Notes under the pieces: generated by a model
Seen by the model: only the letters and a program-made list of their open reading frames with translations
What the model was told of the DNA's origin: nothing
The model's database searches: none
Assembly (NCBI GenBank): GCA_023374045.1
Contig: CM041780.1
Span: forward strand, 34,590,337 to 34,654,336
Source: Limonium bicolor
Lineage: Eukaryota > Streptophyta > Magnoliopsida > Caryophyllales > Plumbaginaceae
DNA length: 64,000 bases
Direction of reading: 5' to 3'
Program-made: the position numbers and the translations under genes
Shown: in pieces, positions 1 to 64,000 of the stretch
How the letters are laid out: each line of letters opens with the position of its first letter
How positions within the stretch are numbered: position 1 is the first letter of the stretch

Positions 1-294
1 CCGTATGACAGGTTCTTTCTCTTTACAAAGTTTATTTTACAACTGTCAGATCGGGTTTTCCTGAGTATGAGAGGTCTTAACATCTCTCTGGCGTTCTTCT
101 TCCAACTTATAATGGGGGTTGCGGAGGGCGGGATTGGTTATGTAGGTATCCATATCACACTGGAAGTTCCTAGCTAGCATATCTCACACGTTATCACTCA
201 ACCCTTAGCCCTAAGTATCTAATTCCTTACTCGGTATTTCCTAAACTCGGTATTTCGACCATCAGATGCGATACTTCACTCTAATACCACTTTT
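1..294 (-). mobile_element. Element 0: start of internal region (leader), partial
   Basis: Read on the minus strand, this follows the 3' end of the LTR at 295 and begins with a primer-binding site. It then runs through leader sequence that aligns by eye with the first 200 bases inside region B (40652 onward): both hold a repeated 'ataccgag' string and a 'cccgccctcc' block. No reading frame is seen. The rest of the element lies left of the window, so whether it ever had genes cannot be told. The match to a LARD leader suggests it was non-coding. Confidence 0.75.
278..289 (-). other. Primer-binding site of element 0
   Basis: On the minus strand this reads TGGTATTAGAGT, two mismatches from TGGTATCAGAGC, the usual plant sequence complementary to the 3' end of initiator Met-tRNA. 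It lies a few bases inside the LTR end, as expected for priming of minus-strand DNA. Confidence 0.75.
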
Positions 295-732
295 TGTAAC
301 ACCCCTACCGGTAATCACCCAATTAAGTCCTAACTCGTCTCCATTACCAATTCACAAGCAGCGGAATTCCAAAACAACTGGGGGTAATATAATGCCGTTA
401 GCCACCCACGTAACTAACAAGGCCAATCCAAACTAAACAATCAATACAATTACAATATCGGTCTGATGGGTTTTATACCGAGCACTCTATCCAAACGATA
501 CATTCCATTTCCTTAATCAATTCTCAAACCAAATACAAACTTCAATTCCATAATATACAAATACAATCTCAATTCTGTTATATACCGAGTATCTACAATT
601 CCCACATCTATTGATGACCTTTCGGCCTTACAATTCCATAATACAACGAATACAACTTTTTAAAAAACTACCCACGCTTACATAGCAACCCGTCCTACAC
701 TCCAATGGTATTCGGCTTCGTTGTTCCTGTAA

Positions 733-800
733 AATAAAAAATAGCGCCCCAAGGGGCTCAGCAAAATTGCTGCATATGAAATTCGCATACCCCGCGTGCT
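733..800 (-). other. Conserved hairpin block of the LTR
   Basis: On the minus strand this region reads as a GCATACCCC-type stem, then CAGC...GCTG, then AGCCCCTTGGGGCG. Counterparts are at 5130-5215, 15465-15540 and 40200-40280. The palindromic core AGCCCC(TT/TA)GGGGCG is retained in all of them, which suggests a structured RNA segment late in the LTR. Confidence 0.55.
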
Positions 801-1012
801 AACGACTGTACGCCGACTATTTGGTCGAGAGCATGCAATTCATTTTATTTCAATCAACATGCATACAACATACATTGTATATGTACATTCACACAACACT
901 CAACATTCAACCAAGGAATACAAATACACTAACAGAATAAGTTCGTTAGTTAGTGTTGCTTAATCTTAGGCCTTAAGGGTTTCTACCTCACTATGCCTTA
1001 CTCAATTACACA

Positions 1013-1175
1013 TTGCTTTACCCAGTCTCTTGGGTACTCTTACTCAAATTCTCTTACTCTGAAACTCAAGAAAGTTCTACAATACTCAACTCAATTTGTC
1101 AAGTCTCAATTCTCAACTCAATTCTCAACTCAATTCTCAATACTCAACTCAAGTTCACAATTCAAATTCTCCATA
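1013..1175. repeat. CTCAA/TACTC-rich tandem repeats in LTR
   Basis: Short units such as 'ctcaattctcaa' and 'actcaactcaa' repeat irregularly. The block sits about 720-880 bp from the LTR end, where other LTRs here carry different tandem repeats. The small frames it opens are repeat artefacts. Confidence 0.7.
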
Positions 1176-1842
1176 CTCAAGGGCATCTTTTAAGTCTTTG
1201 CCCACGACCTCCGGGCAGGGTCATACACAAGACCCACCACCGGGCTTACAAATACAAAAGGAGCTATACATTTAGCTCCTCAAATTCTCAAATGTCCGGT
1301 TTTCTACCGGACTACTCAAATTCCCAAAACTCCACTCTCAAAGTCATTTCACAATCTCATGGATTATCCTAGAGTTATCTCTCTCGATAACATCTATTAG
1401 CTTAGGGAATTACTCAATTTCTAGTATTCTAAATTTAAGGTTGTACCCAACTTATCGAATACTCTCACGTTCGGGACATTGTTCATTTTAGTCAGTTCCT
1501 CTCATCTAAGGGGTGGGTGATCCCTTACCATGCTATATTTCTCTCAAGGTTCAAGCTTGAACACTCATAAATCCTCTGATTAGAGGTTACTTAAATACTC
1601 CCACCATTAATTGTTTTGTTGATTAAGTCAATTCGGTTCCCTAACCGTTATCAGAAGTTTACTACTCCCAAACAATTCTCTCTCGTTATAGTGAGTTCGT
1701 AGGTTTGCATTATTGTTTATCGGTTCAATAGTTTTAGAGTGTTTCCACGCTTTTATTAATTTGCAACTTAACTCTTTCTACGAGTCATTACTCAAACAAG
1801 ACTCAACTATGAGTCGCACTACAGCGCACATTCATACTCAAG

Positions 1843-1847
1843 CAAAT
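1843..1847. repeat. Target-site duplication of element I, left copy (CAAAT)
   Basis: CAAAT directly precedes TGAAATACCCC, and the same five bases directly follow the matching LTR end at 16035-16039. A perfect 5-bp duplication is what Ty3/gypsy integrases produce, and it fixes both ends of element I. Confidence 0.95.
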
Positions 1848-2920
1848 TGAAATACCCCGTAATAAAAACAGTGATTAATTAGGCTAATAAATAATTTAGA
1901 AGCTTAAATAAGTGTAGTATAATCATGAGGGAACAAATCCCGAAGGAAACAGATCCTTAAAACGGATTAAAATCACTAACGAACCTTAAAGCGCGTTTTT
2001 CGAGGTAACGGGGAAAACGTGTCTTTAAGCGGGTCAAATAGACTCGTAACATTTTTGGTCAACTAAATAATCATTAATAAATATTAGTGAAGCTTTAGAA
2101 CCAATAAAATCAAGAAAACGAGAAATTAGTAAAAACTGTCAAAAACGGGAAGTTGTGGGTAGAAGGTAGAAAATAAAAACCAAAAACTATGTGTCCACTA
2201 TTGAAAATAAAATGTACATGTGTGTGTGTGTGCTGTGGTCCTATTTTTCCCCACCTCACACACTCACCTATCTCTCTTATTTACAAAAAAACAAAACAAT
2301 AAAGTAATCACTTTACTACTTTACTCACTCACCTATTCTCTCTCCTACCTCACATTCTCTTCTCTTACGTACAGCACCTTCCCCTTCTCCTCTCTATTTC
2401 TCTTCCTCAACCGTAACAATGGAGATTTGAGCTCCCTCATAAAAACACCAACTTCTCTCCTCTTGTTACCCTCTTGAACATTCTCCAAAAATTATAAAAA
2501 TTACACCATTGTCTTCCTCTCAACAAGGGGAACATTTCCCTCCTTTCAAAATTCGAAAACAACAACTTTCATCTCCATGGGTGTGGAGCATTTGGAGCTT
2601 CAAGACTACCATTAGAACCACCTCCTCCTCCTTGTTCATTTGAGGTAAAAATATTCTTGAAACTTCATTGTTTTCCAGCCTTATGGGCAAAACGAAAATC
2701 TAGCTAAAACCTTGTTTGGTTTCCTTGTACCCTAGCCGATTTTGGCTTCCTTGGAGAGTGGGAAAGATTGTTCTTGAGCCATTCCAAGCATTACCTACAC
2801 CCTTGCAAGGTAATGAAATTTCTAAACCCTACATTAAGCTTTAAAAGAATGGTTAAGGGTTAGTGTATTAAAATGGTGTATATGAATGGGTTGTAGTGTT
2901 GGATTGTGAAGTACTGTAAC

Positions 2921-2921
2921 C

Positions 2922-2952
<31 letters not shown>

Positions 2953-3000
2953 GAAAGGAAGAAGAAGAAGAAGAAGAAGAAGAAAGAAGAAGAGAAGAAA
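2921..3000 (+). repeat. GA and GAA microsatellites in the 5' LTR
   Basis: A run of GA dinucleotides is followed by GAA/GAAG trinucleotides. The 3' LTR version (13254-13320) is shorter and interrupted, so this tract changed after insertion. The Arg/Glu/Lys-rich frame it opens is not a gene. Confidence 0.9.
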
Positions 3001-3017
3001 ACTAGAAGAAAAACAAG

Positions 3018-3200
3018 GTAAGAGTACTCACTTGTGTAGTCTTGTATGTAATCATGTAACTGATTTTAAAAGAGAAACATTGGTATTGTAAAATGGTAAT
3101 GAACAATAGTGTAATTTAGAGGAAGAATTGAATTGTGTTGAAGATTTAAAGACAATTAAAAACTATCACAAACATAGATGGGGATTAATGTGATGTGCAG
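3018..3200 (+). other. Candidate leader intron in the LTR
   Basis: A donor-like CAAG|GTAAG follows a purine-rich stretch, and an acceptor-like GATGTGCAG|G lies 183 nt downstream. A donor and acceptor of similar kind sit at the same relative place in the LTRs at 37717-37919 and 57492-57643. No transcript evidence is available, and whether this part of the LTR is transcribed is inferred only from position. Confidence 0.4.
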
Positions 3201-3730
3201 GAATTTTAAGAGTGTTTTGTGTTTGGTATTAGTGTATGAGAGTTTGTAATTGTTGTTGTGTATAAACAGGTGAGATGGATAGAAATGTGTGAATAAACAA
3301 TGTGGTGAGAGTATAAAGATTAGGGGAGACTATGGCAAAATTTACATGGGATTAGAAGACTCAGAGAACTAGAAACTAGGTGAAGAGTGTGTGTTTGTAA
3401 CAGATTTTGATGGAGCTAGTTGATGGGTAGATTGAGAGGTGTAGTCAATGTATTGTAAGGCATTAGAAGTGTTAGGAATGACATTAGAAGAGGGAGCTAT
3501 AGATGGGGAGTGTAAGTGTCAAAATCTGTAGCAAAATGTAATAAGGGAAAGAAACAATGTGAGTGTTGAGTTGAAACTTGGAAAATTATGTATATAAATT
3601 AGTATAGGATTGTGTAATGGATTAAGGAGTGAAATAACATGATTTAGAGTGTTTAAGTAGTGCTAAAACATGTTAGGATGTATGTAGGAAGATGGGGAAG
3701 CAATGGGTGAAAATGGGAAAGAAAAATAAG

Positions 3731-4075
3731 GTCTGTAGCGCATTCTGCTACAGACCGACCCAGAGCCTGGGTCGGATAGTGGGTGGGTCGGGGCTTAAGT
3801 AACGAAAATAAAAGACACTGGAACGGACTGACCCAGGAGCCTGAGTCGGACGTGGGTCGGTTGGACCAAAATTCTCCATCGTCGAAGTTTCTGACTTCGA
3901 CCGACCCAGAAGTGGGTCGGTCGGTCGGAGCTTGGACAACGGGACTGAAACATACTGGGATGGACCGACCAGAGGTGTATGGGTCGGTCGGAATAGTTCT
4001 GGGTCGGTCGGGAGAGAAATTTCAAAAGACGTGAACCTACTAGAAGGGACCGACCTAGGGCGTGGGTCGGACGGT
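3731..4075 (+). repeat. Array of dyad-symmetric CCGACCC...GGGTCGG sites
   Basis: Inverted repeats start near 3755, 3828, 3901, 3965 and 4050. Clear examples are CCGACCC-N7-GGGTCGG (3755-3775) and CCGACCC-N6-GGGTCGG (3901-3920). Two further stems lie among them: GTCTGTAGC...GCTACAGAC (3731-3755) and GTCGAAG-N7-CTTCGAC (3881-3901). The first three sites are 73 bp apart. The array also occurs in the 3' LTR with changed copy number. It may be protein-binding sites or RNA hairpins; the sequence does not say which. Confidence 0.8.
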
Positions 4076-4862
4076 GGGTCGGACGACCCATAACTTACAA
4101 AAAAAACCATAAGATTATATGGTATATATATATATGTATACCCACCTATACATGTGTGCATATATATGTAAGTATACCATTGATAAGTAATTAAGGGAAG
4201 TAAATAAAATGTAAGTATAGGAATGTAAAGACTCAGTGAGTACGAATTAGGAAACGTAAGAGTAATCGAGTTGAGCTAATGATAGATTGATCATTCAATT
4301 ATATGTATATCATAGGATTTGATTTGTGAACACCAGAGGAACGTTGGGATACAAGTACAACGGTGAACGGTATGAATTCCTCATGCCCCGTATGCTATCT
4401 TGGTTACTCTGATTTGTGTGTTGTGTGCTAATTGATCACCAACTAAGATAAATGCACGAATCGGAGTTATTATGCTTACTTGTGAATATGTAGTGTGTAT
4501 GTGATGAAATCTTCCTTAAATCTTAGTTTGTATAATTCATGAAATGTATGGATGATAATGAACGTGTGTATGTATGATATATTGTATTGTGACCGAATGT
4601 GTTTGAGATTGGACTTCTAACTGATTCCTAACAAACTAACCAATCTAACTTAAATTGGTAATTAAATTGGAATGAGTAGAAGTCCTATATAGTTTCGGCC
4701 ACGCGTGAGGATGCGGAGGCACAAGAGGTGGATCCAAGTCCTGACTCTTAAACTGGTCCGCGGCCCAAATCCCTTAAGTGGGTAGCATCCCGGATTGGTG
4801 AGTCAAGTAAATCCGGTGGTGGGACGGTGTAGTCCCCGGGCCGGAGGTCATACCGACTTAAC

Positions 4863-4955
4863 ATGAGTATGAGTAAGTAAGTAAGAATGAGTAAGTAAGT
4901 AAATGAAAGTAAGTAAGTACAGTAAGAGTAAGTAAGATGTAATGAGTAAAAGAGT
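4863..4955 (+). repeat. AGTAAGT-type tandem repeats in the 5' LTR
   Basis: Units such as 'gagtaagtaagtaa' repeat for about 90 bp. The 3' LTR has a slightly different version at 15195-15285. The block lies about 750-840 bp before the LTR end, a position where every long LTR here has a local tandem repeat. Confidence 0.75.
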
Positions 4956-5129
4956 AATAATCATACCGATTAACACGGATGCGTAATTTGGCTAACACCG
5001 TGAAGGTAAGTGAAGTGTATGTTATTGCAATGTTGCCTTGATCTGTGTAATGTATTGTATAGGCATGTATGTTGTATGCAAAGCATGTATGTATATTAAA
5101 AATGAACCGCATGCCTATTCGACCTTAAT

Positions 5130-5215
5130 TAGTCGGCGTGCCCTAGCTAGCACGCGGTATATACGGAGTTCATGCGCAGCTTTTGCTGAGCCCCTTGGGG
5201 CGATGTTTTTACTAC
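5130..5215 (+). other. Conserved hairpin block of the 5' LTR
   Basis: The segment contains GCGTGC...GCACGC, then GCAGC-TTTT-GCTG, then AGCCCCTTGGGGCG. The same layout with altered but still pairing bases is found in the other long LTRs. It may be a structured RNA element in the transcribed part of the LTR. Confidence 0.5.
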
Positions 5216-5708
5216 ACGCAGGTATAAGAGAAGGATGAAGACCGTGAAGAGATGTAGCTTTGTTTTCTTTTGTCTTCCTTTTTGGGTTGTAATTAATGAA
5301 TTATGAATGGTGTACTAAGTAGTACACGGCTGTAGCTTTTGATAGCCGGTGTACCATGGGGTACACCTTTTGGATATTGATAGGATGGAGATTGGGTATA
5401 GATGAGTAGTTGGTAGAAACTCATTCTTTTGGAAGGATTGGTAAAGGATGTAATTCGATACTTTAAAATACTCGGTAATCCAAGATTGTAAGTAGTTATA
5501 TTTTCGGAGTTGGTAAGTAATGGTAGCCGCTCGATATACTTTGATCATCGGACCGTGACTGTAAGTAAGGTAAGCCTAGCTAGCCGTATGGGCGGTTAGC
5601 GGCATTGTACCACCCGCCGTAGTAGCGTAGTAATTCCGCTGCGAACTGATAGGACTACAGGACGATTAGACGGTAAGAATAGGATTTACGGTAGGGGGTT
5701 ACAAAAAG

Positions 5709-5733
5709 TGGTATTAGAGCGTAGTTACGCTCT
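5709..5733 (+). other. Primer-binding site of element I with overlapping hairpin
   Basis: TGGTATTAGAGC at 5709-5720 differs by one base from TGGTATCAGAGC, the initiator Met-tRNA type site, and starts five bases after the LTR end. Its last bases form the left arm of the palindrome AGAGCGTAGTTACGCTCT (5716-5733). Other elements in the window keep this stem with different paired bases. Confidence 0.85.
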
Positions 5734-5928
5734 GATGTCCAAAGTCACCGAGCATAGGGATTACTGAGTTAGGATTTCAACCGTCTTAAGACGGATACTT
5801 AGAAATCTAACTAAGAACTACCGTTGTTAACAACGGATACCTTGACGTTCTTAGGAACGATACTTTGCTTGAATTCAAGACCCATAGGTCACATGTTATG
5901 AAGTCTAATGTAAATGCTAAATGTTCAG
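5734..5928 (+). other. Leader between PBS and gag, no gene seen
   Basis: This 195-bp leader contains repeated short motifs ('aagacggatac', 'acaacggatac', 'ggaacgatac') and begins like the leaders of the non-coding elements ('ctctgatg', 'accgagc'). No open frame of note is present. Confidence 0.6.
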
Positions 5929-6595
5929 ATGTCAGGACGAGGTGAGGCCGACCTAGGGAGAGACATCTTCTGATCGACCTGACGCGCAGACGATAGCAGA
6001 GATCGTCGCCGCCACGGTAGCGCAGATGCTACCACAAGTAATCAATGCGATGCAACAAAAACAACAAAACCAATAGAACCAAGCGGGGCCAATCCCCCCA
6101 CCTCCACCCAGAGAAGCTAACTGGGTAAAAGCTGTAGCGGAACTCCGCCCTCCCTGTTTTTGGGGCAAGAGTGATCCGGCTAAGCTAGAAGCCTATATAT
6201 CCGAGATGGAGACGGCGTTCGAAACCCTCGAAGCTCCTGCTGGAGTTCGAGTTAGAGTTGCTGCCTACTATCTAAAAGATGCAGCCATGGATTGGTGGAA
6301 GCTGGTCAAGCATGAGCATGTCAACGACCCCACCTTCGATTGGGAGTCCTTTGCCTCACTCCTCCGTTCCAAATACTACCCGGAGCATGTGAAAACCAAG
6401 AAAAGGCTAGAGCTGGATGCCTTGAAAATGACAGAGAAGATGTCTGTCGACGAGTATTATAGAACCTTCACTTCTATCCTCCGTCTTCTACCCGACCTAG
6501 GGTACACCGGCCAGGTGTTGGTCGATCGCTTCTATGGCGGTCTGAGCCATCGCCTTCGGTACGGTATGGGCTATACCTGGTAAACCTCCCTTCAG

Positions 6596-6696
6596 GTAAA
6601 TATCGGTTTAACCCTAGTACCATTGTAATTCCTTAATTCCTTAAATTCCTTGAATTCCTTAAATACTTTATCCTTACCTCTATCTCTTTAAATAAG
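6596..6696 (+). other. Apparent intron 1 in element I gag (101 nt)
   Basis: The donor is TTCAG|GTAAAT and the acceptor is AAATAAG|AAC. The stretch between is T-rich and lacks the Gag reading frame, which resumes downstream at NTNDEEQNQ. Element III has an intron at the equivalent place just after the capsid-like domain. Confidence 0.6.
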
Positions 6697-6889
6697 AACA
6701 CCAATGACGAGGAGCAGAACCAGGGTAAAAGCTGGAAAAAGAAGAAGGGAAATTTCTTTCAGCAATCCCAAAAGAAATTCCCAAGTGAGAGCAGTGCCCA
6801 TGCCGAGCAGGGCAAACCAGTTGAACTTCTTCATCTTGGTTCATCTGCACCGGTGGCTGCAAAGCCACTGAGATCACACCCACCTAAGG

Positions 6890-6974
6890 GTAAACTTCTA
6901 TTCCTAAATTGTATTCGTACAAGTATCATATCTAGTATAACCACGCACACATGTGCTAACCCTCTAAACCTTAG
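6890..6974 (+). other. Apparent intron 2 in element I gag (85 nt)
   Basis: The donor AAGG|GTAAAC and acceptor CCTTAG|GTTC join the ...HPPKG segment in frame to GSGSGFTKTF and the first zinc knuckle. Element III has an 85-nt intron at the same codon (49944-50028). In-frame joining, equal length and conserved position support it. Confidence 0.75.
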
Positions 6975-7319
6975 GTTCTGGCTCCGGTTTCACCAAAACC
7001 TTCTCCGACGGCCGCACCTATGTGTGCAGGAAGTGCAACCAAGACCATCCTGGCAAGGACTGTTATGGGAGAGAAATCAAGTGCTACAATTGTCAGAAAC
7101 CGGGACATACAACCAATAGATGCCCAGAGAATGCCAAGCCAAAAGGGAACTTCCAAAGCTACAAGCAGAGGGAAGGCAAGGAGGTTGCATCTGGCGATGC
7201 ACCGACCCAGCAGGCACCACAGGGATAGGGATCCCGGGGACCTCAGAGGGGTGCACCTCAGAGGCAGCCTGACTTGCATGTGATTGACCGTGATGGGTCC
7301 GGTTCTAAGTTCGGCCCAG

Positions 7320-7455
7320 GTAATTACTCGAACCTTTAATCCTTGAAGAAGCATGATTAAGTAGTAGAGTAACTGTTTGAGTGAATGCATGATTGAATGA
7401 ATTGGAATATGTAATGAGCATGAAATGAAGTAGTTGAAACTAGTACTCACCGTAG
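7320..7455 (+). other. Apparent intron 3, between Gag and AlkB (136 nt)
   Basis: The donor is GGCCCAG|GTAATT and the acceptor is CACCGTAG|ATG. The intervening 136 nt contain many stops. Element III has a 136-nt intron at the same place (49459-49594) whose removal puts the Gag tail and AlkB in frame. In element I the joined frames are off by one, which I take to be an indel in the decayed exon. Confidence 0.7.
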
Positions 7456-8211
7456 ATGAAATTTATAACCTTGGGAAGCTTTAGTATCTGTTATCCGATA
7501 CCGGTAAACCTGAATCAAGAAGAGATCGACATCACCAACCACTACTACACCAACGAACAGTGTCAGGTCATCCGACCAGGTATGATTCTACTAAAGGAAT
7601 ACCTGACACCCGAAGCCCAAATTTCAATCATCCGACGATGCAACGAGCTAGGAACGGGCCAAGGTGGATTTTATACACCCGAATTCCCCGGTGGAGCGAA
7701 GATGAAGCTGAAAATGATGTGCTTGGGAAAGGACTGGAATCCTTATACCAAGACATACCAGGAGACACGAACACGAGACAGAGCAACGCCACCGACAATA
7801 CCTCCAGAGTTTCATACACTCATATAAGCAGTAGGGCTTGCGCAACAATGTGAATATGATCTGATTCCCGCACTTGAAGCGGACCTTTGTATCGTCAACT
7901 TCTATGAGAAAGAAGGGCGACTTGGGTTACACCAAGACAAGGACGAGACAGCGGAATCCCTTGAACAAGGAGTGCCCGTAGTGTCTTGGTCCATTGGTGA
8001 TGACGCCGTATTTATGTATAGCGAGCAGAAGCGTGTGGACCTCGCAGAGAAATTGGTATTGAGATCAGGAGATGTCCTAATCATGGGTGGAAACTCTAGG
8101 ATGCTGTATCACGGGATCAACAAGATCAAGTTGAATACGGCACCACCGACCATAATCAATGCCACACACATGAAACCAGGACGCCTGAACCTTACCTTTA
8201 GGAAGTATTAA
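7456..8211 (+). pseudogene. AlkB-family 2OG/Fe(II) dioxygenase domain in element I
   Basis: AlkB-family enzymes use 2-oxoglutarate and Fe(II) to remove alkyl groups from nucleic acid bases. The 251-codon frame has one internal TAA (7825-7827, codon 124) and is otherwise open. Visible features are RPGMILLKEYL near residue 35, GGFYTPEF near 64, MMCLGKDW near 81, the iron ligands H159 and D161 in LGLHQDKDE, PVVSWSIGDD, LRSGDVLIMGG, the distal iron ligand H219 in LYHGI, and the RxNxTxR signature as RLNLTFR (R243-R249) with the 2OG-binding arginines. The layout recalls bacterial AlkB and even more plant ALKBH1-like proteins. It lies between Gag and protease, apparently reached by splicing from gag. 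Whether DNA, RNA or protein was the substrate cannot be told. Confidence 0.9.
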
Positions 8212-8395
8212 ATTTATAGTATCATGTAATCTATTAGTAACGTGTATTAGAGACACGGTTTATATGATGGTTGGTTTATCAATAAAGAACAGTGTTGATT
8301 TAAATTCCACTTGTGTCCACCATCAATGCTTATCCAATTGTGAATCCAATAGGTTGTGGACTCGGTACCGAAGGTAACCTGAGTATCCTACCGAA
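8212..8395 (+). other. Spacer between AlkB and protease
   Basis: About 180 bp with no convincing coding frame. It includes an AATAAAG near 8281, which may be incidental. Element III has a similar-length gap (48560-48719), so the AlkB stop and the start of the pol frame are separate in both. How pol was expressed (own initiation, splicing or reinitiation) is not visible. Confidence 0.6.
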
Positions 8396-8677
8396 GCACA
8401 AGCCAGCAGAAGCGGCACCATCTTAACGGGAACATTCCCAGTGAACGGCATTGAAGCCAATGTGTTATTCGACTCCAACGCCTCTCACACTTTCGTATCA
8501 CCATCTTTTGTGAAGAGGTTGAAGCTAGATGCGGATGAGCTACCGAACTTCATGGTTACTCTCCCATCGAAGGAGCGGGTAAAGTGCACCAAGTATTATC
8601 AAACAGCCACGATTGAAATAAAAACGAAGCGTTTCCCATTTCCTTCATCGAGTTTAATGGATTGGGATTCGACTTGA
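8396..8677 (+). pseudogene. Element I protease (retropepsin), frameshifted
   Basis: This is the aspartic protease that would process the polyprotein. The run GTFPVNGIEANVLFD leads into DSNAS, where family members have DSGAS, so the catalytic triad's glycine appears replaced. VTLPSKERVKC follows. The frame must shift by one base near 8640 to continue into [15 protein letters not shown], the usual link to RT. I place the beginning by homology with element III; no ATG is evident. Confidence 0.8.
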
Positions 8678-10455
8678 TAATCAGAATGAATTGGTTGGAG
8701 CGGCACAAGGGTAGAATCCTCTGCGTCGAGCATCGATTGCTGCTCAAGAGTCCTTCTAGGGTTACTGTATCTTACCGCCAGAGACCGAGAGAGCCTTCGA
8801 CCACACTCATATCTGCTATGGCTTTGTACTGGGAGCTCAGAAAGGGCCATGAAGTGTATCTGTGCTATGTACAAGACCTGGAGAGAGATCCAGAGTTCAA
8901 TCCTGAAGTACCAATCGTATCCGAATTTCCCGACGTATTCCCTAAGGAGCTACCCGGCATGCCACCTCAAAGAGCAGTGGAATTTGAGATTGACCTCTTG
9001 ACAGGTACCGGTCCCATTGCTAGGGCACCGTACTGCATGACACCTGCTGAAATGACAGAATTGAAAGAGCAGTTACGTGATTTACTCGACAAAAGGTTTA
9101 TACTCCCGAGCGTATCACCCTGGGGAGCACCGGTTCTCTTCGTGAAGAAGAAGGACGGTAGTCTCCGCCTTTGTATTGACTACCGCGAGTTGAATGCGGT
9201 TACAGTCAAGAATAAATACCCATTGCCACGCATCGACGACCTATTCGACCAGCTGAAAGGAGCAACAGTCTTCTCCAAGATTGACCTCCGTTCTGGGTAT
9301 CATCAAATTGCTATCAAAGAACAAGACATCAAGAAAACGGCATTCCGTACCAGATATGGCCACTACGAATTCACCGTCATGCCATTCGGTTTGTCAAATG
9401 CACCAGCAAAATTCATGGACCTCATGAATCGATTATTCAGTGAGCAGTTGGACACTTCGGTTGTTGTCTTCATCGACGACATCCTTGTATACTCAAAATC
9501 AGCAGAGGAATATGAAATCCATTTGAGGAAAGTGCTTGAGACACTGCGCGAGAACCAGCTGTATGCAAAGTTCTTCAAATGCGAGTTCTGGCTAGATCAG
9601 GTGTCATTCCTTGGTCATGTCATCTCGAGCGCGGGTATCTCAGTTGACCCTTCAAAGATAGAAGTTGTACGATCATGGCCTAGACCTAAGACTGTTACCG
9701 ACATTCGGAGCTTTCTTGGTCTAGCCGGTTATTACCGGAGATTTGTAAAGGAATTCTCGAAAGTCGCTAAGCCTATAACTACACTGATGAAGAAAGATGC
9801 ACCGTTTGTATGGACAGACGAGTGCGAAATATCATTTCAGAGCCTTAAAGACTCATTGACCTCAGCGCCCATTCTTACTCTTCCAGAGGGCACAGAGGGA
9901 TTTGAGGTATATTGTGATGCATCAGGCAAGGGAATGGGATACGTACTCATGCAGCATGGCAAGGTTGTAGCTTATGCCTCCCGCCAGCTGAAAAAGCATG
10001 AGGAGAATTACCCGACGCACGATTTAGAGTTAGGAGCCATTGTCTTCGCCTTGAAGATATGGCGACACTATCTCTATGGGGTAAGCATCACCATCTACTC
10101 CGACCACAAGAGCTTACAGTATGTATTCACACAGAAAGAATTGAATTTGAGACAGAGAAGGTGGATGGAGTTTCTCTCAGACTACGACATCGACCTACAG
10201 TATAAGGAAAGGAAGACAAACATTGTAGCCGACGCCCTGAGCCGTCGAGCACACTCGCTCCATTCGCTACTCGCTTCTTCTAGCTTGGTTGACGAGGTGC
10301 GAGACGCTCAGTTGAGCGACCCTTACCTAACCGAAATCAGACAAAAGATCGAGAATGGTACATTTGAGAAGAAGAAGTATGACTTCAAGCTACATGAAGA
10401 TGGTTTGATTCGGTTGAATGACAGGATATGCGTCCCCCGAAGCAATCTGAGCTAA
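8662..10455 (+). CDS. pol: Element I reverse transcriptase and RNase H, open segment
   Basis: RT copies element RNA into DNA and RNase H removes the RNA strand. The 597-codon open segment shows the linker [49 protein letters not shown], the polymerase motif [24 protein letters not shown], then RNase H with [22 protein letters not shown] and VADALSR. Catalytic aspartates are present. It ends by frameshift near 10440, where the integrase continues in another frame. This is the best-preserved part of the element. RT places it with chromoviruses by general appearance; no tree was made. Confidence 0.93.
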
Positions 10456-11490
10456 GGGATCGCATCCTGCGAGAGTCACACAGTTCCACATTGTCAGTCC
10501 ATCCGGGAGCCTCCAAGATGTACAAAGACATGAAGAGGTACTTCTGGTGGTCTGGAATGAAATCGGATGTGACAGAGTTTGTATTGAGATGCTTAACATG
10601 CCAGAAAGTAAAGTTTGAACATCGTAGACCGGGCGGAATGGTACAATCGATGCCAGTTCCGGAGTGGAAATTTCATGATATCTCCATGGATTTTGTTGTA
10701 GGACTCCCACCTGCTAGGGGAGGACTCAACATGATCAGGGTTGTAGTCGATCGCCTTACCAAGGTTGCCATATTCATACCGATGAAGGACACCTGGAAGG
10801 TAGTGAAGCTCGCAGAGCTATTCGACAAGGAGATTATCAGACATCATGGAGTCCCGAAAACTATAGTATCTGACCGCGACACCAGATTTCTTTCGAGATA
10901 CTAGAGAGCTACACGGGAAGCGCTGGGTACAGAATTGAAATTGAGTACCGCCTTCTATCCTCAGACCGACGGTCAGACAGAAAGGACCATCCAGACACTG
11001 GAGGACATGCTTCGGGCATGTGCCTTAGATTTTCAGGGGAGTTGGTTAGATAAGCTTCATCTTATCGAATTTTCTTACAATAATAGTTATCATGCTTCGA
11101 TTAAGATGTCGCCTTTCCAAGCTCTATACGGTTGACCCTGTCGTACACCCTTGTGTTGGGATGAGTCAAGTGAAGCGGTCATCATAGGACCGGAGTATCT
11201 TGAGCAAGTCCAAGCGAAAATGCAACAAATCCGAGCCAATATGAAGGCAGCCCAAGATAGACAGAAATCATATGCGGATGTGAGACGACGCGACCTTGAG
11301 TTCGCCGTGGGCGACCAAGTGTTCTTGCGAGTTTCACCTATGAAGGGCATATTCCGTTTTGGTCAGAAGGGCAAGCTAAGCCCAAAGTTTGTAGGGCCGT
11401 ACACTATTACCGAAAGAGTTGGATCCGTAGCCTGCAGGTTAGCATTACCTGAGGACTTGGGGCGTGTCCATGATATATTTATGTGTCACA
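10428..11490 (+). pseudogene. Element I integrase, with two stop codons
   Basis: Integrase inserts the cDNA into the chromosome. The zinc-binding HHCC part (STLSVHPGASKMY ... CLTCQKVK) is followed by the DDE core: [20 protein letters not shown] and a glutamate after PQTDGQTERTIQ. The frame is interrupted by TAG at 10902 and TGA at 11133, where the sister element has Trp and Arg codons. The C-terminal GPY/F-type motif is GKLSPKFVGPYTI. The frame shifts near 11490. Confidence 0.9.
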
Positions 11491-11728
11491 ACTCAAGAAG
11501 TATATTGCCTATCCTTCTCATGTCCTAGAGCCCGAGAGACTATCCATCGAACCGAACATGAGATATGTCGAAACCCTAGTGAGAATCCTGGATAGGAAGA
11601 CCAGAGACACTCGCCATAAGTCTATACGAATGGTGAAGGTCCTATGGTCAAACCATGATGTCGAAGAAGGGACATGGGAGTTGGAAGATGCCATGAAGGC
11701 TAAGTACCCACAGTTATTCATAGACTAG
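11483..11728 (+). pseudogene. Element I chromodomain-like C-terminal tail
   Basis: After a frameshift from integrase the sequence reads VSQLKKYIAYPSHVL, then YVETLVRILDRKTR, VKVLWSNHDVEEGTWELE and MKAKYPQLF before the stop. This tail is typical of Tekay/Del chromoviruses, where a chromodomain-type fold is thought to steer integration to heterochromatin. Confidence 0.85.
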
Positions 11729-12179
11729 AGAGTCTAGTATTTAGTAATACGGGTACGGGGCGTACCCCTTTTAAGGGGGGTAGAGCCTTTTTGCTTTTGC
11801 ATTGCTTCGGGGTGAGCATTGCATAGTGTGTAGGCATTGTAATATATTTTTGTATGGCACATGTAGTGCAAGTGAACTTGGTATGTGAATGTATGTATGT
11901 GTAATGTGTAGTGTATGGATGTGTATGTACGATGTGTAATGTGTATTATGAATTGCAGTAATGTATTGTGTATTGTGCGATGACATGAATGGGAAATGGC
12001 GTATGGTGTATGTGAATTCGCATTGTGCTTGAATTGTGTATGTTTGCAATGTGGAAGAAGTAAACACCTCATAGGTGGTAGTAAGACACATTATGGCAAT
12101 TGGTTTGCATAATGAGTAGAGTTATAAAACTATTAACCTTGAGCAACTTTGATGGCAAAGTTTCTTAAGAGGGGTAGAT
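11729..12179 (+). other. Element I 3' untranslated segment with PPT-like motifs
   Basis: No gene is seen. At 11763-11787 lies TACCCCTTTTAAGGGGGG, a self-complementary copy of the polypurine tract about 400 bp before the true one; the same motif occurs at 44259-44283 and 61636-61660. TGTATG/TGTGTAATG-rich sequence follows. Just before the LTR come a hairpin, AACTTTG-ATGG-CAAAGTT (12145-12162), and the polypurine tract AAGAGGGGTAGAT (12166-12179). Confidence 0.8.
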
Positions 12180-15100
12180 TGAAATACCCCGTAATTAAAA
12201 ACAATGATTAATTAGGCTAATAAATAATTTAGAAGCTTAATTAAGTGTAGATAATAATGAGGGAACAAATCCCGAAGGAAACGGATCCTTAAAACGGATT
12301 AAAATCACTAACGAACCTTAAAGCGCGTTTTTCGAGGTAACGGGGAAAACGTGTCTTTAAGCGGGTCAAATAGACTCGTAACAATTTTGGTCAACTAAAT
12401 AATCATTAATAAATATTAGTGAAGCTTTAGAACCAATAAAATCAAGTAAACGAGAAATTAGTAAAAACTGTCAAAAACGGGAAGTTGTGGGGTAGAAACA
12501 TAAATAACCAAAACTTATGTGTCCACTATTGAAAATAAAAATATACATGTGTGTGTGTGTGCTGTGGTCCGATTTTCCCCCTCACACACTCACCTATCTC
12601 TCCTTATTTACAAAACAACAAAACAATAAAGTAACTCACTTTACTGCTTTACTCACTCACCTATTCTCTCTCCTACCTCACATTCTCTTCTCTCACGTAC
12701 AGCACCTTCCCCTTCTCCTCTCTATTTCTCTTCTTCCTCAACGGTAACAATGGAGATTTGAGCTCCCTCATAAAAACAACAACTTCTCTCCTCTTGTTAC
12801 CCTCTTGAACATTCTCCAAAAATTATAAAAATTACACCATTGTCTTCCTCTCAACAAGGGGAACATTTCCCTCCTTTCAAAATTCGAAAACAACAACTTT
12901 CATCTCCATGGGTGTGGAGCATTTGGAGCTTCAAGACTACCATTAGAACCATCTCCTCCTCCTTGTTCATTTGAGGTAAAAATATTCTTGAAACTTCATT
13001 GTTTTCCAACTTATGGGCAAAACGAAAATCTAGCTAAAACCTTGTTTGGTTTCCTTGTACCCTAGCCGATTTTGGCTTCCTTGGAGAGTGGGAAAGATTG
13101 TTCTTGAGCCATTCCAAGCATTACCTACACCCTTGCAAGGTAATGAAATTTCTAAACCCTACATTAAGCTTTAAAAGAATGGTTAAGGGTTAGTGTATTA
13201 AAATGGTGTATATGAATGGGTTGTAGTGTTGGATTGTGAAGTACTGTAACCGGGAGAGAGAGAGAGAGAGAGAGAGAAAGAAAGGAAGAAGGAAGAAGCA
13301 AGAAGAAGAGAAAGAAAACTAGAAGAAAAACAAGGTAAGAGTACTCACTTGTGTAGTCTTGTATGTAATCATGTAACTGATTTTAAAAGAGAAACATTGG
13401 TATTGTAAAATGGTAATGAACAATAGTGTAATTTAGAGGAAGAATTGAATTGTGTTGAAGATTTAAAGACAATTAAAAACTATCACAACATAGATGGGGA
13501 TTAATGTGATGTGCAGGAATTTTTAAGAGCGTTTGTGTTTGGTATTAGTGTATGAGAGTTTGTATATTGTTGTTGTGTATAAACAGGTGAGATGGATAGA
13601 AATGTGTGAATAAACAATGTGGTGAGAGTATAAAAATTTAGTGGAGACTATGGCAAAATTTACATGGGATTAGAAGACTCAGAGAACTAGAAACTAGGTG
13701 AAGAGTGTGTGTTTGTAACAGATTTTGATGGAGCTAGTTGATGGGTAGATTGAGAGGTGTAGTCAATGTATTGTAAGGCATTAGAAGTGTTAGGAATGAC
13801 ATTAGAAGAGGGAGCTATAGATGGGGAGTGTAAGTGTCAAAATCTGTAGCCAAATGTAATAAGGGAAGAAACAATGTGAGTGTTGAGTTGAAACTTGGAA
13901 AATTATGTATATAAAGTAGTATAGGATTGTGTAATGGATTAAGGAGTGAAATAACATGATTTAGAGTGTTTAAGTAGTGCTAAAACATGTTAGGATGTAT
14001 GTAGGAAGATTGGGGAAGCAATGGGTGAAAATGGGAAAGAAAAATAAGGTCTGTAGCGCATCCTGCTACCGACCGACCCAGAGCCTGGGTCGGACAGTGG
14101 GTCGGTCGGGGCTAAAGTAACGAAAAAAAAGACACTGGAACGGACCGACCCAGGAGCCTGAGTTGGACGTGGGTCGGTCGGACCAAAATTCTCCGTTGTC
14201 GAAGTTTCTGACTTCGACCGACCCAGAAGTGGGTCGGTCGGTGGGTCGGTCGGTGGGTCGGTCGGAGCTTGGACAACGGGACTGAAACATACTGGGATGG
14301 ACCGACCCAGAGGTGTATGGGCTGGTCAGAATAGTTCTGGGTCGGTCAGGAGAAATTTCAAAAGACGTGAACCTACTGGAAGGGACCGACCCAGGGTGTG
14401 GGTCGGACGACCCATAACTTACAAAAAAAAACTATAAGATTATAATTAGTATATATATATATATGTATACCCACCTATACATGTGTGCATATATATGTAA
14501 GTATACCATTGATAAGTAATTAACGGAAGTAAATAAAATTTAAGTATAGGAATGTAAAGACTCAGTGAGTACGAATTAGGAAATGTAAGAGTAATCGAGT
14601 TGAGCTAATGATAGATTGATCATTCAATTGTATGTATATCATAGGATTTGATTTGTGAACACCAGAGGAACGTTGGGATACAAGTACAACGGTGAACGGT
14701 ATGAATTCCTCATGCCCCGTATGCTATCTTGGTTACTCTGATTTGTGTGTTGTGTGCTAATTGATCACCAACTAAGATAAATGCACGAATCGGTTTATTA
14801 TGCTTACTTGTGAATATGTAGTGCTGTATGTGATGAATATCTTCCTTAAATCTTAGTTTGTATAATTCATGAAATGTATGGATGATAATGAATGTGTGTA
14901 TGTATGATATATTGTATTGTGACCGAATGTGTTTGAGATTGGACTTCTAACTGATTCCTAACAAGCTAACCATTCTAACTTAAATTGGTAATTAAATTGG
15001 AATGAGTAGAAGTCCGATATAGTTTCGGCCACGCGTGAGGATGCGGAGACACAAGAGGTTGGATCCAAGTCCTGACTCTTAAACTGGTCCGCGGTCCAAA

Positions 15101-16034
15101 TCCCTTAAGTGGGTAGCATCCCGGATTGGTGAGTCAAGTAAATCCCGGTGGTGGGACGGTGTAGTCCCCGGGCCGGAGGTCATACCGACTTAACATGAGT
15201 ATGAGTAAGTAAGTAAGAATGAGTAAGTAAGTAAATGAAAGAAAGTAAGTAAAGTAAGAGAGTAAGATGTAATGAGTAAAAGAGTAATAAGCATACCGAT
15301 TAACCGGATGCGTAATTTGGCTAACACCGTGAAGGTAAGTGAAGTGTATGTTATTGCAATGTTGCCTTGATCTGTGTAATGTATTGTATAGGCATGTATG
15401 TTGTATGCAAAGCATGTATGTATGTTAAAAATGAACCGCATGCCTATTCGACCTTAATTAGCCGGCGTGCCCTAGCTAGCACGCGGTATATGCGGAGTTC
15501 ATGCGCAGCTTTTGCTGAGCCGCTTGGGGCGATGTTTTTACTACACGCAGGTACAAGAGAAGGATGCAGACCGTGAAGATGTAGCTTTGTTTTCTTTTGT
15601 CTTCCTTTTTGGGTTGTAATTAATGAATTATGAATGGTGTACTAAGTTGTACACGGCTGTAGCTTTTGATAGCCGGTGTACCATGGGGTACACCTTTTTG
15701 GATATTGATAGGATGGAGATTGGGTATAGATGAGTAGTTGGTAGAGACTCATTCTTTTGGAAGGATTGGTAAAGGATGTAATTCGATACTTTAAAATACT
15801 CGGTAATCCAGGATTGTAAGTACGTTATATTTTCGGAGTTGGTAAGTAATGGTAGCCGCTCGGTATACTTTGATCATCAGACCGTGACTGTAAGTAAGGT
15901 AAGCCTAGCTAGCCGTATGGGCGGTTAGCGGCGTTGTACCACCCGCCGTAGTAGCGTAGTAATTCCGCTGCGAACTGATAGGACTAACAGGACGATTAGA
16001 CGGTAAGAATAGGATTTACGGTAGGGGTGTTACA
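12180..16034 (+). mobile_element. Element I 3' LTR
   Basis: It starts TGAAATACCCC and ends GGGGTGTTACA, followed by CAAAT. It matches the 5' LTR along its length. The most visible differences are in simple repeats and in the dyad array (14073-14410), where a GTGGGTCGGTCG unit has multiplied (14229-14263) and another has been lost. No gene is seen. Confidence 0.95.
14048..14415 (+). repeat. Dyad-symmetric CCGACCC/GGGTCGG array, 3' LTR copy
   Basis: Sites start near 14073, 14145, 14218, 14302 and 14386. The first three are 72-73 bp apart as in the 5' LTR. The later spacing differs because of a local expansion of GGGTCGGTCGGT units. Comparing the two LTRs shows this array to be one of the least stable parts of the element. 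Confidence 0.8.
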
Positions 16035-16039
16035 CAAAT
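16035..16039. repeat. Target-site duplication of element I, right copy (CAAAT)
   Basis: It directly follows the LTR end ...GTGTTACA and equals the five bases before the 5' LTR. Confidence 0.95.
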
Positions 16040-16577
16040 CATCCACAATCACGCATTTCATGAATTATACACACTCTAATTTCAAATACAATTCAACACA
16101 ACAACAATACAATACAAGCACTACAAGGTGCAATACAATCTGATTCGTGCTTTTATCTTATTAAGATGATCACACAATCAAACAAGCACACAAATCAGAG
16201 TAACCATGTTAGGATACAGGGCATGAGAAAATCATACCTTTCACTTGGGCTAACTTTACCGGTTCACCCAACGTTCCTCGGTTCACACTTGTTCCACTGG
16301 TAATGTTTCAAACATGGCTATTAATACCAAGCTCATGCGGTAGGTAAATAATTACTACTTCCGTGTTTACCCCGGTATCCCGTTATTTCGGTTTAACTTA
16401 GTGTACTTAGTTTCTCAACTTACTCACTCACTTCCAACACTTGTTTATACTTCTTAGGACCTCTAAAGGTCATCAAACAACTCCTAAACATCACAAAAAA
16501 CCAATACCAATCAATCCCCCATGTTTAGAGCCCTTTAACACACTCACGGTTGAATTCTGGGGGGTGGTTTGGGACTT

Positions 16578-16745
16578 GGTCCGGATTCAAAGTCCCGGAC
16601 CAATATAGAAACTCACTCTCGGCCTATTTTTACTAGTGCTCCAGGACTTGGTCCTGGACCTAGGTCCCGGACCAATGTCTGTTTTTGGTCTCGACCTGTT
16701 TTCTGATGAGGTCCGGGTCTTGGTTCCTATCCTAAGTCCCAGACC
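16578..16745 (-). repeat. Dyad-symmetric GGTCC...GGACC sites in the element 0 LTR
   Basis: Three inverted repeats are visible: GGTCCGG-N10-CCGGACC (16578-16601), GGTCCTGG...CCCGGACC (from 16650) and GGTCCGGG...GTCCCAGACC (from 16710). They lie about 2.1-2.3 kb from the LTR start, close to the place of the arrays in the other long LTRs. Confidence 0.7.
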
Positions 16746-18127
16746 CTGCTAAAAACTGCTATTAAGGTAAATTTTCAACCCTAAATCAACCCTTAATCCA
16801 CCTCCAATCATTCCATAATCTTTCCACAAGTTTCCTACATAATTAAACACCTCAAAACATGCTCCAAACCACTCCAAATCCTTGGTTTAATCCTTACTCA
16901 ACTTCTTGCTCAAATTCTACAAATTTCCATTCTTATTTTTGCATCTTGCACCCTTATGCATTTCCTAACTTATTTTGCCACTTTGCATCTTGTTCTAACT
17001 CCATTTGACCATTCCAGTTCATCCCAAGACAACTGCACTTCTAAAACCAAGTTCACTCCCATTTTCCTAAGTCTTGCACCCTAACTCATTTCTAGAATTT
17101 CTACATACCCTTACATGCTATTTGCTAAAGATTTTTACATCTTTCAAACCCATTCTCCATTCACCATTTCAAGGCTATTACTCCACTATACTCAACACTA
17201 CAAACACCTAAGTTCTCCCATTCTTCAAGTCATCTAAAAACACCCAATTTCTACTCAAATTTTGTCATAACCTCCCCATAAACCTAACATATCCAAACTC
17301 TCCTACTATCACCAAAATCACTCAAAAGCTAGCCACACCATGAAGGGTCCTACCAGAACATAATATATCCTCAAAACTTCATTAAACCACGATATAAAAC
17401 AAGCCTCAAATCATTTGGCTCCAAGGCCCTCAATTCACAATTAAATTCACAAATTCCTCCTAATCTCAACCAAACACATTTTTAGCAATATTTTGGTCCA
17501 TTCAATTTATGATCCCATCCCAAATTCTTAAGCATTCAAAATAAACCTTAAGGTGGATTTCTTACCTTAAGTTTTCCAAGTCCCTTTTTAATTCTCCGCT
17601 TGCTCTTCCTCTTCACCATTTCGGTCAAGGTAATGGAGTTTCCAAACTCCATTCCCAACATTCAAAGGGCACAAAATGAATATAATTGAAATTCTAGACC
17701 CTTGGAAATACACTAATCCAATGAAGGGGGCTTAAAGCACAAAAGCTAGGGTTTACCTTTGAAGTTTTAGGAGGGGTTTTAACCCTTGAATCAAAAGGAA
17801 GGTTCCTCCACCATTGGAAGGGTGATTCAATGCTCAAACAAAGAAGAAAGCAAGGCATAAGAATGGGCAAAAATCGGCCAAGAGGGAAAGATGAAGAAAA
17901 ATGAGTTTTTCTTGGAACCTTTTTACCTTAGGAGACAGAGAAGACTCCAAGCTTCAATAATCTCTAGTTTTCTCTTCAAATGGGGATAACCCATGGAGGT
18001 GAACTTCATCCTTTTAGAATTTTAAAAAGAGATAAGTGTAGAGCTTGAGGAGGAGAAGAAGAATATGTAATTTTTCTTGATTTGGAGCCTTGGTGTGGCT
18101 TGGGCAAGGCAAAGAAGGCTTGAGTAG

Positions 18128-18132
18128 CCATG
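18128..18132. repeat. Target-site duplication of element II, left copy (CCATG)
   Basis: CCATG precedes TGTTATACCC and recurs right after the LTR end at 27544-27548. This perfect 5-bp duplication defines element II. Confidence 0.95.
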
Positions 18133-18643
18133 TGTTATACCCAAAATTTTGACCCCCCTGGTTAATGTCTACGAGGTTTTGGTGTTGTGAGGGATGTTTC
18201 AATCAAGTAGTGAGAGATTCCGGCCCGATTGGCGTGTTCCATGGCATGGGGAGCAGCTTCGTCATTGTCAGGGGCGTTTTCATAATTGTTAAGGCTCCTA
18301 AGACCTCCTATAAGCTTTCTCTCTCCTCCAAGGATGCCCAAATCAGCTTGAAATGCTTTGATATTTTAACCCATGATAGAGGACGGCATTTTAAGCATAA
18401 TGGCGTTGGAATTTTGATTTTTTGAATTTCCAATAATTTTCTAGCAATTTTTGACTGAATCTGACGGGAAATTCAATTTAAAAATATTCCAACATTTAAA
18501 AATTCGGTTCCACCTCAGAAAATTCATAATCTCCATCCTTGACGTGTGGTTAAAATTTCACAGCAAAATTCCTTTGGGAAGTCTTTTAATTAAAATACCA
18601 AAAAATCTTACTTTTACTAGATTTTCTTTATCTTTAAGAAAGT

Positions 18644-18653
18644 CTATATAAGG
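18644..18653 (+). promoter_or_regulatory. TATA box of the element II 5' LTR
   Basis: CTATATAAGG sits about 500 bp into the LTR; the 3' LTR copy is at 26273-26282. Transcription would be expected to start some 30 bp downstream, near 18680, so the dyad array further on would lie in the RNA leader. Confidence 0.75.
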
Positions 18654-18973
18654 GGATAGGGTTTTGGATAAAATGAGAATCTCATAACCTCAAGAACCCT
18701 AGACTCTCAAAGAAGGCAGCCGTCTCTCTCTCTCCACGTTTTTGAACTCCAGAGCCACAATCAAACACCGAAATCTCACCAAAATCAACACCAAAACATA
18801 TTTTTCAACTCCCACAACATCATCAATCATCAAACATCAACCAAACCACCTCCAAAACGTGAAGAACAGCAAGAACAACCAACAACCAGAAGCTTGGTTC
18901 GAAAACCTTTCGGGTCTGCCATCAATGGAGCACTCGACGAATCCCGGTGTGAAGAATCGTTGTGAATCCGAAG

Positions 18974-19176
18974 GTAAAACAGGTAGAAACTCCACTTCCC
19001 TAATTCTCTACGGTGTTATCTGTCTTGCCTCAAAATTTGGGCTCAAACTAACCCTTCTACGCTTTTGTATTGCTATTTGTTTAAGCTTCTGTCCAATAAC
19101 TTGTTTACCAAGTTTCGTGCTTAATTCGAATTCAAATTGAAAACTTTCAATCACTAACGTCTTGTACATCTTTCAG
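18974..19176 (+). other. Probable leader intron of element II
   Basis: The donor CCGAAG|GTAAAA and acceptor ACATCTTTCAG|GC enclose 203 nt that are T-rich, with a branch-like CACTAAC 18-25 nt before the acceptor region. The 3' LTR keeps both sites (26603 to 26806). Splicing would shorten the 5' leader before the dyad array. Confidence 0.6.
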
Positions 19177-19245
19177 GCTACACACCCATAAAATTTGAGC
19201 AAAAAACACTTTCGGGAACATCCTCAAAGCCGTCGTCCGAGGGCG

Positions 19246-19486
19246 GTCCGCACCCACGGACGTCATGTCCGGGGTCCCGGACCCTTGTCCGTAAGCCCGG
19301 ACGCCCACGGACGGCGGCGGGTTTTTAAAAATTCAAAATTTAGATTTTTTAATAATGTCCGGGCCCACGGACATCCTGTCCGTGGCCTCGGACTTCGCAA
19401 TTTTTTGTTTTCCTTAATTTCAACTCTTCTGTATAACTAGGTTGACTGGGTCCGTGGTCTCGGACATGGGGTCCGCGGCTACGGAC
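19246..19486 (+). repeat. Seven GTCCG-N6-CGGAC dyads in the element II 5' LTR
   Basis: Seven 16-bp units with perfect GTCCG/CGGAC arms and exactly six bases between start at 19246, 19267, 19287, 19357, 19378, 19450 and 19471. They form clusters of 3, 2 and 2. Units within a cluster are 20-21 bp apart and the clusters are 70-72 bp apart. The 3' LTR keeps all positions, with one base lost in unit 4. This is known only from reading; no binding factor is known to me. Confidence 0.9.
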
Positions 19487-19919
19487 GTAAGCAAAATTAG
19501 ACCTAATTCTGCCTCCGAAACCCTAGTTTAGGTAGCTTTTAATTTTATTTTAATTTTCTGTCAAAAAAAAGCTAAAAAACACAAAAAACAAGAAGCTCGC
19601 GCATTTAGGTTAAATACGACTCGTAATAATCCGTAATTAAACTAAGTAGAGGAAAAACGACTTCTAGGGTAATGAAAGTAATTGAACCCTAATTAAGTCG
19701 AATATCAAGCCCCCGGACCCGAACTCTCCTTTCCTAATTTGAACTAGGTTAAAATTAGGTGGCGACTCATAATAGGTTCCAGTGAGCTAGCTTAGGTTGT
19801 AATAATTACTGTTATATGACATAGTTGTTAATCTTAGGTTATAAGTGGACCTAAAACCCGATTAGATCCTAATCAACTTAATCAACATAGGATAGGGTTT
19901 AAAATCGAGGCTCACAGAC

Positions 19920-19937
19920 TGGCGACTCTGCTGGGGA
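19920..19937 (+). other. Primer-binding site of element II
   Basis: TGGCGACTCTGCTGGGGA begins three bases after the LTR end. This is the kind of PBS used in the Tat/Ogre lineage, thought to match a tRNA-Arg 3' end. I did not verify the tRNA match. Confidence 0.75.
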
Positions 19938-20812
19938 CAAAATTCTTAATTTTAACTTGTTTAATCTTAAGAAAGAGGGCTTAACTCGAATTGTTGTTTA
20001 TGGCTTTATTACTTTGTTTATTTTACTTTTGTGCGCGCTTTAATTTTTGCACCCTTGCATCATATGAGTGCGAGGGACCACGCAAACCAATTTTACCCCG
20101 GGACCCGCTTGAGGGTCCCCTGTCATGGACTCACACCTTTTAGGTGATGTGAATAAGTGGGGGAAAAGAGGAGGGTGTCGTCTAACCACACCCCCTTAAT
20201 ACCTGGGCTTTAGCCCCAAGCATTTTCCTGGCAGTACCCTTACCTAGCCCATTGTTTGGTCAGTCAAAGACCCGACCGTAGACGCACACCTTTAGGTGAT
20301 GTGAAAAAGTGGGGTAGCCCAAAGAGAATAGCGTGCAAGCCCTATTCCTTTGTGGTGACCTGGGCCCGTGCCCCAAGCACCTCTCTGGATCGATCTGTAC
20401 CCATTGGAATGAGTTATTTCGTGAGGACATTTGCATCACCTCCTTATGTAGAACTTCTGTGTATGTGCTCCTTTTCTCCTGGGCCTCAGGCCCAATGCCT
20501 GAATCGATCCATCCATCTCTTCTAGCCCAAATGAAACATTTAAAGGGTTTTCATAGTCCAAATACTTCGATCACCCCAAAACACAAAAAATCCTTTAAGT
20601 TGATTCTTGTTACAAGCCTAATTCTTGCAATATCCACTCGTAAGACCAACGAATCTTGTAACCCAAAAGTGTAGTCCAGAGCAGACCCTCCCGAAATTTT
20701 GGAGTCCGGCATTTAGTGCAGCACACTAATCTTCGGCCTGAGTTCCTAGTCTCACTCCCGCAATGCTGACTTATCTTTTTGCTTAAAATAGGCAGCACCC
20801 CTCGCAGCTAGG
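19938..20812 (+). other. Element II leader before gag, no gene seen
   Basis: This 875-bp leader has no convincing gene. A 'cacaccttttaggtgatgtg' type segment occurs twice, near 20132 and 20287, each followed by 'aagtgggg' and G/C-rich text. The frame at 20256-20525 overlaps them and has no recognisable domain. Confidence 0.6.
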
Positions 20813-21797
20813 ATGTCGTCTGGAGTTAACAATCGAAGTGCTCAGCTCGCTGAGCTTGTGGATTTGATAGGGAAATTAGCTGAGTTAGAATTTGTCCACA
20901 GGAGTGCTTTGGAAGAGCTAAGCTCAGGATTTGTGTCGGCTGCAAGAGAAGCGAGAGCTCTCATTCATGCTCTCAGGGGAATCATCCCTTTAGATCTGGC
21001 CCCAAATGAGGACGGGATCGAGTCCAGAAGAGAACCAGGAACGCAGCAAGAGCAGGCCGCGCGGGTGCCCGTTGTAGATCTGCAGCAGCCGCAGAGTCGG
21101 ATTCTGAGAGTACTTCTAGGACGGGGGTTAGTCCAACTTAAAGCCTCGCGGTTTCGCGGGCGGCATCTGGGGGCATATCCCGAACAGTTCTGTCGTTTCC
21201 ACCTACTCACGGGCCACTCCACAGATAATTGTCATAATTTGAGGTCTAAATTTCTGTTATTGGCCCAAGAAGGAAAAATCCAGATTGCAACCCCGGTACC
21301 GGAGCTTCCCCGCAAAGCCGAAAGGGAATTCACACCCATTGGTTGTCCTTTAAGCCAGGCCTTTGAGGAGCTGCAGGACGAGGGGCTAATACGGCCGCTC
21401 ATTCCTCGCCATGGAGAGACACGAAAGGGGAGAAGACTCAGTCAATTTTGCAGGTACCATCAGCTAGCGGGACATGATACCAATGATTGCAAAGTGCTGA
21501 GACATGGATATCCAAGACCTCATCGATCAGGGATATCAGCGTTTGGATGACCTCGAGACCTCAGAATCCGAAGTTCAGTGTGCTGCCTTTACTGTTTTCT
21601 GGGATGACAAAAAGCTAGCACGAGGGGCGGGACGGAAGCCCACATCCACGGTCAGCTTTGTCCCAGCAAATGCTCACATTACTCGGTCAGGCAAGCATTA
21701 CAGATCACCTGAAAAGCCATCGCAAGGGGAAGAGCGAATGTCGTCTCCCCCGGTGGCTGAAGAGATTCCAGGTGAGCGAGAACTGCTTAGAAGCTGA
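20813..21797 (+). pseudogene. gag: Element II gag (Tat-type), frameshifted
   Basis: The protein starts MSSGVNNRSAQLAELVDLIG. It contains two related zinc-binding-like motifs, CRFHLLTGHSTDNCHNLR near residues 125-145 and CRYHQLAGHDTNDCKVLR near 210-230. These recall the CxxH...GH...C motifs of Tat/Ogre Gag proteins; the classical CCHC knuckle is absent. The first frame runs to 21550, but the homologous text (DIQDLIDQGYQRLDDLE) continues in another frame from about 21504 to the stop at 21797, so a one-base indel lies near 21500. The large N-terminal capsid domain of full Ogre Gag seems short or missing. Confidence 0.75.
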
Positions 21798-22470
21798 AGG
21801 CAACAACCATCCCCATGGCCATCTGGTCTTTGCTTACGATCTCGCCAGAGCACCGACGGGCCATTGCCAAACATTTGGGCGGGCCGGAGGAAAGTTTAGC
21901 CCCGGAGAGGATGGTCGCGGCTCTTTGGCAAAAGCAGGAAGAGGAGATCAGTTTTCACGATAGCGAGATCTCCGAGCACTCGGGAAAAGGATTGTATATT
22001 ACTGTTTGGTGCGGGGCCTTCAAGGTGCCAAAGGTCCTCATTGACACGGGGGCAGACGTTAGCATCTGTCCTCTGAAAGTGGCAGAGGGTATGGGTTACG
22101 ACAAGTTTGAGTCTTGCCAAATAGTGTTACGAGGGTATGATGATAACCCAAGACATGTCTTCGGCCTATTGGATCTTCCACTCAAGTTTGTGACGGTTGT
22201 TCATCCAGTGAAGTTCTTGGTTCTGCAAATTCCCCATTCTTTCAACCTGATTTTGGGACGGGATTTGCCGTTAGAGGTGCATCAATGTTTGAAGTTCAAA
22301 AGGGACGGGAAGGTTCATATCGTTAGAGGTGAACCACATCAGAAGGAGTTGCCTGTTTGCATGGTTGAAGAGGAGGGTTCGTCCCATCTGAGCAGGTTCA
22401 GTGTTGTACCAGAGCAGTCCGATCCAACTTCTCTTCAGAAACTTAAGGTTGGACCGGGAAGGTTATCATG
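21798..22470 (+). CDS. Element II retropepsin-like protease
   Basis: An aspartic protease is seen from the flap-side text FKVPKVLIDTGADVSICPL (active site DTGA) to HSFNLILGRDL (the second conserved ILGR motif). The open frame 21815-22579 begins MAIWSLLTISPEHRRA, a stretch usual before the protease in Tat elements. Its true beginning is upstream by frameshift near 21785. After about 22468 the coding signal moves to the next frame for the G-patch, so one more indel is likely there. Confidence 0.85.
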
Positions 22471-22686
22471 GAGAAGTACGGTTATCAAGAGGGTAAGGGC
22501 CTCGGCAAGGATCTCCAAGGAATCCCAGACGTTCTATCTCCGACAGCGAATCCTGGTCGTCAAGGACTTGGTACGTTAGTGGACCCATCTTTCATTTCAA
22601 CAATTGAACTATCATCTTTATTCATGCTCATGTTCCTCATGTTTACAGGGTACGGTAAGAGCAGCGAAGGAGGAAGCGATGCCTGA
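22460..22686 (+). pseudogene. G-patch domain following the protease, split by an intron
   Basis: Text beginning MEKYGYQEGKGLGKDLQGI with later NPGRQGLG fits a G-patch, a glycine-rich RNA-binding or helicase-cofactor motif also found after some retroviral proteases. Removing 22571-22648 joins GLG to YGKSSEGG in frame, completing the expected GLGY end. A TGA follows at 22684. No RT follows. Confidence 0.8.
22571..22648 (+). other. Apparent intron in the G-patch region (78 nt)
   Basis: The donor GACTTG|GTACGT and acceptor TGTTTACAG|GG lie on either side of a T-rich 78 nt. The splice restores the GLGY end of the motif. Ogre elements are known to have an intron between protease and RT, and this position agrees with that. 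Confidence 0.7.
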
Positions 22687-24720
22687 TTGGATGTTCCTCG
22701 AAGAATAGATCATAGATTAGGGGTAGTTGGTCATTTACTTCCGCTTTGGGGTCATTAGGAGTCATTATTATTTTCCTTTGGCTGTTTTACATAGCTTCTT
22801 TCTTTCCGTAGTTAGTTTAGTTGTCTCCCCCATTTTGTTGGTACTCAGTGTCATTGTTACTTTTTTTTGGTTATCAATAAAATTTCTTCTTTATTCATGT
22901 TTTGATGTTTATATTTGTTCATGTGCAAAGAGAAAAGAAGGAAAGAAAAGAAGGAAAGGAAAAAAAAACTCTCTTGTAAAGCTTGTCTGTAAACATACAA
23001 AAGAAAAACCTTCGTTTTTTTTAGACCCCTGTACGAGACCACCTTCCCATCCATGTATTCACCACCTCCATTACAGTCACCACACATGTCGCAGCATTCC
23101 ATAACCTCTACCATTTCATCAGACACATAAAAAGCAAAACCGCGGCTTCCAAAAGGCCAAGGAAATGAATCACTCAGCAATCACCCCATCACCACTCACC
23201 ACCATTGTTCACCACCACACATGCAATCACCCTCCACAAATAACTTGGGCATTCTAAGGTTTGTCAAGAAAGCCCCACAACAATACTGGGGGCAATCTAA
23301 GTTAAGGAATGATAATGTTTATTTCTTTGTTTAAATGTGCAAGCAAGTTTCCGAGTGTACACTTCGCGAGAGTGTCTTGAGCGGTAAAACCAAGAGCGAA
23401 AGAGCGTGTCATTTTTACACGACTCCAGAGAGGCTACATTCAAAGGTGAGGTAAACGGCAATCCAACCAAAGGAGATAATTGTAAATTTACGCTTAAACC
23501 AGTGAAAAGTAACAAAGAACAGATACACAACTATTAGGGATGACGAAGCACCTAGGTATAGCACCACACAGCCAAAAAGCTTGTGAACCCCGGATTACAC
23601 CCTAGGCACCCCCGCTGAGCTTTTCATATATGACCTCTTTTACAACACTACAAGCTCCACAAATAAGCCAGCCAGTGATGAATAACTGACCCGGTGACCA
23701 AAGGAAGCAAGGAGCCCGACTTCCGAACAACAACTTCACAAGTCCAAAGAAGCAAAATTGCTACCAGCATGACGAAACGATCCGCAAATGGTCCCAAAGT
23801 GACACAGGATCCAAACGAGCTAACATCAAAAACAGCTCTCAAAGTTCAAAACCGGGAAACACAAGAACCCCGAAGGAAAGGAGATTCAAGGAAGGCAAAC
23901 TTGAAAACTCTCAAAGAAATCCAAAATTGGAAAAAAGAAAGAAGATGCAAGGAACAATCCAGAAGTTCCAAGCCCCAAGTTCATAAGCGAAGTCATCACG
24001 AAGTAGCCAAATGACTTCAAGGCAAAAAAGACAAGTCCGAGAGACGGTGCAAGTTGCGGCTTTGGTCATCCTTAAAGCTCCACATATCCTAAACATTCCT
24101 CCATTATCCTGTTGTCATTCATCACACCCCATGGCCACGTTATAAGCTCAAAAGACTTCTGACTTAGTAGTTGTGTATCCAATCGAGTGAAAGTAACAGG
24201 TTGAACACGTAAATCTAACAAATGTCAAATTCAATGGTTGAGAAGTTGTGACCGTAAGTAAGAAACGAGTGCAAACATCAAACACGTCGAGTGTAGGTTA
24301 AGAAGCACCACATCAAAACATAAGCCTTGACCATGTGAGGACGAGACTTGTTTGCACGTTTAGCCAAAGAAAATACTGGGGGCAATCGATCGTTCCGATC
24401 GATCGCCATGAGCTCTAACTCAGATTGCCTTAAGAAAGAATACTGGGGGCAATTGTTGGTTCCAAAAATTGCAACCACAACATCGATTGAAACCCAAAAG
24501 TCCAAAACCCAAAGGTTCAAACCGTTCTCACATCCCACAGGCCCGTCCTAAGCCCTACCTCCACATCCAAACATTCATAGGCCCGTCCTAAGCCCTTCCT
24601 CCACATCAAATTCCCACAGGCCCGTCTTAAGCCCTACCTTCACACCCAAACATCCGTAGGCCCATCTTGAACCCTACCATCTTCAGATTTGACATAAACC
24701 CTAATCTTTCTACATTCATT
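22687..24720 (+). other. Element II 3' region, part 1: non-coding, RT and integrase missing
   Basis: In an autonomous Tat element RT, RNase H and integrase would lie here. No such motif is seen in any frame. The stretch includes a T-rich segment with AATAAAAT (near 22879), purine-rich GAAAGAAG sequence and three copies of TACTGGGGGCAAT (23284, 24374, 24441) that resemble the polypurine tract at 25744. The longer frames here (for example 23694-24014) have no recognised domain. Confidence 0.7.
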
Positions 24721-24748
24721 TAAACCCATCATACATTTCACTCACTTT

Positions 24749-25113
24749 CACTTAGAACAACCTTTAGGCGTCATAAGACCTAGATCCAACCTTTAGGCTC
24801 GTCATAATACCTGGATCCAACTTTAGGCTCGTAGTAAGACCTAGTTGCATTCCTATAGGCTCGTCATAAGACCTAGAACCATCTTTAGGCTTGTCATAAG
24901 ACCTAGATCCATCCTTTAGGCTCGTCATAAGACCTAGAACCGTCCTTTAGGCTCGTCATAAGACCTAGAACCGTCCTTTAGGCTCGTCATAAGACCTAGT
25001 TGCATTTCCTTAGGCTCGTAGTAAGACCTAGCATTACCTTTTAGCTTACCCACTCTCATCAAACACATTGCATTCATCTCATTCATATAGGCTCGTCATA
25101 AGACCTAGCTGCA
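24749..25113 (+). repeat. Tandem array of AGGCTCGTCATAAGACCTAG units (element II)
   Basis: About ten units of roughly 31-33 bp share this 20-bp core followed by variable 'atcc/aacc/ttgc' text. A homologous array with about 17 units lies at 28318-28850. Such arrays in the 3' region are typical for this lineage and can seed satellites. Confidence 0.88.
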
Positions 25114-25149
25114 TTAGGCGCGGCACGAGACCCTGGCGAAGAAAGTTGG

Positions 25150-25640
25150 CGAAGTTGGCGAGGTGATGGCAATAAATCCTCCTTTTGCGATGTCAACTTA
25201 TTTTTGGGATCAACGAATGGTGGGCAAAGGCAATAAGTCCCCAGGGTTTTTACCAGAGTTATCCCTGCACACCGGCTTGGGGGGCGATGGCAATAAGTCC
25301 ACATTGGGTCCAGCCAGGAGCATCGGCACGGGTTTCGGTCCCTAGAAGCATCCGAGCATCATCAGCATCATCAGCATCATCAACATCATCACATCATCAG
25401 CATCATCAGCATCAGCATCCTTAGCATTTCAGCATTCTTGCATTTGCATACCATCCAGTTTTCACATCTTAGGTAGTCAACGCCTTAGAAACGCTTGACA
25501 TTGCATCATTTCATTACAGGTAGTCAGCGCCTTAGGACACCTCGACAATGCTTTGTAGCTTAGGTAGTCAGCGCCTTAGAACAGCACGACAATGTTTTGT
25601 GGCTTAGGTAGTCAGCGCCTCCGAATAGCTGGACATAGTC
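25150..25640 (+). repeat. Further short tandem repeats of element II
   Basis: Three kinds follow each other: three copies of 'gatggcaataagtcc'-like text (25164-25310), a CATCAT/CAGCAT simple repeat (25355-25425), and four units of about 45-50 bp with the core GGTAGTCAGCGCCTTAGAA (25470-25640). Confidence 0.8.
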
Positions 25641-25743
25641 AACCCGGTTTCGCACAAACATGAAGGATTTTTGTGGAGTCCAAAATTTTGGGGCTTCACT
25701 CAAGCATCAACCAGACTTTTCACATCCGTTACAAAGTCCAGTT

Positions 25744-25757
25744 GACGGGGGGCAATC
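25744..25757 (+). other. Polypurine tract of element II
   Basis: GACGGGGGGCAATC lies immediately before the 3' LTR. It would prime plus-strand DNA synthesis. Confidence 0.8.
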
Positions 25758-27543
25758 TGTTATACCCAAAATTTTGACCCCCCCTAGTTAAGGTCTACGA
25801 GGTTTTGGTGTTGTGAGGGATATTTCAATCAAGTAGTGAGTGAGAGATCCGGCCCGATTGGCGTGTTCCATGGCATGGGGAGCAGCTTCGTCATTGTCAG
25901 GGGCGTTTTCGTAATTTTAAGGCTCCTAAGACCTCCGATAAGCTTTCTCTCTCCTCCAAAGGATACCCAAATCAGCTTGAAATGATTTGATATTTTAACC
26001 CATGATAGAGGATGGCATTTTAAGCATAATGGCATTGGAATTTTGATTTTTTGAATTTCCAATAATTTCTAGCAATTTTTGACTGAATCTGACGGGAAAT
26101 TTAATTTAAAAATATTCCAACATTTAAAAAATTCGGTTCCACCTCAGAAAATTCATAATCTCCATCCTTGACATGTGGTTAAAATTTCACAGCAAAATTC
26201 CTTTGGGAAGTCTTTTAATTAAAATACCAAAAAATCTTACTTTTACTAGATTTTCTTTATCTTTAAGAAAGTCTATATAAGGGGATAGGTTTTTGGATAA
26301 AATGAGAATCTCATAACCTCAAGAACCCTAGACTCTCAAAGAAGGCAGCCGTCTCTCTCTCTCCACATTTTTGAACTCCAAAGCCACAATCAAACACCGA
26401 AATCTCACCAAAATCAACACAAAACATATTTTTCAACTCCCACAACATCATCAATCAACAAACATCAACTAACCACCTCCAAAACGTGAAGAACAGCAAG
26501 AAGAACAACCAACAACCAGAAGCTTGGTTCGAAAACCTTTCGGGTCTGCCATCAACGGAGTACTCGACGAATCCGGTGTGAAGAATCGTTGTGAATCCAA
26601 AGGTAAAAACAGGTAGAAACTCCACTTCCCTAATTCTCTACGGTGTTATCTGTCTTGCCTCAAAATTTGGGCTCAAACTAACCCTTCTACGCTTCTGTAT
26701 TGCTGTTTGTTTAAGCTTCTATCCAATAACTTGTTTACCAAGTTTCGTGCTTAATTCGAATTCAAATTGAAAACTTTCAATCACTAACGTCTTGTACATC
26801 TTTCAGGCCACCCACCCATAAAATTTGAGCCAAAAACACTTTCGGGAACAGCCTCAAAGCCGCTGTCCGAGGGCGGTCCGCACCCACGGACGTCATGTCC
26901 GGGGTCCCGGACCCCTTGTCCGTAAGCCCGGACGCCCACAGACGGCGGCGGGTTTTCAAAAAAATCAAATTTAGATTTTCTAATAATGTCTGGGCCCACG
27001 GACATCCTGTCCGTGGCCCCGGACTTCGCAATTTTTGTTTTCCTTTAATTTGACTCTCTGTATAACTAGGTTAACTGGGGTCCGTGGTCTCGGACATGGG
27101 GTCCGCGGCTACGGACGTAAGCAAAATTCGACCTAATTCTGCCTCTGAAACCCTAGTTTAGGTAGCTTTTAATTTTCTTTAATTTTCTGTCAAAAAAAGC
27201 TAAAAACAAAAAAACAGAAGCTCGCACATTTAGGTTAAAACGACTCGTAATAAGCCGTAATTAAACTAAGTAGAGGAAAAACGACTTCTAGGGGTAATGA
27301 AAGTAATTGAACCCTAATTAAGTCGAATATCAAGCCCCCGGACCCGAACTCTCCTTTCCTAATTTGATCTAGGTTAAAATTAGGTGGCGACTCATAATAG
27401 GTTCCAGTGAGCTAGCTAGGTTGTTGTAATAATTACTGTTATATGACATAGTTGTTAATCTTAGGTTATAAGTGGACCTAAAACCCGATTAGATCCTAAT
27501 CAACTTTAATCAACATAGGATAGGGTTAAAATCGAGGCTCACA
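25758..27543 (+). mobile_element. Element II 3' LTR
   Basis: It repeats the 5' LTR (TGTTATACCC to GGCTCACA) with few differences. The TATA box is at 26273-26282 and the seven dyads start at 26876, 26897, 26918, 26988, 27009, 27080 and 27101. CCATG follows. Confidence 0.95.
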
Positions 27544-27548
27544 CCATG
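27544..27548. repeat. Target-site duplication of element II, right copy (CCATG)
   Basis: The five bases after GGCTCACA equal those before the 5' LTR. Confidence 0.95.
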
Positions 27549-28287
27549 GGAGGAGGAGGCTGTCGCAAGGAAGAAGAAGGGAGAGGAGAAACGGCGGAAG
27601 TAGGAAGAAAGAGAGGAAAGAGAGAAGGGAAAAGAAAATAAAGGAGGAGAAAGAGAGAGAAAAAAGGGTGTATTTGTACCTATTTGTTTCTTTGCTCTTT
27701 TTGACTTAATTATTAGCTAACTAGTCAAGAGTGTGAGAGATCTTGTTACCTATTAAAAACCGGCCCCATATATTTGTACCATCTGGAGCATTTTTCGTCT
27801 TTTACAGAAAACACTCATTTATTTACCCGGTTTAGCACTATTCACTAACCAGGCCCGTTTTCCGGATTCTTCTCGTTTCTTTAATTTTAATGGTTCTTAA
27901 GCTTCCATTATGTTTAATTATAGTTATTTGATGAACTATAATTTTTACGGGTTCATTTGACCACTCAAAGTCACGTGTTCGGGTTTTCTTGAAAAACATG
28001 CGCTAAAGCTTTATTAGCGTTTTAATACATTATTTGGATCCGTTTTCTTCGGGAATCGTTCTCATATGTTATTTAGGCATTGTTAAGCCTTTTAAATTCA
28101 TTTAAGACCCTTGTCGAGGTCGTAGTCCTCCTACGGTCACTTAATGCTCAATTTAGCGTTTTTCGCTTTTTAAGCGTTTTCTTGTTTCTTTTGGATTTTC
28201 TCTTTACCAAAATTACTTAGGCACTATTAGGCCCTCAAATGTCATATTAGAGTAATTTAATCACCCTAATTAAGTTCGGGTATTTCA
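27549..28287 (-). mobile_element. Element 0 5' LTR, piece 3 of 3
   Basis: On the minus strand it begins TGAAATACCCG (LTR start) and reads like 36429-37000 of the forward LTR. Both have the 'ggcctaat.gtgcc' stretch, the GGGCCCGGTTAGTGAATAGT-like stretch and the purine-rich leader. It joins piece 2 across element II. The next bases (28288-28292) should be one half of the element 0 target duplication. Confidence 0.88.
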
Positions 28288-28878
28288 TTTAGACCCATCA
28301 TACACTTAACTCACTTTCACTTAGAACCATCCTTAGGCTCGTCATAAGACCTAGATCCAACCTTTAGGCTGGTCATAAGACCTAGTTGCATACCTTTAGG
28401 CTCATCATAAGACCTAGATCCAACCTTTAGGCTCTTCATAAGACCTAGATCCAACCCTTAGGCTCGTCATAAGATCTAGAACCATCCATAGGCTCATCAT
28501 AAGACCTAGAACCATCCTTTAGGCTCATTATAAGACCTAGATCCAAACTTTAGGATCATTATAAGACCTAGAACCATCCTTAGGGTCGTCATAAGACCTA
28601 GACCCAACCTTTAGGCTCGTCATAAGACCTACATCCAACCTTTAGGCTTGTCATAAGACCTATAACCATCCTTAGGCTCGTCATAAGACCTAGACCCAAC
28701 CTTTAGGCTCGTCATAAGACCTAGTTGCATACCTTTAGGCTCGTCATAAGACCTAGAACCATCCTTTAGGCTCGTCATAAGACCTAGAACCATCCTTTAG
28801 GCTCGTCATAAGACCTAGTTGCATTCCTTTAGGATCGTAGTAAGACCCTTTAGCTTACCCATTCTCATCAAACACATT
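28288..28878 (+). mobile_element. Fragment of an older Tat-like element with tandem array
   Basis: The text 'agacccatcatac...ttaactcactttcacttag' followed by about 17 units of AGGCTCGTCATAAGACCTAG matches 24716-25065 of element II in order. It ends with 'cattctcatcaaacacatt', where the next reverse LTR begins. It is therefore the host of element 0 on its left and of the LTR at 28879 on its right, and the oldest layer seen. Confidence 0.88.
28318..28850 (+). repeat. Tandem array of AGGCTCGTCATAAGACCTAG units (older Tat copy)
   Basis: About 17 units of 27-33 bp show more variation between units than in element II, as expected for an older copy. Confidence 0.88.
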
Positions 28879-29526
28879 TGTAACACCCCTAAAATAATAA
28901 AACAACAGCGGAAAATAAACTAAAGGTGCTACAGACCATCGGGCTCCAAACACCCGGTACCAACCTCACCAACTACAACCATTACAATTAACTAAGTTAC
29001 GGTCTGAACTTCGAGAAAACTTAACATAACATAACAAACGTAACAGTAATAAAATACATTCACTCTCCATAAACCTAATCTCATCCCAATCACTCATGCT
29101 CTTTGTGGCCACCTGTAAATCAATTTGTACCTGCAAGATGAAACCAAGCAGCCCACCCCGGGAGGGGTGAGTCAGTTCCCTGGAATGGAACTGGTACAAT
29201 TCTCCAAAAACAAACTTATAAAACAACTCTTAAATAAATATTAGCTTGAAAGCAATCACTTAAACCACACAAAGGAGCAAGACATTTCACAAATCACCAA
29301 ATCAAGATATCAAGATAAGAATAAGGTTAATAACATAAAAGTAAGGTTAGTGAAACAAAACCACATCATGTGTTAGTGAACATCCATTGCCTTAGTTAAA
29401 CCCAATTCCCGTTAGGAGTAGGAAGACTCAGATAGTCACAAGGACTAGGAATAATAAGATAGATCCAAGAACCAATAACTCAAGAGTGGAATAATACCAA
29501 TTGGGAGAGATGGCCCCCATCACCAG

Positions 29527-29758
29527 ATATAAATGTCCGTATGGACGAGGGATATACAACCCCCTGTGTCATATTAAAATGTCCTGGTTGGATGAGGGAT
29601 ATACAACCCCCTGCTGTTAAATATCAATGCCCTATGGGCGAGGGATATACAGCCCCCTACTGTTAAATATCAATGCCCCTATGGGCGAGGGATATACAGC
29701 CCTACTGTTAAATATCAATGCCCTTATGGGCGAGGGATATACAGCCCCCTGCTGTTAC
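29527..29758 (-). repeat. Five tandem units of about 47 bp in the reverse LTR-like block
   Basis: Units share 'tatgggcgagggatatacagccccc' style text with 'tgttaaatatcaatgccc' linkers. The block lies about 650-880 bp from the LTR end, matching the location of tandem repeats in other LTRs. Confidence 0.85.
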
Positions 29759-29861
29759 CATTGAAGACGCGCGCACATCGAAACCTCAAGAACCAGCTCA
29801 TGGATGAAACGATATCCAGAGTCAAAAAAAATTACCAGAATTGACCTTTTCCAAATTCCCA

Positions 29862-29940
29862 CCAGACCACTAACTCCCCAGAGCAATACCAAAACACTCA
29901 GTCCTACAGAGTGCAGAAGCGTAAACCCTAAGCAGCCAAT
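29862..29940 (-). other. Conserved block shared with LARD interiors
   Basis: On the minus strand this matches 36121-36216, 43501-43589 and 61052-61140, especially TGCACTCTGTA.GACTGAGTG followed by TTTTGGTATTGC. In the three forward elements it lies in the interior, yet here it falls in what otherwise looks like an LTR. Confidence 0.75.
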
Positions 29941-30399
29941 GTCTAGTGGAACAACCAAATATAAGGAACCAATACCCAGTGAGTTTCACATTCAAGGCTC
30001 AGTTAGTCACACAAGCTGAGTTAGTCATACACACAGTTTCCTTTTGAAATCCATACAAACCCAGTTAGCGTTTTCCAAAACATTCCATAAAGCCCATTAG
30101 CAAAAGTATCTGAGTACGAGAAATCGTACCTGGTCAACGTTGTAGCAGTTCTAGTAAACTCGTGCAAACATTCAACAATTCTCTGAGGAACATTGAAGAT
30201 AACTTACTATCAATAACCCGTACCCTAGGTAAAACTTAAATAAATTCCTCTCTCTTATTTCCAAATCTCAATTATCTTATAAGCCCTCGCTTAAATGTTA
30301 TGTATAACCTTTGACTTATTTTAGAAGGTTGTATAGCCCAAGGTTGTAGGATCAAGGAATGCATTTTATTAACACCTGCTAACTGTCCACTCCTATCCA

Positions 30400-32150
30400 C
30401 TTTATTCATATTTAACCACAATCCTCACATTCAAGACTTTTGAGACCTTTATAACATAAATGTGTTTATATTATATAATTAAATCTAAGAATTTCAATAA
30501 TAATCTTAAGCTCAATACCTTTATTCTTAATTTAGAATAAACATTGTATTATGACCTATGATGGACTGATCTCAGAATACTATACTATTATCTCACAATG
30601 TAAAGATTATGTATTTAAACAATACCTACTAGATAATCAATTGAGATTAAGTCTTCCCCTTAATGATTTTAATGATTTTATCTTAAAACATTAAGTTATA
30701 TTCCAATACCATAAATGTTAAGAAATGATTAAATGTAGACTTACTAATCCACCCCACATTTAGATGTAAAAGTATTTTATTTATTTTATTATTGTTTATA
30801 TATTAAGAACATTTAGATGTAAACGTATTACATTTGTTTATCATTAATTATAGAATAAGATCTATTTGTACAACATTTTATGAAATCACAATTTTTCCTA
30901 AGTTTTAACTTATTAATTACTTAATCCCAATTTAAGATTTACATCCTAGTCATTGACAAATAATACTATACATGTATTTTAATATGGTTATATATAAACC
31001 TTGGAAATTCAAAGGTAACTCTTCAGCCTAATACATAACTATAATTTAATACCACCTCATATAATATTCTCCTATTAATATTATGTAGAGGTTTAGTTTA
31101 ACTTATTAATTCCTTCGTATTATTTTCTATAAGGTATTTAATTTTATTATGTTTAATGTGTATATAATATATTTATATATACTAGGATTTGTTCAAAGCA
31201 TTATTTATGTAGTTTTATTGTATTTAATTATGTTTAATAACTTTTAGGCATAACTACACCGATATACGGTTTATAAAATAAAGTGTTTCCCTTTATTTAT
31301 TTTATACATATATACGTATACTTGTATTAAAATTTAATTAATACATACCCTATGTAGCTTATTATATTTAAATTATCTTATTACCTCAACATTTATCTGC
31401 ATCCATGTATGTTTCACAAAGTATTTCTTTACTATATCTTAGGATACTAGCTCTTATACTATTTAGTTAATACAAGTGTTAATTTATTAGCTCCCTGTTT
31501 TACCCTAAGTTACTATTTTATTTCCTTTCTATATATGTGTAAATATATACATTTCCCTTAGTTTAATTAAAAATATTAACTCCCATATAGTATAATAAAT
31601 AAAACGTAAAAATAATTAAATTCCTTGATTTACATAAGTTTCTACTTAAATAAGTATATATACATATATGTAAATAATTCCACTTCTCTTAAAAGCTAAT
31701 ACCAAAACATTTATAACTTACTGTTATAAAATGTTAATTTAGTGTTCCACATTTTTCCCAGCTTAAAAAGTTTATTAACAAACCATACTTTAATTTTTGG
31801 TTACATTAAAACCATATATTATAAGTTATTCTTATGAAAAACTTATAAACACAATTTTTTAACTATTTACCATTGCCCAAAAATTCCCAAATTTAATATA
31901 CAGTAACTATAACATTTTAGACATATTATAAAATTTTTATTTCATAAAAATATCTTTTTAAATTAGCCAAATAATTCCAGAAAACCCGTAATTTGCAAAA
32001 CTCATAACTTATGTTTAAAAACTCAAAACCTTATTAATTTACATCAAAATAAACAAGATTTAATAAGGAATCTATGGTTAAAATTTCAAGTCAAAATACC
32101 TTCGGGAAGGTATTTAAATATTCAACAAGTTAGAGTTAAATTCTGAAACA
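30400..32150. other. AT-rich stretch without genes
   Basis: About 1.75 kb of strongly AT-rich sequence with many TATATA and ATTTAA runs. No open frame of note appears. A comparable stretch lies in the LTR of element III (52950-54700), so I take it as LTR sequence. Confidence 0.6.
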
Positions 32151-33260
32151 TTATAAACTTAAAACATCTTTATTATCCACGATCTAATCTTGGTCGTCCA
32201 TTTCCTTAAGTCCAGATCGGACGGACGCTGAAGCCCCAGTTCTTCATCAAATCCAAAATCGAAGTCGAGTACTAAATCGACAATATCTCCCAATCTACAG
32301 AACGAAATCAAGTGATTCTTTTTCTATGTTTAAAAATTAAATACGGTTCTAATGAGACCATTTCCCATTTCAATGTTAGAATTACAATTCTCAATTTAAC
32401 TCAATTTCCATTATAATGCAGTATACGATGGTTTTCAAATTCGATTTCGAGGTTAGGGTTCATACGGTTTAGAAATTCGAATTTCCACAATTCTCTCTAT
32501 ATGATGCACTATAGGTTAAATTGGTTGGGGGTTAGTTCGAGAATGACAAATCAAACACATTGTTGGAGGAATTGATCAGAAACTTACCAGAGAAGCGCCG
32601 GCAAGCAAAATCGAATTCGATTTCCAGAAAAGTCATTATTTTTTGAGCAGTTCAAGTAGCCTACTTCACAGATCAACTCGTGCTAGCTGAGAGAGATTCA
32701 ATGCATAAAACCTATGTAATTTTAAAGTAGACATGTAACTCTAAACATTGGTGGAAGAATCATGGAAAACGAATAACTAGGGAGAAAGTTACAGATCCAC
32801 AAAGATCTGAGGTTACCATGTCGTTTCTGGAAGAATTCTGGGCAAAAACCCGACTTGATCGAGTAGGGAACTTTAGACGACTAGCGCTTCCAAACTATTA
32901 CGAATCAGCCTTAGTCATCAACATGAAAGTTGTAGAGGGATTAGAGCTCTTCAAAACTAGCTAAAGAACACAAAATTTGGCTGAGAACGAGACACTTATG
33001 CAAGACGAGTTACCTGATTTTCAGAGAAAACCAGAATTCTCTGGGTTACGAATTCGCAATGTGGCAACTTTGGATCAATATTACCGTCGATGTAGGATGA
33101 GTTAGAGATGTATGAGTTTATGGTTGGAAAGATGATGATTAAGGAGAAGAGAATGCAAAAGCCGACACTCAAAATTCACAACTAGGAGAAGTTCTGGAGG
33201 TCACAAGATAGGGCACAACTGATTTCTATTGCGAAAAACAAGGAGAAAATCGACTAATGT

Positions 33261-33421
33261 TGGGCGGCCTGTGATGTAATAGCTTGTTAGCCACGTGGGT
33301 TGGTTAACTAGCGTGTAACACCAACAGTTAGCATGTGAGGAAGTATGTTTTCTCCTTCCGCTGCCAGTTTCAACAAACGTGGTGCGTGTTAAGCGAGAGT
33401 TGTGTTGGATGGGGTGTTACA
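33261..33421 (+). mobile_element. Truncated 3' end of a forward LTR
   Basis: The text from about 33278 ('agcttgttagccacgtggg') to GGATGGGGTGTTACA matches the end of the LTR at 58180-58312. The rest of that LTR is missing on the left. It is followed by a PBS, so it is the remnant of the 5' LTR of region A. Confidence 0.75.
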
Positions 33422-33426
33422 AAAAG

Positions 33427-33438
33427 TGGTATCAGAGC
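33427..33438 (+). other. Primer-binding site of region A
   Basis: TGGTATCAGAGC is an exact match to the standard initiator Met-tRNA type site, five bases after the LTR end. Confidence 0.85.
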
Positions 33439-34238
33439 GAAGAGTCGCTTCTGATACTGAATTACCCGAGCTTAGGAAGTACCGAGTTGGATTTTAGTAC
33501 TTTGGGTAAGGGTTGGTGATAGCGTGAGAGATCGCTAGTTAGGTATTACCAGTGTACTAGAAACCTACAACATCCTTCCCGCCCTCCACATCCTGTTTTA
33601 TAACTTGGAAACACGCTAACGAGATGAAAGTCCTCTCATACTCGGGAATACCCGATCTGCTGTTATAAGTACTTCTGTGAGAACGGAGAACCATTCATAC
33701 GGTAGATCCCGAAGAGTGGAATCCCGGAGACGGTTTCTATTGAACAATGTTAACCGCATTAATAGCGAAGAATGAAGAATTTTGTGTATAAGAGAAAGAA
33801 TTTCCGGCAACCTGGGTCGACATGCTGAGCAGTCGAGAATAACCAGCTTTGCAAACGCCCGCCCATGCAACAGGCAAGAAGTGAAATAATGGAACCCGAG
33901 ACGAGTGTCTACGGGGCCACAGTTGTTTTAAATGGTACGCCAACGATATACCAACCGACTAATGAACTACAAACGTAGTACCCAAACAGAGACAGGTCTC
34001 AGTAACCACGACAATACGTGTAATGGCTACGAAGGAGATACAATGCTAAGTGAGAAGGGGTCTCCCAGAATGGGAACACCCTATTTAATGATATCATGTG
34101 AATACAGTGAGAAGTCACCCAGAGGATTTAATGTCTAGACTTAAGATCAAGTGAGGGCCAACAGGCCACTGATGAAGTGCGGGTAAAAATGATACCCGCA
34201 ACCGGTGGTGTGTTGAACCGATAGCCAGTTAGCATGGC

Positions 34239-34258
34239 GCACTTGCCATGGCAAGTGC
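34239..34258 (+). other. 20-bp palindrome in region A
   Basis: GCACTTGCCATGGCAAGTGC is perfectly self-complementary. It lies 818 bp from the LTR end, and counterparts occur in B (41581-41600) and C (59140-59159). In RNA it could form a strong hairpin or a dimer contact. Confidence 0.8.
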
Positions 34259-36120
34259 TGCTATAACAGCTGTCGGGAAGTGTTAACAAATACGAAGTAC
34301 TTAGTAAAGTACCATGAAGTTAAGTGAGATCATCATGACCGTGGCAGGGCTTGATAGCCTAACCTCTGTAATTGGAGTACACCCAGTCAGCAAGAGCTAG
34401 ACTTGTGTTAAGACAAGAAGGCATTGTAATACCATAAAAAATTTTTCTTTCAAACTCGGATTTATTTCAAACTCTTTTTCAAAACAAAGTTTCTTTCAAA
34501 CCCATTTTGTTTCAAAAACTTCTTTTAAACCAAACGAGTAACCCCAAGGTAGTTGATAAAGATACAACAGTGGATAAACTTTCCCTCGATTAGTTCGGGA
34601 AGCATGGAATGCATGATGTCACAAGACAATACAAGGGAGTTGACAACAGAATACTTCACCTAGGCGTGTGACGACACTACGAGTGTACCAACTGTAATGT
34701 GGACGACCACACTCCGTGAGGAGCTTGTGGGCCTGACAGACCTATTTATGGGTTAGTTGGGTAAGTAGCAATGTATCATATGGTACCCCACATATGTATA
34801 CGAGTAGAGTCCGAAACACGGGAAGTAGTCGACTTCGTACTACGGTCAGCATATCAATCAAACAGAGCTAAGGATTACCATGGATGGTAAAGTAAAGGAA
34901 CTCAGTTAAGTTAACGAGACTAAAGGAATTATGAATTCCTTTCAAGGAAATGTTTAAGAGTCAGGAGGTGCGAGTGCACTAACTTTTAGTAAAGACATAG
35001 CATATGTCTTAAGGATCCTCGGGATAAGCATGATAGTTGGAACGGTGACCCAGCCTATACTCGCAAGGCAGATCCTAATGTGGACACATTAGTGTGCAAT
35101 GAACGGGATGAAACTCCCAGAATGAGTACCTACACTACCAGGAAATGTTGATCTTCACAGAAGAAGATAATAAGCCAGTTAGAACGCAAACGGCGTGGCT
35201 AACTAAGTATACCAATAAGTGCGAACCTGATGTAATGGCATAACTTAGCAACACCCAGGAGCAATCCTTGAAGGGTGTTCGCATCAACAAGTGTTGCACG
35301 AAATGACATGATAGAAGCACAAGGGTTGAAACTAACACCTTTTAGACATAAGTTGTTAGGAGACGGACTGCAATCCTAAGGGGCATCCCGTGAAAAGAAC
35401 GTGATGCAACGACTTTGTCATGGAGCCCAATATAATATCCAAATCATGAAATGTTGCACAGAGAAATAAATGAATGTGGACAGCTTACAATGAGCGCAAC
35501 TTAAGACAATAAGGCTTATAAGAACAAGCAAGATATGTTATGTAAATTTGATTGATTGCAGAAGTTTATGTTGTATAAGTGAATATAGTGGAGACGAACC
35601 ACCGCATTAAGAGTGGGGATACCTCCCGATATTGTGAAACCACGGGAGCGGTAGTTAGGTGAACTAAGTACAGGGAATACGTTAAGGTGGACCAATATGG
35701 TTACTACCACTTGTGGAGACCGGAAGGGTAATAAGTCTAATAGAAACCACCGTACGTGTGTGACGCTAAATGTGTGATGGACAATGCTCAAGGAGCATTA
35801 AGACTCAAAGACTAGGATATTCAACAATCAGTCAATGAGTGGTGAAAGTGATGTAAGTTAGATGTGGCGAAGTTAAAGTGGTAGTAAATACGATATAAGC
35901 TGATGTTATACAAGGAGTAAGAGCACGGTGCGCAGCAAGCGACCGTTGTATAGGTGTTGTTGAATAATATATGGCAGATAAGACCAGTTATGAGTTAAAC
36001 TCAGTGGAATGCAAGGAAGTGATAGCAAATAACTAGGCAGTAAGCCAGTAGCCAGTATTACGACGAGATCAGAGTCTCGATGAAACACAGTGTGAATTCT
36101 GTTGCGAATCGCATGAGAAT

Positions 36121-36216
36121 TTGCTGCCAAGAGTTTACGCCTCTGCACTCTGTATGACTGAGTGTTTTGGTATTGCACTTGCGCAGTAATGATCGAGTGG
36201 GATAGCTAGGAATTGG
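36121..36216 (+). other. Most conserved block of the LARD interior (A copy)
   Basis: About 95 bp are nearly the same in A, B and C, including CTGCACTCTGTATGACTGAG and GTTTTGGTATTGCACTTG, then GATCGAGTGGGA. Its conservation stands out from the more divergent flanks. It has no coding potential that I recognise. Confidence 0.75.
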
Positions 36217-37716
36217 AAACATGTTAATTGTGGGAGGAATAATGTTGTAATGGCCGATGCATAAGAATGCAAGCCGCACCGATGAAGGATACATGTACAA
36301 ACCAAATGTGGAGGCATGATTAGCAATAAGTAACTACAATAGCACTAAATACCAAGTACCGGTATGGGATATACCTCAAGTGTGGGAATAACTGAGAGAG
36401 CACTACACATTGGGTAGCAGCCCAACTTTAATACCCCGATCTAAAAAAAATGGTGATTAAATTACTCTAATATGATTATTAGAGGCCTAATGGTGCCTAG
36501 AAAGTATTGGTAAAGAGAATGAAACCAAAAGAAAAGAGAAAATGCGCAAAAGCTAAAAACGCATTAAAATGAATAAAGGAGAAATATGATCTCGTTAGGG
36601 TCCGAGATGGACTCCTAAGGCTTAGTTATGCCTAATTAATATGTGGGAATAATTCCCGAGAGAAAACGAATCTAAATATGGATTAAAAATGCTAACGGAG
36701 TTTTATAGCACGCTTTCGAGAAAACCCGAAAACGTAACTTTAAGTGGTCAAACGGACCCGTAAAATTATAGTTGATTAAATAACTATAATTAAGTATTAA
36801 TGGAAGTTTAATAACCATTAAAATGAAGAAACGAGAAAATCCGAAAAACGGGCCCGGTTAGTGAATAGTGCTAAACCGGGTAAATTATCGAGCGTTCCTG
36901 TAAAAAAATGAAAAACGCTACCAGTTAGTATTTTTGTGGGGCCGATTTTAATTAGTACACACACACATTTAATTAGGGTTGTTTATTTAATTAGCTCAGT
37001 CACAAGGAGACAAATAAATAAAGTAAAAGGGAATAGTGAAAAGGGGCTTTAAAACCTCTCACCTCCTTTATTTCTTCATTTCACGATTTGCCCCAGCTCT
37101 CTGTAAACTCCTTCTTCCTCCTCTCTGTACGTGAGGCGATTCCAACACAGCTCACCACCTCCAACTTCTCCTTCCATTATCTTGTTCGATTCTCCACCAA
37201 ATCACACAAAATTATACCGTTAGATTCGTATCGGCGAGGGCTACATTTTCCACCCCTCAAAACCTTGATTTCTCCACTTCACTTCCATGGGTGTTGGAGC
37301 TTTCAAAGCTTGGTGAGCTGATTTTGACTCTCCTTCACCACCTTGATGCCTTAAGGTAATAATAAGTAAGAGCTTAGACCATTTCGAGCTAGTTTTGCAA
37401 ATTTGGAGAATTTTTCCCCATTGAAAATTCTCTTCCGTTTCAGCCGGTTGCACCTTGCCTTTGTGGAGTTTTCTGGAAATGCCCCACTTGATTTGCCAAG
37501 CTCATCCTTTTGGATTTTCCAAGGTAATGCCTTCTTAAAACCTTAAGAACCCTCCTTAAAATTCTAGGGTTTTGATATTAAGGATAGTATTTGAATTAGT
37601 GTGTGGTTCTTGGACTGGCTAGCGTGAGTTGTTGGCTGATTGAGAAACAGAATCAAGAGGGAAAGAGAAAGAAAGAGAAAAGAAGGGAAGGAGGAAGAGA
37701 AACCGAAACTAGCAAG

Positions 37717-37919
37717 GTAATTGAGCCTACCTTGAGTTGAATTGTTGTCTTGGGGAATAGATTTTTAAGGTGAATTGAATGTAAATGGTGATGTAGTCAT
37801 GAAACTACAAGGTTGAACAAGTAATGAGATTGTTTAATGTGGTTTAAATGTGGGAAATAAACCTTGAGAGCAAACTATTACATATGTATGTACAAGGTGG
37901 GAAAAACAATGTGCTGCAG
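37717..37919 (+). other. Candidate leader intron in the shared LTR
   Basis: The donor AGCAAG|GTAATT follows purine-rich sequence; the acceptor GTGCTGCAG|G lies 203 nt later. Equivalents are at 3018-3200 and 57492-57643. Confidence 0.4.
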
Positions 37920-38301
37920 GAAAGTTTAATGCTTATATAACAGGGATGAAAAATAGATTTTTGTGAGCTGATTAGTTTGTGAGAATGCCTAGGAATGTAA
38001 CAAACTCTGTCAAAATTTGCCTAGGAATGTATGGACTTGAGTGTATTAAGGCGTGAGATAGGATGGCAAGAAAGAAAGGATTGAAAACTTCAACAGAAGT
38101 AAGAACTTGCAACTGTAACAGGAAAAAATTACAGTGAAATGAGTTATTTGACAGATGAATATATAGAATGGTTTAGGTTAGTTTTGAATGCCTAAACAAT
38201 GTCAAAACATGTTATAATATATGTGTGAATATTAGGGAAGAGATTGGTGGTATTTAGAGTTGAAACAAGTTGAAAAACTTACATAAATTGCAAAACTGCA
38301 A

Positions 38302-38556
38302 CTGGTCCGGGTTTGCAAACCAGGACACAAACCGGACCAGCATCAAAACACGGCAGAAAGGTTTATCAAAGGAGTGGTCCGGGTTTGCAAACCAGGACCT
38401 AAACCCGGACCACCCCTAAATCATACCCGAGAGTTCTGTAACCATGTGGTCCGGGTTTGCAAACTAGGACACAAACCCGGACCAGTCCCAAATCTTACCC
38501 GAGGGTTTTTCCAAGTTGGGGTCCGGGTTTGCAAACTCGGACAGTAACCCGGACCA
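38302..38556 (+). repeat. Four dyad repeats of CTGGTCCGG...CCGGACCAG type
   Basis: Units start near 38302, 38375, 38446 and 38518, that is 71-73 bp apart. Each has GGTCCGGGTTTGCAAAC, containing the palindrome GTTTGCAAAC, then a spacer and AACC(C)GGACCA. The first unit has perfect 9-bp outer arms. This is the same kind of array as in elements I and II with different core bases. Confidence 0.88.
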
Positions 38557-39779
38557 CCCCAAAAATTGTACAGAAACTATTTTAAAGCTTAATTAAGGAT
38601 GGGTAATGTTGGGAAAATGACAGTATAAGGAATTATGACCTGATTAATGATGTTTAAAGGTCATAAAGAGTGTAAACAAGTTTTGATAAGTGAATGAGAA
38701 AGTTGTGAGTTTAAGACCACATGAGTAAAACTAAGTTAAACGGGATAACGGGGTTAAGTACGGGAGTAATAGTTTTACATATCGTAACACTTTTGATGTT
38801 AATAAAAACATTTGAATGTTATCAGTGGAACAAGTGTGAACCGAGGAACGAGTGGTGACCCGGTAAAGTATATCCATGGAAAGGTATGATTTTCTCATAC
38901 TCCGCGTGCTAACCGAGTTACGTTGATTTGTGTGTTGTGTGCCGGCTTAATCAAGATTAAAGCATGAAAATAATCCCTTGTTTGATTATGTATGTCTTGA
39001 TGTATGTTGAATGAGCTAACATACTTGTATGCCGGTGTGGTCTAACATAGAGTAAAGACCGACTCCTAGTGAGTAACGTTTGGCTAGAGACCCATAGATC
39101 GGGTCGATGCTTATGATAACGAAAATGGGCAAACACACAAACTATCCGTTAAAGTATAACGAAAACGCAACATATGAACTCCCTAGAATATAAGGAGATG
39201 TGCGGGTTGAGTAATTACCCGATAACGGTTAGTAAACCATAATGACACAATCCACGAAACAAATGAGAGTGGAAAGATAAGTGAACCTCCCTCAAGAGGA
39301 TTAACGATAGTTTCGAAGATGTGAACTAGTAAAGAAGGTAAAAGAGACCTAAGGGATTAGTAGCTCCCTTGAGACACGGTCAACCTCCTATATGAGGATT
39401 TTACCAATTTAAGAAATTAACCGAAAGTATGAGTAAGTGGAATGTATGGGTAACTTTTAAAACCTAAGATTAACCGAACTAAAGTAATGTTCCCAAGTCA
39501 TTAGAAACATCGAGAGTGATGCTTCTAGACTAATATACATAATATTATTAAAACTCCGAGAGAGGAGTGTATGGGAATGAGAGTAGTCCGAGAGTAGTCG
39601 GACCTAAGTAAAAAGAGATAGGAACTAAGAGAGAGTTCGTGAGCTAGTTGAACCTTCCCACCATGCTAGACCCGGAGTAGGGTCGAAACCCGGGAAGTAA
39701 GACTATGCTAGAGAGCCATGAGTTTTGGCCTAAGTATGTATAAGAGAACAAGCGTGATGTAGGAGACCTGTAGCGTCTC

Positions 39780-39995
39780 GAGAATCTACAAGAGCTTGAG
39801 TATAAATAACCCAAGAGTGTGGGTGAGATAATGAGTATAAATAACCCAAGAGTGTGGGTGAGATAATGAGTATAAATAACCCAAGAGTATGGGTGAGATA
39901 TGAGAATAAGTAACCCGAGAGTGTGGGTGAGTATAGTACGAGTAGCCCAAGAGAATGGGTGTGTATATGAATAAGTAACCCGAGAGAGCGGGTGA
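39780..39995 (+). repeat. Tandem repeats of about 36 bp in the shared LTR
   Basis: Units of the form GAGTATAAATAACCCAAGAG followed by 'tgtgggtgagataat' repeat four to six times with decay at the end. The block lies 640-855 bp from the LTR end. Confidence 0.85.
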
Positions 39996-40199
39996 GGTAT
40001 TGAATAAGTAAACAAGGCATAGTGAGGTATAACCCTCAAGGCCTAAGAGTAACCAGATACAACTAACAACCTTGTTATGTTAGTTAGGAATTGTGTTCCA
40101 TGATTGGATGTAGATTCCTTGAGCATTACATGTACTTATTGTATTGCTATGATGCATGTTGTTTGACTAAAATGAACTCCATGTATATCCGACTAAGTG

Positions 40200-40280
40200 G
40201 TCGGCGTACCCCGGTTAGCGCTCGGGGTATGCGAATTTCATATGCAGCGTTAAGCTGAGCCCCTAGGGGCGATGTTTTTA
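40200..40280 (+). other. Conserved hairpin block of the shared LTR
   Basis: GCGTACCCC...GGGGTATGC, then CAGC...GCTG, then AGCCCCTAGGGGCG. The stems are kept relative to element I while bases differ. Confidence 0.5.
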
Positions 40281-40639
40281 TTTTACAGGTACACCGAAGA
40301 TGTTACCGTTCGAGAGTAGGACGGGTCGGTGGGTTGCATGGGTAGTAGTTTTAATTACTTATGTATTGAAGGATGTAAGACTGAATATGTTGTCGGCATC
40401 CATTTATTGTAGACTCGGTATAGTAGAGAAATGATTTGAGTATTGTATTTGTATTGTGTACTCGGTTGTTCCAGTTCATCAGACCGTTACGGTATGCAAG
40501 GAAGGCCTGGTTGCCCATATGGGTGGCTAACGGCGTTGTTTCACCCCTCGTTGTAATTAGAGTTACGCTGCATGAGTAAGAGTAATTGGTGACAATTTAA
40601 GAGGTAATGACGAGCTTAACGGTTGGGGTGTTACAAAAA

Positions 40640-40651
40640 TGGTATCAGAGC
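40640..40651 (+). other. Primer-binding site of region B
   Basis: TGGTATCAGAGC, an exact match, follows the LTR end by four bases. Confidence 0.88.
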
Positions 40652-41580
40652 AAAGTATCGCTCTGATGACTGGAAATACCGAGCTTAGGAGATACCGAGT
40701 TAGGAACTAGAGACTTAGGGATGGGTTGAGTGGTAGCGTGAGAGATGCGCTAGTTAGGAACTTCCAGTATGATCTGGATACCTACAATACCAGACCCGCC
40801 CTCCACAAACCCCGTATTTAAAAGCTTGGGAAGGAACGCCAGAGAGATGGGGAATCCGATCTGGCACTTAATTATTATTTCGATATGAACCAGAATCTGT
40901 CATGTGGTAGATCCCGAGAACCGGAGATCCCAGAGACGGATCCCACTGGAACGACAATTACCGCACACAATGGCGGGAGATCGAGAAATCCTAATCCAAG
41001 GAGACCGAAATCTGCGGCAGCCCTGGGGCGACATGCTTAGCAGTCGCGAGAACCCAGCTGGTCGAGCAGCAGTAAGAAGGATGCACCAATCGTGCGACAA
41101 GACGGACTGATAAGAACTAACGAGAACCGGGACACATGTCTACGGACCACCATAGTTAAATAATACCACCAACGTTATACCCATTTACTAAGAATCTAGT
41201 CAAAGGTAGATGCATCCACCCTGCCACACCCAAAGAGATTGCAATACTTAACTGATACAGCTTAGACAGCTACGAGCATAACTACGGGATATACCCGAAT
41301 ATGACTATAGAAGTAGTACCTAAATAATTAAAAACCTCGGTAACCACAGTAAAGACGTGGGAACGAGCAACAAGGTAAAGCATATAATTAAAGTAATTAA
41401 GGAACTCCGAGAGTGGAGGAGCACCTAAATGAATGACAGTCATGTCAAGAGGAATGAGAAGCAGCTCCAAGGAGCAGTTATCCAACTAAGGGATCAAGGA
41501 GAGCCAACGAGGCTACCAAATACAATGTGAACAATACCGTGACCGGTATGAGTTAACCCAAAACCGCCAGTACCGCGCAC

Positions 41581-41600
41581 GCACTTGCCACGGCAAGTGC
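41581..41600 (+). other. 20-bp near-palindrome in region B
   Basis: GCACTTGCCACGGCAAGTGC differs from the A version by one central base and lies 946 bp from the LTR end. The arms are unchanged. Confidence 0.8.
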
Positions 41601-43500
41601 AGTAATAGCGGGACTTATAAGAAGAGCTTTGACAAGCGACCAGTACTTAGTAAGTACCAAAATGGCGAGAGAAGCCAATATGGCAAGACAACCATAAGAC
41701 GATGAAACAAAACCTTGAAAAGGCCTAAAGGCCTGATCACTGTATGAAGAACATACCAGTCAGCGAGAAGCTGGACTCGGTAAGAAGCAACCGGCATTGA
41801 AATGCCATGTAGATTTTCTTTCAAACTCAACTTTTCTCTCTCAACGCAAAATTTTCCAAAAACCCCCAAATTTTTAAAACCAAACCAGAGAACCACGGTA
41901 AATTATCATTGAATGATATAAGAGGAGTTGGCAGCAGAATACTTCATCTAGGCGTGTGACCGACACTACAAGTGTACACAACGAGACATGGGACGACCGC
42001 ACTCCGAAGGAGCTTGCGGGCCTGATAGACCAATTATGAGTTAGTCGGGTAAGTGGCAACGTATCAATAAGATACTCCATGTATGTATACAAGTAGAGTA
42101 CGGAACACGGGAAGTAGCCCACTCCATACTACGGACGAAAGAGCCAATTCAAACCAAGACAGTTGGACACCTCGAATGATCGAAGAACACAAGGAAGCTT
42201 ACCAAGGTAAGGGAGTCTAGAAACCAGTAAGGTGACGGACCTAAGGACATAGCGTGGATAAGTGTGTGAAGCACAGAGTATTAAGTATAGACATGGGATA
42301 TGTCTCAGGAATCAAGGAGGAAATACATAATGACTGGAATGAATACCAGTGTAAGCAATATGGCGAAAGCCTAAAAAGAACATATTAATGTTCGATAACG
42401 GGATAGAGTTCCCACAGTATACTTCACTGAAGAGAATGACAACCTGACCAAGAAGGTAAAGGAAAAGTACCAAGGATCTACCCAATAATGGGAGACATTA
42501 CAACCCTAAACGGGATAGTCAAGTATATAACCGCAAGGCGGAGTAAGGAACTGAATATACCCATGAATTCAGGCCAGATGAGATGACAAAACTCAGTAAC
42601 ACCCAGGAGCAATCCGAGAAGGGTGCCGGAGTCAACAGTAGTTCAACAAAACATCGTGTTGAGAACACAAGTGTTAAAGAGAACACTCGGGTAGAACCCG
42701 AAGGGATCCCACGTAACACGGGGTACCCTAGATTGCCAGAAGGCATGAATTAATATCAAGAAACTTAGAGGGACTTCCATGTACGGAAGCGTGATGAGAC
42801 AACCATATCAAAACCCAGTAATACCTCCAAACCATTTAATGGTATACGGAGAAGCAGAAACCTATATAAACAGGCCGCATGGAGCATGACTCGAGGCAAG
42901 GTGGCTTGTAAGCCGATAGAACCAACTACAATTCGTAGATTCAAACGTTGCAAAACATATGCATAAAGGCATAAGAGTTATTGTGGAGCACGAACCACTA
43001 CCTTAGAGTGGGGACACCACTTGTTATTGTGGATCCTATGGAGCGGTAATTGCGTGAATCTTCCAGAGAAAGGCTACCACCTAAGTATGTAATGTGAAAC
43101 CGCTAGAGCGGTGTAATGATACTTGAGCAGGTGATTATTGCCAAGGAATAATTTGAACAGAGATAGTATGTAGAAAGGCTTTGATAGCAGTGGAAAGAAC
43201 CGAGAGAGTAATCGGTTGAGTAGTAAACACAGTATGTGTGCAATATGAATTGCAGAATAAACGATGCGCCATAAACGTAGAGAGTTAGTAAAGAAGTATA
43301 TTTTATTGAGCCAAGTGAATGGCAAGCCATAGTATAAATGGCGAGAGTACATGAGCGGAAGCTAAAGTAGTAGCGGATGCCATATAAGCGAATGTTGTAA
43401 TGAGTAGAGCATGATACGCAGTAACAGATAATGATACGAAGCTGATGAGAAAATGTGGTAAAGGAGACATAATCATTCCTATCTCATGAGAGATTTACTG

Positions 43501-43589
43501 TCAAGGGTTTACGCTTCTACACTCTGTATGACTGAGTGTTTTGGTATTGCACTTGTGCGGTAATGATCGAGTGGGAGAGCCAGGAATTG
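43501..43589 (+). other. Most conserved block of the LARD interior (B copy)
   Basis: It matches 36121-36216 and 61052-61140 with few differences, while the surroundings are much more diverged. Confidence 0.75.
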
Positions 43590-44258
43590 AGAAATGTCAA
43601 CGAAGCCTGTTGAGTTTGAATCTAGAGAAATAACCGTGCGGCCTTTGGCCAAAGATGCACGAAGAATGTGGGTTGTAACCCACAGGTCCCAGGACCGATG
43701 AATGGTTAATGCAGAGTAGTATGAGGGGGAATTCTTGTACAGAAACAAGTAAACAAACGTAATTCAGAAGCAACTGTTAATCGAGGAAGCACTACATATT
43801 AAGTAGTAGCTTGACCTCAACCGACAACAAGTCGGGAAAAGTAAGTGAATAATTACAAAGGTATACAGTGTTATACGAAATAGATTTCCAGAGAATTGGA
43901 GAGAAAATCTATAACTTATCGAATTCGCATACGGTAAGAGATACCTAGCGATGATTGAAAACCTTTATTTCCAAGACACAAAGGGATAAAAGGGAGTGGA
44001 TTAAATACATTGAGAATACCAACGGGCGAATTAAGCTCTAGTTATCAGGTCACACAGCAGAAGCTCGTGGACCGTAATTCAAAGGTTAAGTATACCTAGT
44101 GATTGTGAGTAATTGGCTAATCCTAAACGCCTGAAGCCTTAGAGGCTAGAACCGAACCTGGTTATGAGTTAATTAACCGCATTGAAGTTAAAACACTTCA
44201 TGATACTTGAATTAATGAACCAATGTTTAGTAATAACATATGGTTAGTTACGTGGGCG

Positions 44259-44283
44259 TAACCCCTTTTAAGGGGGGTAGGGC
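44259..44283 (+). other. Internal PPT-like motif of region B
   Basis: AACCCCTTTTAAGGGGGGTA sits about 1.4 kb before the true PPT. It is self-complementary and preceded by 'cgtgggcgt', as in the copies at 11763 and 61636. Confidence 0.7.
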
Positions 44284-45703
44284 GAGAAACCGCTTAGAGT
44301 ATATTTTACGTTTAGTGCGTAAACTACTATGTGCATAGCATAAAAGAAATTGTTTTGATGATTGAAACTTATGTTACATAAACATATGTACCCATTCATT
44401 GTGCGATTATGATTAATGTGCATGAGAGATGCAAGTAACGAGTATATAATATTTATGAAAAGAGGAGTAGAGAGACTCCTGGGGAATGAGAATCCCAATA
44501 GTATATGTCTAGTGAGATTAGACATGAGTTATGATGAGTATGAATCGGTATGAAACCGATGTGTAACCTTGTAGGGAGTGAGTTCCCTAGGTGATTTTTT
44601 TGAGAATGATTGATGGAGCGAGTTCCATCCTTTGGAGTTGTATGTTGTGTGTTTTAAATTGAGTAACAATTTGAGGAAAAGAGGCCATAAGTATGGAATA
44701 CCTAGGTAAAGTAGTGAAGCAATGAGAATGACAAATGACCTAAGTACCAGGAACTAGAGATTAATTGAAACGAATTGTTTCGTGAGTATGACTAGAAAGA
44801 GTAAAAGATAGAAAACGAAAATGTTTGACTATCTGCTTGTTTGAAACTGACGTGGGAGGTGGAACTTGATCTGCTAGCGATCAAGGGAAACCGAACACAA
44901 ATTGGAGTGGAAGAATAGTTCAACACTGATGCTGATCACATCAGGGTTGGATGATTCTCGAAGCTCCCTATAAGTGGTCACAAGTAATCACCCTAAGAAA
45001 AGATGCAGCTACCATAAATTGATTTGGAGTTGTGTGATGTTTTAAAAACAATTTCCAAACAGAATTTGAAAAGGAATTTCTTCAAGTATGAAGATGGAAA
45101 TGAAAACTGGTTTTTAAACTGCTATCACCCGCCGATGGCTATGGCCTTAAGTCTTGATGACCGGTAGAACGGTGGGCATGTATTAGTTTTAAAACCATTA
45201 CACCGTACGTGCGGCGGTCCTAAGTGACCGGTTGGGGCGGTGACAGTGTGTGATTTTTCCAAAGGCAGCGGGACGGGGAGAGTACCCTGAGACGATTCCG
45301 TGTTGAGTGAGTCAACCAGAGTGCCTGAGGATATGTATATGTGTAACGTTTTGATCAGAACCGAAGGGACCGTGGGCCAGAGAGAGTAAGTGCCCATTTG
45401 TCATGAAACGGTCGTGGACCAGAGAGCGTAAGAGTCCAAGTGACCGGTACCTGAGGGATCAGTAGTGTATTACTCGATATGGATTCGTGGACTGTAGTGC
45501 CTTGTTGTCTTCAGACCGATTCCATGGAGAGAGTATAAGAGTATTTGTGATTGCTATACATGCTGTGATATATGTGTGGTATGTGTAGTGTAAAATGAGA
45601 CTGACTTGAGGAGTCTGTAAGGTTATACATGTATTATAACCTTGGCATAGCGTACCAATGAGAGTAACGATATAAGATTCACAAATTTGAGGACAAAGTT
45701 CCT

Positions 45704-45716
45704 AAGGGGGTAGATT
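45704..45716 (+). other. Polypurine tract of region B
   Basis: AAGGGGGTAGATT is preceded by the imperfect hairpin AATTTGAGGACAAAGTT, the usual layout before a Tekay-type 3' LTR. The LTR itself is missing. Confidence 0.75.
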
Positions 45717-45719
45717 TGA

Positions 45720-46470
45720 ATACCAGCATAAAGGAGTCCTACACGGTCTACCATAAAGTGCCTGGAATGGTGGCATCTGTATCGAGGAGTGGTAGCTGTT
45801 GTTGTAGGCGAACTGTATCAAGTGTAGACGCTCTAACCAACTCCCCTAAAAGTCTAAGGCACATGCTCTCAGCATGTCCTCCAGTGTCTGGATGGTCTTC
45901 TCACTCTGACCGTCGGTCTGTGGATGGAACGCCGTACTAAGCTTTAATTTCATACCCAAGGCTTCCTGCACCTTTCCCCAGAATCTGGACAAAAATCGAG
46001 GGTCCCTATCAGAAACAATAGTCTTTGGCACACCATGGTGCCGGATCACCTCCTTCTGGAACAAGTCCGCTAATTTGGAACGTTCCAGGTATCCTTCATA
46101 GCAACAAACTTTGCCACCTTCGTCAGACGGTCTACAATGACCCAAATCATGTTCAGTCCTCCCTTAGTCGGTGGGAGACCGACAACGAAATCCATCGAGA
46201 TGTCCTCGAACTTCCAACAAGGAATAGGCATAGACTGCACTAAACCTCCGGGTCTCCTATGCTCAAACTTAACCTTCTGACAGGTCAAGCATCTAGCCAC
46301 ATACTCAGCTACATCCTTCTTCATCCCGCTCCACCAGAAATGAACTTTCAAATCCTTATACATCTTCGAAGAACCAGGGTGGACGGATAAGGACGAGCAA
46401 TGAGCCTCCTGGAGTATCTTCTCCTTCAGATCAGGAGACGACTCCAGAATACATAATCGGCCATTCAGTC
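45720..46470 (-). pseudogene. Element III integrase, 3'-truncated
   Basis: The HHCC region ([16 protein letters not shown] ... CLTCQKVK) and core motifs [23 protein letters not shown] and PQTDGQSEKTIQ are present. A frameshift near 46080 separates the two halves. A TAG follows CALDF near 45844, where element I has Gln. The homology continues to CRTPLCW and ends at about 45722, next to region B. Confidence 0.9.
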
Positions 46471-47107
46471 GTAACATGCCATCATTACACAGTTTGAAAT
46501 CATACTTTTGTCTTTCATAACAACCCTCTAACATTTTCTGTTTGATACTCTGCATATAGTGATCACTCTCCTGTGCAGCTCGTATCTCATCAATCATACT
46601 GCTGTTTGCTACTAGCGTAAACAATGAATGAGCTTTGCGGCTCAGGGCGTCGGCAACTACATTTGCTTTGCCCTCTTTATACCTCAGGTCTATGTCGTAG
46701 TCCTTCAAGAACTCGACCCATCTTCTCTGTCGCATGTTCAGCTCCTTCTGAGAGAAGAGATGCTGTAGACTCTTGTGATCAGAGTAGATAGTGACTGTCA
46801 CACCATACAAATAATGTCGCCAGATCTTCAAAGTGAAGACTACTGCGCCTAACTCAAGGTCGTGTGTGGGGTAATTCACCTCATGCTTCTTCAGCTGTCG
46901 GGATGCGTAAGCAACTACCTTCCCGTGCTGCATAAGCACACAGCCTAGACCGGTTCCAGAGGCATCACAATATACCTCGAACCCATCGGTGCCCTCAGGG
47001 ATAGTAAGAACGGGCGCCGATGTCAGGAGATCCTTCAGCGTCTGAAAGGACTGCTCACACTCTGTAGACCATAAGAACTGGGATTCCTTCTTCATTAGAT
47101 TTGTCAT
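46470..47107 (-). CDS. Element III RNase H and linker, open segment
   Basis: This is part of an open frame from 47107 to 46070. It shows [41 protein letters not shown] and [11 protein letters not shown], with the catalytic acidic residues of RNase H visible. The frame then runs on into integrase. Confidence 0.9.
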
Positions 47108-48090
47108 GGTTTGGCTTCCTTGGAGAAGTCCTTCACGAATCTTCGATAATACCCTGCCAAACCCAGAAAGCTACGGACGTCGGTGACTGTCTTCGGCCTT
47201 GGCCAACTCTTCACTGCCTCTATCTTAGCAGGATCTACAGATATGCCGCTAGCTGATATAATGTGTCCTAGAAATGACACGCTGTCCAACAAAAACTCAC
47301 ACTTAGAGAGTTTGGCATACAGCTGGTTCTCTCTCATAATATTCAACATCTGTCTCAAATGTAACTCATGATCTTCCTTAGTCTTTGAATAGATCAGAAT
47401 ATCGTCGATGAAGACTACAACTGAACTATCAAGATGCTCTCTAAAAAGATGGTTCATCAAGTCCATGAATATGGCTGGCGCATTCGTCAATCCGAATGGC
47501 ATAACGGTGAACTCATAGTGTCCATACCGTGTCCTGAAAGCTGTCTTCTCAATATCACCCTCTGCGATCCTAATCTGATGGTAGCCAGATCTGAGATCTA
47601 TCTTCGAGAACACACTGGCCCCTCTCAGCTGATCAAATAAATCATCTATCCGTGGTAATGGGTACTTGTTCTTGACTGTAACCGCATTAAGCTCGCGGTA
47701 GTCGATGCAGAGTCGCATACTGCCGTCCTTTTCTTGACGAACAGCACTGGAGCACCCCAAGGAGAAACACTAGGTCGAATGAATCCCTTGTCGAGGAGGT
47801 CCTCCAGCTGTAGCTTCAGCTCCCTCATCTCAGCCGGTGCCATACGGTAGGGTGCCTTAGCAATAGGGCCCGTACCTGGCAACAAGTCGACGGTGAACTC
47901 AACCTCGCGCACAGGCGGCATGCCTGGCAGCTCATCAGGAAATAAGTCATGAAAATCTACCACGACTGGAATGTCTACGTCCGTCACGTCGCTCTGTCTC
48001 GTGTCCTGTACATAACAGAGGAAGGCTTGTCGGCCCTTCCTAACATCCTTCATCAGGGACAATGCTGACACATCTTGACAGTCGGCTCTC
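47104..48090 (-). pseudogene. Element III reverse transcriptase, frameshifted
   Basis: The linker LPGMPPVREVEFTVDLLPG and [12 protein letters not shown] lie in one frame. After a one-base loss in the A/G-rich run near 47725 the RT continues with [24 protein letters not shown], the polymerase motif [12 protein letters not shown] and [16 protein letters not shown] and frame change near 47104 separate it from the RNase H part. Confidence 0.92.
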
Positions 48091-48559
48091 TCCTCACACT
48101 GCGGTATGACACTGTCCTGCCGCTCGGCCCCTTCAGTAGTAGCTGATGCTTTGCACAATGAAGGCGGCCCCAATGCTTCTGCAGCCAATCCATGCCCACT
48201 ATGATGTCAAAACCCAAGTTCTTGAACTCAATCAGATCAATGGGGAAGGTCTCAGTCATAATGCTGATCTCTAACCCTGTATACTGTCTGGTGCAACCTA
48301 CTTTCTCCTTCGAAGGAAGGGTGACTGCAAAGTCTGAAAGCTGCTCGGGGGTGGCCCCCAGCTTCTTAGCAAACATCGAGGAAATAAAAGAATGCGAAGC
48401 CCCTGAGTCGAACAATACGGAAGCACTAACACCATCAATAGGGAAGGTACCTGAGATCACCTCTCGTATTAGCATCGAGTCCCAATAAATCACTAATTTA
48501 CTGTTGTTTGTAATTGTCATACCTGTGATGACATTACCAGACTCCTTGGCTTGTGCCAT
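48091..48559 (-). CDS. Element III protease (retropepsin), open segment
   Basis: The frame begins MAQAKESGNVITGMTI, a plausible start of pol, and includes VLFDSGASHSF with the normal DSGA active site, VTLPSKEKVGC and LGFDIIVGMDWLQKH. It shifts frame near 48090 before the RT linker. Here the active site is intact, unlike in element I. Confidence 0.88.
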
Positions 48560-48719
48560 GTCTAGGATGCAGATGGTACCCTCCTTTCCATTTCTATAGC
48601 CTGAAGTTATGAATTATCGGTATCAACAAACTGAATACAAACACTTGTAGGTATAAACTCTTATTTCATTCATTCCAACTGTATTATACAAGGTTACACG
48701 CTTAGCTACTGCTATTACA
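48560..48719 (-). other. Spacer between AlkB and protease in element III
   Basis: About 160 bp without a coding frame. It matches in place and length the gap at 8212-8395 of element I. Confidence 0.6.
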
Positions 48720-49458
48720 TTAATACTGTCTGAAAGTCAAGTTTAAACGGCCAGGTCGGATGTGGGTATCATTCACTAAAGCTGGTGGTGCGGTATTGAG
48801 CTTAATGCTCTTAATACCATGATATACAAGCCTCGACTCCCCACCAAATACCAACACATCCCCAGACTTGAGGATGATCTTGCTTGCTAGATCCATCCTC
48901 TTCTGGTCTCCATAAATGAACTCAGCATCATCGCCGATGGAGAATGACACAACCGGTATTCCTCTGGTGATGGACTCGGTCGTCTCATCACGGTCCTGGT
49001 GCATTCCAAGCTTTCCCCCTGCTCATAGTAGTTGATGATGCAAACGTCAGGTGTCATGTCGGGTAATGGGTAAGCCTCACAGTCTTGAGCAATATCCATT
49101 GCGTTTCTCACCAAGGTAAGGAAACTCTCAGGTATACAAGTATAGATACGTCACCTACCATCCTCACCTCTCGATAAACCCTAGCTTGTGGATCCCAATC
49201 TTTCCCTAAGCACATCATGTGCAGTTTCATTCTAGAACCACTATTAAATACAGGGGTATAAAAAACCTCCTATGCCCTTACCCAAAGCTCTACACTCATT
49301 CACTATGGTGATTTGCTCATCTAGGGTTAGGAACTCTCTAAGAAGTATCATGCCCGGTCTGACTACATGACACAACTCACTAGGGTACTCCCGTCTTTCT
49401 TCCACGGGTCTAGGTGATCTCTGCCTTGTAAGTGTGGGATAGCAGATATCGAAGTCTC
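48720..49458 (-). pseudogene. AlkB-family 2OG/Fe(II) dioxygenase domain in element III
   Basis: Read on the minus strand, the domain starts with DFDICYP after the intron acceptor and shows RPGMILLREFL, MKLHMMCLGKDWDP, DVCIINYYEQG, the iron ligands in GMHQDRDE, PVVSFSIGDDAEF, LKSGDVLVFGG, the distal histidine in VYHGI and the RxNxTxR signature as RLNLTFRQY. The frame is broken by single-base indels in a T-run near 49262, near 49140 and in a G-run near 49015. Over the last 79 residues I count 54 identities with the element I copy, and most differences are conservative (V/I, K/R, M/L). Confidence 0.9.
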
Positions 49459-49594
49459 CTAAGAGGTAAAAGGTTTCCTAGGTAAGTTGTTCATCTAAAG
49501 CGGTAACTTAAACACACATTCATGCTAAGGTAAAGCGTTTAACACTTAGTCATGCTCTCATACAATGGTTAAGGTTTCAAATGCTAACCTTCAC
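49459..49594 (-). other. Apparent intron between Gag and AlkB in element III (136 nt)
   Basis: On the minus strand the donor is CAGCGCG|GTGAAG and the acceptor CCTCTTAG|GAGAC. Splicing joins TSTQR in frame to GDFDICYP. The length equals that of element I intron 3, and both contain a 'gagcatga.taag' type stretch. Confidence 0.72.
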
Positions 49595-49943
49595 CGCGCT
49601 GGGTACTAGTGCCAGCGCCTGAAGCTCCCGCTGCATTCAGCATACGGTTACCCGGCGGGTTCCTCTGGTTCTGGTTTGCTGCTGTGGCTGCTGATGCTGC
49701 TGCCCTCTCTGGGCTTGGGGCGCCGGCCCCCTCTGGCCACCTCGAGCTCCACCTCCTCCAGTAGGTGCGCTCTGAGTCCCCTTCTGCGGGTGGTACGCTC
49801 GGCTATCTGGATTAGTAAAGCACTCGAACGACCTGTGGCCCTTCTTTCCACAATGGTGGCAGTCCACCGCTTGCCCGGTGCAGTCGACACCCGGGTGGTC
49901 CTTACCACAGCGCTTGCAGTGAAAGTGGCGCTGGGTACAAAAC

Positions 49944-50028
49944 CTATTATCATATCACATTCAGATTAATACAAGGATGGTAATGGATAGTGTAATACTC
50001 AATTTATTCACAAGGTTAGATCGCTTAC
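49944..50028 (-). other. Apparent intron in element III gag (85 nt)
   Basis: The donor AAGG|GTAAGC and acceptor ATAATAG|GTTT lie after ...APPKG, the same codon as in element I intron 2 and the same length. Confidence 0.75.
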
Positions 50029-50150
50029 CCTTAGGGGGTGCATATCTAAGAGGCTGCACATCGTAGGTAGGCCCGGTCAGCATCGGGACCTTGTCTTTAC
50101 CTTTTGGCTGGCCTGCTCCTTCTTCTCTCCTCCAGGAGAACTTCTTCTTC

Positions 50151-50242
50151 CTGTGATCGTCAAAGTGTCAGGATTAGCAGGTATAAAAGCAGGCAGTAAG
50201 TAAGTAATTTAAATGGATTAAATAACTTAAGGTGGTTCTTAC
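50151..50242 (-). other. Apparent intron in element III gag (92 nt), absent from element I
   Basis: The donor CTGGAA|GTAAGA and acceptor GATCACAG|GAAG interrupt a WKKKK stretch. In element I the corresponding SWKKKK is continuous at 6735-6752. Removal restores the Lys run in frame. Confidence 0.65.
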
Positions 50243-50373
50243 TTCCAGCCCTTACTGCCTCCGCTTCCAGCCTCAGTCTCCGCCTCTTTCTCTGGGGCCT
50301 TACGCTTCTGCCCCTGGCCGTCCTCCCGGCTGTTCACCATCATCTCAGTCCGAGAAGCAGCGTCATAACACTC

Positions 50374-50451
50374 CTGTAATACATCAATGAGTTCCCCGAA
50401 CTTGTAATAAATCAAACTGAGTTATAGGTATAACTGTCAATTAATTTTTAC
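50374..50451 (-). other. Apparent intron after the Gag domain in element III
   Basis: The donor is CGGTCCAG|GTAAAA. The acceptor is either ATTACAG|GAG (78 nt) or ATTACAAG|TTC (51 nt). Both keep the frame, and the text between them could be coding (FGELIDVLQ). It corresponds to intron 1 of element I. Confidence 0.55.
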
Positions 50452-51323
50452 CTGGACCGTAGGGTACAAGGTAGCACCCATGGCGGCCTTGATAGCATAT
50501 CTCAACCCGCCTCTAAATTTCTCCACCTTCACAGCATCAGAATAAACAACTCCTGGGACGAAGTCCAAGAGCCCAATAAACAAGGAGTAATACTGATCTA
50601 CTGTCATACTACCCTGCCTCAGGGCTTCAAACTCCTCCCTTTCCTCTGCTTCAAATGAGCAGGATAGTACTTCTCTCTCAACAATTCCACAAAACCAGTC
50701 CATCCAAAACCCTCTGTAGCAAGATAATGTGCCTTCATGGACCTCCACCACGTGCTGGCAGCGTCCTTCAGGTGAAAGGCTGCTATATCGACTCGGTGCT
50801 TAGCAGGCACGTGTATGGCATCGAAGGCCTTCTCGTGCTCAACAATGAATCTCTCCAGGACAGTGGGGTCAGCAACTCCATCATAGGTAGGTACTCGCGT
50901 ATCAGCTACGCTCTTCAGCCAATTCGGCTCTCTAGGTGCGGGTACGGGTGGGACTACCGGTGGTCAGGTGGTGCTCCTATGTGGATACCTCCCATCTGGG
51001 CTAGCTGAGCGAAGACGGCAGCTACCGTCTCAGCCACGCCCACGGCTGGGGCCTCCGGAGGACCTGCTCCAGGCCCGCCGCCTCTTCCACCACCTCCTCT
51101 ACCTGCTGATCGCCTCCCAGAAGACATCTGAAGAATTCAAAGTTAAAGTCAACACTCGGTACAAATACCGTACTTATCTCAACCATAAGTTCACATAGCC
51201 CTAAAAGGCATAAAAAACATTGTCCCCGACAATCTCCTAACTCAAATCATTTATACTATCTCCTAGGTACTGGTGTGTGAATAACCTAGGCTCACGGTAC
51301 TTAAACTACTATCTCTTGTAATC

Positions 51324-51348
51324 AGAGCGGTACTCCGCTCTGATACCA
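51324..51348 (-). other. Primer-binding site of element III with overlapping hairpin
   Basis: On the minus strand TGGTATCAGAGC (51348-51337) is an exact match to the standard site. It overlaps the stem AGAGCGG-AGTA-CCGCTCT (51341-51324), in which the last stem pair is G-C where element I has T-A. Confidence 0.88.
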
Positions 51349-51352
51349 CATT

Positions 51353-54300
51353 TGTAACACCCCTACTAATTCGGTTCCTAATAGTCCTATAAATGTCGCG
51401 CACAATAATATCTCGCAGCGGTAAATAATAAACTATCGCCCTAATGGTGTCACTGTTATCACTCGCCCATACAGGTGATAACGAATTACCTGATAATCAA
51501 CTTGCGAAACGTATTCCCGCAGTGACCACAAGAGATAGATAGTAGAACTTAAACAACTTAAAACAAATCTAACATCAACAATTATTACAGACCGTGAGCA
51601 TCTAAACCAAACACACCTCGGTTAAACAACCCGAGTCCAAAACAACCTGAGTATCACACCGTACCAAGTCTAAACCAACAGTAATATCACAATAGTCACG
51701 CCTCGCTGCGACCCACCAGCTAGTCCCTGCATGAAAGTGGTTTGTGGTATGGAATCAGCCCCTGCTGAGTATGTCATCACATGCCCAGTCATGCCCCCAA
51801 AGACCCCTCAATTATTTGGTAGAGAGCATGAGGTTCATTACATGCAATACCGTTTTAATATTTAAAACTGTAAAACAATTAACAGTAACATCCATACAAT
51901 AAACACAACCATCACCATATATAATATAACCACATGTATAACCAATGAACAACCAAGCGAAACAACGAGAACAATAAACAAGTACTAGTTCTCGTCCATG
52001 GTGTAGAAACCAATATCGTTCGCCACTGTATAATTCTTAACTGTATTATTTGTTCAGTTATACCTAGTGACAATGCCTCGTTCAAAACGACATGTCTCTA
52101 GTTACCCATATATTATGGCGGGTCACCCACGGCAGTAGCCACTCCAACGGTAGAGTCTCCGACCAACGAGCCATTCTAGCTCACGGGAATTTTCTTGATA
52201 CTTGCGGACCCGTACGCGGACATCCTGGTATCGTTTTTGTGATCACAGCGCGCACCAAGAGCCACATCCTCCTGGCTTTACTTTCCTTCCTTAGTTAATT
52301 ATTATTCCATCGCATCGCATTACCAAATTTTCCTAACACAGCAGACTAAGGTCATTAGTCCAATCCGGAGTCTGTAAACTCGGGATCCAGTGTTAGATAC
52401 AAGAGCGGCGTATAGAAAGGCCAATGCTCGTATAAAAGTCTCGGATAATATGTATATCTTATTATCCTAGTGCTACAACGTTTTTCTGACGATCCTTATA
52501 TTTCATATAAGATAGCACTATAGCCGCTAGTTCGTTTTATATATATAGGTCCATATATACGAACCAGTACTGTTAACTCAACAACAGTAATAATAAGCAG
52601 CTATAAATATACAATTCATGCATATTAATTATCACATTCAGACAAACAATCTTATCACAGATCACACAGAAGTCTGAACTGAGGAAGCCCTCAGAGACAA
52701 TCAGAGACACATAACAACATACCGTTCACCCTGGTGTATTACGGTGGAGTATGAATCAGCAAGATCCTATGCTCCTTGTGTAGTCTCTAACAGTCTAAAC
52801 AATACATAATGCTACTGATTAGCACACGGTATAACAATACAATCCTACGGTACCCCGTACCATCACTAACAACTCCCGGTTAACCCCCCGTTATAAACTG
52901 TCAATGTTTGTCGGGCTTTCGGTTTAACTCGAGATTTGGAAAGTGTTACATTACATGCATAGTCTTATCTCGTATATTAATATACTTATTGTTGGACTTT
53001 GTTATCGCATGTAACTTAATGTATAATTGTAGATCGTATAGTTTGTTTCTTTATTGCATGTATGATTCTTTGTCATGCACTATACACCTCACCTTAGTAT
53101 TTATTTTTTTTTCTAAGGTTTGTCACTTTTTTTTTTAAGTTCAATGTGGTATAATTCATATGTAAACAATACTTTGAATTATAAATCCTTATCATCTCAT
53201 GTATACTCTTAACATTAGAATTCCACATCTAATGTTTGTAATTCTTTTCCCTTTTATCATGTGTCATTTAATTATGAAACACATGGTCATTAAACCATAT
53301 TATATTTTTCCACCATAGCATATATTTATTTATGTGTATGTATTTGTGGAACTATTTTCTATATGGTAAATCTTATAATATATATTCATTCTTTTTAATG
53401 AATACCTCTTATATTATAAATATAACTCTTATAACATTAAAAACCATATTATAAATTCCATTTACTTTTTAAAAAATATTAATATTTCCGAATAAACAGC
53501 ACCCATGTTCTTAAATATTTACAAAATCCCCACCTAATTAATATAATGTTACATTATAGTTATATAAATATATTAAGACATTTAAGTCATTAAAAACAAT
53601 TATAACCTATAGTTATTTTGTTTATAAAATACCAAATAGTCCCTTATATTTTCGGCTTCCATTATATACCACTAAACTTCTATAAATCACAAATCTTCCC
53701 AATTTATAATACATAGTTTTCTAATTTCATTACAACTATATATTATACACATATCTTTATAAAACCTTTTATACCATTCCAAAAATTACCAAACTATACC
53801 AAAAGGTTATAAATGTTATTCCTAACCTTATACTTCCTTTAAATCTCGGTTTTTACCCCTTTGTTACCCATTTGTAGCAATGTTATAAAATACCATATAT
53901 TATACTTATATAATTCATATAAACTCCAAATTTAACCAAATAAATTTCTAAAAGTTCCTAATAACCTAAGGTTTGTACTAAACTCCATTTAGTACCCCAA
54001 GTTTTCGGAAATTACATTATTGCCCCATCTCTTTTAAATCTTTTACAAATTAATACTTATCTTAATATAAGATAGTATTTTAATTTCTTAAATTTTCCAA
54101 ACTTGGTCAAAGTCTCCTATATAGTCAACTTTGACTTCTAATACCAAATGGCAACCAATTTTTCGGTAATCACTAATAATAACCTATACTTTTCTATTTT
54201 TACAATTTTGACCCAAAACTTTATAAAATGTTATAATTTTTATTAAATTCATTTAAAAACCCTAAATTGCTCTAAATTAAGCCCACGGCTTTCTAATTTC

Positions 54301-56068
54301 CTAGTAATTATGAATTGGCCCCAATTTAATTATAAACATAAATAAAACTAAATAAGCTTATAAACTTAAATTAAAATGGCCTAATGACATGGCCTTATTA
54401 CAACCTTGAACTTGCAAAATAAATTACACAATAAATGTCTCAAAATATAGCATATATTTTCGGCCTCACTTTGGTTTAATTATTTTTCCACATAATGTCA
54501 TAATTTGACCATTATGTTAATTAAATCTCTTAAATGACTAGCTTAATTTATCTTAGCCATTTTTTTCCATTTTTAGGTCAATATGACCTATATATGTAAT
54601 TTCACTCTCGGCCATATATATATATATACTTAAAAATTATAAAAATCATAAGTTTAAGGTGTTTATACCTTGGTTATTCTTTGTATGGGCTCGGTCACTT
54701 GTAGGAAAATTCACCACTTGATTTAGACATGTTTAATACACAAAAACAAGATATGGTTACACTCCAAGCTTGAGTTTAACCATAAGGAATAATTAATGTA
54801 AGATTTAAGGCAAAAATCACCTTAAAAATGCAAGGGAAGTTCTAGGTGGTTTCGACCTGAACCAAACACACCACAAGGTGTTAGATCCACCATATTGACA
54901 TAGGAAATAGTTAGATCACAACAAGCTACCTTGTTATTAGGTTTTACCTTGGAAAAATGCCTTAAAAGAGGGTATTTCTCTTGGATCTTGGTCACCCTTG
55001 CTCCAAATGGCTAACCAACTGAATGAATATGTAAATATGAAGATTATGAGTGTATAAACTCATAAAAATCAAAAGAAAGAAACCGTATGAAGAGTGGAGA
55101 TCCTTAAGGTATGTGTTTTACCTTAAAATGTAGATTTGAACAACCTTGGTCCCTCTACTGGTCTCAACCGAGTTTAGCTCTTGTTCTAACCTTAGAACAC
55201 TGAGAATAAGCCATAAGAATTGATGAGCCACGAAATCTAGGTGTTGGTAGTGAAGAGATGAAGAAAAAGGGCTAAAAATGACATTAAAACACTTACCTTA
55301 AGAGCTTAGGAGCTAGGTTTGCCTTCCATGCTCAAGAACCAGACTTGAGAGCTTCTTAGGAAGGGAGAAACTCGGCTGGGCAGGATGGGATCGGACAAGG
55401 AAGAAGGAAGGAATGGGTAAGATTTGAAATAATTGAAAAAGTAAGCTTATTTTCAAAAAGTAAATGTATTAGGTAGTAATTTGTCTCATAATCATTGCAA
55501 GCTGTCTCCTCCTTATTGCCAGCCGATTTCCTTGGTCCAAATGGGTCAATTAATTGACCATTGACCATGCTTGGTCAATATTGACTCATGCGGGCCCCAC
55601 TTTAGGGTTTTATTAATATTTTAATATTAATTTGTAAAATTTCGTAAATTTTTGGAATGAAATTCCTAATATGATATAATATGATAAAGTATCATATTTA
55701 AGGGTAATTATAATTTTTAAGCCCATTAAAAATCAATTTAGAAGGCAATCTCACAAAAACGTGCTTTAAGGTGTTTTAGCGCACATTTTTGTGTCACAGG
55801 GTGTTCCTGAGCTTAGTTCTCCTTGAGAATGGTTTTATTGTGTTCCTTGCTTCATTATAATACTTAGGAATCCACTTTGGATCCTATTTGGGGTCATACA
55901 ACCTTTATGGTGTCTTAAAGCACATTTTTAGCTTTACCGATCTTAAGGCGGTGTTTTGCCTTGTTGAGATCTTTTAGATTGTTCCCCAATAAATTTAGGT
56001 GTTTAATAATCGTCTTAGATCATTAATAGATCATTTAATTATATTTTAAAGGTTAGGGTTATTTCAGC
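51353..56068 (-). mobile_element. Element III 5' LTR
   Basis: On the minus strand it starts TGAAATAACCC at 56068 and ends GGGGTGTTACA at 51353, giving 4.7 kb. It contains a very AT-rich middle and purine-rich leader sequence. It lacks a visible GTCC/GGAC dyad array at the usual place. No gene is seen; small frames are AT-rich chance frames. Only this LTR of the element is in the window. Confidence 0.88.
52950..54700. other. AT-rich middle of the element III LTR
   Basis: About 1.75 kb of AT-rich sequence without genes, similar in character and place to 30400-32150. Confidence 0.6.
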
Positions 56069-56494
56069 CAAACTCCATTCCCATCACCCAATGAACACAA
56101 AACACTACAATTAATATACTAACCCTTAAAAAAATGCCAATTCATTGAAGTGTTTGAAATGAAATTTCTAGGGTTTACCTTTGGAGAGTTTTAGAAGGGG
56201 TTTTAGCCCTTGGTTCTAGAAGGTGAATCCACCACCATTGCTAGGTTGATATTTTGCTCAAAGGAGAGAGAGAAAACAAGGCATTACAAAGAGGCAAAAA
56301 TCGGTTATGGAGTAAGGTGGAGAAAACATGAGTTTTTCATATAGATTTTTACCTTAATGGAGAGAGGAGACTCCAAGCTTTACATTGGTGCCATTTTCTC
56401 TTGAATGGGGAAAACCCATGGAGATGAAACTCATCCTTTTCGAATTTTGAAAAGAGGGAATGATAGAGGAGAATGAGGGGAGTTCAAAATGTAA
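56069..56494 (-). mobile_element. Fragment of a reverse-oriented LTR
   Basis: The text 'ccaaactccattcccatc', then 'ctagggtttacctttgga...ttttag.aggggtttta' and 'caaaaatcgg' matches 17650-17890 of the element 0 LTR in the same orientation. It is host sequence into which element III and element IV inserted. Its last bases (TGTAA, 56490-56494) may be one half of the element IV duplication. Confidence 0.8.
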
Positions 56495-57267
56495 TGAAAT
56501 ACCCCAAACCTTGATATGTGGTTTAAATATCAAACTATGGTATGTAAATGCTAAAAAGTGCCTTAGAAACATCAGTGAACTATTTAAACCATAGTAAAAA
56601 TGCAATAAAGCACTAAGACACAGTTAGAACAAAAACATGCTCTAAGCTATGAGCGAACTTGGTTAGGACCCAAAGAGCCTACCAAGACTTAATAATATTC
56701 AATTATGATTGAATAAGGATAATTAAGTCCTTAGGGAACTTTGGTAGACATTGGAACTAAACAAAACTTAAATAAATACCTTAAGGTCAATATGAGCAAA
56801 AATGTGCTCTAAGCTTGGGATAAATTTGTATAAGACCTAAAGGTCATATCTATACCTTATAAATATGTTAAGGAACATATTAAATCAATTACCAAAGAAA
56901 ACCAAGCTTGAAAACAAGTTAAAACACAAAATGTGCTTTAAGGAGTCTTAAAGCACGTTTTTGAAAAATTGTCTTGTAAATGAGTTTTGAATGGCTAAAT
57001 GTCCATCATTACTCTTTATTTAACATGTGTACTATATATAGTATCACATTTGAAGTCTATATCAATGGGAAATCAAAAATTCTCTTCTATGTGCCTTGTT
57101 TTTGTGAATAGTGATTTTTATAAGCTACTAGGTAAGGAATCTCAAAGAAAAATCAAGTTTCCTTCATGTTTTTGCCTTGGCCGAAATTGCACATTAATGG
57201 TGCTCTTGGTGTGACTTTGTTCTAGCTTCATTCCAACCTTTCATGGACTAGGTGGAGTCCTCTCTTC

Positions 57268-57320
57268 ATAGATATTCAAACTCTCTTCATAGATATTCAA
57301 ACTCTCTTCATAGATCAAGG
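57268..57320 (+). repeat. 22-bp direct repeat in the element IV 5' LTR
   Basis: CTCTTCATAGATATTCAAA occurs twice and its first half a third time before 'caaggtaaaac'. Confidence 0.85.
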
Positions 57321-57491
57321 TAAAACAACTACATTATGTTTTTGAAACAATGTAAACCTAGGGTTTGCAATGAGATGAAGCTTAAAGCTTGTATACTCAT
57401 TTCAATGTTTGTATATTGTGTAGTAGTTGACAAAGAATCAAATGCTTTACCGGTTTGTAAGGAAACAAGAAAGAAGTTGTTTGGAAAAGAG

Positions 57492-57643
57492 GTAAAATAC
57501 TAACCTAATGTTGTTTAATGCCTTAGGAGAAATGAGCTTATAATGCTTGTTAAAACTACCTAAAGAGCAAATGGTGAATGACTTAGTAAAGTGTTCTAAA
57601 GAGACTAGTAAAAGAACATATGTCTTGTTGTATGTATTTGCAG
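57492..57643 (+). other. Candidate leader intron in the element IV LTR
   Basis: The donor AAGAG|GTAAAA follows a purine-rich stretch; the acceptor GTATTTGCAG|G lies 152 nt later. It corresponds by place to 3018-3200 and 37717-37919. Confidence 0.4.
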
Positions 57644-58317
57644 GTCAAAGGCATATATATTGTGGAAATTCAGTGTTTAAGGTTTAAGCAATTTAAGGGC
57701 CTAAGAGCCATGCTATTTAAGGGCCTAAGTGCCAAGCAATTTTAAAGGTGCACTATATTGTGATGTAGTGTAAATTTGGTGAAGACTTGTGTGTGATGGT
57801 GTTTTGATGGATTTAGGTGTCCTTGAATGTCCCAATAGTGAAAACTATGAGTTTTTAAAACGATGGTGTGCTAAGAGAAACAATGTGCAAAATTTGTATA
57901 ATGTATAAGGAGTTGTAAGTGCTTAAATGAACTTGGTGAACTAGGATATGTTAGGAAAGGATAAATGTTTTACTTAGAGAAGAAAAACATGTGTTAAGGT
58001 GTTGTAGAGTGCTACAAGGACTTTGGTATTGTCTTGGAAGTTTTTGGGAATTCAATGAGTGTTTTAGGATGTAATAAAGTCTTGGAGAAGTTTGTTAAGG
58101 TTTAGGTAATGTGTGGTTAATGGAAAGGGATAGTAATGTGTAGTCGCTCGGGAATTTAGCCCATCAGACCGGTACAATGTGTATGTATTAGCCTTGTTAG
58201 CCACGTGGGTGGCTAACGGCGTGTGTAACACCAACGAGTTAAGTAATGTGATGAGGTTTGTTTTTCCGCTGCAGTTTATTGTAAGTGTGTTAATGTTGGA
58301 TGGGGTGTTACAAAAAG

Positions 58318-58340
58318 TGGTATCGAGCGAAGTATCGCTC
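58318..58340 (+). other. Primer-binding site of element IV with overlapping hairpin
   Basis: TGGTATCGAGC lacks one A relative to TGGTATCAGAGC. It overlaps the stem GAGCGA-AGTA-TCGCTC (58325-58340), another base-paired variant of the stem seen in elements I and III. Confidence 0.8.
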
Positions 58341-59139
58341 TGATGACTGAATTACCGAGCTTAGGAAGTACTGAGTTAGGATTTTAGTACTCTGGGTTAA
58401 GGGTTGAGTGATAGCGTGAGAGATACGCCAGTTAGGTATTACCAGTGTGTACTTGAGACCTACAATATCCATCCCGCCCTCCACAATCCCTGTACATAAC
58501 TGGGAAACAACGCCAGAGAGATGGAAGTCCACTCTTACTCGGGAATACCTGATCTGGCTGTTATTAAATACCTTTAAGGGTACGGAGAACCTGTCATACG
58601 GTAGATCCCGAAAACTGGGAATCCCGGAGACGGTTTCCATCTGAACAATGTTAGCCGCATTTAATAGCGAAGGATGAAGGATTTTGTGCATAGGAGAATA
58701 GAATCTCCGGCAACCTGGGTCGACATGCTAAGCAGTCGAGAGTAACCAGCTTGCAAGCACCAACCGTGCAATAGGCAAGAGATGGATTAATGAAACCGAG
58801 ACGAGTGTCTACAGAACCACAGTTGTCAAGTGATACACCAACGGTATACCAACCGACAAAGGAACTACAACGTAGTGCCCAAACAAGAGACAAGTCTCAG
58901 TAATCACGACGAATGCGTGGAACGGGCTACGAAGAGGAAATAATACTAAGTAAAGGGGGACTCCAAGAGTGGGAGACACCCCAGTTGATAATTACCATAT
59001 GAATACAGTGAGGAGTCACCCGGGGGAATTATTATTAAGACAATAGGATCAGTGAGGGCCAACAAGGCCACTGAAGACAGTGTGGGTAAAAACAATACCA
59101 CAACCTGTATGTGTTGAACCGATAGCCAGTTAGCATGGC

Positions 59140-59159
59140 GCACTTGCCATAGCAAGTGC
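59140..59159 (+). other. 20-bp near-palindrome in region C
   Basis: GCACTTGCCATAGCAAGTGC keeps both arms of the A version, with one centre mismatch, 828 bp from the LTR end. Confidence 0.8.
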
Positions 59160-61051
59160 TGCTATAATAGGGCTATTCGGGAAATTTATAACCACCACAG
59201 GGTACTTAGTAAAGTACCATGAGGTTAAACGGGATCATTATGACCATGGAAGGGCTTAACAGCCTAACCTCTGTAATTATAAGTACACCAGTCAGCAAGG
59301 AGCTAGACTTGGTTAAGGTAAGAAGATGTTGTGAAACCATGAAAATTTTCTTTTAAACCCAAGTTTATTCAAACCCTTTTCTTTTCAAAACCAGATTCTC
59401 TTTCAAACCAACACTTCTTTCTACCTTCTTTAAACCAAAACCAGTAAACCCAAGGGTAGCAACCCGAGAAGAAAGAGTTGACAAGGATACAACAATGGAT
59501 AAACTTTCCCTCGATTAAGTTCGGGAAGCATGGATGAATATTGTCACGGGACAATATAAGGGAGTTGACAACAGAATACTTCACCTAGGCGTGTGACGGA
59601 CACTACGAGTGTACCAACTGAATTGTGGGACGACCGCACTCCGATAGGAGCTTGTGGGCCTGACAGACCTACTTATGGGTTAGTTGGGTAAGTAGCAATG
59701 TATCAGTATGGTACCCCACATATGTATACGAGTGGAGTCCGAAACACGGGAAGTAGTCGACTCCATCTACGGTCAGCAGTATAAGTCAAACAAGAACTAA
59801 GGATTACCATGAATGGTTGAAGTTAAGGAACTCAGTTAAGTTAACGAGACTAAAGGAATTAGTGAATTCCTTTCAACGAAATGCTTAAGAGTCAGGAGGT
59901 GCGAAGTGCACTAACTGTAATGTAAAGACATCGTATACGTCTTAAGGATCCTCAGGGATAAACATGTTAGCTGGAACGGTGACCCAGCCTGTCCATGGCT
60001 AAGCAGATGCCTAATGTGGACACATTAATGTGCAATGGACGGGATGAAACTCCCAGAATGAGTACCTACACTACCAGGAAGTGTTGATCTTCACAGAAGA
60101 AGATAATAAGCCAGTTAAGAACGCAAACGGCATGGCTAACCGAATATACCAATAAGTGCAAGCCAGATGTAATGGCATAACTTAACAACACCCAGGAGCA
60201 ATCCTTGAAGGGTGTTCGCATCAACAATTGTTGCATGAAATGCATGACAGAAACACAAGGGTTAAAACTAACACCCAGTTTAGACATAAGTTGTCAGGAG
60301 ACGGACTGACAATCCTAAGGGCATCCCATGAAAGGAAACGGAATGCAACGACCTTGTCATGGAGCTCAATATAACATCCAAACCATGTAATGTTGTACAG
60401 AGAAGTACATATGTGTGGACAGCCTACAATGAGCGCAGCTCAAGGCAGTAAGGCTTATAAGCCACAAATAAAATGTGTTATGAAAATTAGATTGATTGCA
60501 GAAGTTTATGTTATATAAGTGAATAGAGTGGAGAACGAACCACTGCATTAAGAGTGGGGATACCTCTCGATATTGTGAGACCACAGGAGCGGTAGTTATG
60601 TGAATCAAGTTAAAAAAAAATGTTAAGAAATGGACGACGTTATTATTGAAAGAGAGCAGTTAGCTTAGTAGTATGTGTGTATAAAGTGAAACAACGAGCT
60701 GAATAATGTCGGCTTGTGACTCGAATGATCGATGCTCATGGAGCATTCAGTAGTCGCCCAAATGGATGGCGAACCATAATGCGAGTGATGTAAGTATATG
60801 TGTGGAATTAATATGACAGTAAATACCATATAAGTTATTGTTATGCAATGAGTAAGAGCACGGTTCGCAGCTGGCGACCGTTGTATCAATGTTATTGAGT
60901 AATAATGTGGCAGATAAGACCAGTTATGAGTAAACTCAGTGGAGATGCAAGGTAAGCGATGTTAAACAGACTGGGCAATATGCCAGTGGTAGGTACTGTG
61001 TGATGAGGAACTCAGTGTGAATTCCATAGCGAATCGCATAAGGGATTTACT

Positions 61052-61140
61052 GTCAAGAGTTTACGCCTCTGCACTCTGTATGACTGAGTGTTTTGGTATT
61101 GCACTTGCGCAGTGATGATCGAGTGGGATAGCTAGGAATT
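61052..61140 (+). other. Most conserved block of the LARD interior (C copy)
   Basis: Nearly identical to 36121-36216. Confidence 0.75.
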
Positions 61141-61635
61141 GGGAACAAGTCAATCATTGTGAATAACAGTATACAGTATATCAGTCAATTATGGAAGTGG
61201 ATAGAAAGTTTATAACTCACCGAATTCGCTCACGGTAAGAGATACCATGCGTCGGTTGAGAAACCATTATTACCAAGATAAAGGTGATATATGGGAGGTG
61301 TACAATACAGTGAGAATAACAAATGGGGCAATTAAGCTCTACAGTCATTAGAGTTTCGCAACAGAAACTAGTGAGCCAGTGATACAAGTGTTGAATGTAC
61401 ATGGTGAACATGAGTAAATGGCTAATTATTAACGCCTAGAAGCCTAACAGGCCAGAATCGAAACCAACTAAGAGTTTAAACAAACTCCAATGAGAATTCT
61501 TGGTTTAGGAACTAAACCGCCAATATGGTTAAGATCCTCTAATCAGAATCCATTGTGTAATGGACCGCGTCGAAGTTAAAACACTTCACGACGGCAAAAC
61601 ATTTAAGCCAATGTTTAGTGATTGATTACGTGGGC

Positions 61636-61660
61636 GTAATCCCTTTTAAGGGGGGTAGAG
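61636..61660 (+). other. Internal PPT-like motif of region C
   Basis: TAATCCCTTTTAAGGGGGG, preceded by 'cgtgggcg', lies about 1.3 kb before the true PPT. Confidence 0.7.
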
Positions 61661-62609
61661 CGCAAAACCACTTAGTGCATATTACCGTACAAGTGTACGT
61701 GATTTATGTTGTGCATAGCACAAAGTTATTGTTTTGATGATTGGTGTGTGTGTGTTATGTAACACACGCATTCATTCATGGTTTAATTGTGGTATTGCGC
61801 ACAGAAGATGCGAATACCATTGTGATAAGTGCGTTGATTTGTTAACAGTTGTGTGTGATAGTACAAGTGTGGGGAGTAGAGAAACTCCCGGGGGAACAAA
61901 AACCCCGACAGTGTATAAATGTGAAACGGTGTGTTGTATTTTGATAAAATATATGTGTATATATATACTATATAGTGATGCATGAAAGGGTATGAAACCG
62001 ACATAGAACCTAGTGAGAATGAGATTCCCTAGGTAACAACATTAAAGTGAATGGAAATAACTGATAGACGAAGTTCTATCCCTTAGAGATGTTATGATCA
62101 TGACTAGAATGATTTAAAAGATAGAAAATTGGAAATGAGTGATTTATTTGGTGCTTGAAAATGAAGTGGGGAAGTGGAACTTGATTTGCATGCGATCAAG
62201 GGAAGCCGAACACAAATTGGGGTGGAAGGATAGTTCAACACTGATGCTGATCACATCAGAGTTGGATGATTCTTGAAGCTCCCTATAAGTGGTCACAAAT
62301 AACCACGCTAAGAAAGGTAGCAAAGATCATAAGTTGGACTTGGAGTTGTGTGTGTTTTCAAAAAGGATTTTGAATTGGTATTTATAAAACGTCGATAGGT
62401 ATTTTACATAGTTAAGTTCTCTTAATTAACCCCATAAGGGAATTTTAAATTTAAGTGATTGTTTTGATCTCCCAAAGGCACGGGGACGGAAGGTGTCCAT
62501 CGCGACCGGGTTCTGCGGGATCACAGTATATATCAAAGATATTTTTGATTGCTATACATGCTATGACATGTTGTGTGGTATGTGTAATAATGTTATTTTG
62601 ACCTCGAGT

Positions 62610-62835
62610 TCTAAAAGTGTATGCTATTAAGACCTATGAGTCTAAATGTGTTGTGTTACATAGACCTATGTGTCTAAAGGTTGTTATGTTACCCAAGACC
62701 AGTGAGTCAAAGGGGTTGTTATGTATGTGTAAATGTTGTTAAGATACCCGGACCATTGAGTCCGAGGTTATCATGTGAATATGTTATGTTATGTGTGGAT
62801 GTGAATGTGTTGCCCGGACCATTAAGTCCGAGGTT
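62610..62835 (+). repeat. Degenerate tandem repeat with GGAC-N6-GTCC hairpins
   Basis: Five units carry GACCTATGAGTC, GACCTATGTGTC, GACCAGTGAGTC, GGACCATTGAGTCC and GGACCATTAAGTCC, each followed by GTTGT/GTTAT-rich linkers. The dyad arms with six bases between recur in every unit. Confidence 0.75.
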
Positions 62836-62918
62836 GTGATGTAAAGTGTGTTTGGTTATGGAAGTTTTATGGCTATAAGTAATCCCCGTATTCTAATCTA
62901 ATGATGTGTGGGAAATGT

Positions 62919-62955
62919 GAACTTCGAGGACGAAGTTCTTTTAAGGGGGGTAGAT
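62919..62955 (+). other. Hairpin and polypurine tract of element IV
   Basis: GAACTTCG-AGGA-CGAAGTTC (62919-62938) is a perfect 8-bp stem. It is followed by TTTTAAGGGGGGTAGAT and the 3' LTR. The layout is common in Tekay/Del-type elements. Confidence 0.85.
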
Positions 62956-64000
62956 TGAAATACCCCAAACCTTGATATGTGGTTTAAATATAAAACTATG
63001 GTATGTTAAAGGCTAAAAAGTGCCTTAGAAACATCAGTGAACAATTTAAACCATAGTAAAAATGCAATAAAGCACTAAGACACAGTTTGAACAAAAACAT
63101 GCTCTAAGCTATGAGCGAACTTGGTTAGGACCCAAAGAGCCTACCAAGACTTAATAATATTCAATTATGATTTAATAAGGATAATTAAGTCCTTAGGGAA
63201 CTTTGGTAGACATTGGAACTAAACAAAACTTAAATAAATACCTTAAGGTCAATATGAGCAAAAATGTGCTCTAAGCTTGGGATAAATTTGTATAAGACCT
63301 AAATGTCATATCTATACCTTATAAATATGTTAAGGAACATATTAAATCAATTACCAAAGAAAACCAAGCTTTAAAACAAGTTAAAACACAAAATGTGCTT
63401 TAAGGAGTCTTAAAGCACGTTTTTGAAAAATTGTCTTGTAAATGAGTTTTGAATGGCTAAATGTCCATCATTACTCTTTAATTAACATGTGTACTATATA
63501 GTATCACATTTGGAAGTCTATATCAATGGGAAATCAAAAATTTCACTTCTATGTGCCTTTTTTGTGAATAGTGATTTTTATAAGCTAGTTTGTAACATAT
63601 GTTATCATAAGTAATTAAATTGACAAATAAAGACTAAAGTACCCTTCTAACTAGATGGGGGCCGGTTTTTCAAGGTGTGAGTCACCAACTTGTAAAAGAA
63701 AAAATAAGTAAAGTAAAGCTTAAAGTAAAGTACTATTTTTGCTTTATACATAAATATCTTAACAAAAGCAAATTTATCTTCATTCTCTCTTTCCTTCTTG
63801 TATTCACACGGTTTCTTCATCTTCTCCTTTCCTCCATTTACGATTGCTATGGCAACATCTCTTCTCCATCTTCATTTCTTTGCCAAATCCAACTCCATGC
63901 TCCAAATCAAATTCTAAGACTATATTTGTCTTAGTTAGACCAAGCTCTACACTTCTATCTTTTCAAATCTTCAAGAGCTCAATTTTGGTGCCATGGAGAT
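62956..64000 (+). mobile_element. Element IV 3' LTR, partial
   Basis: It starts TGAAATACCCC and runs past the window end. After the 635 bp shared with the 5' LTR it continues with text resembling the CT-rich leader region of the LTR at 36960-37280 (near 63780-63860). The frame at 63677-63934 lies in that leader and has no recognised domain. Confidence 0.88.

What the first reader, a model, noticed from the sequence alone, without database searches (positions are those of the whole stretch)
7456..8211. AlkB-type dioxygenase carried by a Ty3/gypsy retrotransposon between Gag and protease
The sequence shows all hallmark residues of an AlkB 2OG/Fe(II) dioxygenase (HQD, distal H in YHG, RLNLTFR) inside a TSD-bounded Tekay-like element. 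Only one stop codon interrupts 251 codons. AlkB domains are established in cells and in several plant RNA virus families; I do not know of a described Ty3/gypsy lineage that carries one, but I could not search. Inference: the element may strip methyl marks from its own RNA or repair alkylated RNA or cDNA during transposition.
Basis: partly seen in the sequence, partly recalled or inferred. Interest (0 to 1): 0.92.

Follow-up and report, generated by a model that had tools for sequence, protein, structure and literature searches.

The report
Plant retrotransposon carrying an AlkB gene
A very common jumping gene of this plant carries its own copy of an enzyme that strips methyl groups off nucleic acids, kept in working order by selection and lodged in what looks like an intron between its two main genes; a different jumping gene of orchids was already known to carry a related enzyme.

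Summary
Window 7456-8211 encodes an AlkB dioxygenase with one stop in 251 codons. It lies between the gag zinc knuckles and the protease of a Ty3/gypsy chromovirus with LTRs, a 5-bp TSD and a tRNA-Met primer site. It is no stray insertion: a divergent second element in the window (minus strand, AlkB 48720-49477) has it at the same place. In the host genome (2.9 Gb), 40 of 40 scored hits for each of two subfamilies carry it, and gag/AlkB/protease order is kept in 38 of 40 and 30 of 30 inspected copies. Selection acts in the AlkB frame (pN/pS 0.24 and 0.18); 11 of 40 and 6 of 29 copies are uninterrupted. Catalytic residues and predicted fold match plant ALKBH1 (rice 5xoi), not ALKBH5. The idea is not wholly new: Phalaenopsis Ogre/Tat elements carry an ALKBH5-like m6A demethylase (PMC9289625). 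This looks like a separate acquisition: other element lineage, AlkB subfamily and architecture. Substrate and benefit remain inferred.

The parts
1843..1847 (.). 5-bp target site duplication CAAAT, left copy (right copy 16035-16039)
   Evidence: flanks printed
1848..5703 (+). 5' LTR of element 1 (3' LTR 12180-16034), TG...CA ends, K2P 0.023
5709..5720 (+). primer binding site, tRNA-Met type, 1 mismatch to the 12-base motif searched (motif recalled)
6077..6595 (+). gag capsid exon (PF03732 1.3e-16)
6890..6974 (+). intron-like gap C inside gag, GT...AG, phase 1; same place and length (85) in element 2
   Evidence: GT in 34 of 37 and AG in 35 of 37 copies
6975..7319 (+). gag zinc-knuckle exon (PF00098 5.7e-05)
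7320..7455 (+). stretch D: intron-like, 34% GC; donor GT 7320 and acceptor AG 7454-7455 directly before the AlkB ATG
   Evidence: GT 37 of 37 and AG 37 of 37 copies
7456..8211 (+). AlkB (ALKBH1-type 2OG-Fe(II) dioxygenase) open frame, one internal stop in this copy
8212..8352 (+). stretch E: intron-like, 31% GC; acceptor AG 8351-8352; removal of 7320-8352 joins gag to the protease leader in phase
8402..8620 (+). aspartic protease (PF08284 1.9e-14); frame broken between leader and protease in this copy
8617..10452 (+). reverse transcriptase and RNase H
10422..11525 (+). integrase pieces (H2C2 3.8e-20, rve 8.6e-04, SH3_Tf2-1 5.3e-18)
11474..11725 (+). C-terminal chromodomain (PF00385 1.3e-04, 22.2 bits, below the 25.1 cut-off)
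48720..49477 (-). AlkB of element 2, same place between gag and protease, several frame breaks
49643..49900 (-). zinc-knuckle part of element 2 gag
48056..48613 (-). protease of element 2 (PF08284 5e-28)
46073..47769 (-). RT, RNase H and integrase H2C2 of element 2 (RT 172 of 221 residues identical to element 1)
51337..51348 (-). primer binding site of element 2, exact match to the tRNA-Met motif, next to an LTR end (51353-51363)

Best explanation
A lineage of plant chromoviruses captured an ALKBH1-type AlkB gene and has kept it as a resident, selected gene between gag and pol. Shown here: fixed position in two diverged, abundant subfamilies of one genome; frame-specific purifying selection; catalytic residues kept; ALKBH1-like predicted fold of a close relative. 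Supported but not proven: the AlkB frame lies inside an intron. One splice (donor 7320 to exon start 8353) removes it and makes Gag-Pol; another acceptor directly before the AlkB frame (7456) yields an RNA for AlkB. Inferred: the enzyme removes methyl groups from the element's own nucleic acids (RNA m6A/m1A/m3C, or 6mA/m1A/m3C in single-stranded cDNA), so that marks set by the host or by damage do not sequester the RNA or stall reverse transcription.
For: Genome copies: 40 of 40 scored hits (3858 loose candidates; the window's own copy included) span AlkB almost end to end at 93-100%. 38 of 40 keep gag-zinc/D/AlkB/E/protease/RT order. For the element-2 type, 40 of 40 scored hits (2940 candidates, own copy included) span nearly the whole gag-AlkB-protease query, and all five parts are in 30 of 30 loci taken of those 40. 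Selection: pooled pN/pS 0.243 over the pairs of 40 copies (779 pairs with a ratio) and 0.175 over the pairs of 29 (405 with a ratio). In the AlkB frame, codons 43 to the end give 0.14-0.46, the two other frames 0.66-1.55. Between the two window elements, mismatches at codon positions 1/2/3 are 73/56/146 of 223 codons, p 2.5e-19. Splicing: D donor GT, D acceptor AG and E acceptor AG in 37 of 37 copies and 29 of 29. The D-to-E join is open into the protease in 24 of 37 (22 of 25 with donor phase 1) against 37 of 247 control AGs (23 of 37 by a motif test), and 19 of 29 against 9 of 254. Fold: P0002, a database relative, mean pLDDT 88.3, best PDB matches rice ALKBH1 5xoi/5xeg, 51/50% identity. Fe and 2OG ligand residues kept in 16-17 of 17 one-frame copies.
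Against: No RNA data: all splice sites are read from DNA. The 37-of-37 GT/AG is only moderately special, because 39-50% of the dinucleotides in D and E are also kept in 95% or more of copies, and the supposed donor of gap A in gag reads GT in 0 of 37 other copies. The zinc-knuckle exon itself is open in only 17 of 37 copies. A Gag-to-AlkB join by the D acceptor is out of the AlkB frame in 27 of 37 copies by one test (10 passed a loose motif test) and stops within 16 codons in 32 of 37 and at codon 22 in 25 of 29, so how AlkB translation starts is unsolved. The 6 uninterrupted element-2-type copies have no in-frame Met before codon 43, yet that N-terminus shows pN/pS 0.28 over 29 copies; in family 1 the first 42 codons show weak constraint (0.69, not lower than frame +2 at 0.48). 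Both window copies are broken. No activity, substrate or benefit was measured.
Confidence: 0.72

Rival explanations
1. Passenger: a host ALKBH1 transcript was captured once, and the amplification of a successful element carried it along without use.
For: Capture of host sequence by LTR elements is well known (recalled). 29 of 40 family-1 copies are interrupted (20 with length not divisible by three, 9 with stops), 23 of 29 family-2 copies too, and both window copies are broken.
Against: Neutral passengers do not show pN/pS near 0.2 in one frame only, nor conserved residues between subfamilies whose synonymous sites are saturated. Breakage of single copies is expected after insertion.
Confidence: 0.06
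2. Direct Gag-AlkB fusion, in frame or by a +1 frameshift in a short overlap, so that AlkB is packaged in the particle.
For: After the D splice the AlkB frame is +1 to Gag in both subfamilies, with an overlap of 9 codons in 22 of 37 copies or 22 codons in 25 of 29; constraint on the family-2 N-terminus upstream of the first Met; 10 of 37 copies passed a loose test for joining the AlkB frame.
Against: Most copies put a stop soon after the join; 30 of 40 family-1 matches begin with ATG at the AlkB start, which fits separate initiation. Among 20 database proteins with E <= 0.001 (2527 candidates, length filter about 605-1925 aa) none has a gag, protease or RT family in its precomputed Pfam column.
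Confidence: 0.17
3. Same working as the orchid case: the enzyme is an RNA m6A eraser that frees element RNA from host m6A control (a rival on substrate only; compatible with the architecture above).
For: Precedent in Phalaenopsis with activity in vitro (PMC9289625); an ALKBH1-like protein of Nicotiana benthamiana removed m6A from single-stranded RNA (PMC12736721, passages).
Against: The domain is ALKBH1-type, not ALKBH5-type; rice ALKBH1 is reported to act on 6mA in unpaired DNA or R-loops (PMC10469495, passages).
Confidence: 0.4

Closest known systems
Phalaenopsis Ty3/gypsy elements with a 2-ODD ORF (Gypsy_Pa_2799; Alvarado-Marchena et al. 2022, PMC9289625)
   Same: Plant Ty3/gypsy elements that carry an AlkB-family (PF13532) gene besides the canonical domains, multicopy and conserved.
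   Different: There: sister to Ogre, inside Tat, primer site antisense to tRNA-Arg, Gag-Pol as one ORF of 2640 aa, a separate 565-aa ORF2, ALKBH5-like. Here: chromodomain and tRNA-Met primer site, AlkB between gag and pol inside an intron-like stretch, ALKBH1-like, about 250 aa.
Plant ALKBH1 (rice OsALKBH1, PDB 5xoi/5xeg; angiosperm ALKBH1C/D-like proteins)
   Same: Best sequence and fold match; same Fe and 2OG ligands and matching substrate-pocket W, Y, D, E positions (pocket roles recalled from E. coli AlkB).
   Different: About 50% identity; the element proteins form a separate clade of 6 rows (support 100/97). Host gene structure was not examined.
[quoted passage not shown]
   Same: A plant Ty3/gypsy polyprotein gene interrupted by an intron spliced from part of the transcripts.
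   Different: Different clade; here the intron-like stretch lies between gag and protease and contains the AlkB gene; further intron-like gaps lie inside gag.
AlkB domains of plant RNA viruses (Alpha-, Betaflexiviridae, Closteroviridae; named in PMC9289625)
   Same: Mobile genome with an AlkB domain.
   Different: Only remote structural matches (12-17% identity for the rows named as plant viruses among the 50 shown); several lie in replicase polyproteins.

Membership tests
AlkB / ALKBH1-type 2OG-Fe(II) dioxygenase | PF13532 match | tested here: met
   C half 2.9e-32 (112.9 bits); N half 1.1e-06 (29.4 bits, below 31.2)
AlkB / ALKBH1-type 2OG-Fe(II) dioxygenase | HxD...H and RxxxxxR ligands | tested here: met
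   H, D, H in 17 of 17, the two R in 16 and 17 of 17 one-frame copies
AlkB / ALKBH1-type 2OG-Fe(II) dioxygenase | ALKBH1-like rather than ALKBH5-like by sequence and fold | tested here: met
   Best PDB sequence hit 5xeg 6.2e-70; no ALKBH5 among 21 hits; fold ranks 1-2 rice ALKBH1, ALKBH5 first at rank 38. No ALKBH5/9/10 protein was in the trees.
AlkB / ALKBH1-type 2OG-Fe(II) dioxygenase | Demethylase activity | not testable with these tools
   needs protein
Ty3/gypsy chromovirus | PR-RT-RH-INT order, chromodomain after integrase | tested here: met
   the chromodomain match of element 1 is below Pfam's cut-off (22.2 vs 25.1 bits); element 2 is cut off before that point
Ty3/gypsy chromovirus | tRNA-Met primer site, 5-bp TSD | tested here: met
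   PMC6317226 (passages): tRNA-Met in most chromoviruses, not in non-chromoviruses
Tekay clade | RT phylogeny with reference Tekay elements | not tested
Phalaenopsis AlkB-Ogre lineage | ALKBH5-like domain | tested here: not met
Phalaenopsis AlkB-Ogre lineage | tRNA-Arg primer site, Gag-Pol in one ORF | tested here: not met
   tRNA-Met site; gag and protease separated by the AlkB stretch
Phalaenopsis AlkB-Ogre lineage | dual RNase H | not tested
   only the ordinary RNase H was matched in the pieces scanned

The most novel reading that the evidence does not exclude
A successful chromovirus lineage runs an intron switch. Splicing out a nested ALKBH1-type gene makes Gag-Pol; using the inner acceptor makes a demethylase that acts on the element's own single-stranded cDNA or RNA-DNA hybrids (6mA, m1A, m3C) instead of, or besides, RNA m6A. 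It would be a retroelement with a cDNA-proofing dioxygenase, acquired independently of the orchid case.
Probability: 0.3. Interest if true: 0.82.

Novelty: new variant of a known kind. Interest (0 to 1): 0.66.

Why it matters
Two different plant Ty3/gypsy lineages with two different AlkB subfamilies would make nucleic-acid demethylation a repeatedly selected need of plant retrotransposons, not an orchid oddity. The lineage is abundant in a 2.9-Gb genome and has closely similar copies, so whether the host's methyl marks (RNA m6A, DNA 6mA) restrain retrotransposons can be tested in native tissue. It also suggests an enzyme gene nested in a gag-pol intron, which bears on how plant elements balance genome RNA against messenger RNA.

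Tried and rejected
Chance or single insertion: rejected. ALKBH5-type m6A eraser by descent: not supported by sequence and fold. Recent copy of a sampled angiosperm ALKBH1 gene: not supported, since the element clade is separate; but its sister is unresolved, because a tree holding it with three legume 219-aa proteins is not rejected (p-AU 0.467). Gag-AlkB or AlkB-pol fusion proteins in databases: none among the 20 hits with E <= 0.001 under the length filter. P0142 (Artemisia) looked close by score but is a host-like protein with a tandem duplication. Viral and prokaryote contigs gave only remote AlkB relatives: none with P0002 in viral contigs, 4 loci at 31-40% with the alignment, and 80 kept of 125 prokaryote loci at 29-48%; their flanks were not examined. 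The closest relatives P0001-P0004 come from unnamed contigs that I could not read, so whether they sit in elements is inferred from the tree only. Host ALKBH1 gene of this plant: not found, because the search did not complete.

Limits. Family-1 copies are the 40 best AlkB matches, and family-2 loci the best 30 of 40, so the share of elements that lack AlkB is unknown. Candidate counts 3858 and 2940 are loose first looks, not copy numbers. The insertion date (about 0.9 million years for LTR K2P 0.023) uses a recalled rate of 1.3e-8. The notebook says that the orchid ORF2 lies after pol; I did not see that in the paper and do not use it.

Full report
Observation. Window 7456-8211 is an AlkB gene with a single internal stop. 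Both halves match PF13532 (the N half is just below Pfam's cut-off), and the best solved relative is rice ALKBH1 (5xeg, 6.2e-70 over residues 36-250). The surrounding element has LTRs 1848-5703 and 12180-16034 (K2P 0.023 over 3810 sites), a CAAAT duplication at both ends and a tRNA-Met primer site with one mismatch. It has gag, zinc knuckle, protease, RT, RNase H, integrase and a chromodomain match slightly below Pfam's cut-off. With a recalled rate of 1.3e-8 the insertion is about 0.9 million years old; one AlkB stop and a frame break at the protease fit such an age.

Not a one-off. tblastn with six AlkB proteins found two places in the window: this one, and 48720-49477 on the minus strand. 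The latter belongs to a second element whose RT shares 172 of 221 aligned residues with the first. There too AlkB lies between zinc knuckle and protease. The two AlkB genes differ at 73, 56 and 146 of 223 codons at positions 1, 2 and 3 (p 2.5e-19), with synonymous sites saturated (pS 0.83). The RT shows the same pattern (47, 25, 135 of 221). Of four AlkB pieces compared, one (23 codons) shows no significant bias (p 0.20). So the gene was very probably present, and selected, along both lineages for a long time.

Whole genome. After 12 unanswered tries, the host assembly (2.92 Gb, 2686 contigs) was searched. The AlkB DNA of element 1 gave 3858 loose candidates; 40 were scored, and all 40 (the window copy included) matched nearly end to end at 93-100% on the eight long contigs C1-C8. 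I took all 40 with 1.5-kb flanks. Thirty-eight of 40 show gag-zinc, D, AlkB, E, protease, RT in order; L105 and L110 lack matches to E and protease beside AlkB. The element-2 type gave 2940 loose candidates; 40 of 40 scored matches cover nearly the whole gag-AlkB-protease query at 92-100%, and all 30 loci taken of them have the five parts.

Selection. Among the 40 family-1 copies 11 have an uninterrupted AlkB frame, 9 have stops without net length change and 20 have lengths not divisible by three. Pooled pN/pS is 0.243. Among 29 family-2 copies other than the window's, 6 are uninterrupted, 6 have stops, 17 have lengths not divisible by three, and pN/pS is 0.175. A frame control (39 and 29 copies) gives, for codons 43 onward, 0.14 and 0.29 (family 1) and 0.46 and 0.14 (family 2) in the AlkB frame, against 0.66-1.16 and 0.78-1.55 in the other frames. 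For the first 42 codons, family 2 shows 0.28 (others 1.68, 0.96) but family 1 only 0.69 (others 0.76, 0.48), so the N-terminus of family 1 shows no clear constraint. Ligand and pocket residues are kept in 16 or 17 of 17 copies that read in one frame with at most two stops.

Which AlkB. Database search gave four close relatives (P0001-P0004, 59-70% identity, unnamed contigs); the other 116 of the 120 listed (378 in all) are 41-54% identical, and those with names are plant proteins, many called ALKBH1C/D-like. In two trees the window genes and P0001-P0004 form one clade apart from the host proteins included (support 99, 72 rows; 100/97, 62 rows). Their place relative to three legume proteins of 219 aa is open (p-AU 0.467). 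AlphaFold of P0002 has mean pLDDT 88.3. Foldseek ranks rice ALKBH1 first and second (51/50% identity), then E. coli AlkB (28-30%); ALKBH5 first appears at rank 38 (15-17%). Viral AlkB folds are remote. Rice ALKBH1 is reported to remove 6mA from unpaired DNA and R-loops (PMC10469495, passages), and an ALKBH1-like protein of N. benthamiana to remove m6A from RNA (PMC12736721, passages). Either substrate is possible.

Architecture. Gag of both elements is broken by AT-rich GT...AG gaps (24-35% GC against 49-62% in the gag exons). Gap C lies at the same place with the same length (85) in both, though its phases agree only in element 1; in other family-1 copies its GT is kept in 34 of 37 and its AG in 35 of 37. 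Gap B is in element 2 only. Gap A is doubtful: its GT is found in 0 of 37 other family-1 copies (this stretch aligns badly). AlkB is flanked by two such gaps, D and E (31-36% GC; AlkB 46%). The D donor, the D acceptor just before AlkB and the E acceptor before the protease leader are kept in 37 of 37 copies (40 minus the window copy, L105 and L110) and 29 of 29. Against that, 39-50% of dinucleotides in D and E are also kept in at least 95% of copies. Joining D to E opens into the protease in 24 of 37 copies (22 of 25 at phase 1) against 37 of 247 other AGs in E, and in 19 of 29 against 9 of 254. Joining D to the AlkB acceptor stops within 16 codons in 32 of 37, and at codon 22 in 25 of 29. So Gag-Pol is most simply made by splicing out AlkB, and AlkB needs its own route: an RNA spliced to the inner acceptor (30 of 40 family-1 matches begin with ATG there), or a +1 shift from the Gag tail. 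The uninterrupted family-2 copies have no in-frame Met before codon 43, so their start is unexplained.

Known work. PMC9289625 (parts 1-4 of 7 and the Discussion read) screened 121 angiosperm genomes and found PF13532 in LTR-element consensuses only in two Phalaenopsis species; those are Ogre/Tat-related, ALKBH5-like and active on m6A RNA in vitro. PMC12786077 (passages) cites that work and names no other such case there. PMC6317226 (passages) places tRNA-Met primer sites in most chromoviruses and not in non-chromoviruses, and describes the Ogre intron. On additional ORFs: PMC7264820 has 0 occurrences of 'alkb' and 'dioxygenase', PMC11728184 0 of both (passages), PMC7730604 0 of 'dioxygenase' (passages). 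Nine answered paper searches of the held open library listed no chromovirus with AlkB; subscription papers and preprints are not in it.

Verdict. Real, abundant, selected, and by lineage, subfamily and architecture a second case of an AlkB gene in plant Ty3/gypsy elements, probably acquired independently, with an intron-nested arrangement that I found in no paper seen. Mechanism beyond demethylation by homology is inferred.

Noticed in passing
window 50151-50242 (-) against element 1 near 6740: Intron-like gap B (phase 2) splits gag of element 2 but is absent at the matching place in element 1, as if one lineage lost or gained an intron.
   Followed up: partly
window about 5929 (+) and about 51127 (-): Both elements have an acceptor-like TTCAG directly before the gag ATG, hinting at a 5' leader intron.
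   Followed up: no
window 56495-63595: A 644-bp direct repeat (97% identical) starting TGAAATACCCC at 56495 and 62956, with an LTR end at 58302 between and no AlkB match: probably a short non-autonomous element with the same LTR ends.
   Followed up: no
window 295 (-), 33411 (+), 40625 (+): Further LTR ends followed by tRNA-Met primer sites; 33270-36228 is 82% identical to 58178-61154.
   Followed up: no
window 20792-22576 (+): Another retroelement-like stretch: a 262-aa frame with a weak aspartyl protease match (E 0.002) and a 252-aa frame without a convincing Pfam family.
   Followed up: no
P0143, P0144, P0161: Legume proteins of 219 aa; the first two are 57% identical to P0002, more than the other named host proteins in that alignment; their tree place is unresolved.
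   Followed up: partly
L005-L010: MAG contigs labelled Blastocatellia, Vicinamibacterales or Acidobacteria encode AlkB proteins 37-44% identical to the element protein, the prokaryote matches with the best E-values.
   Followed up: no
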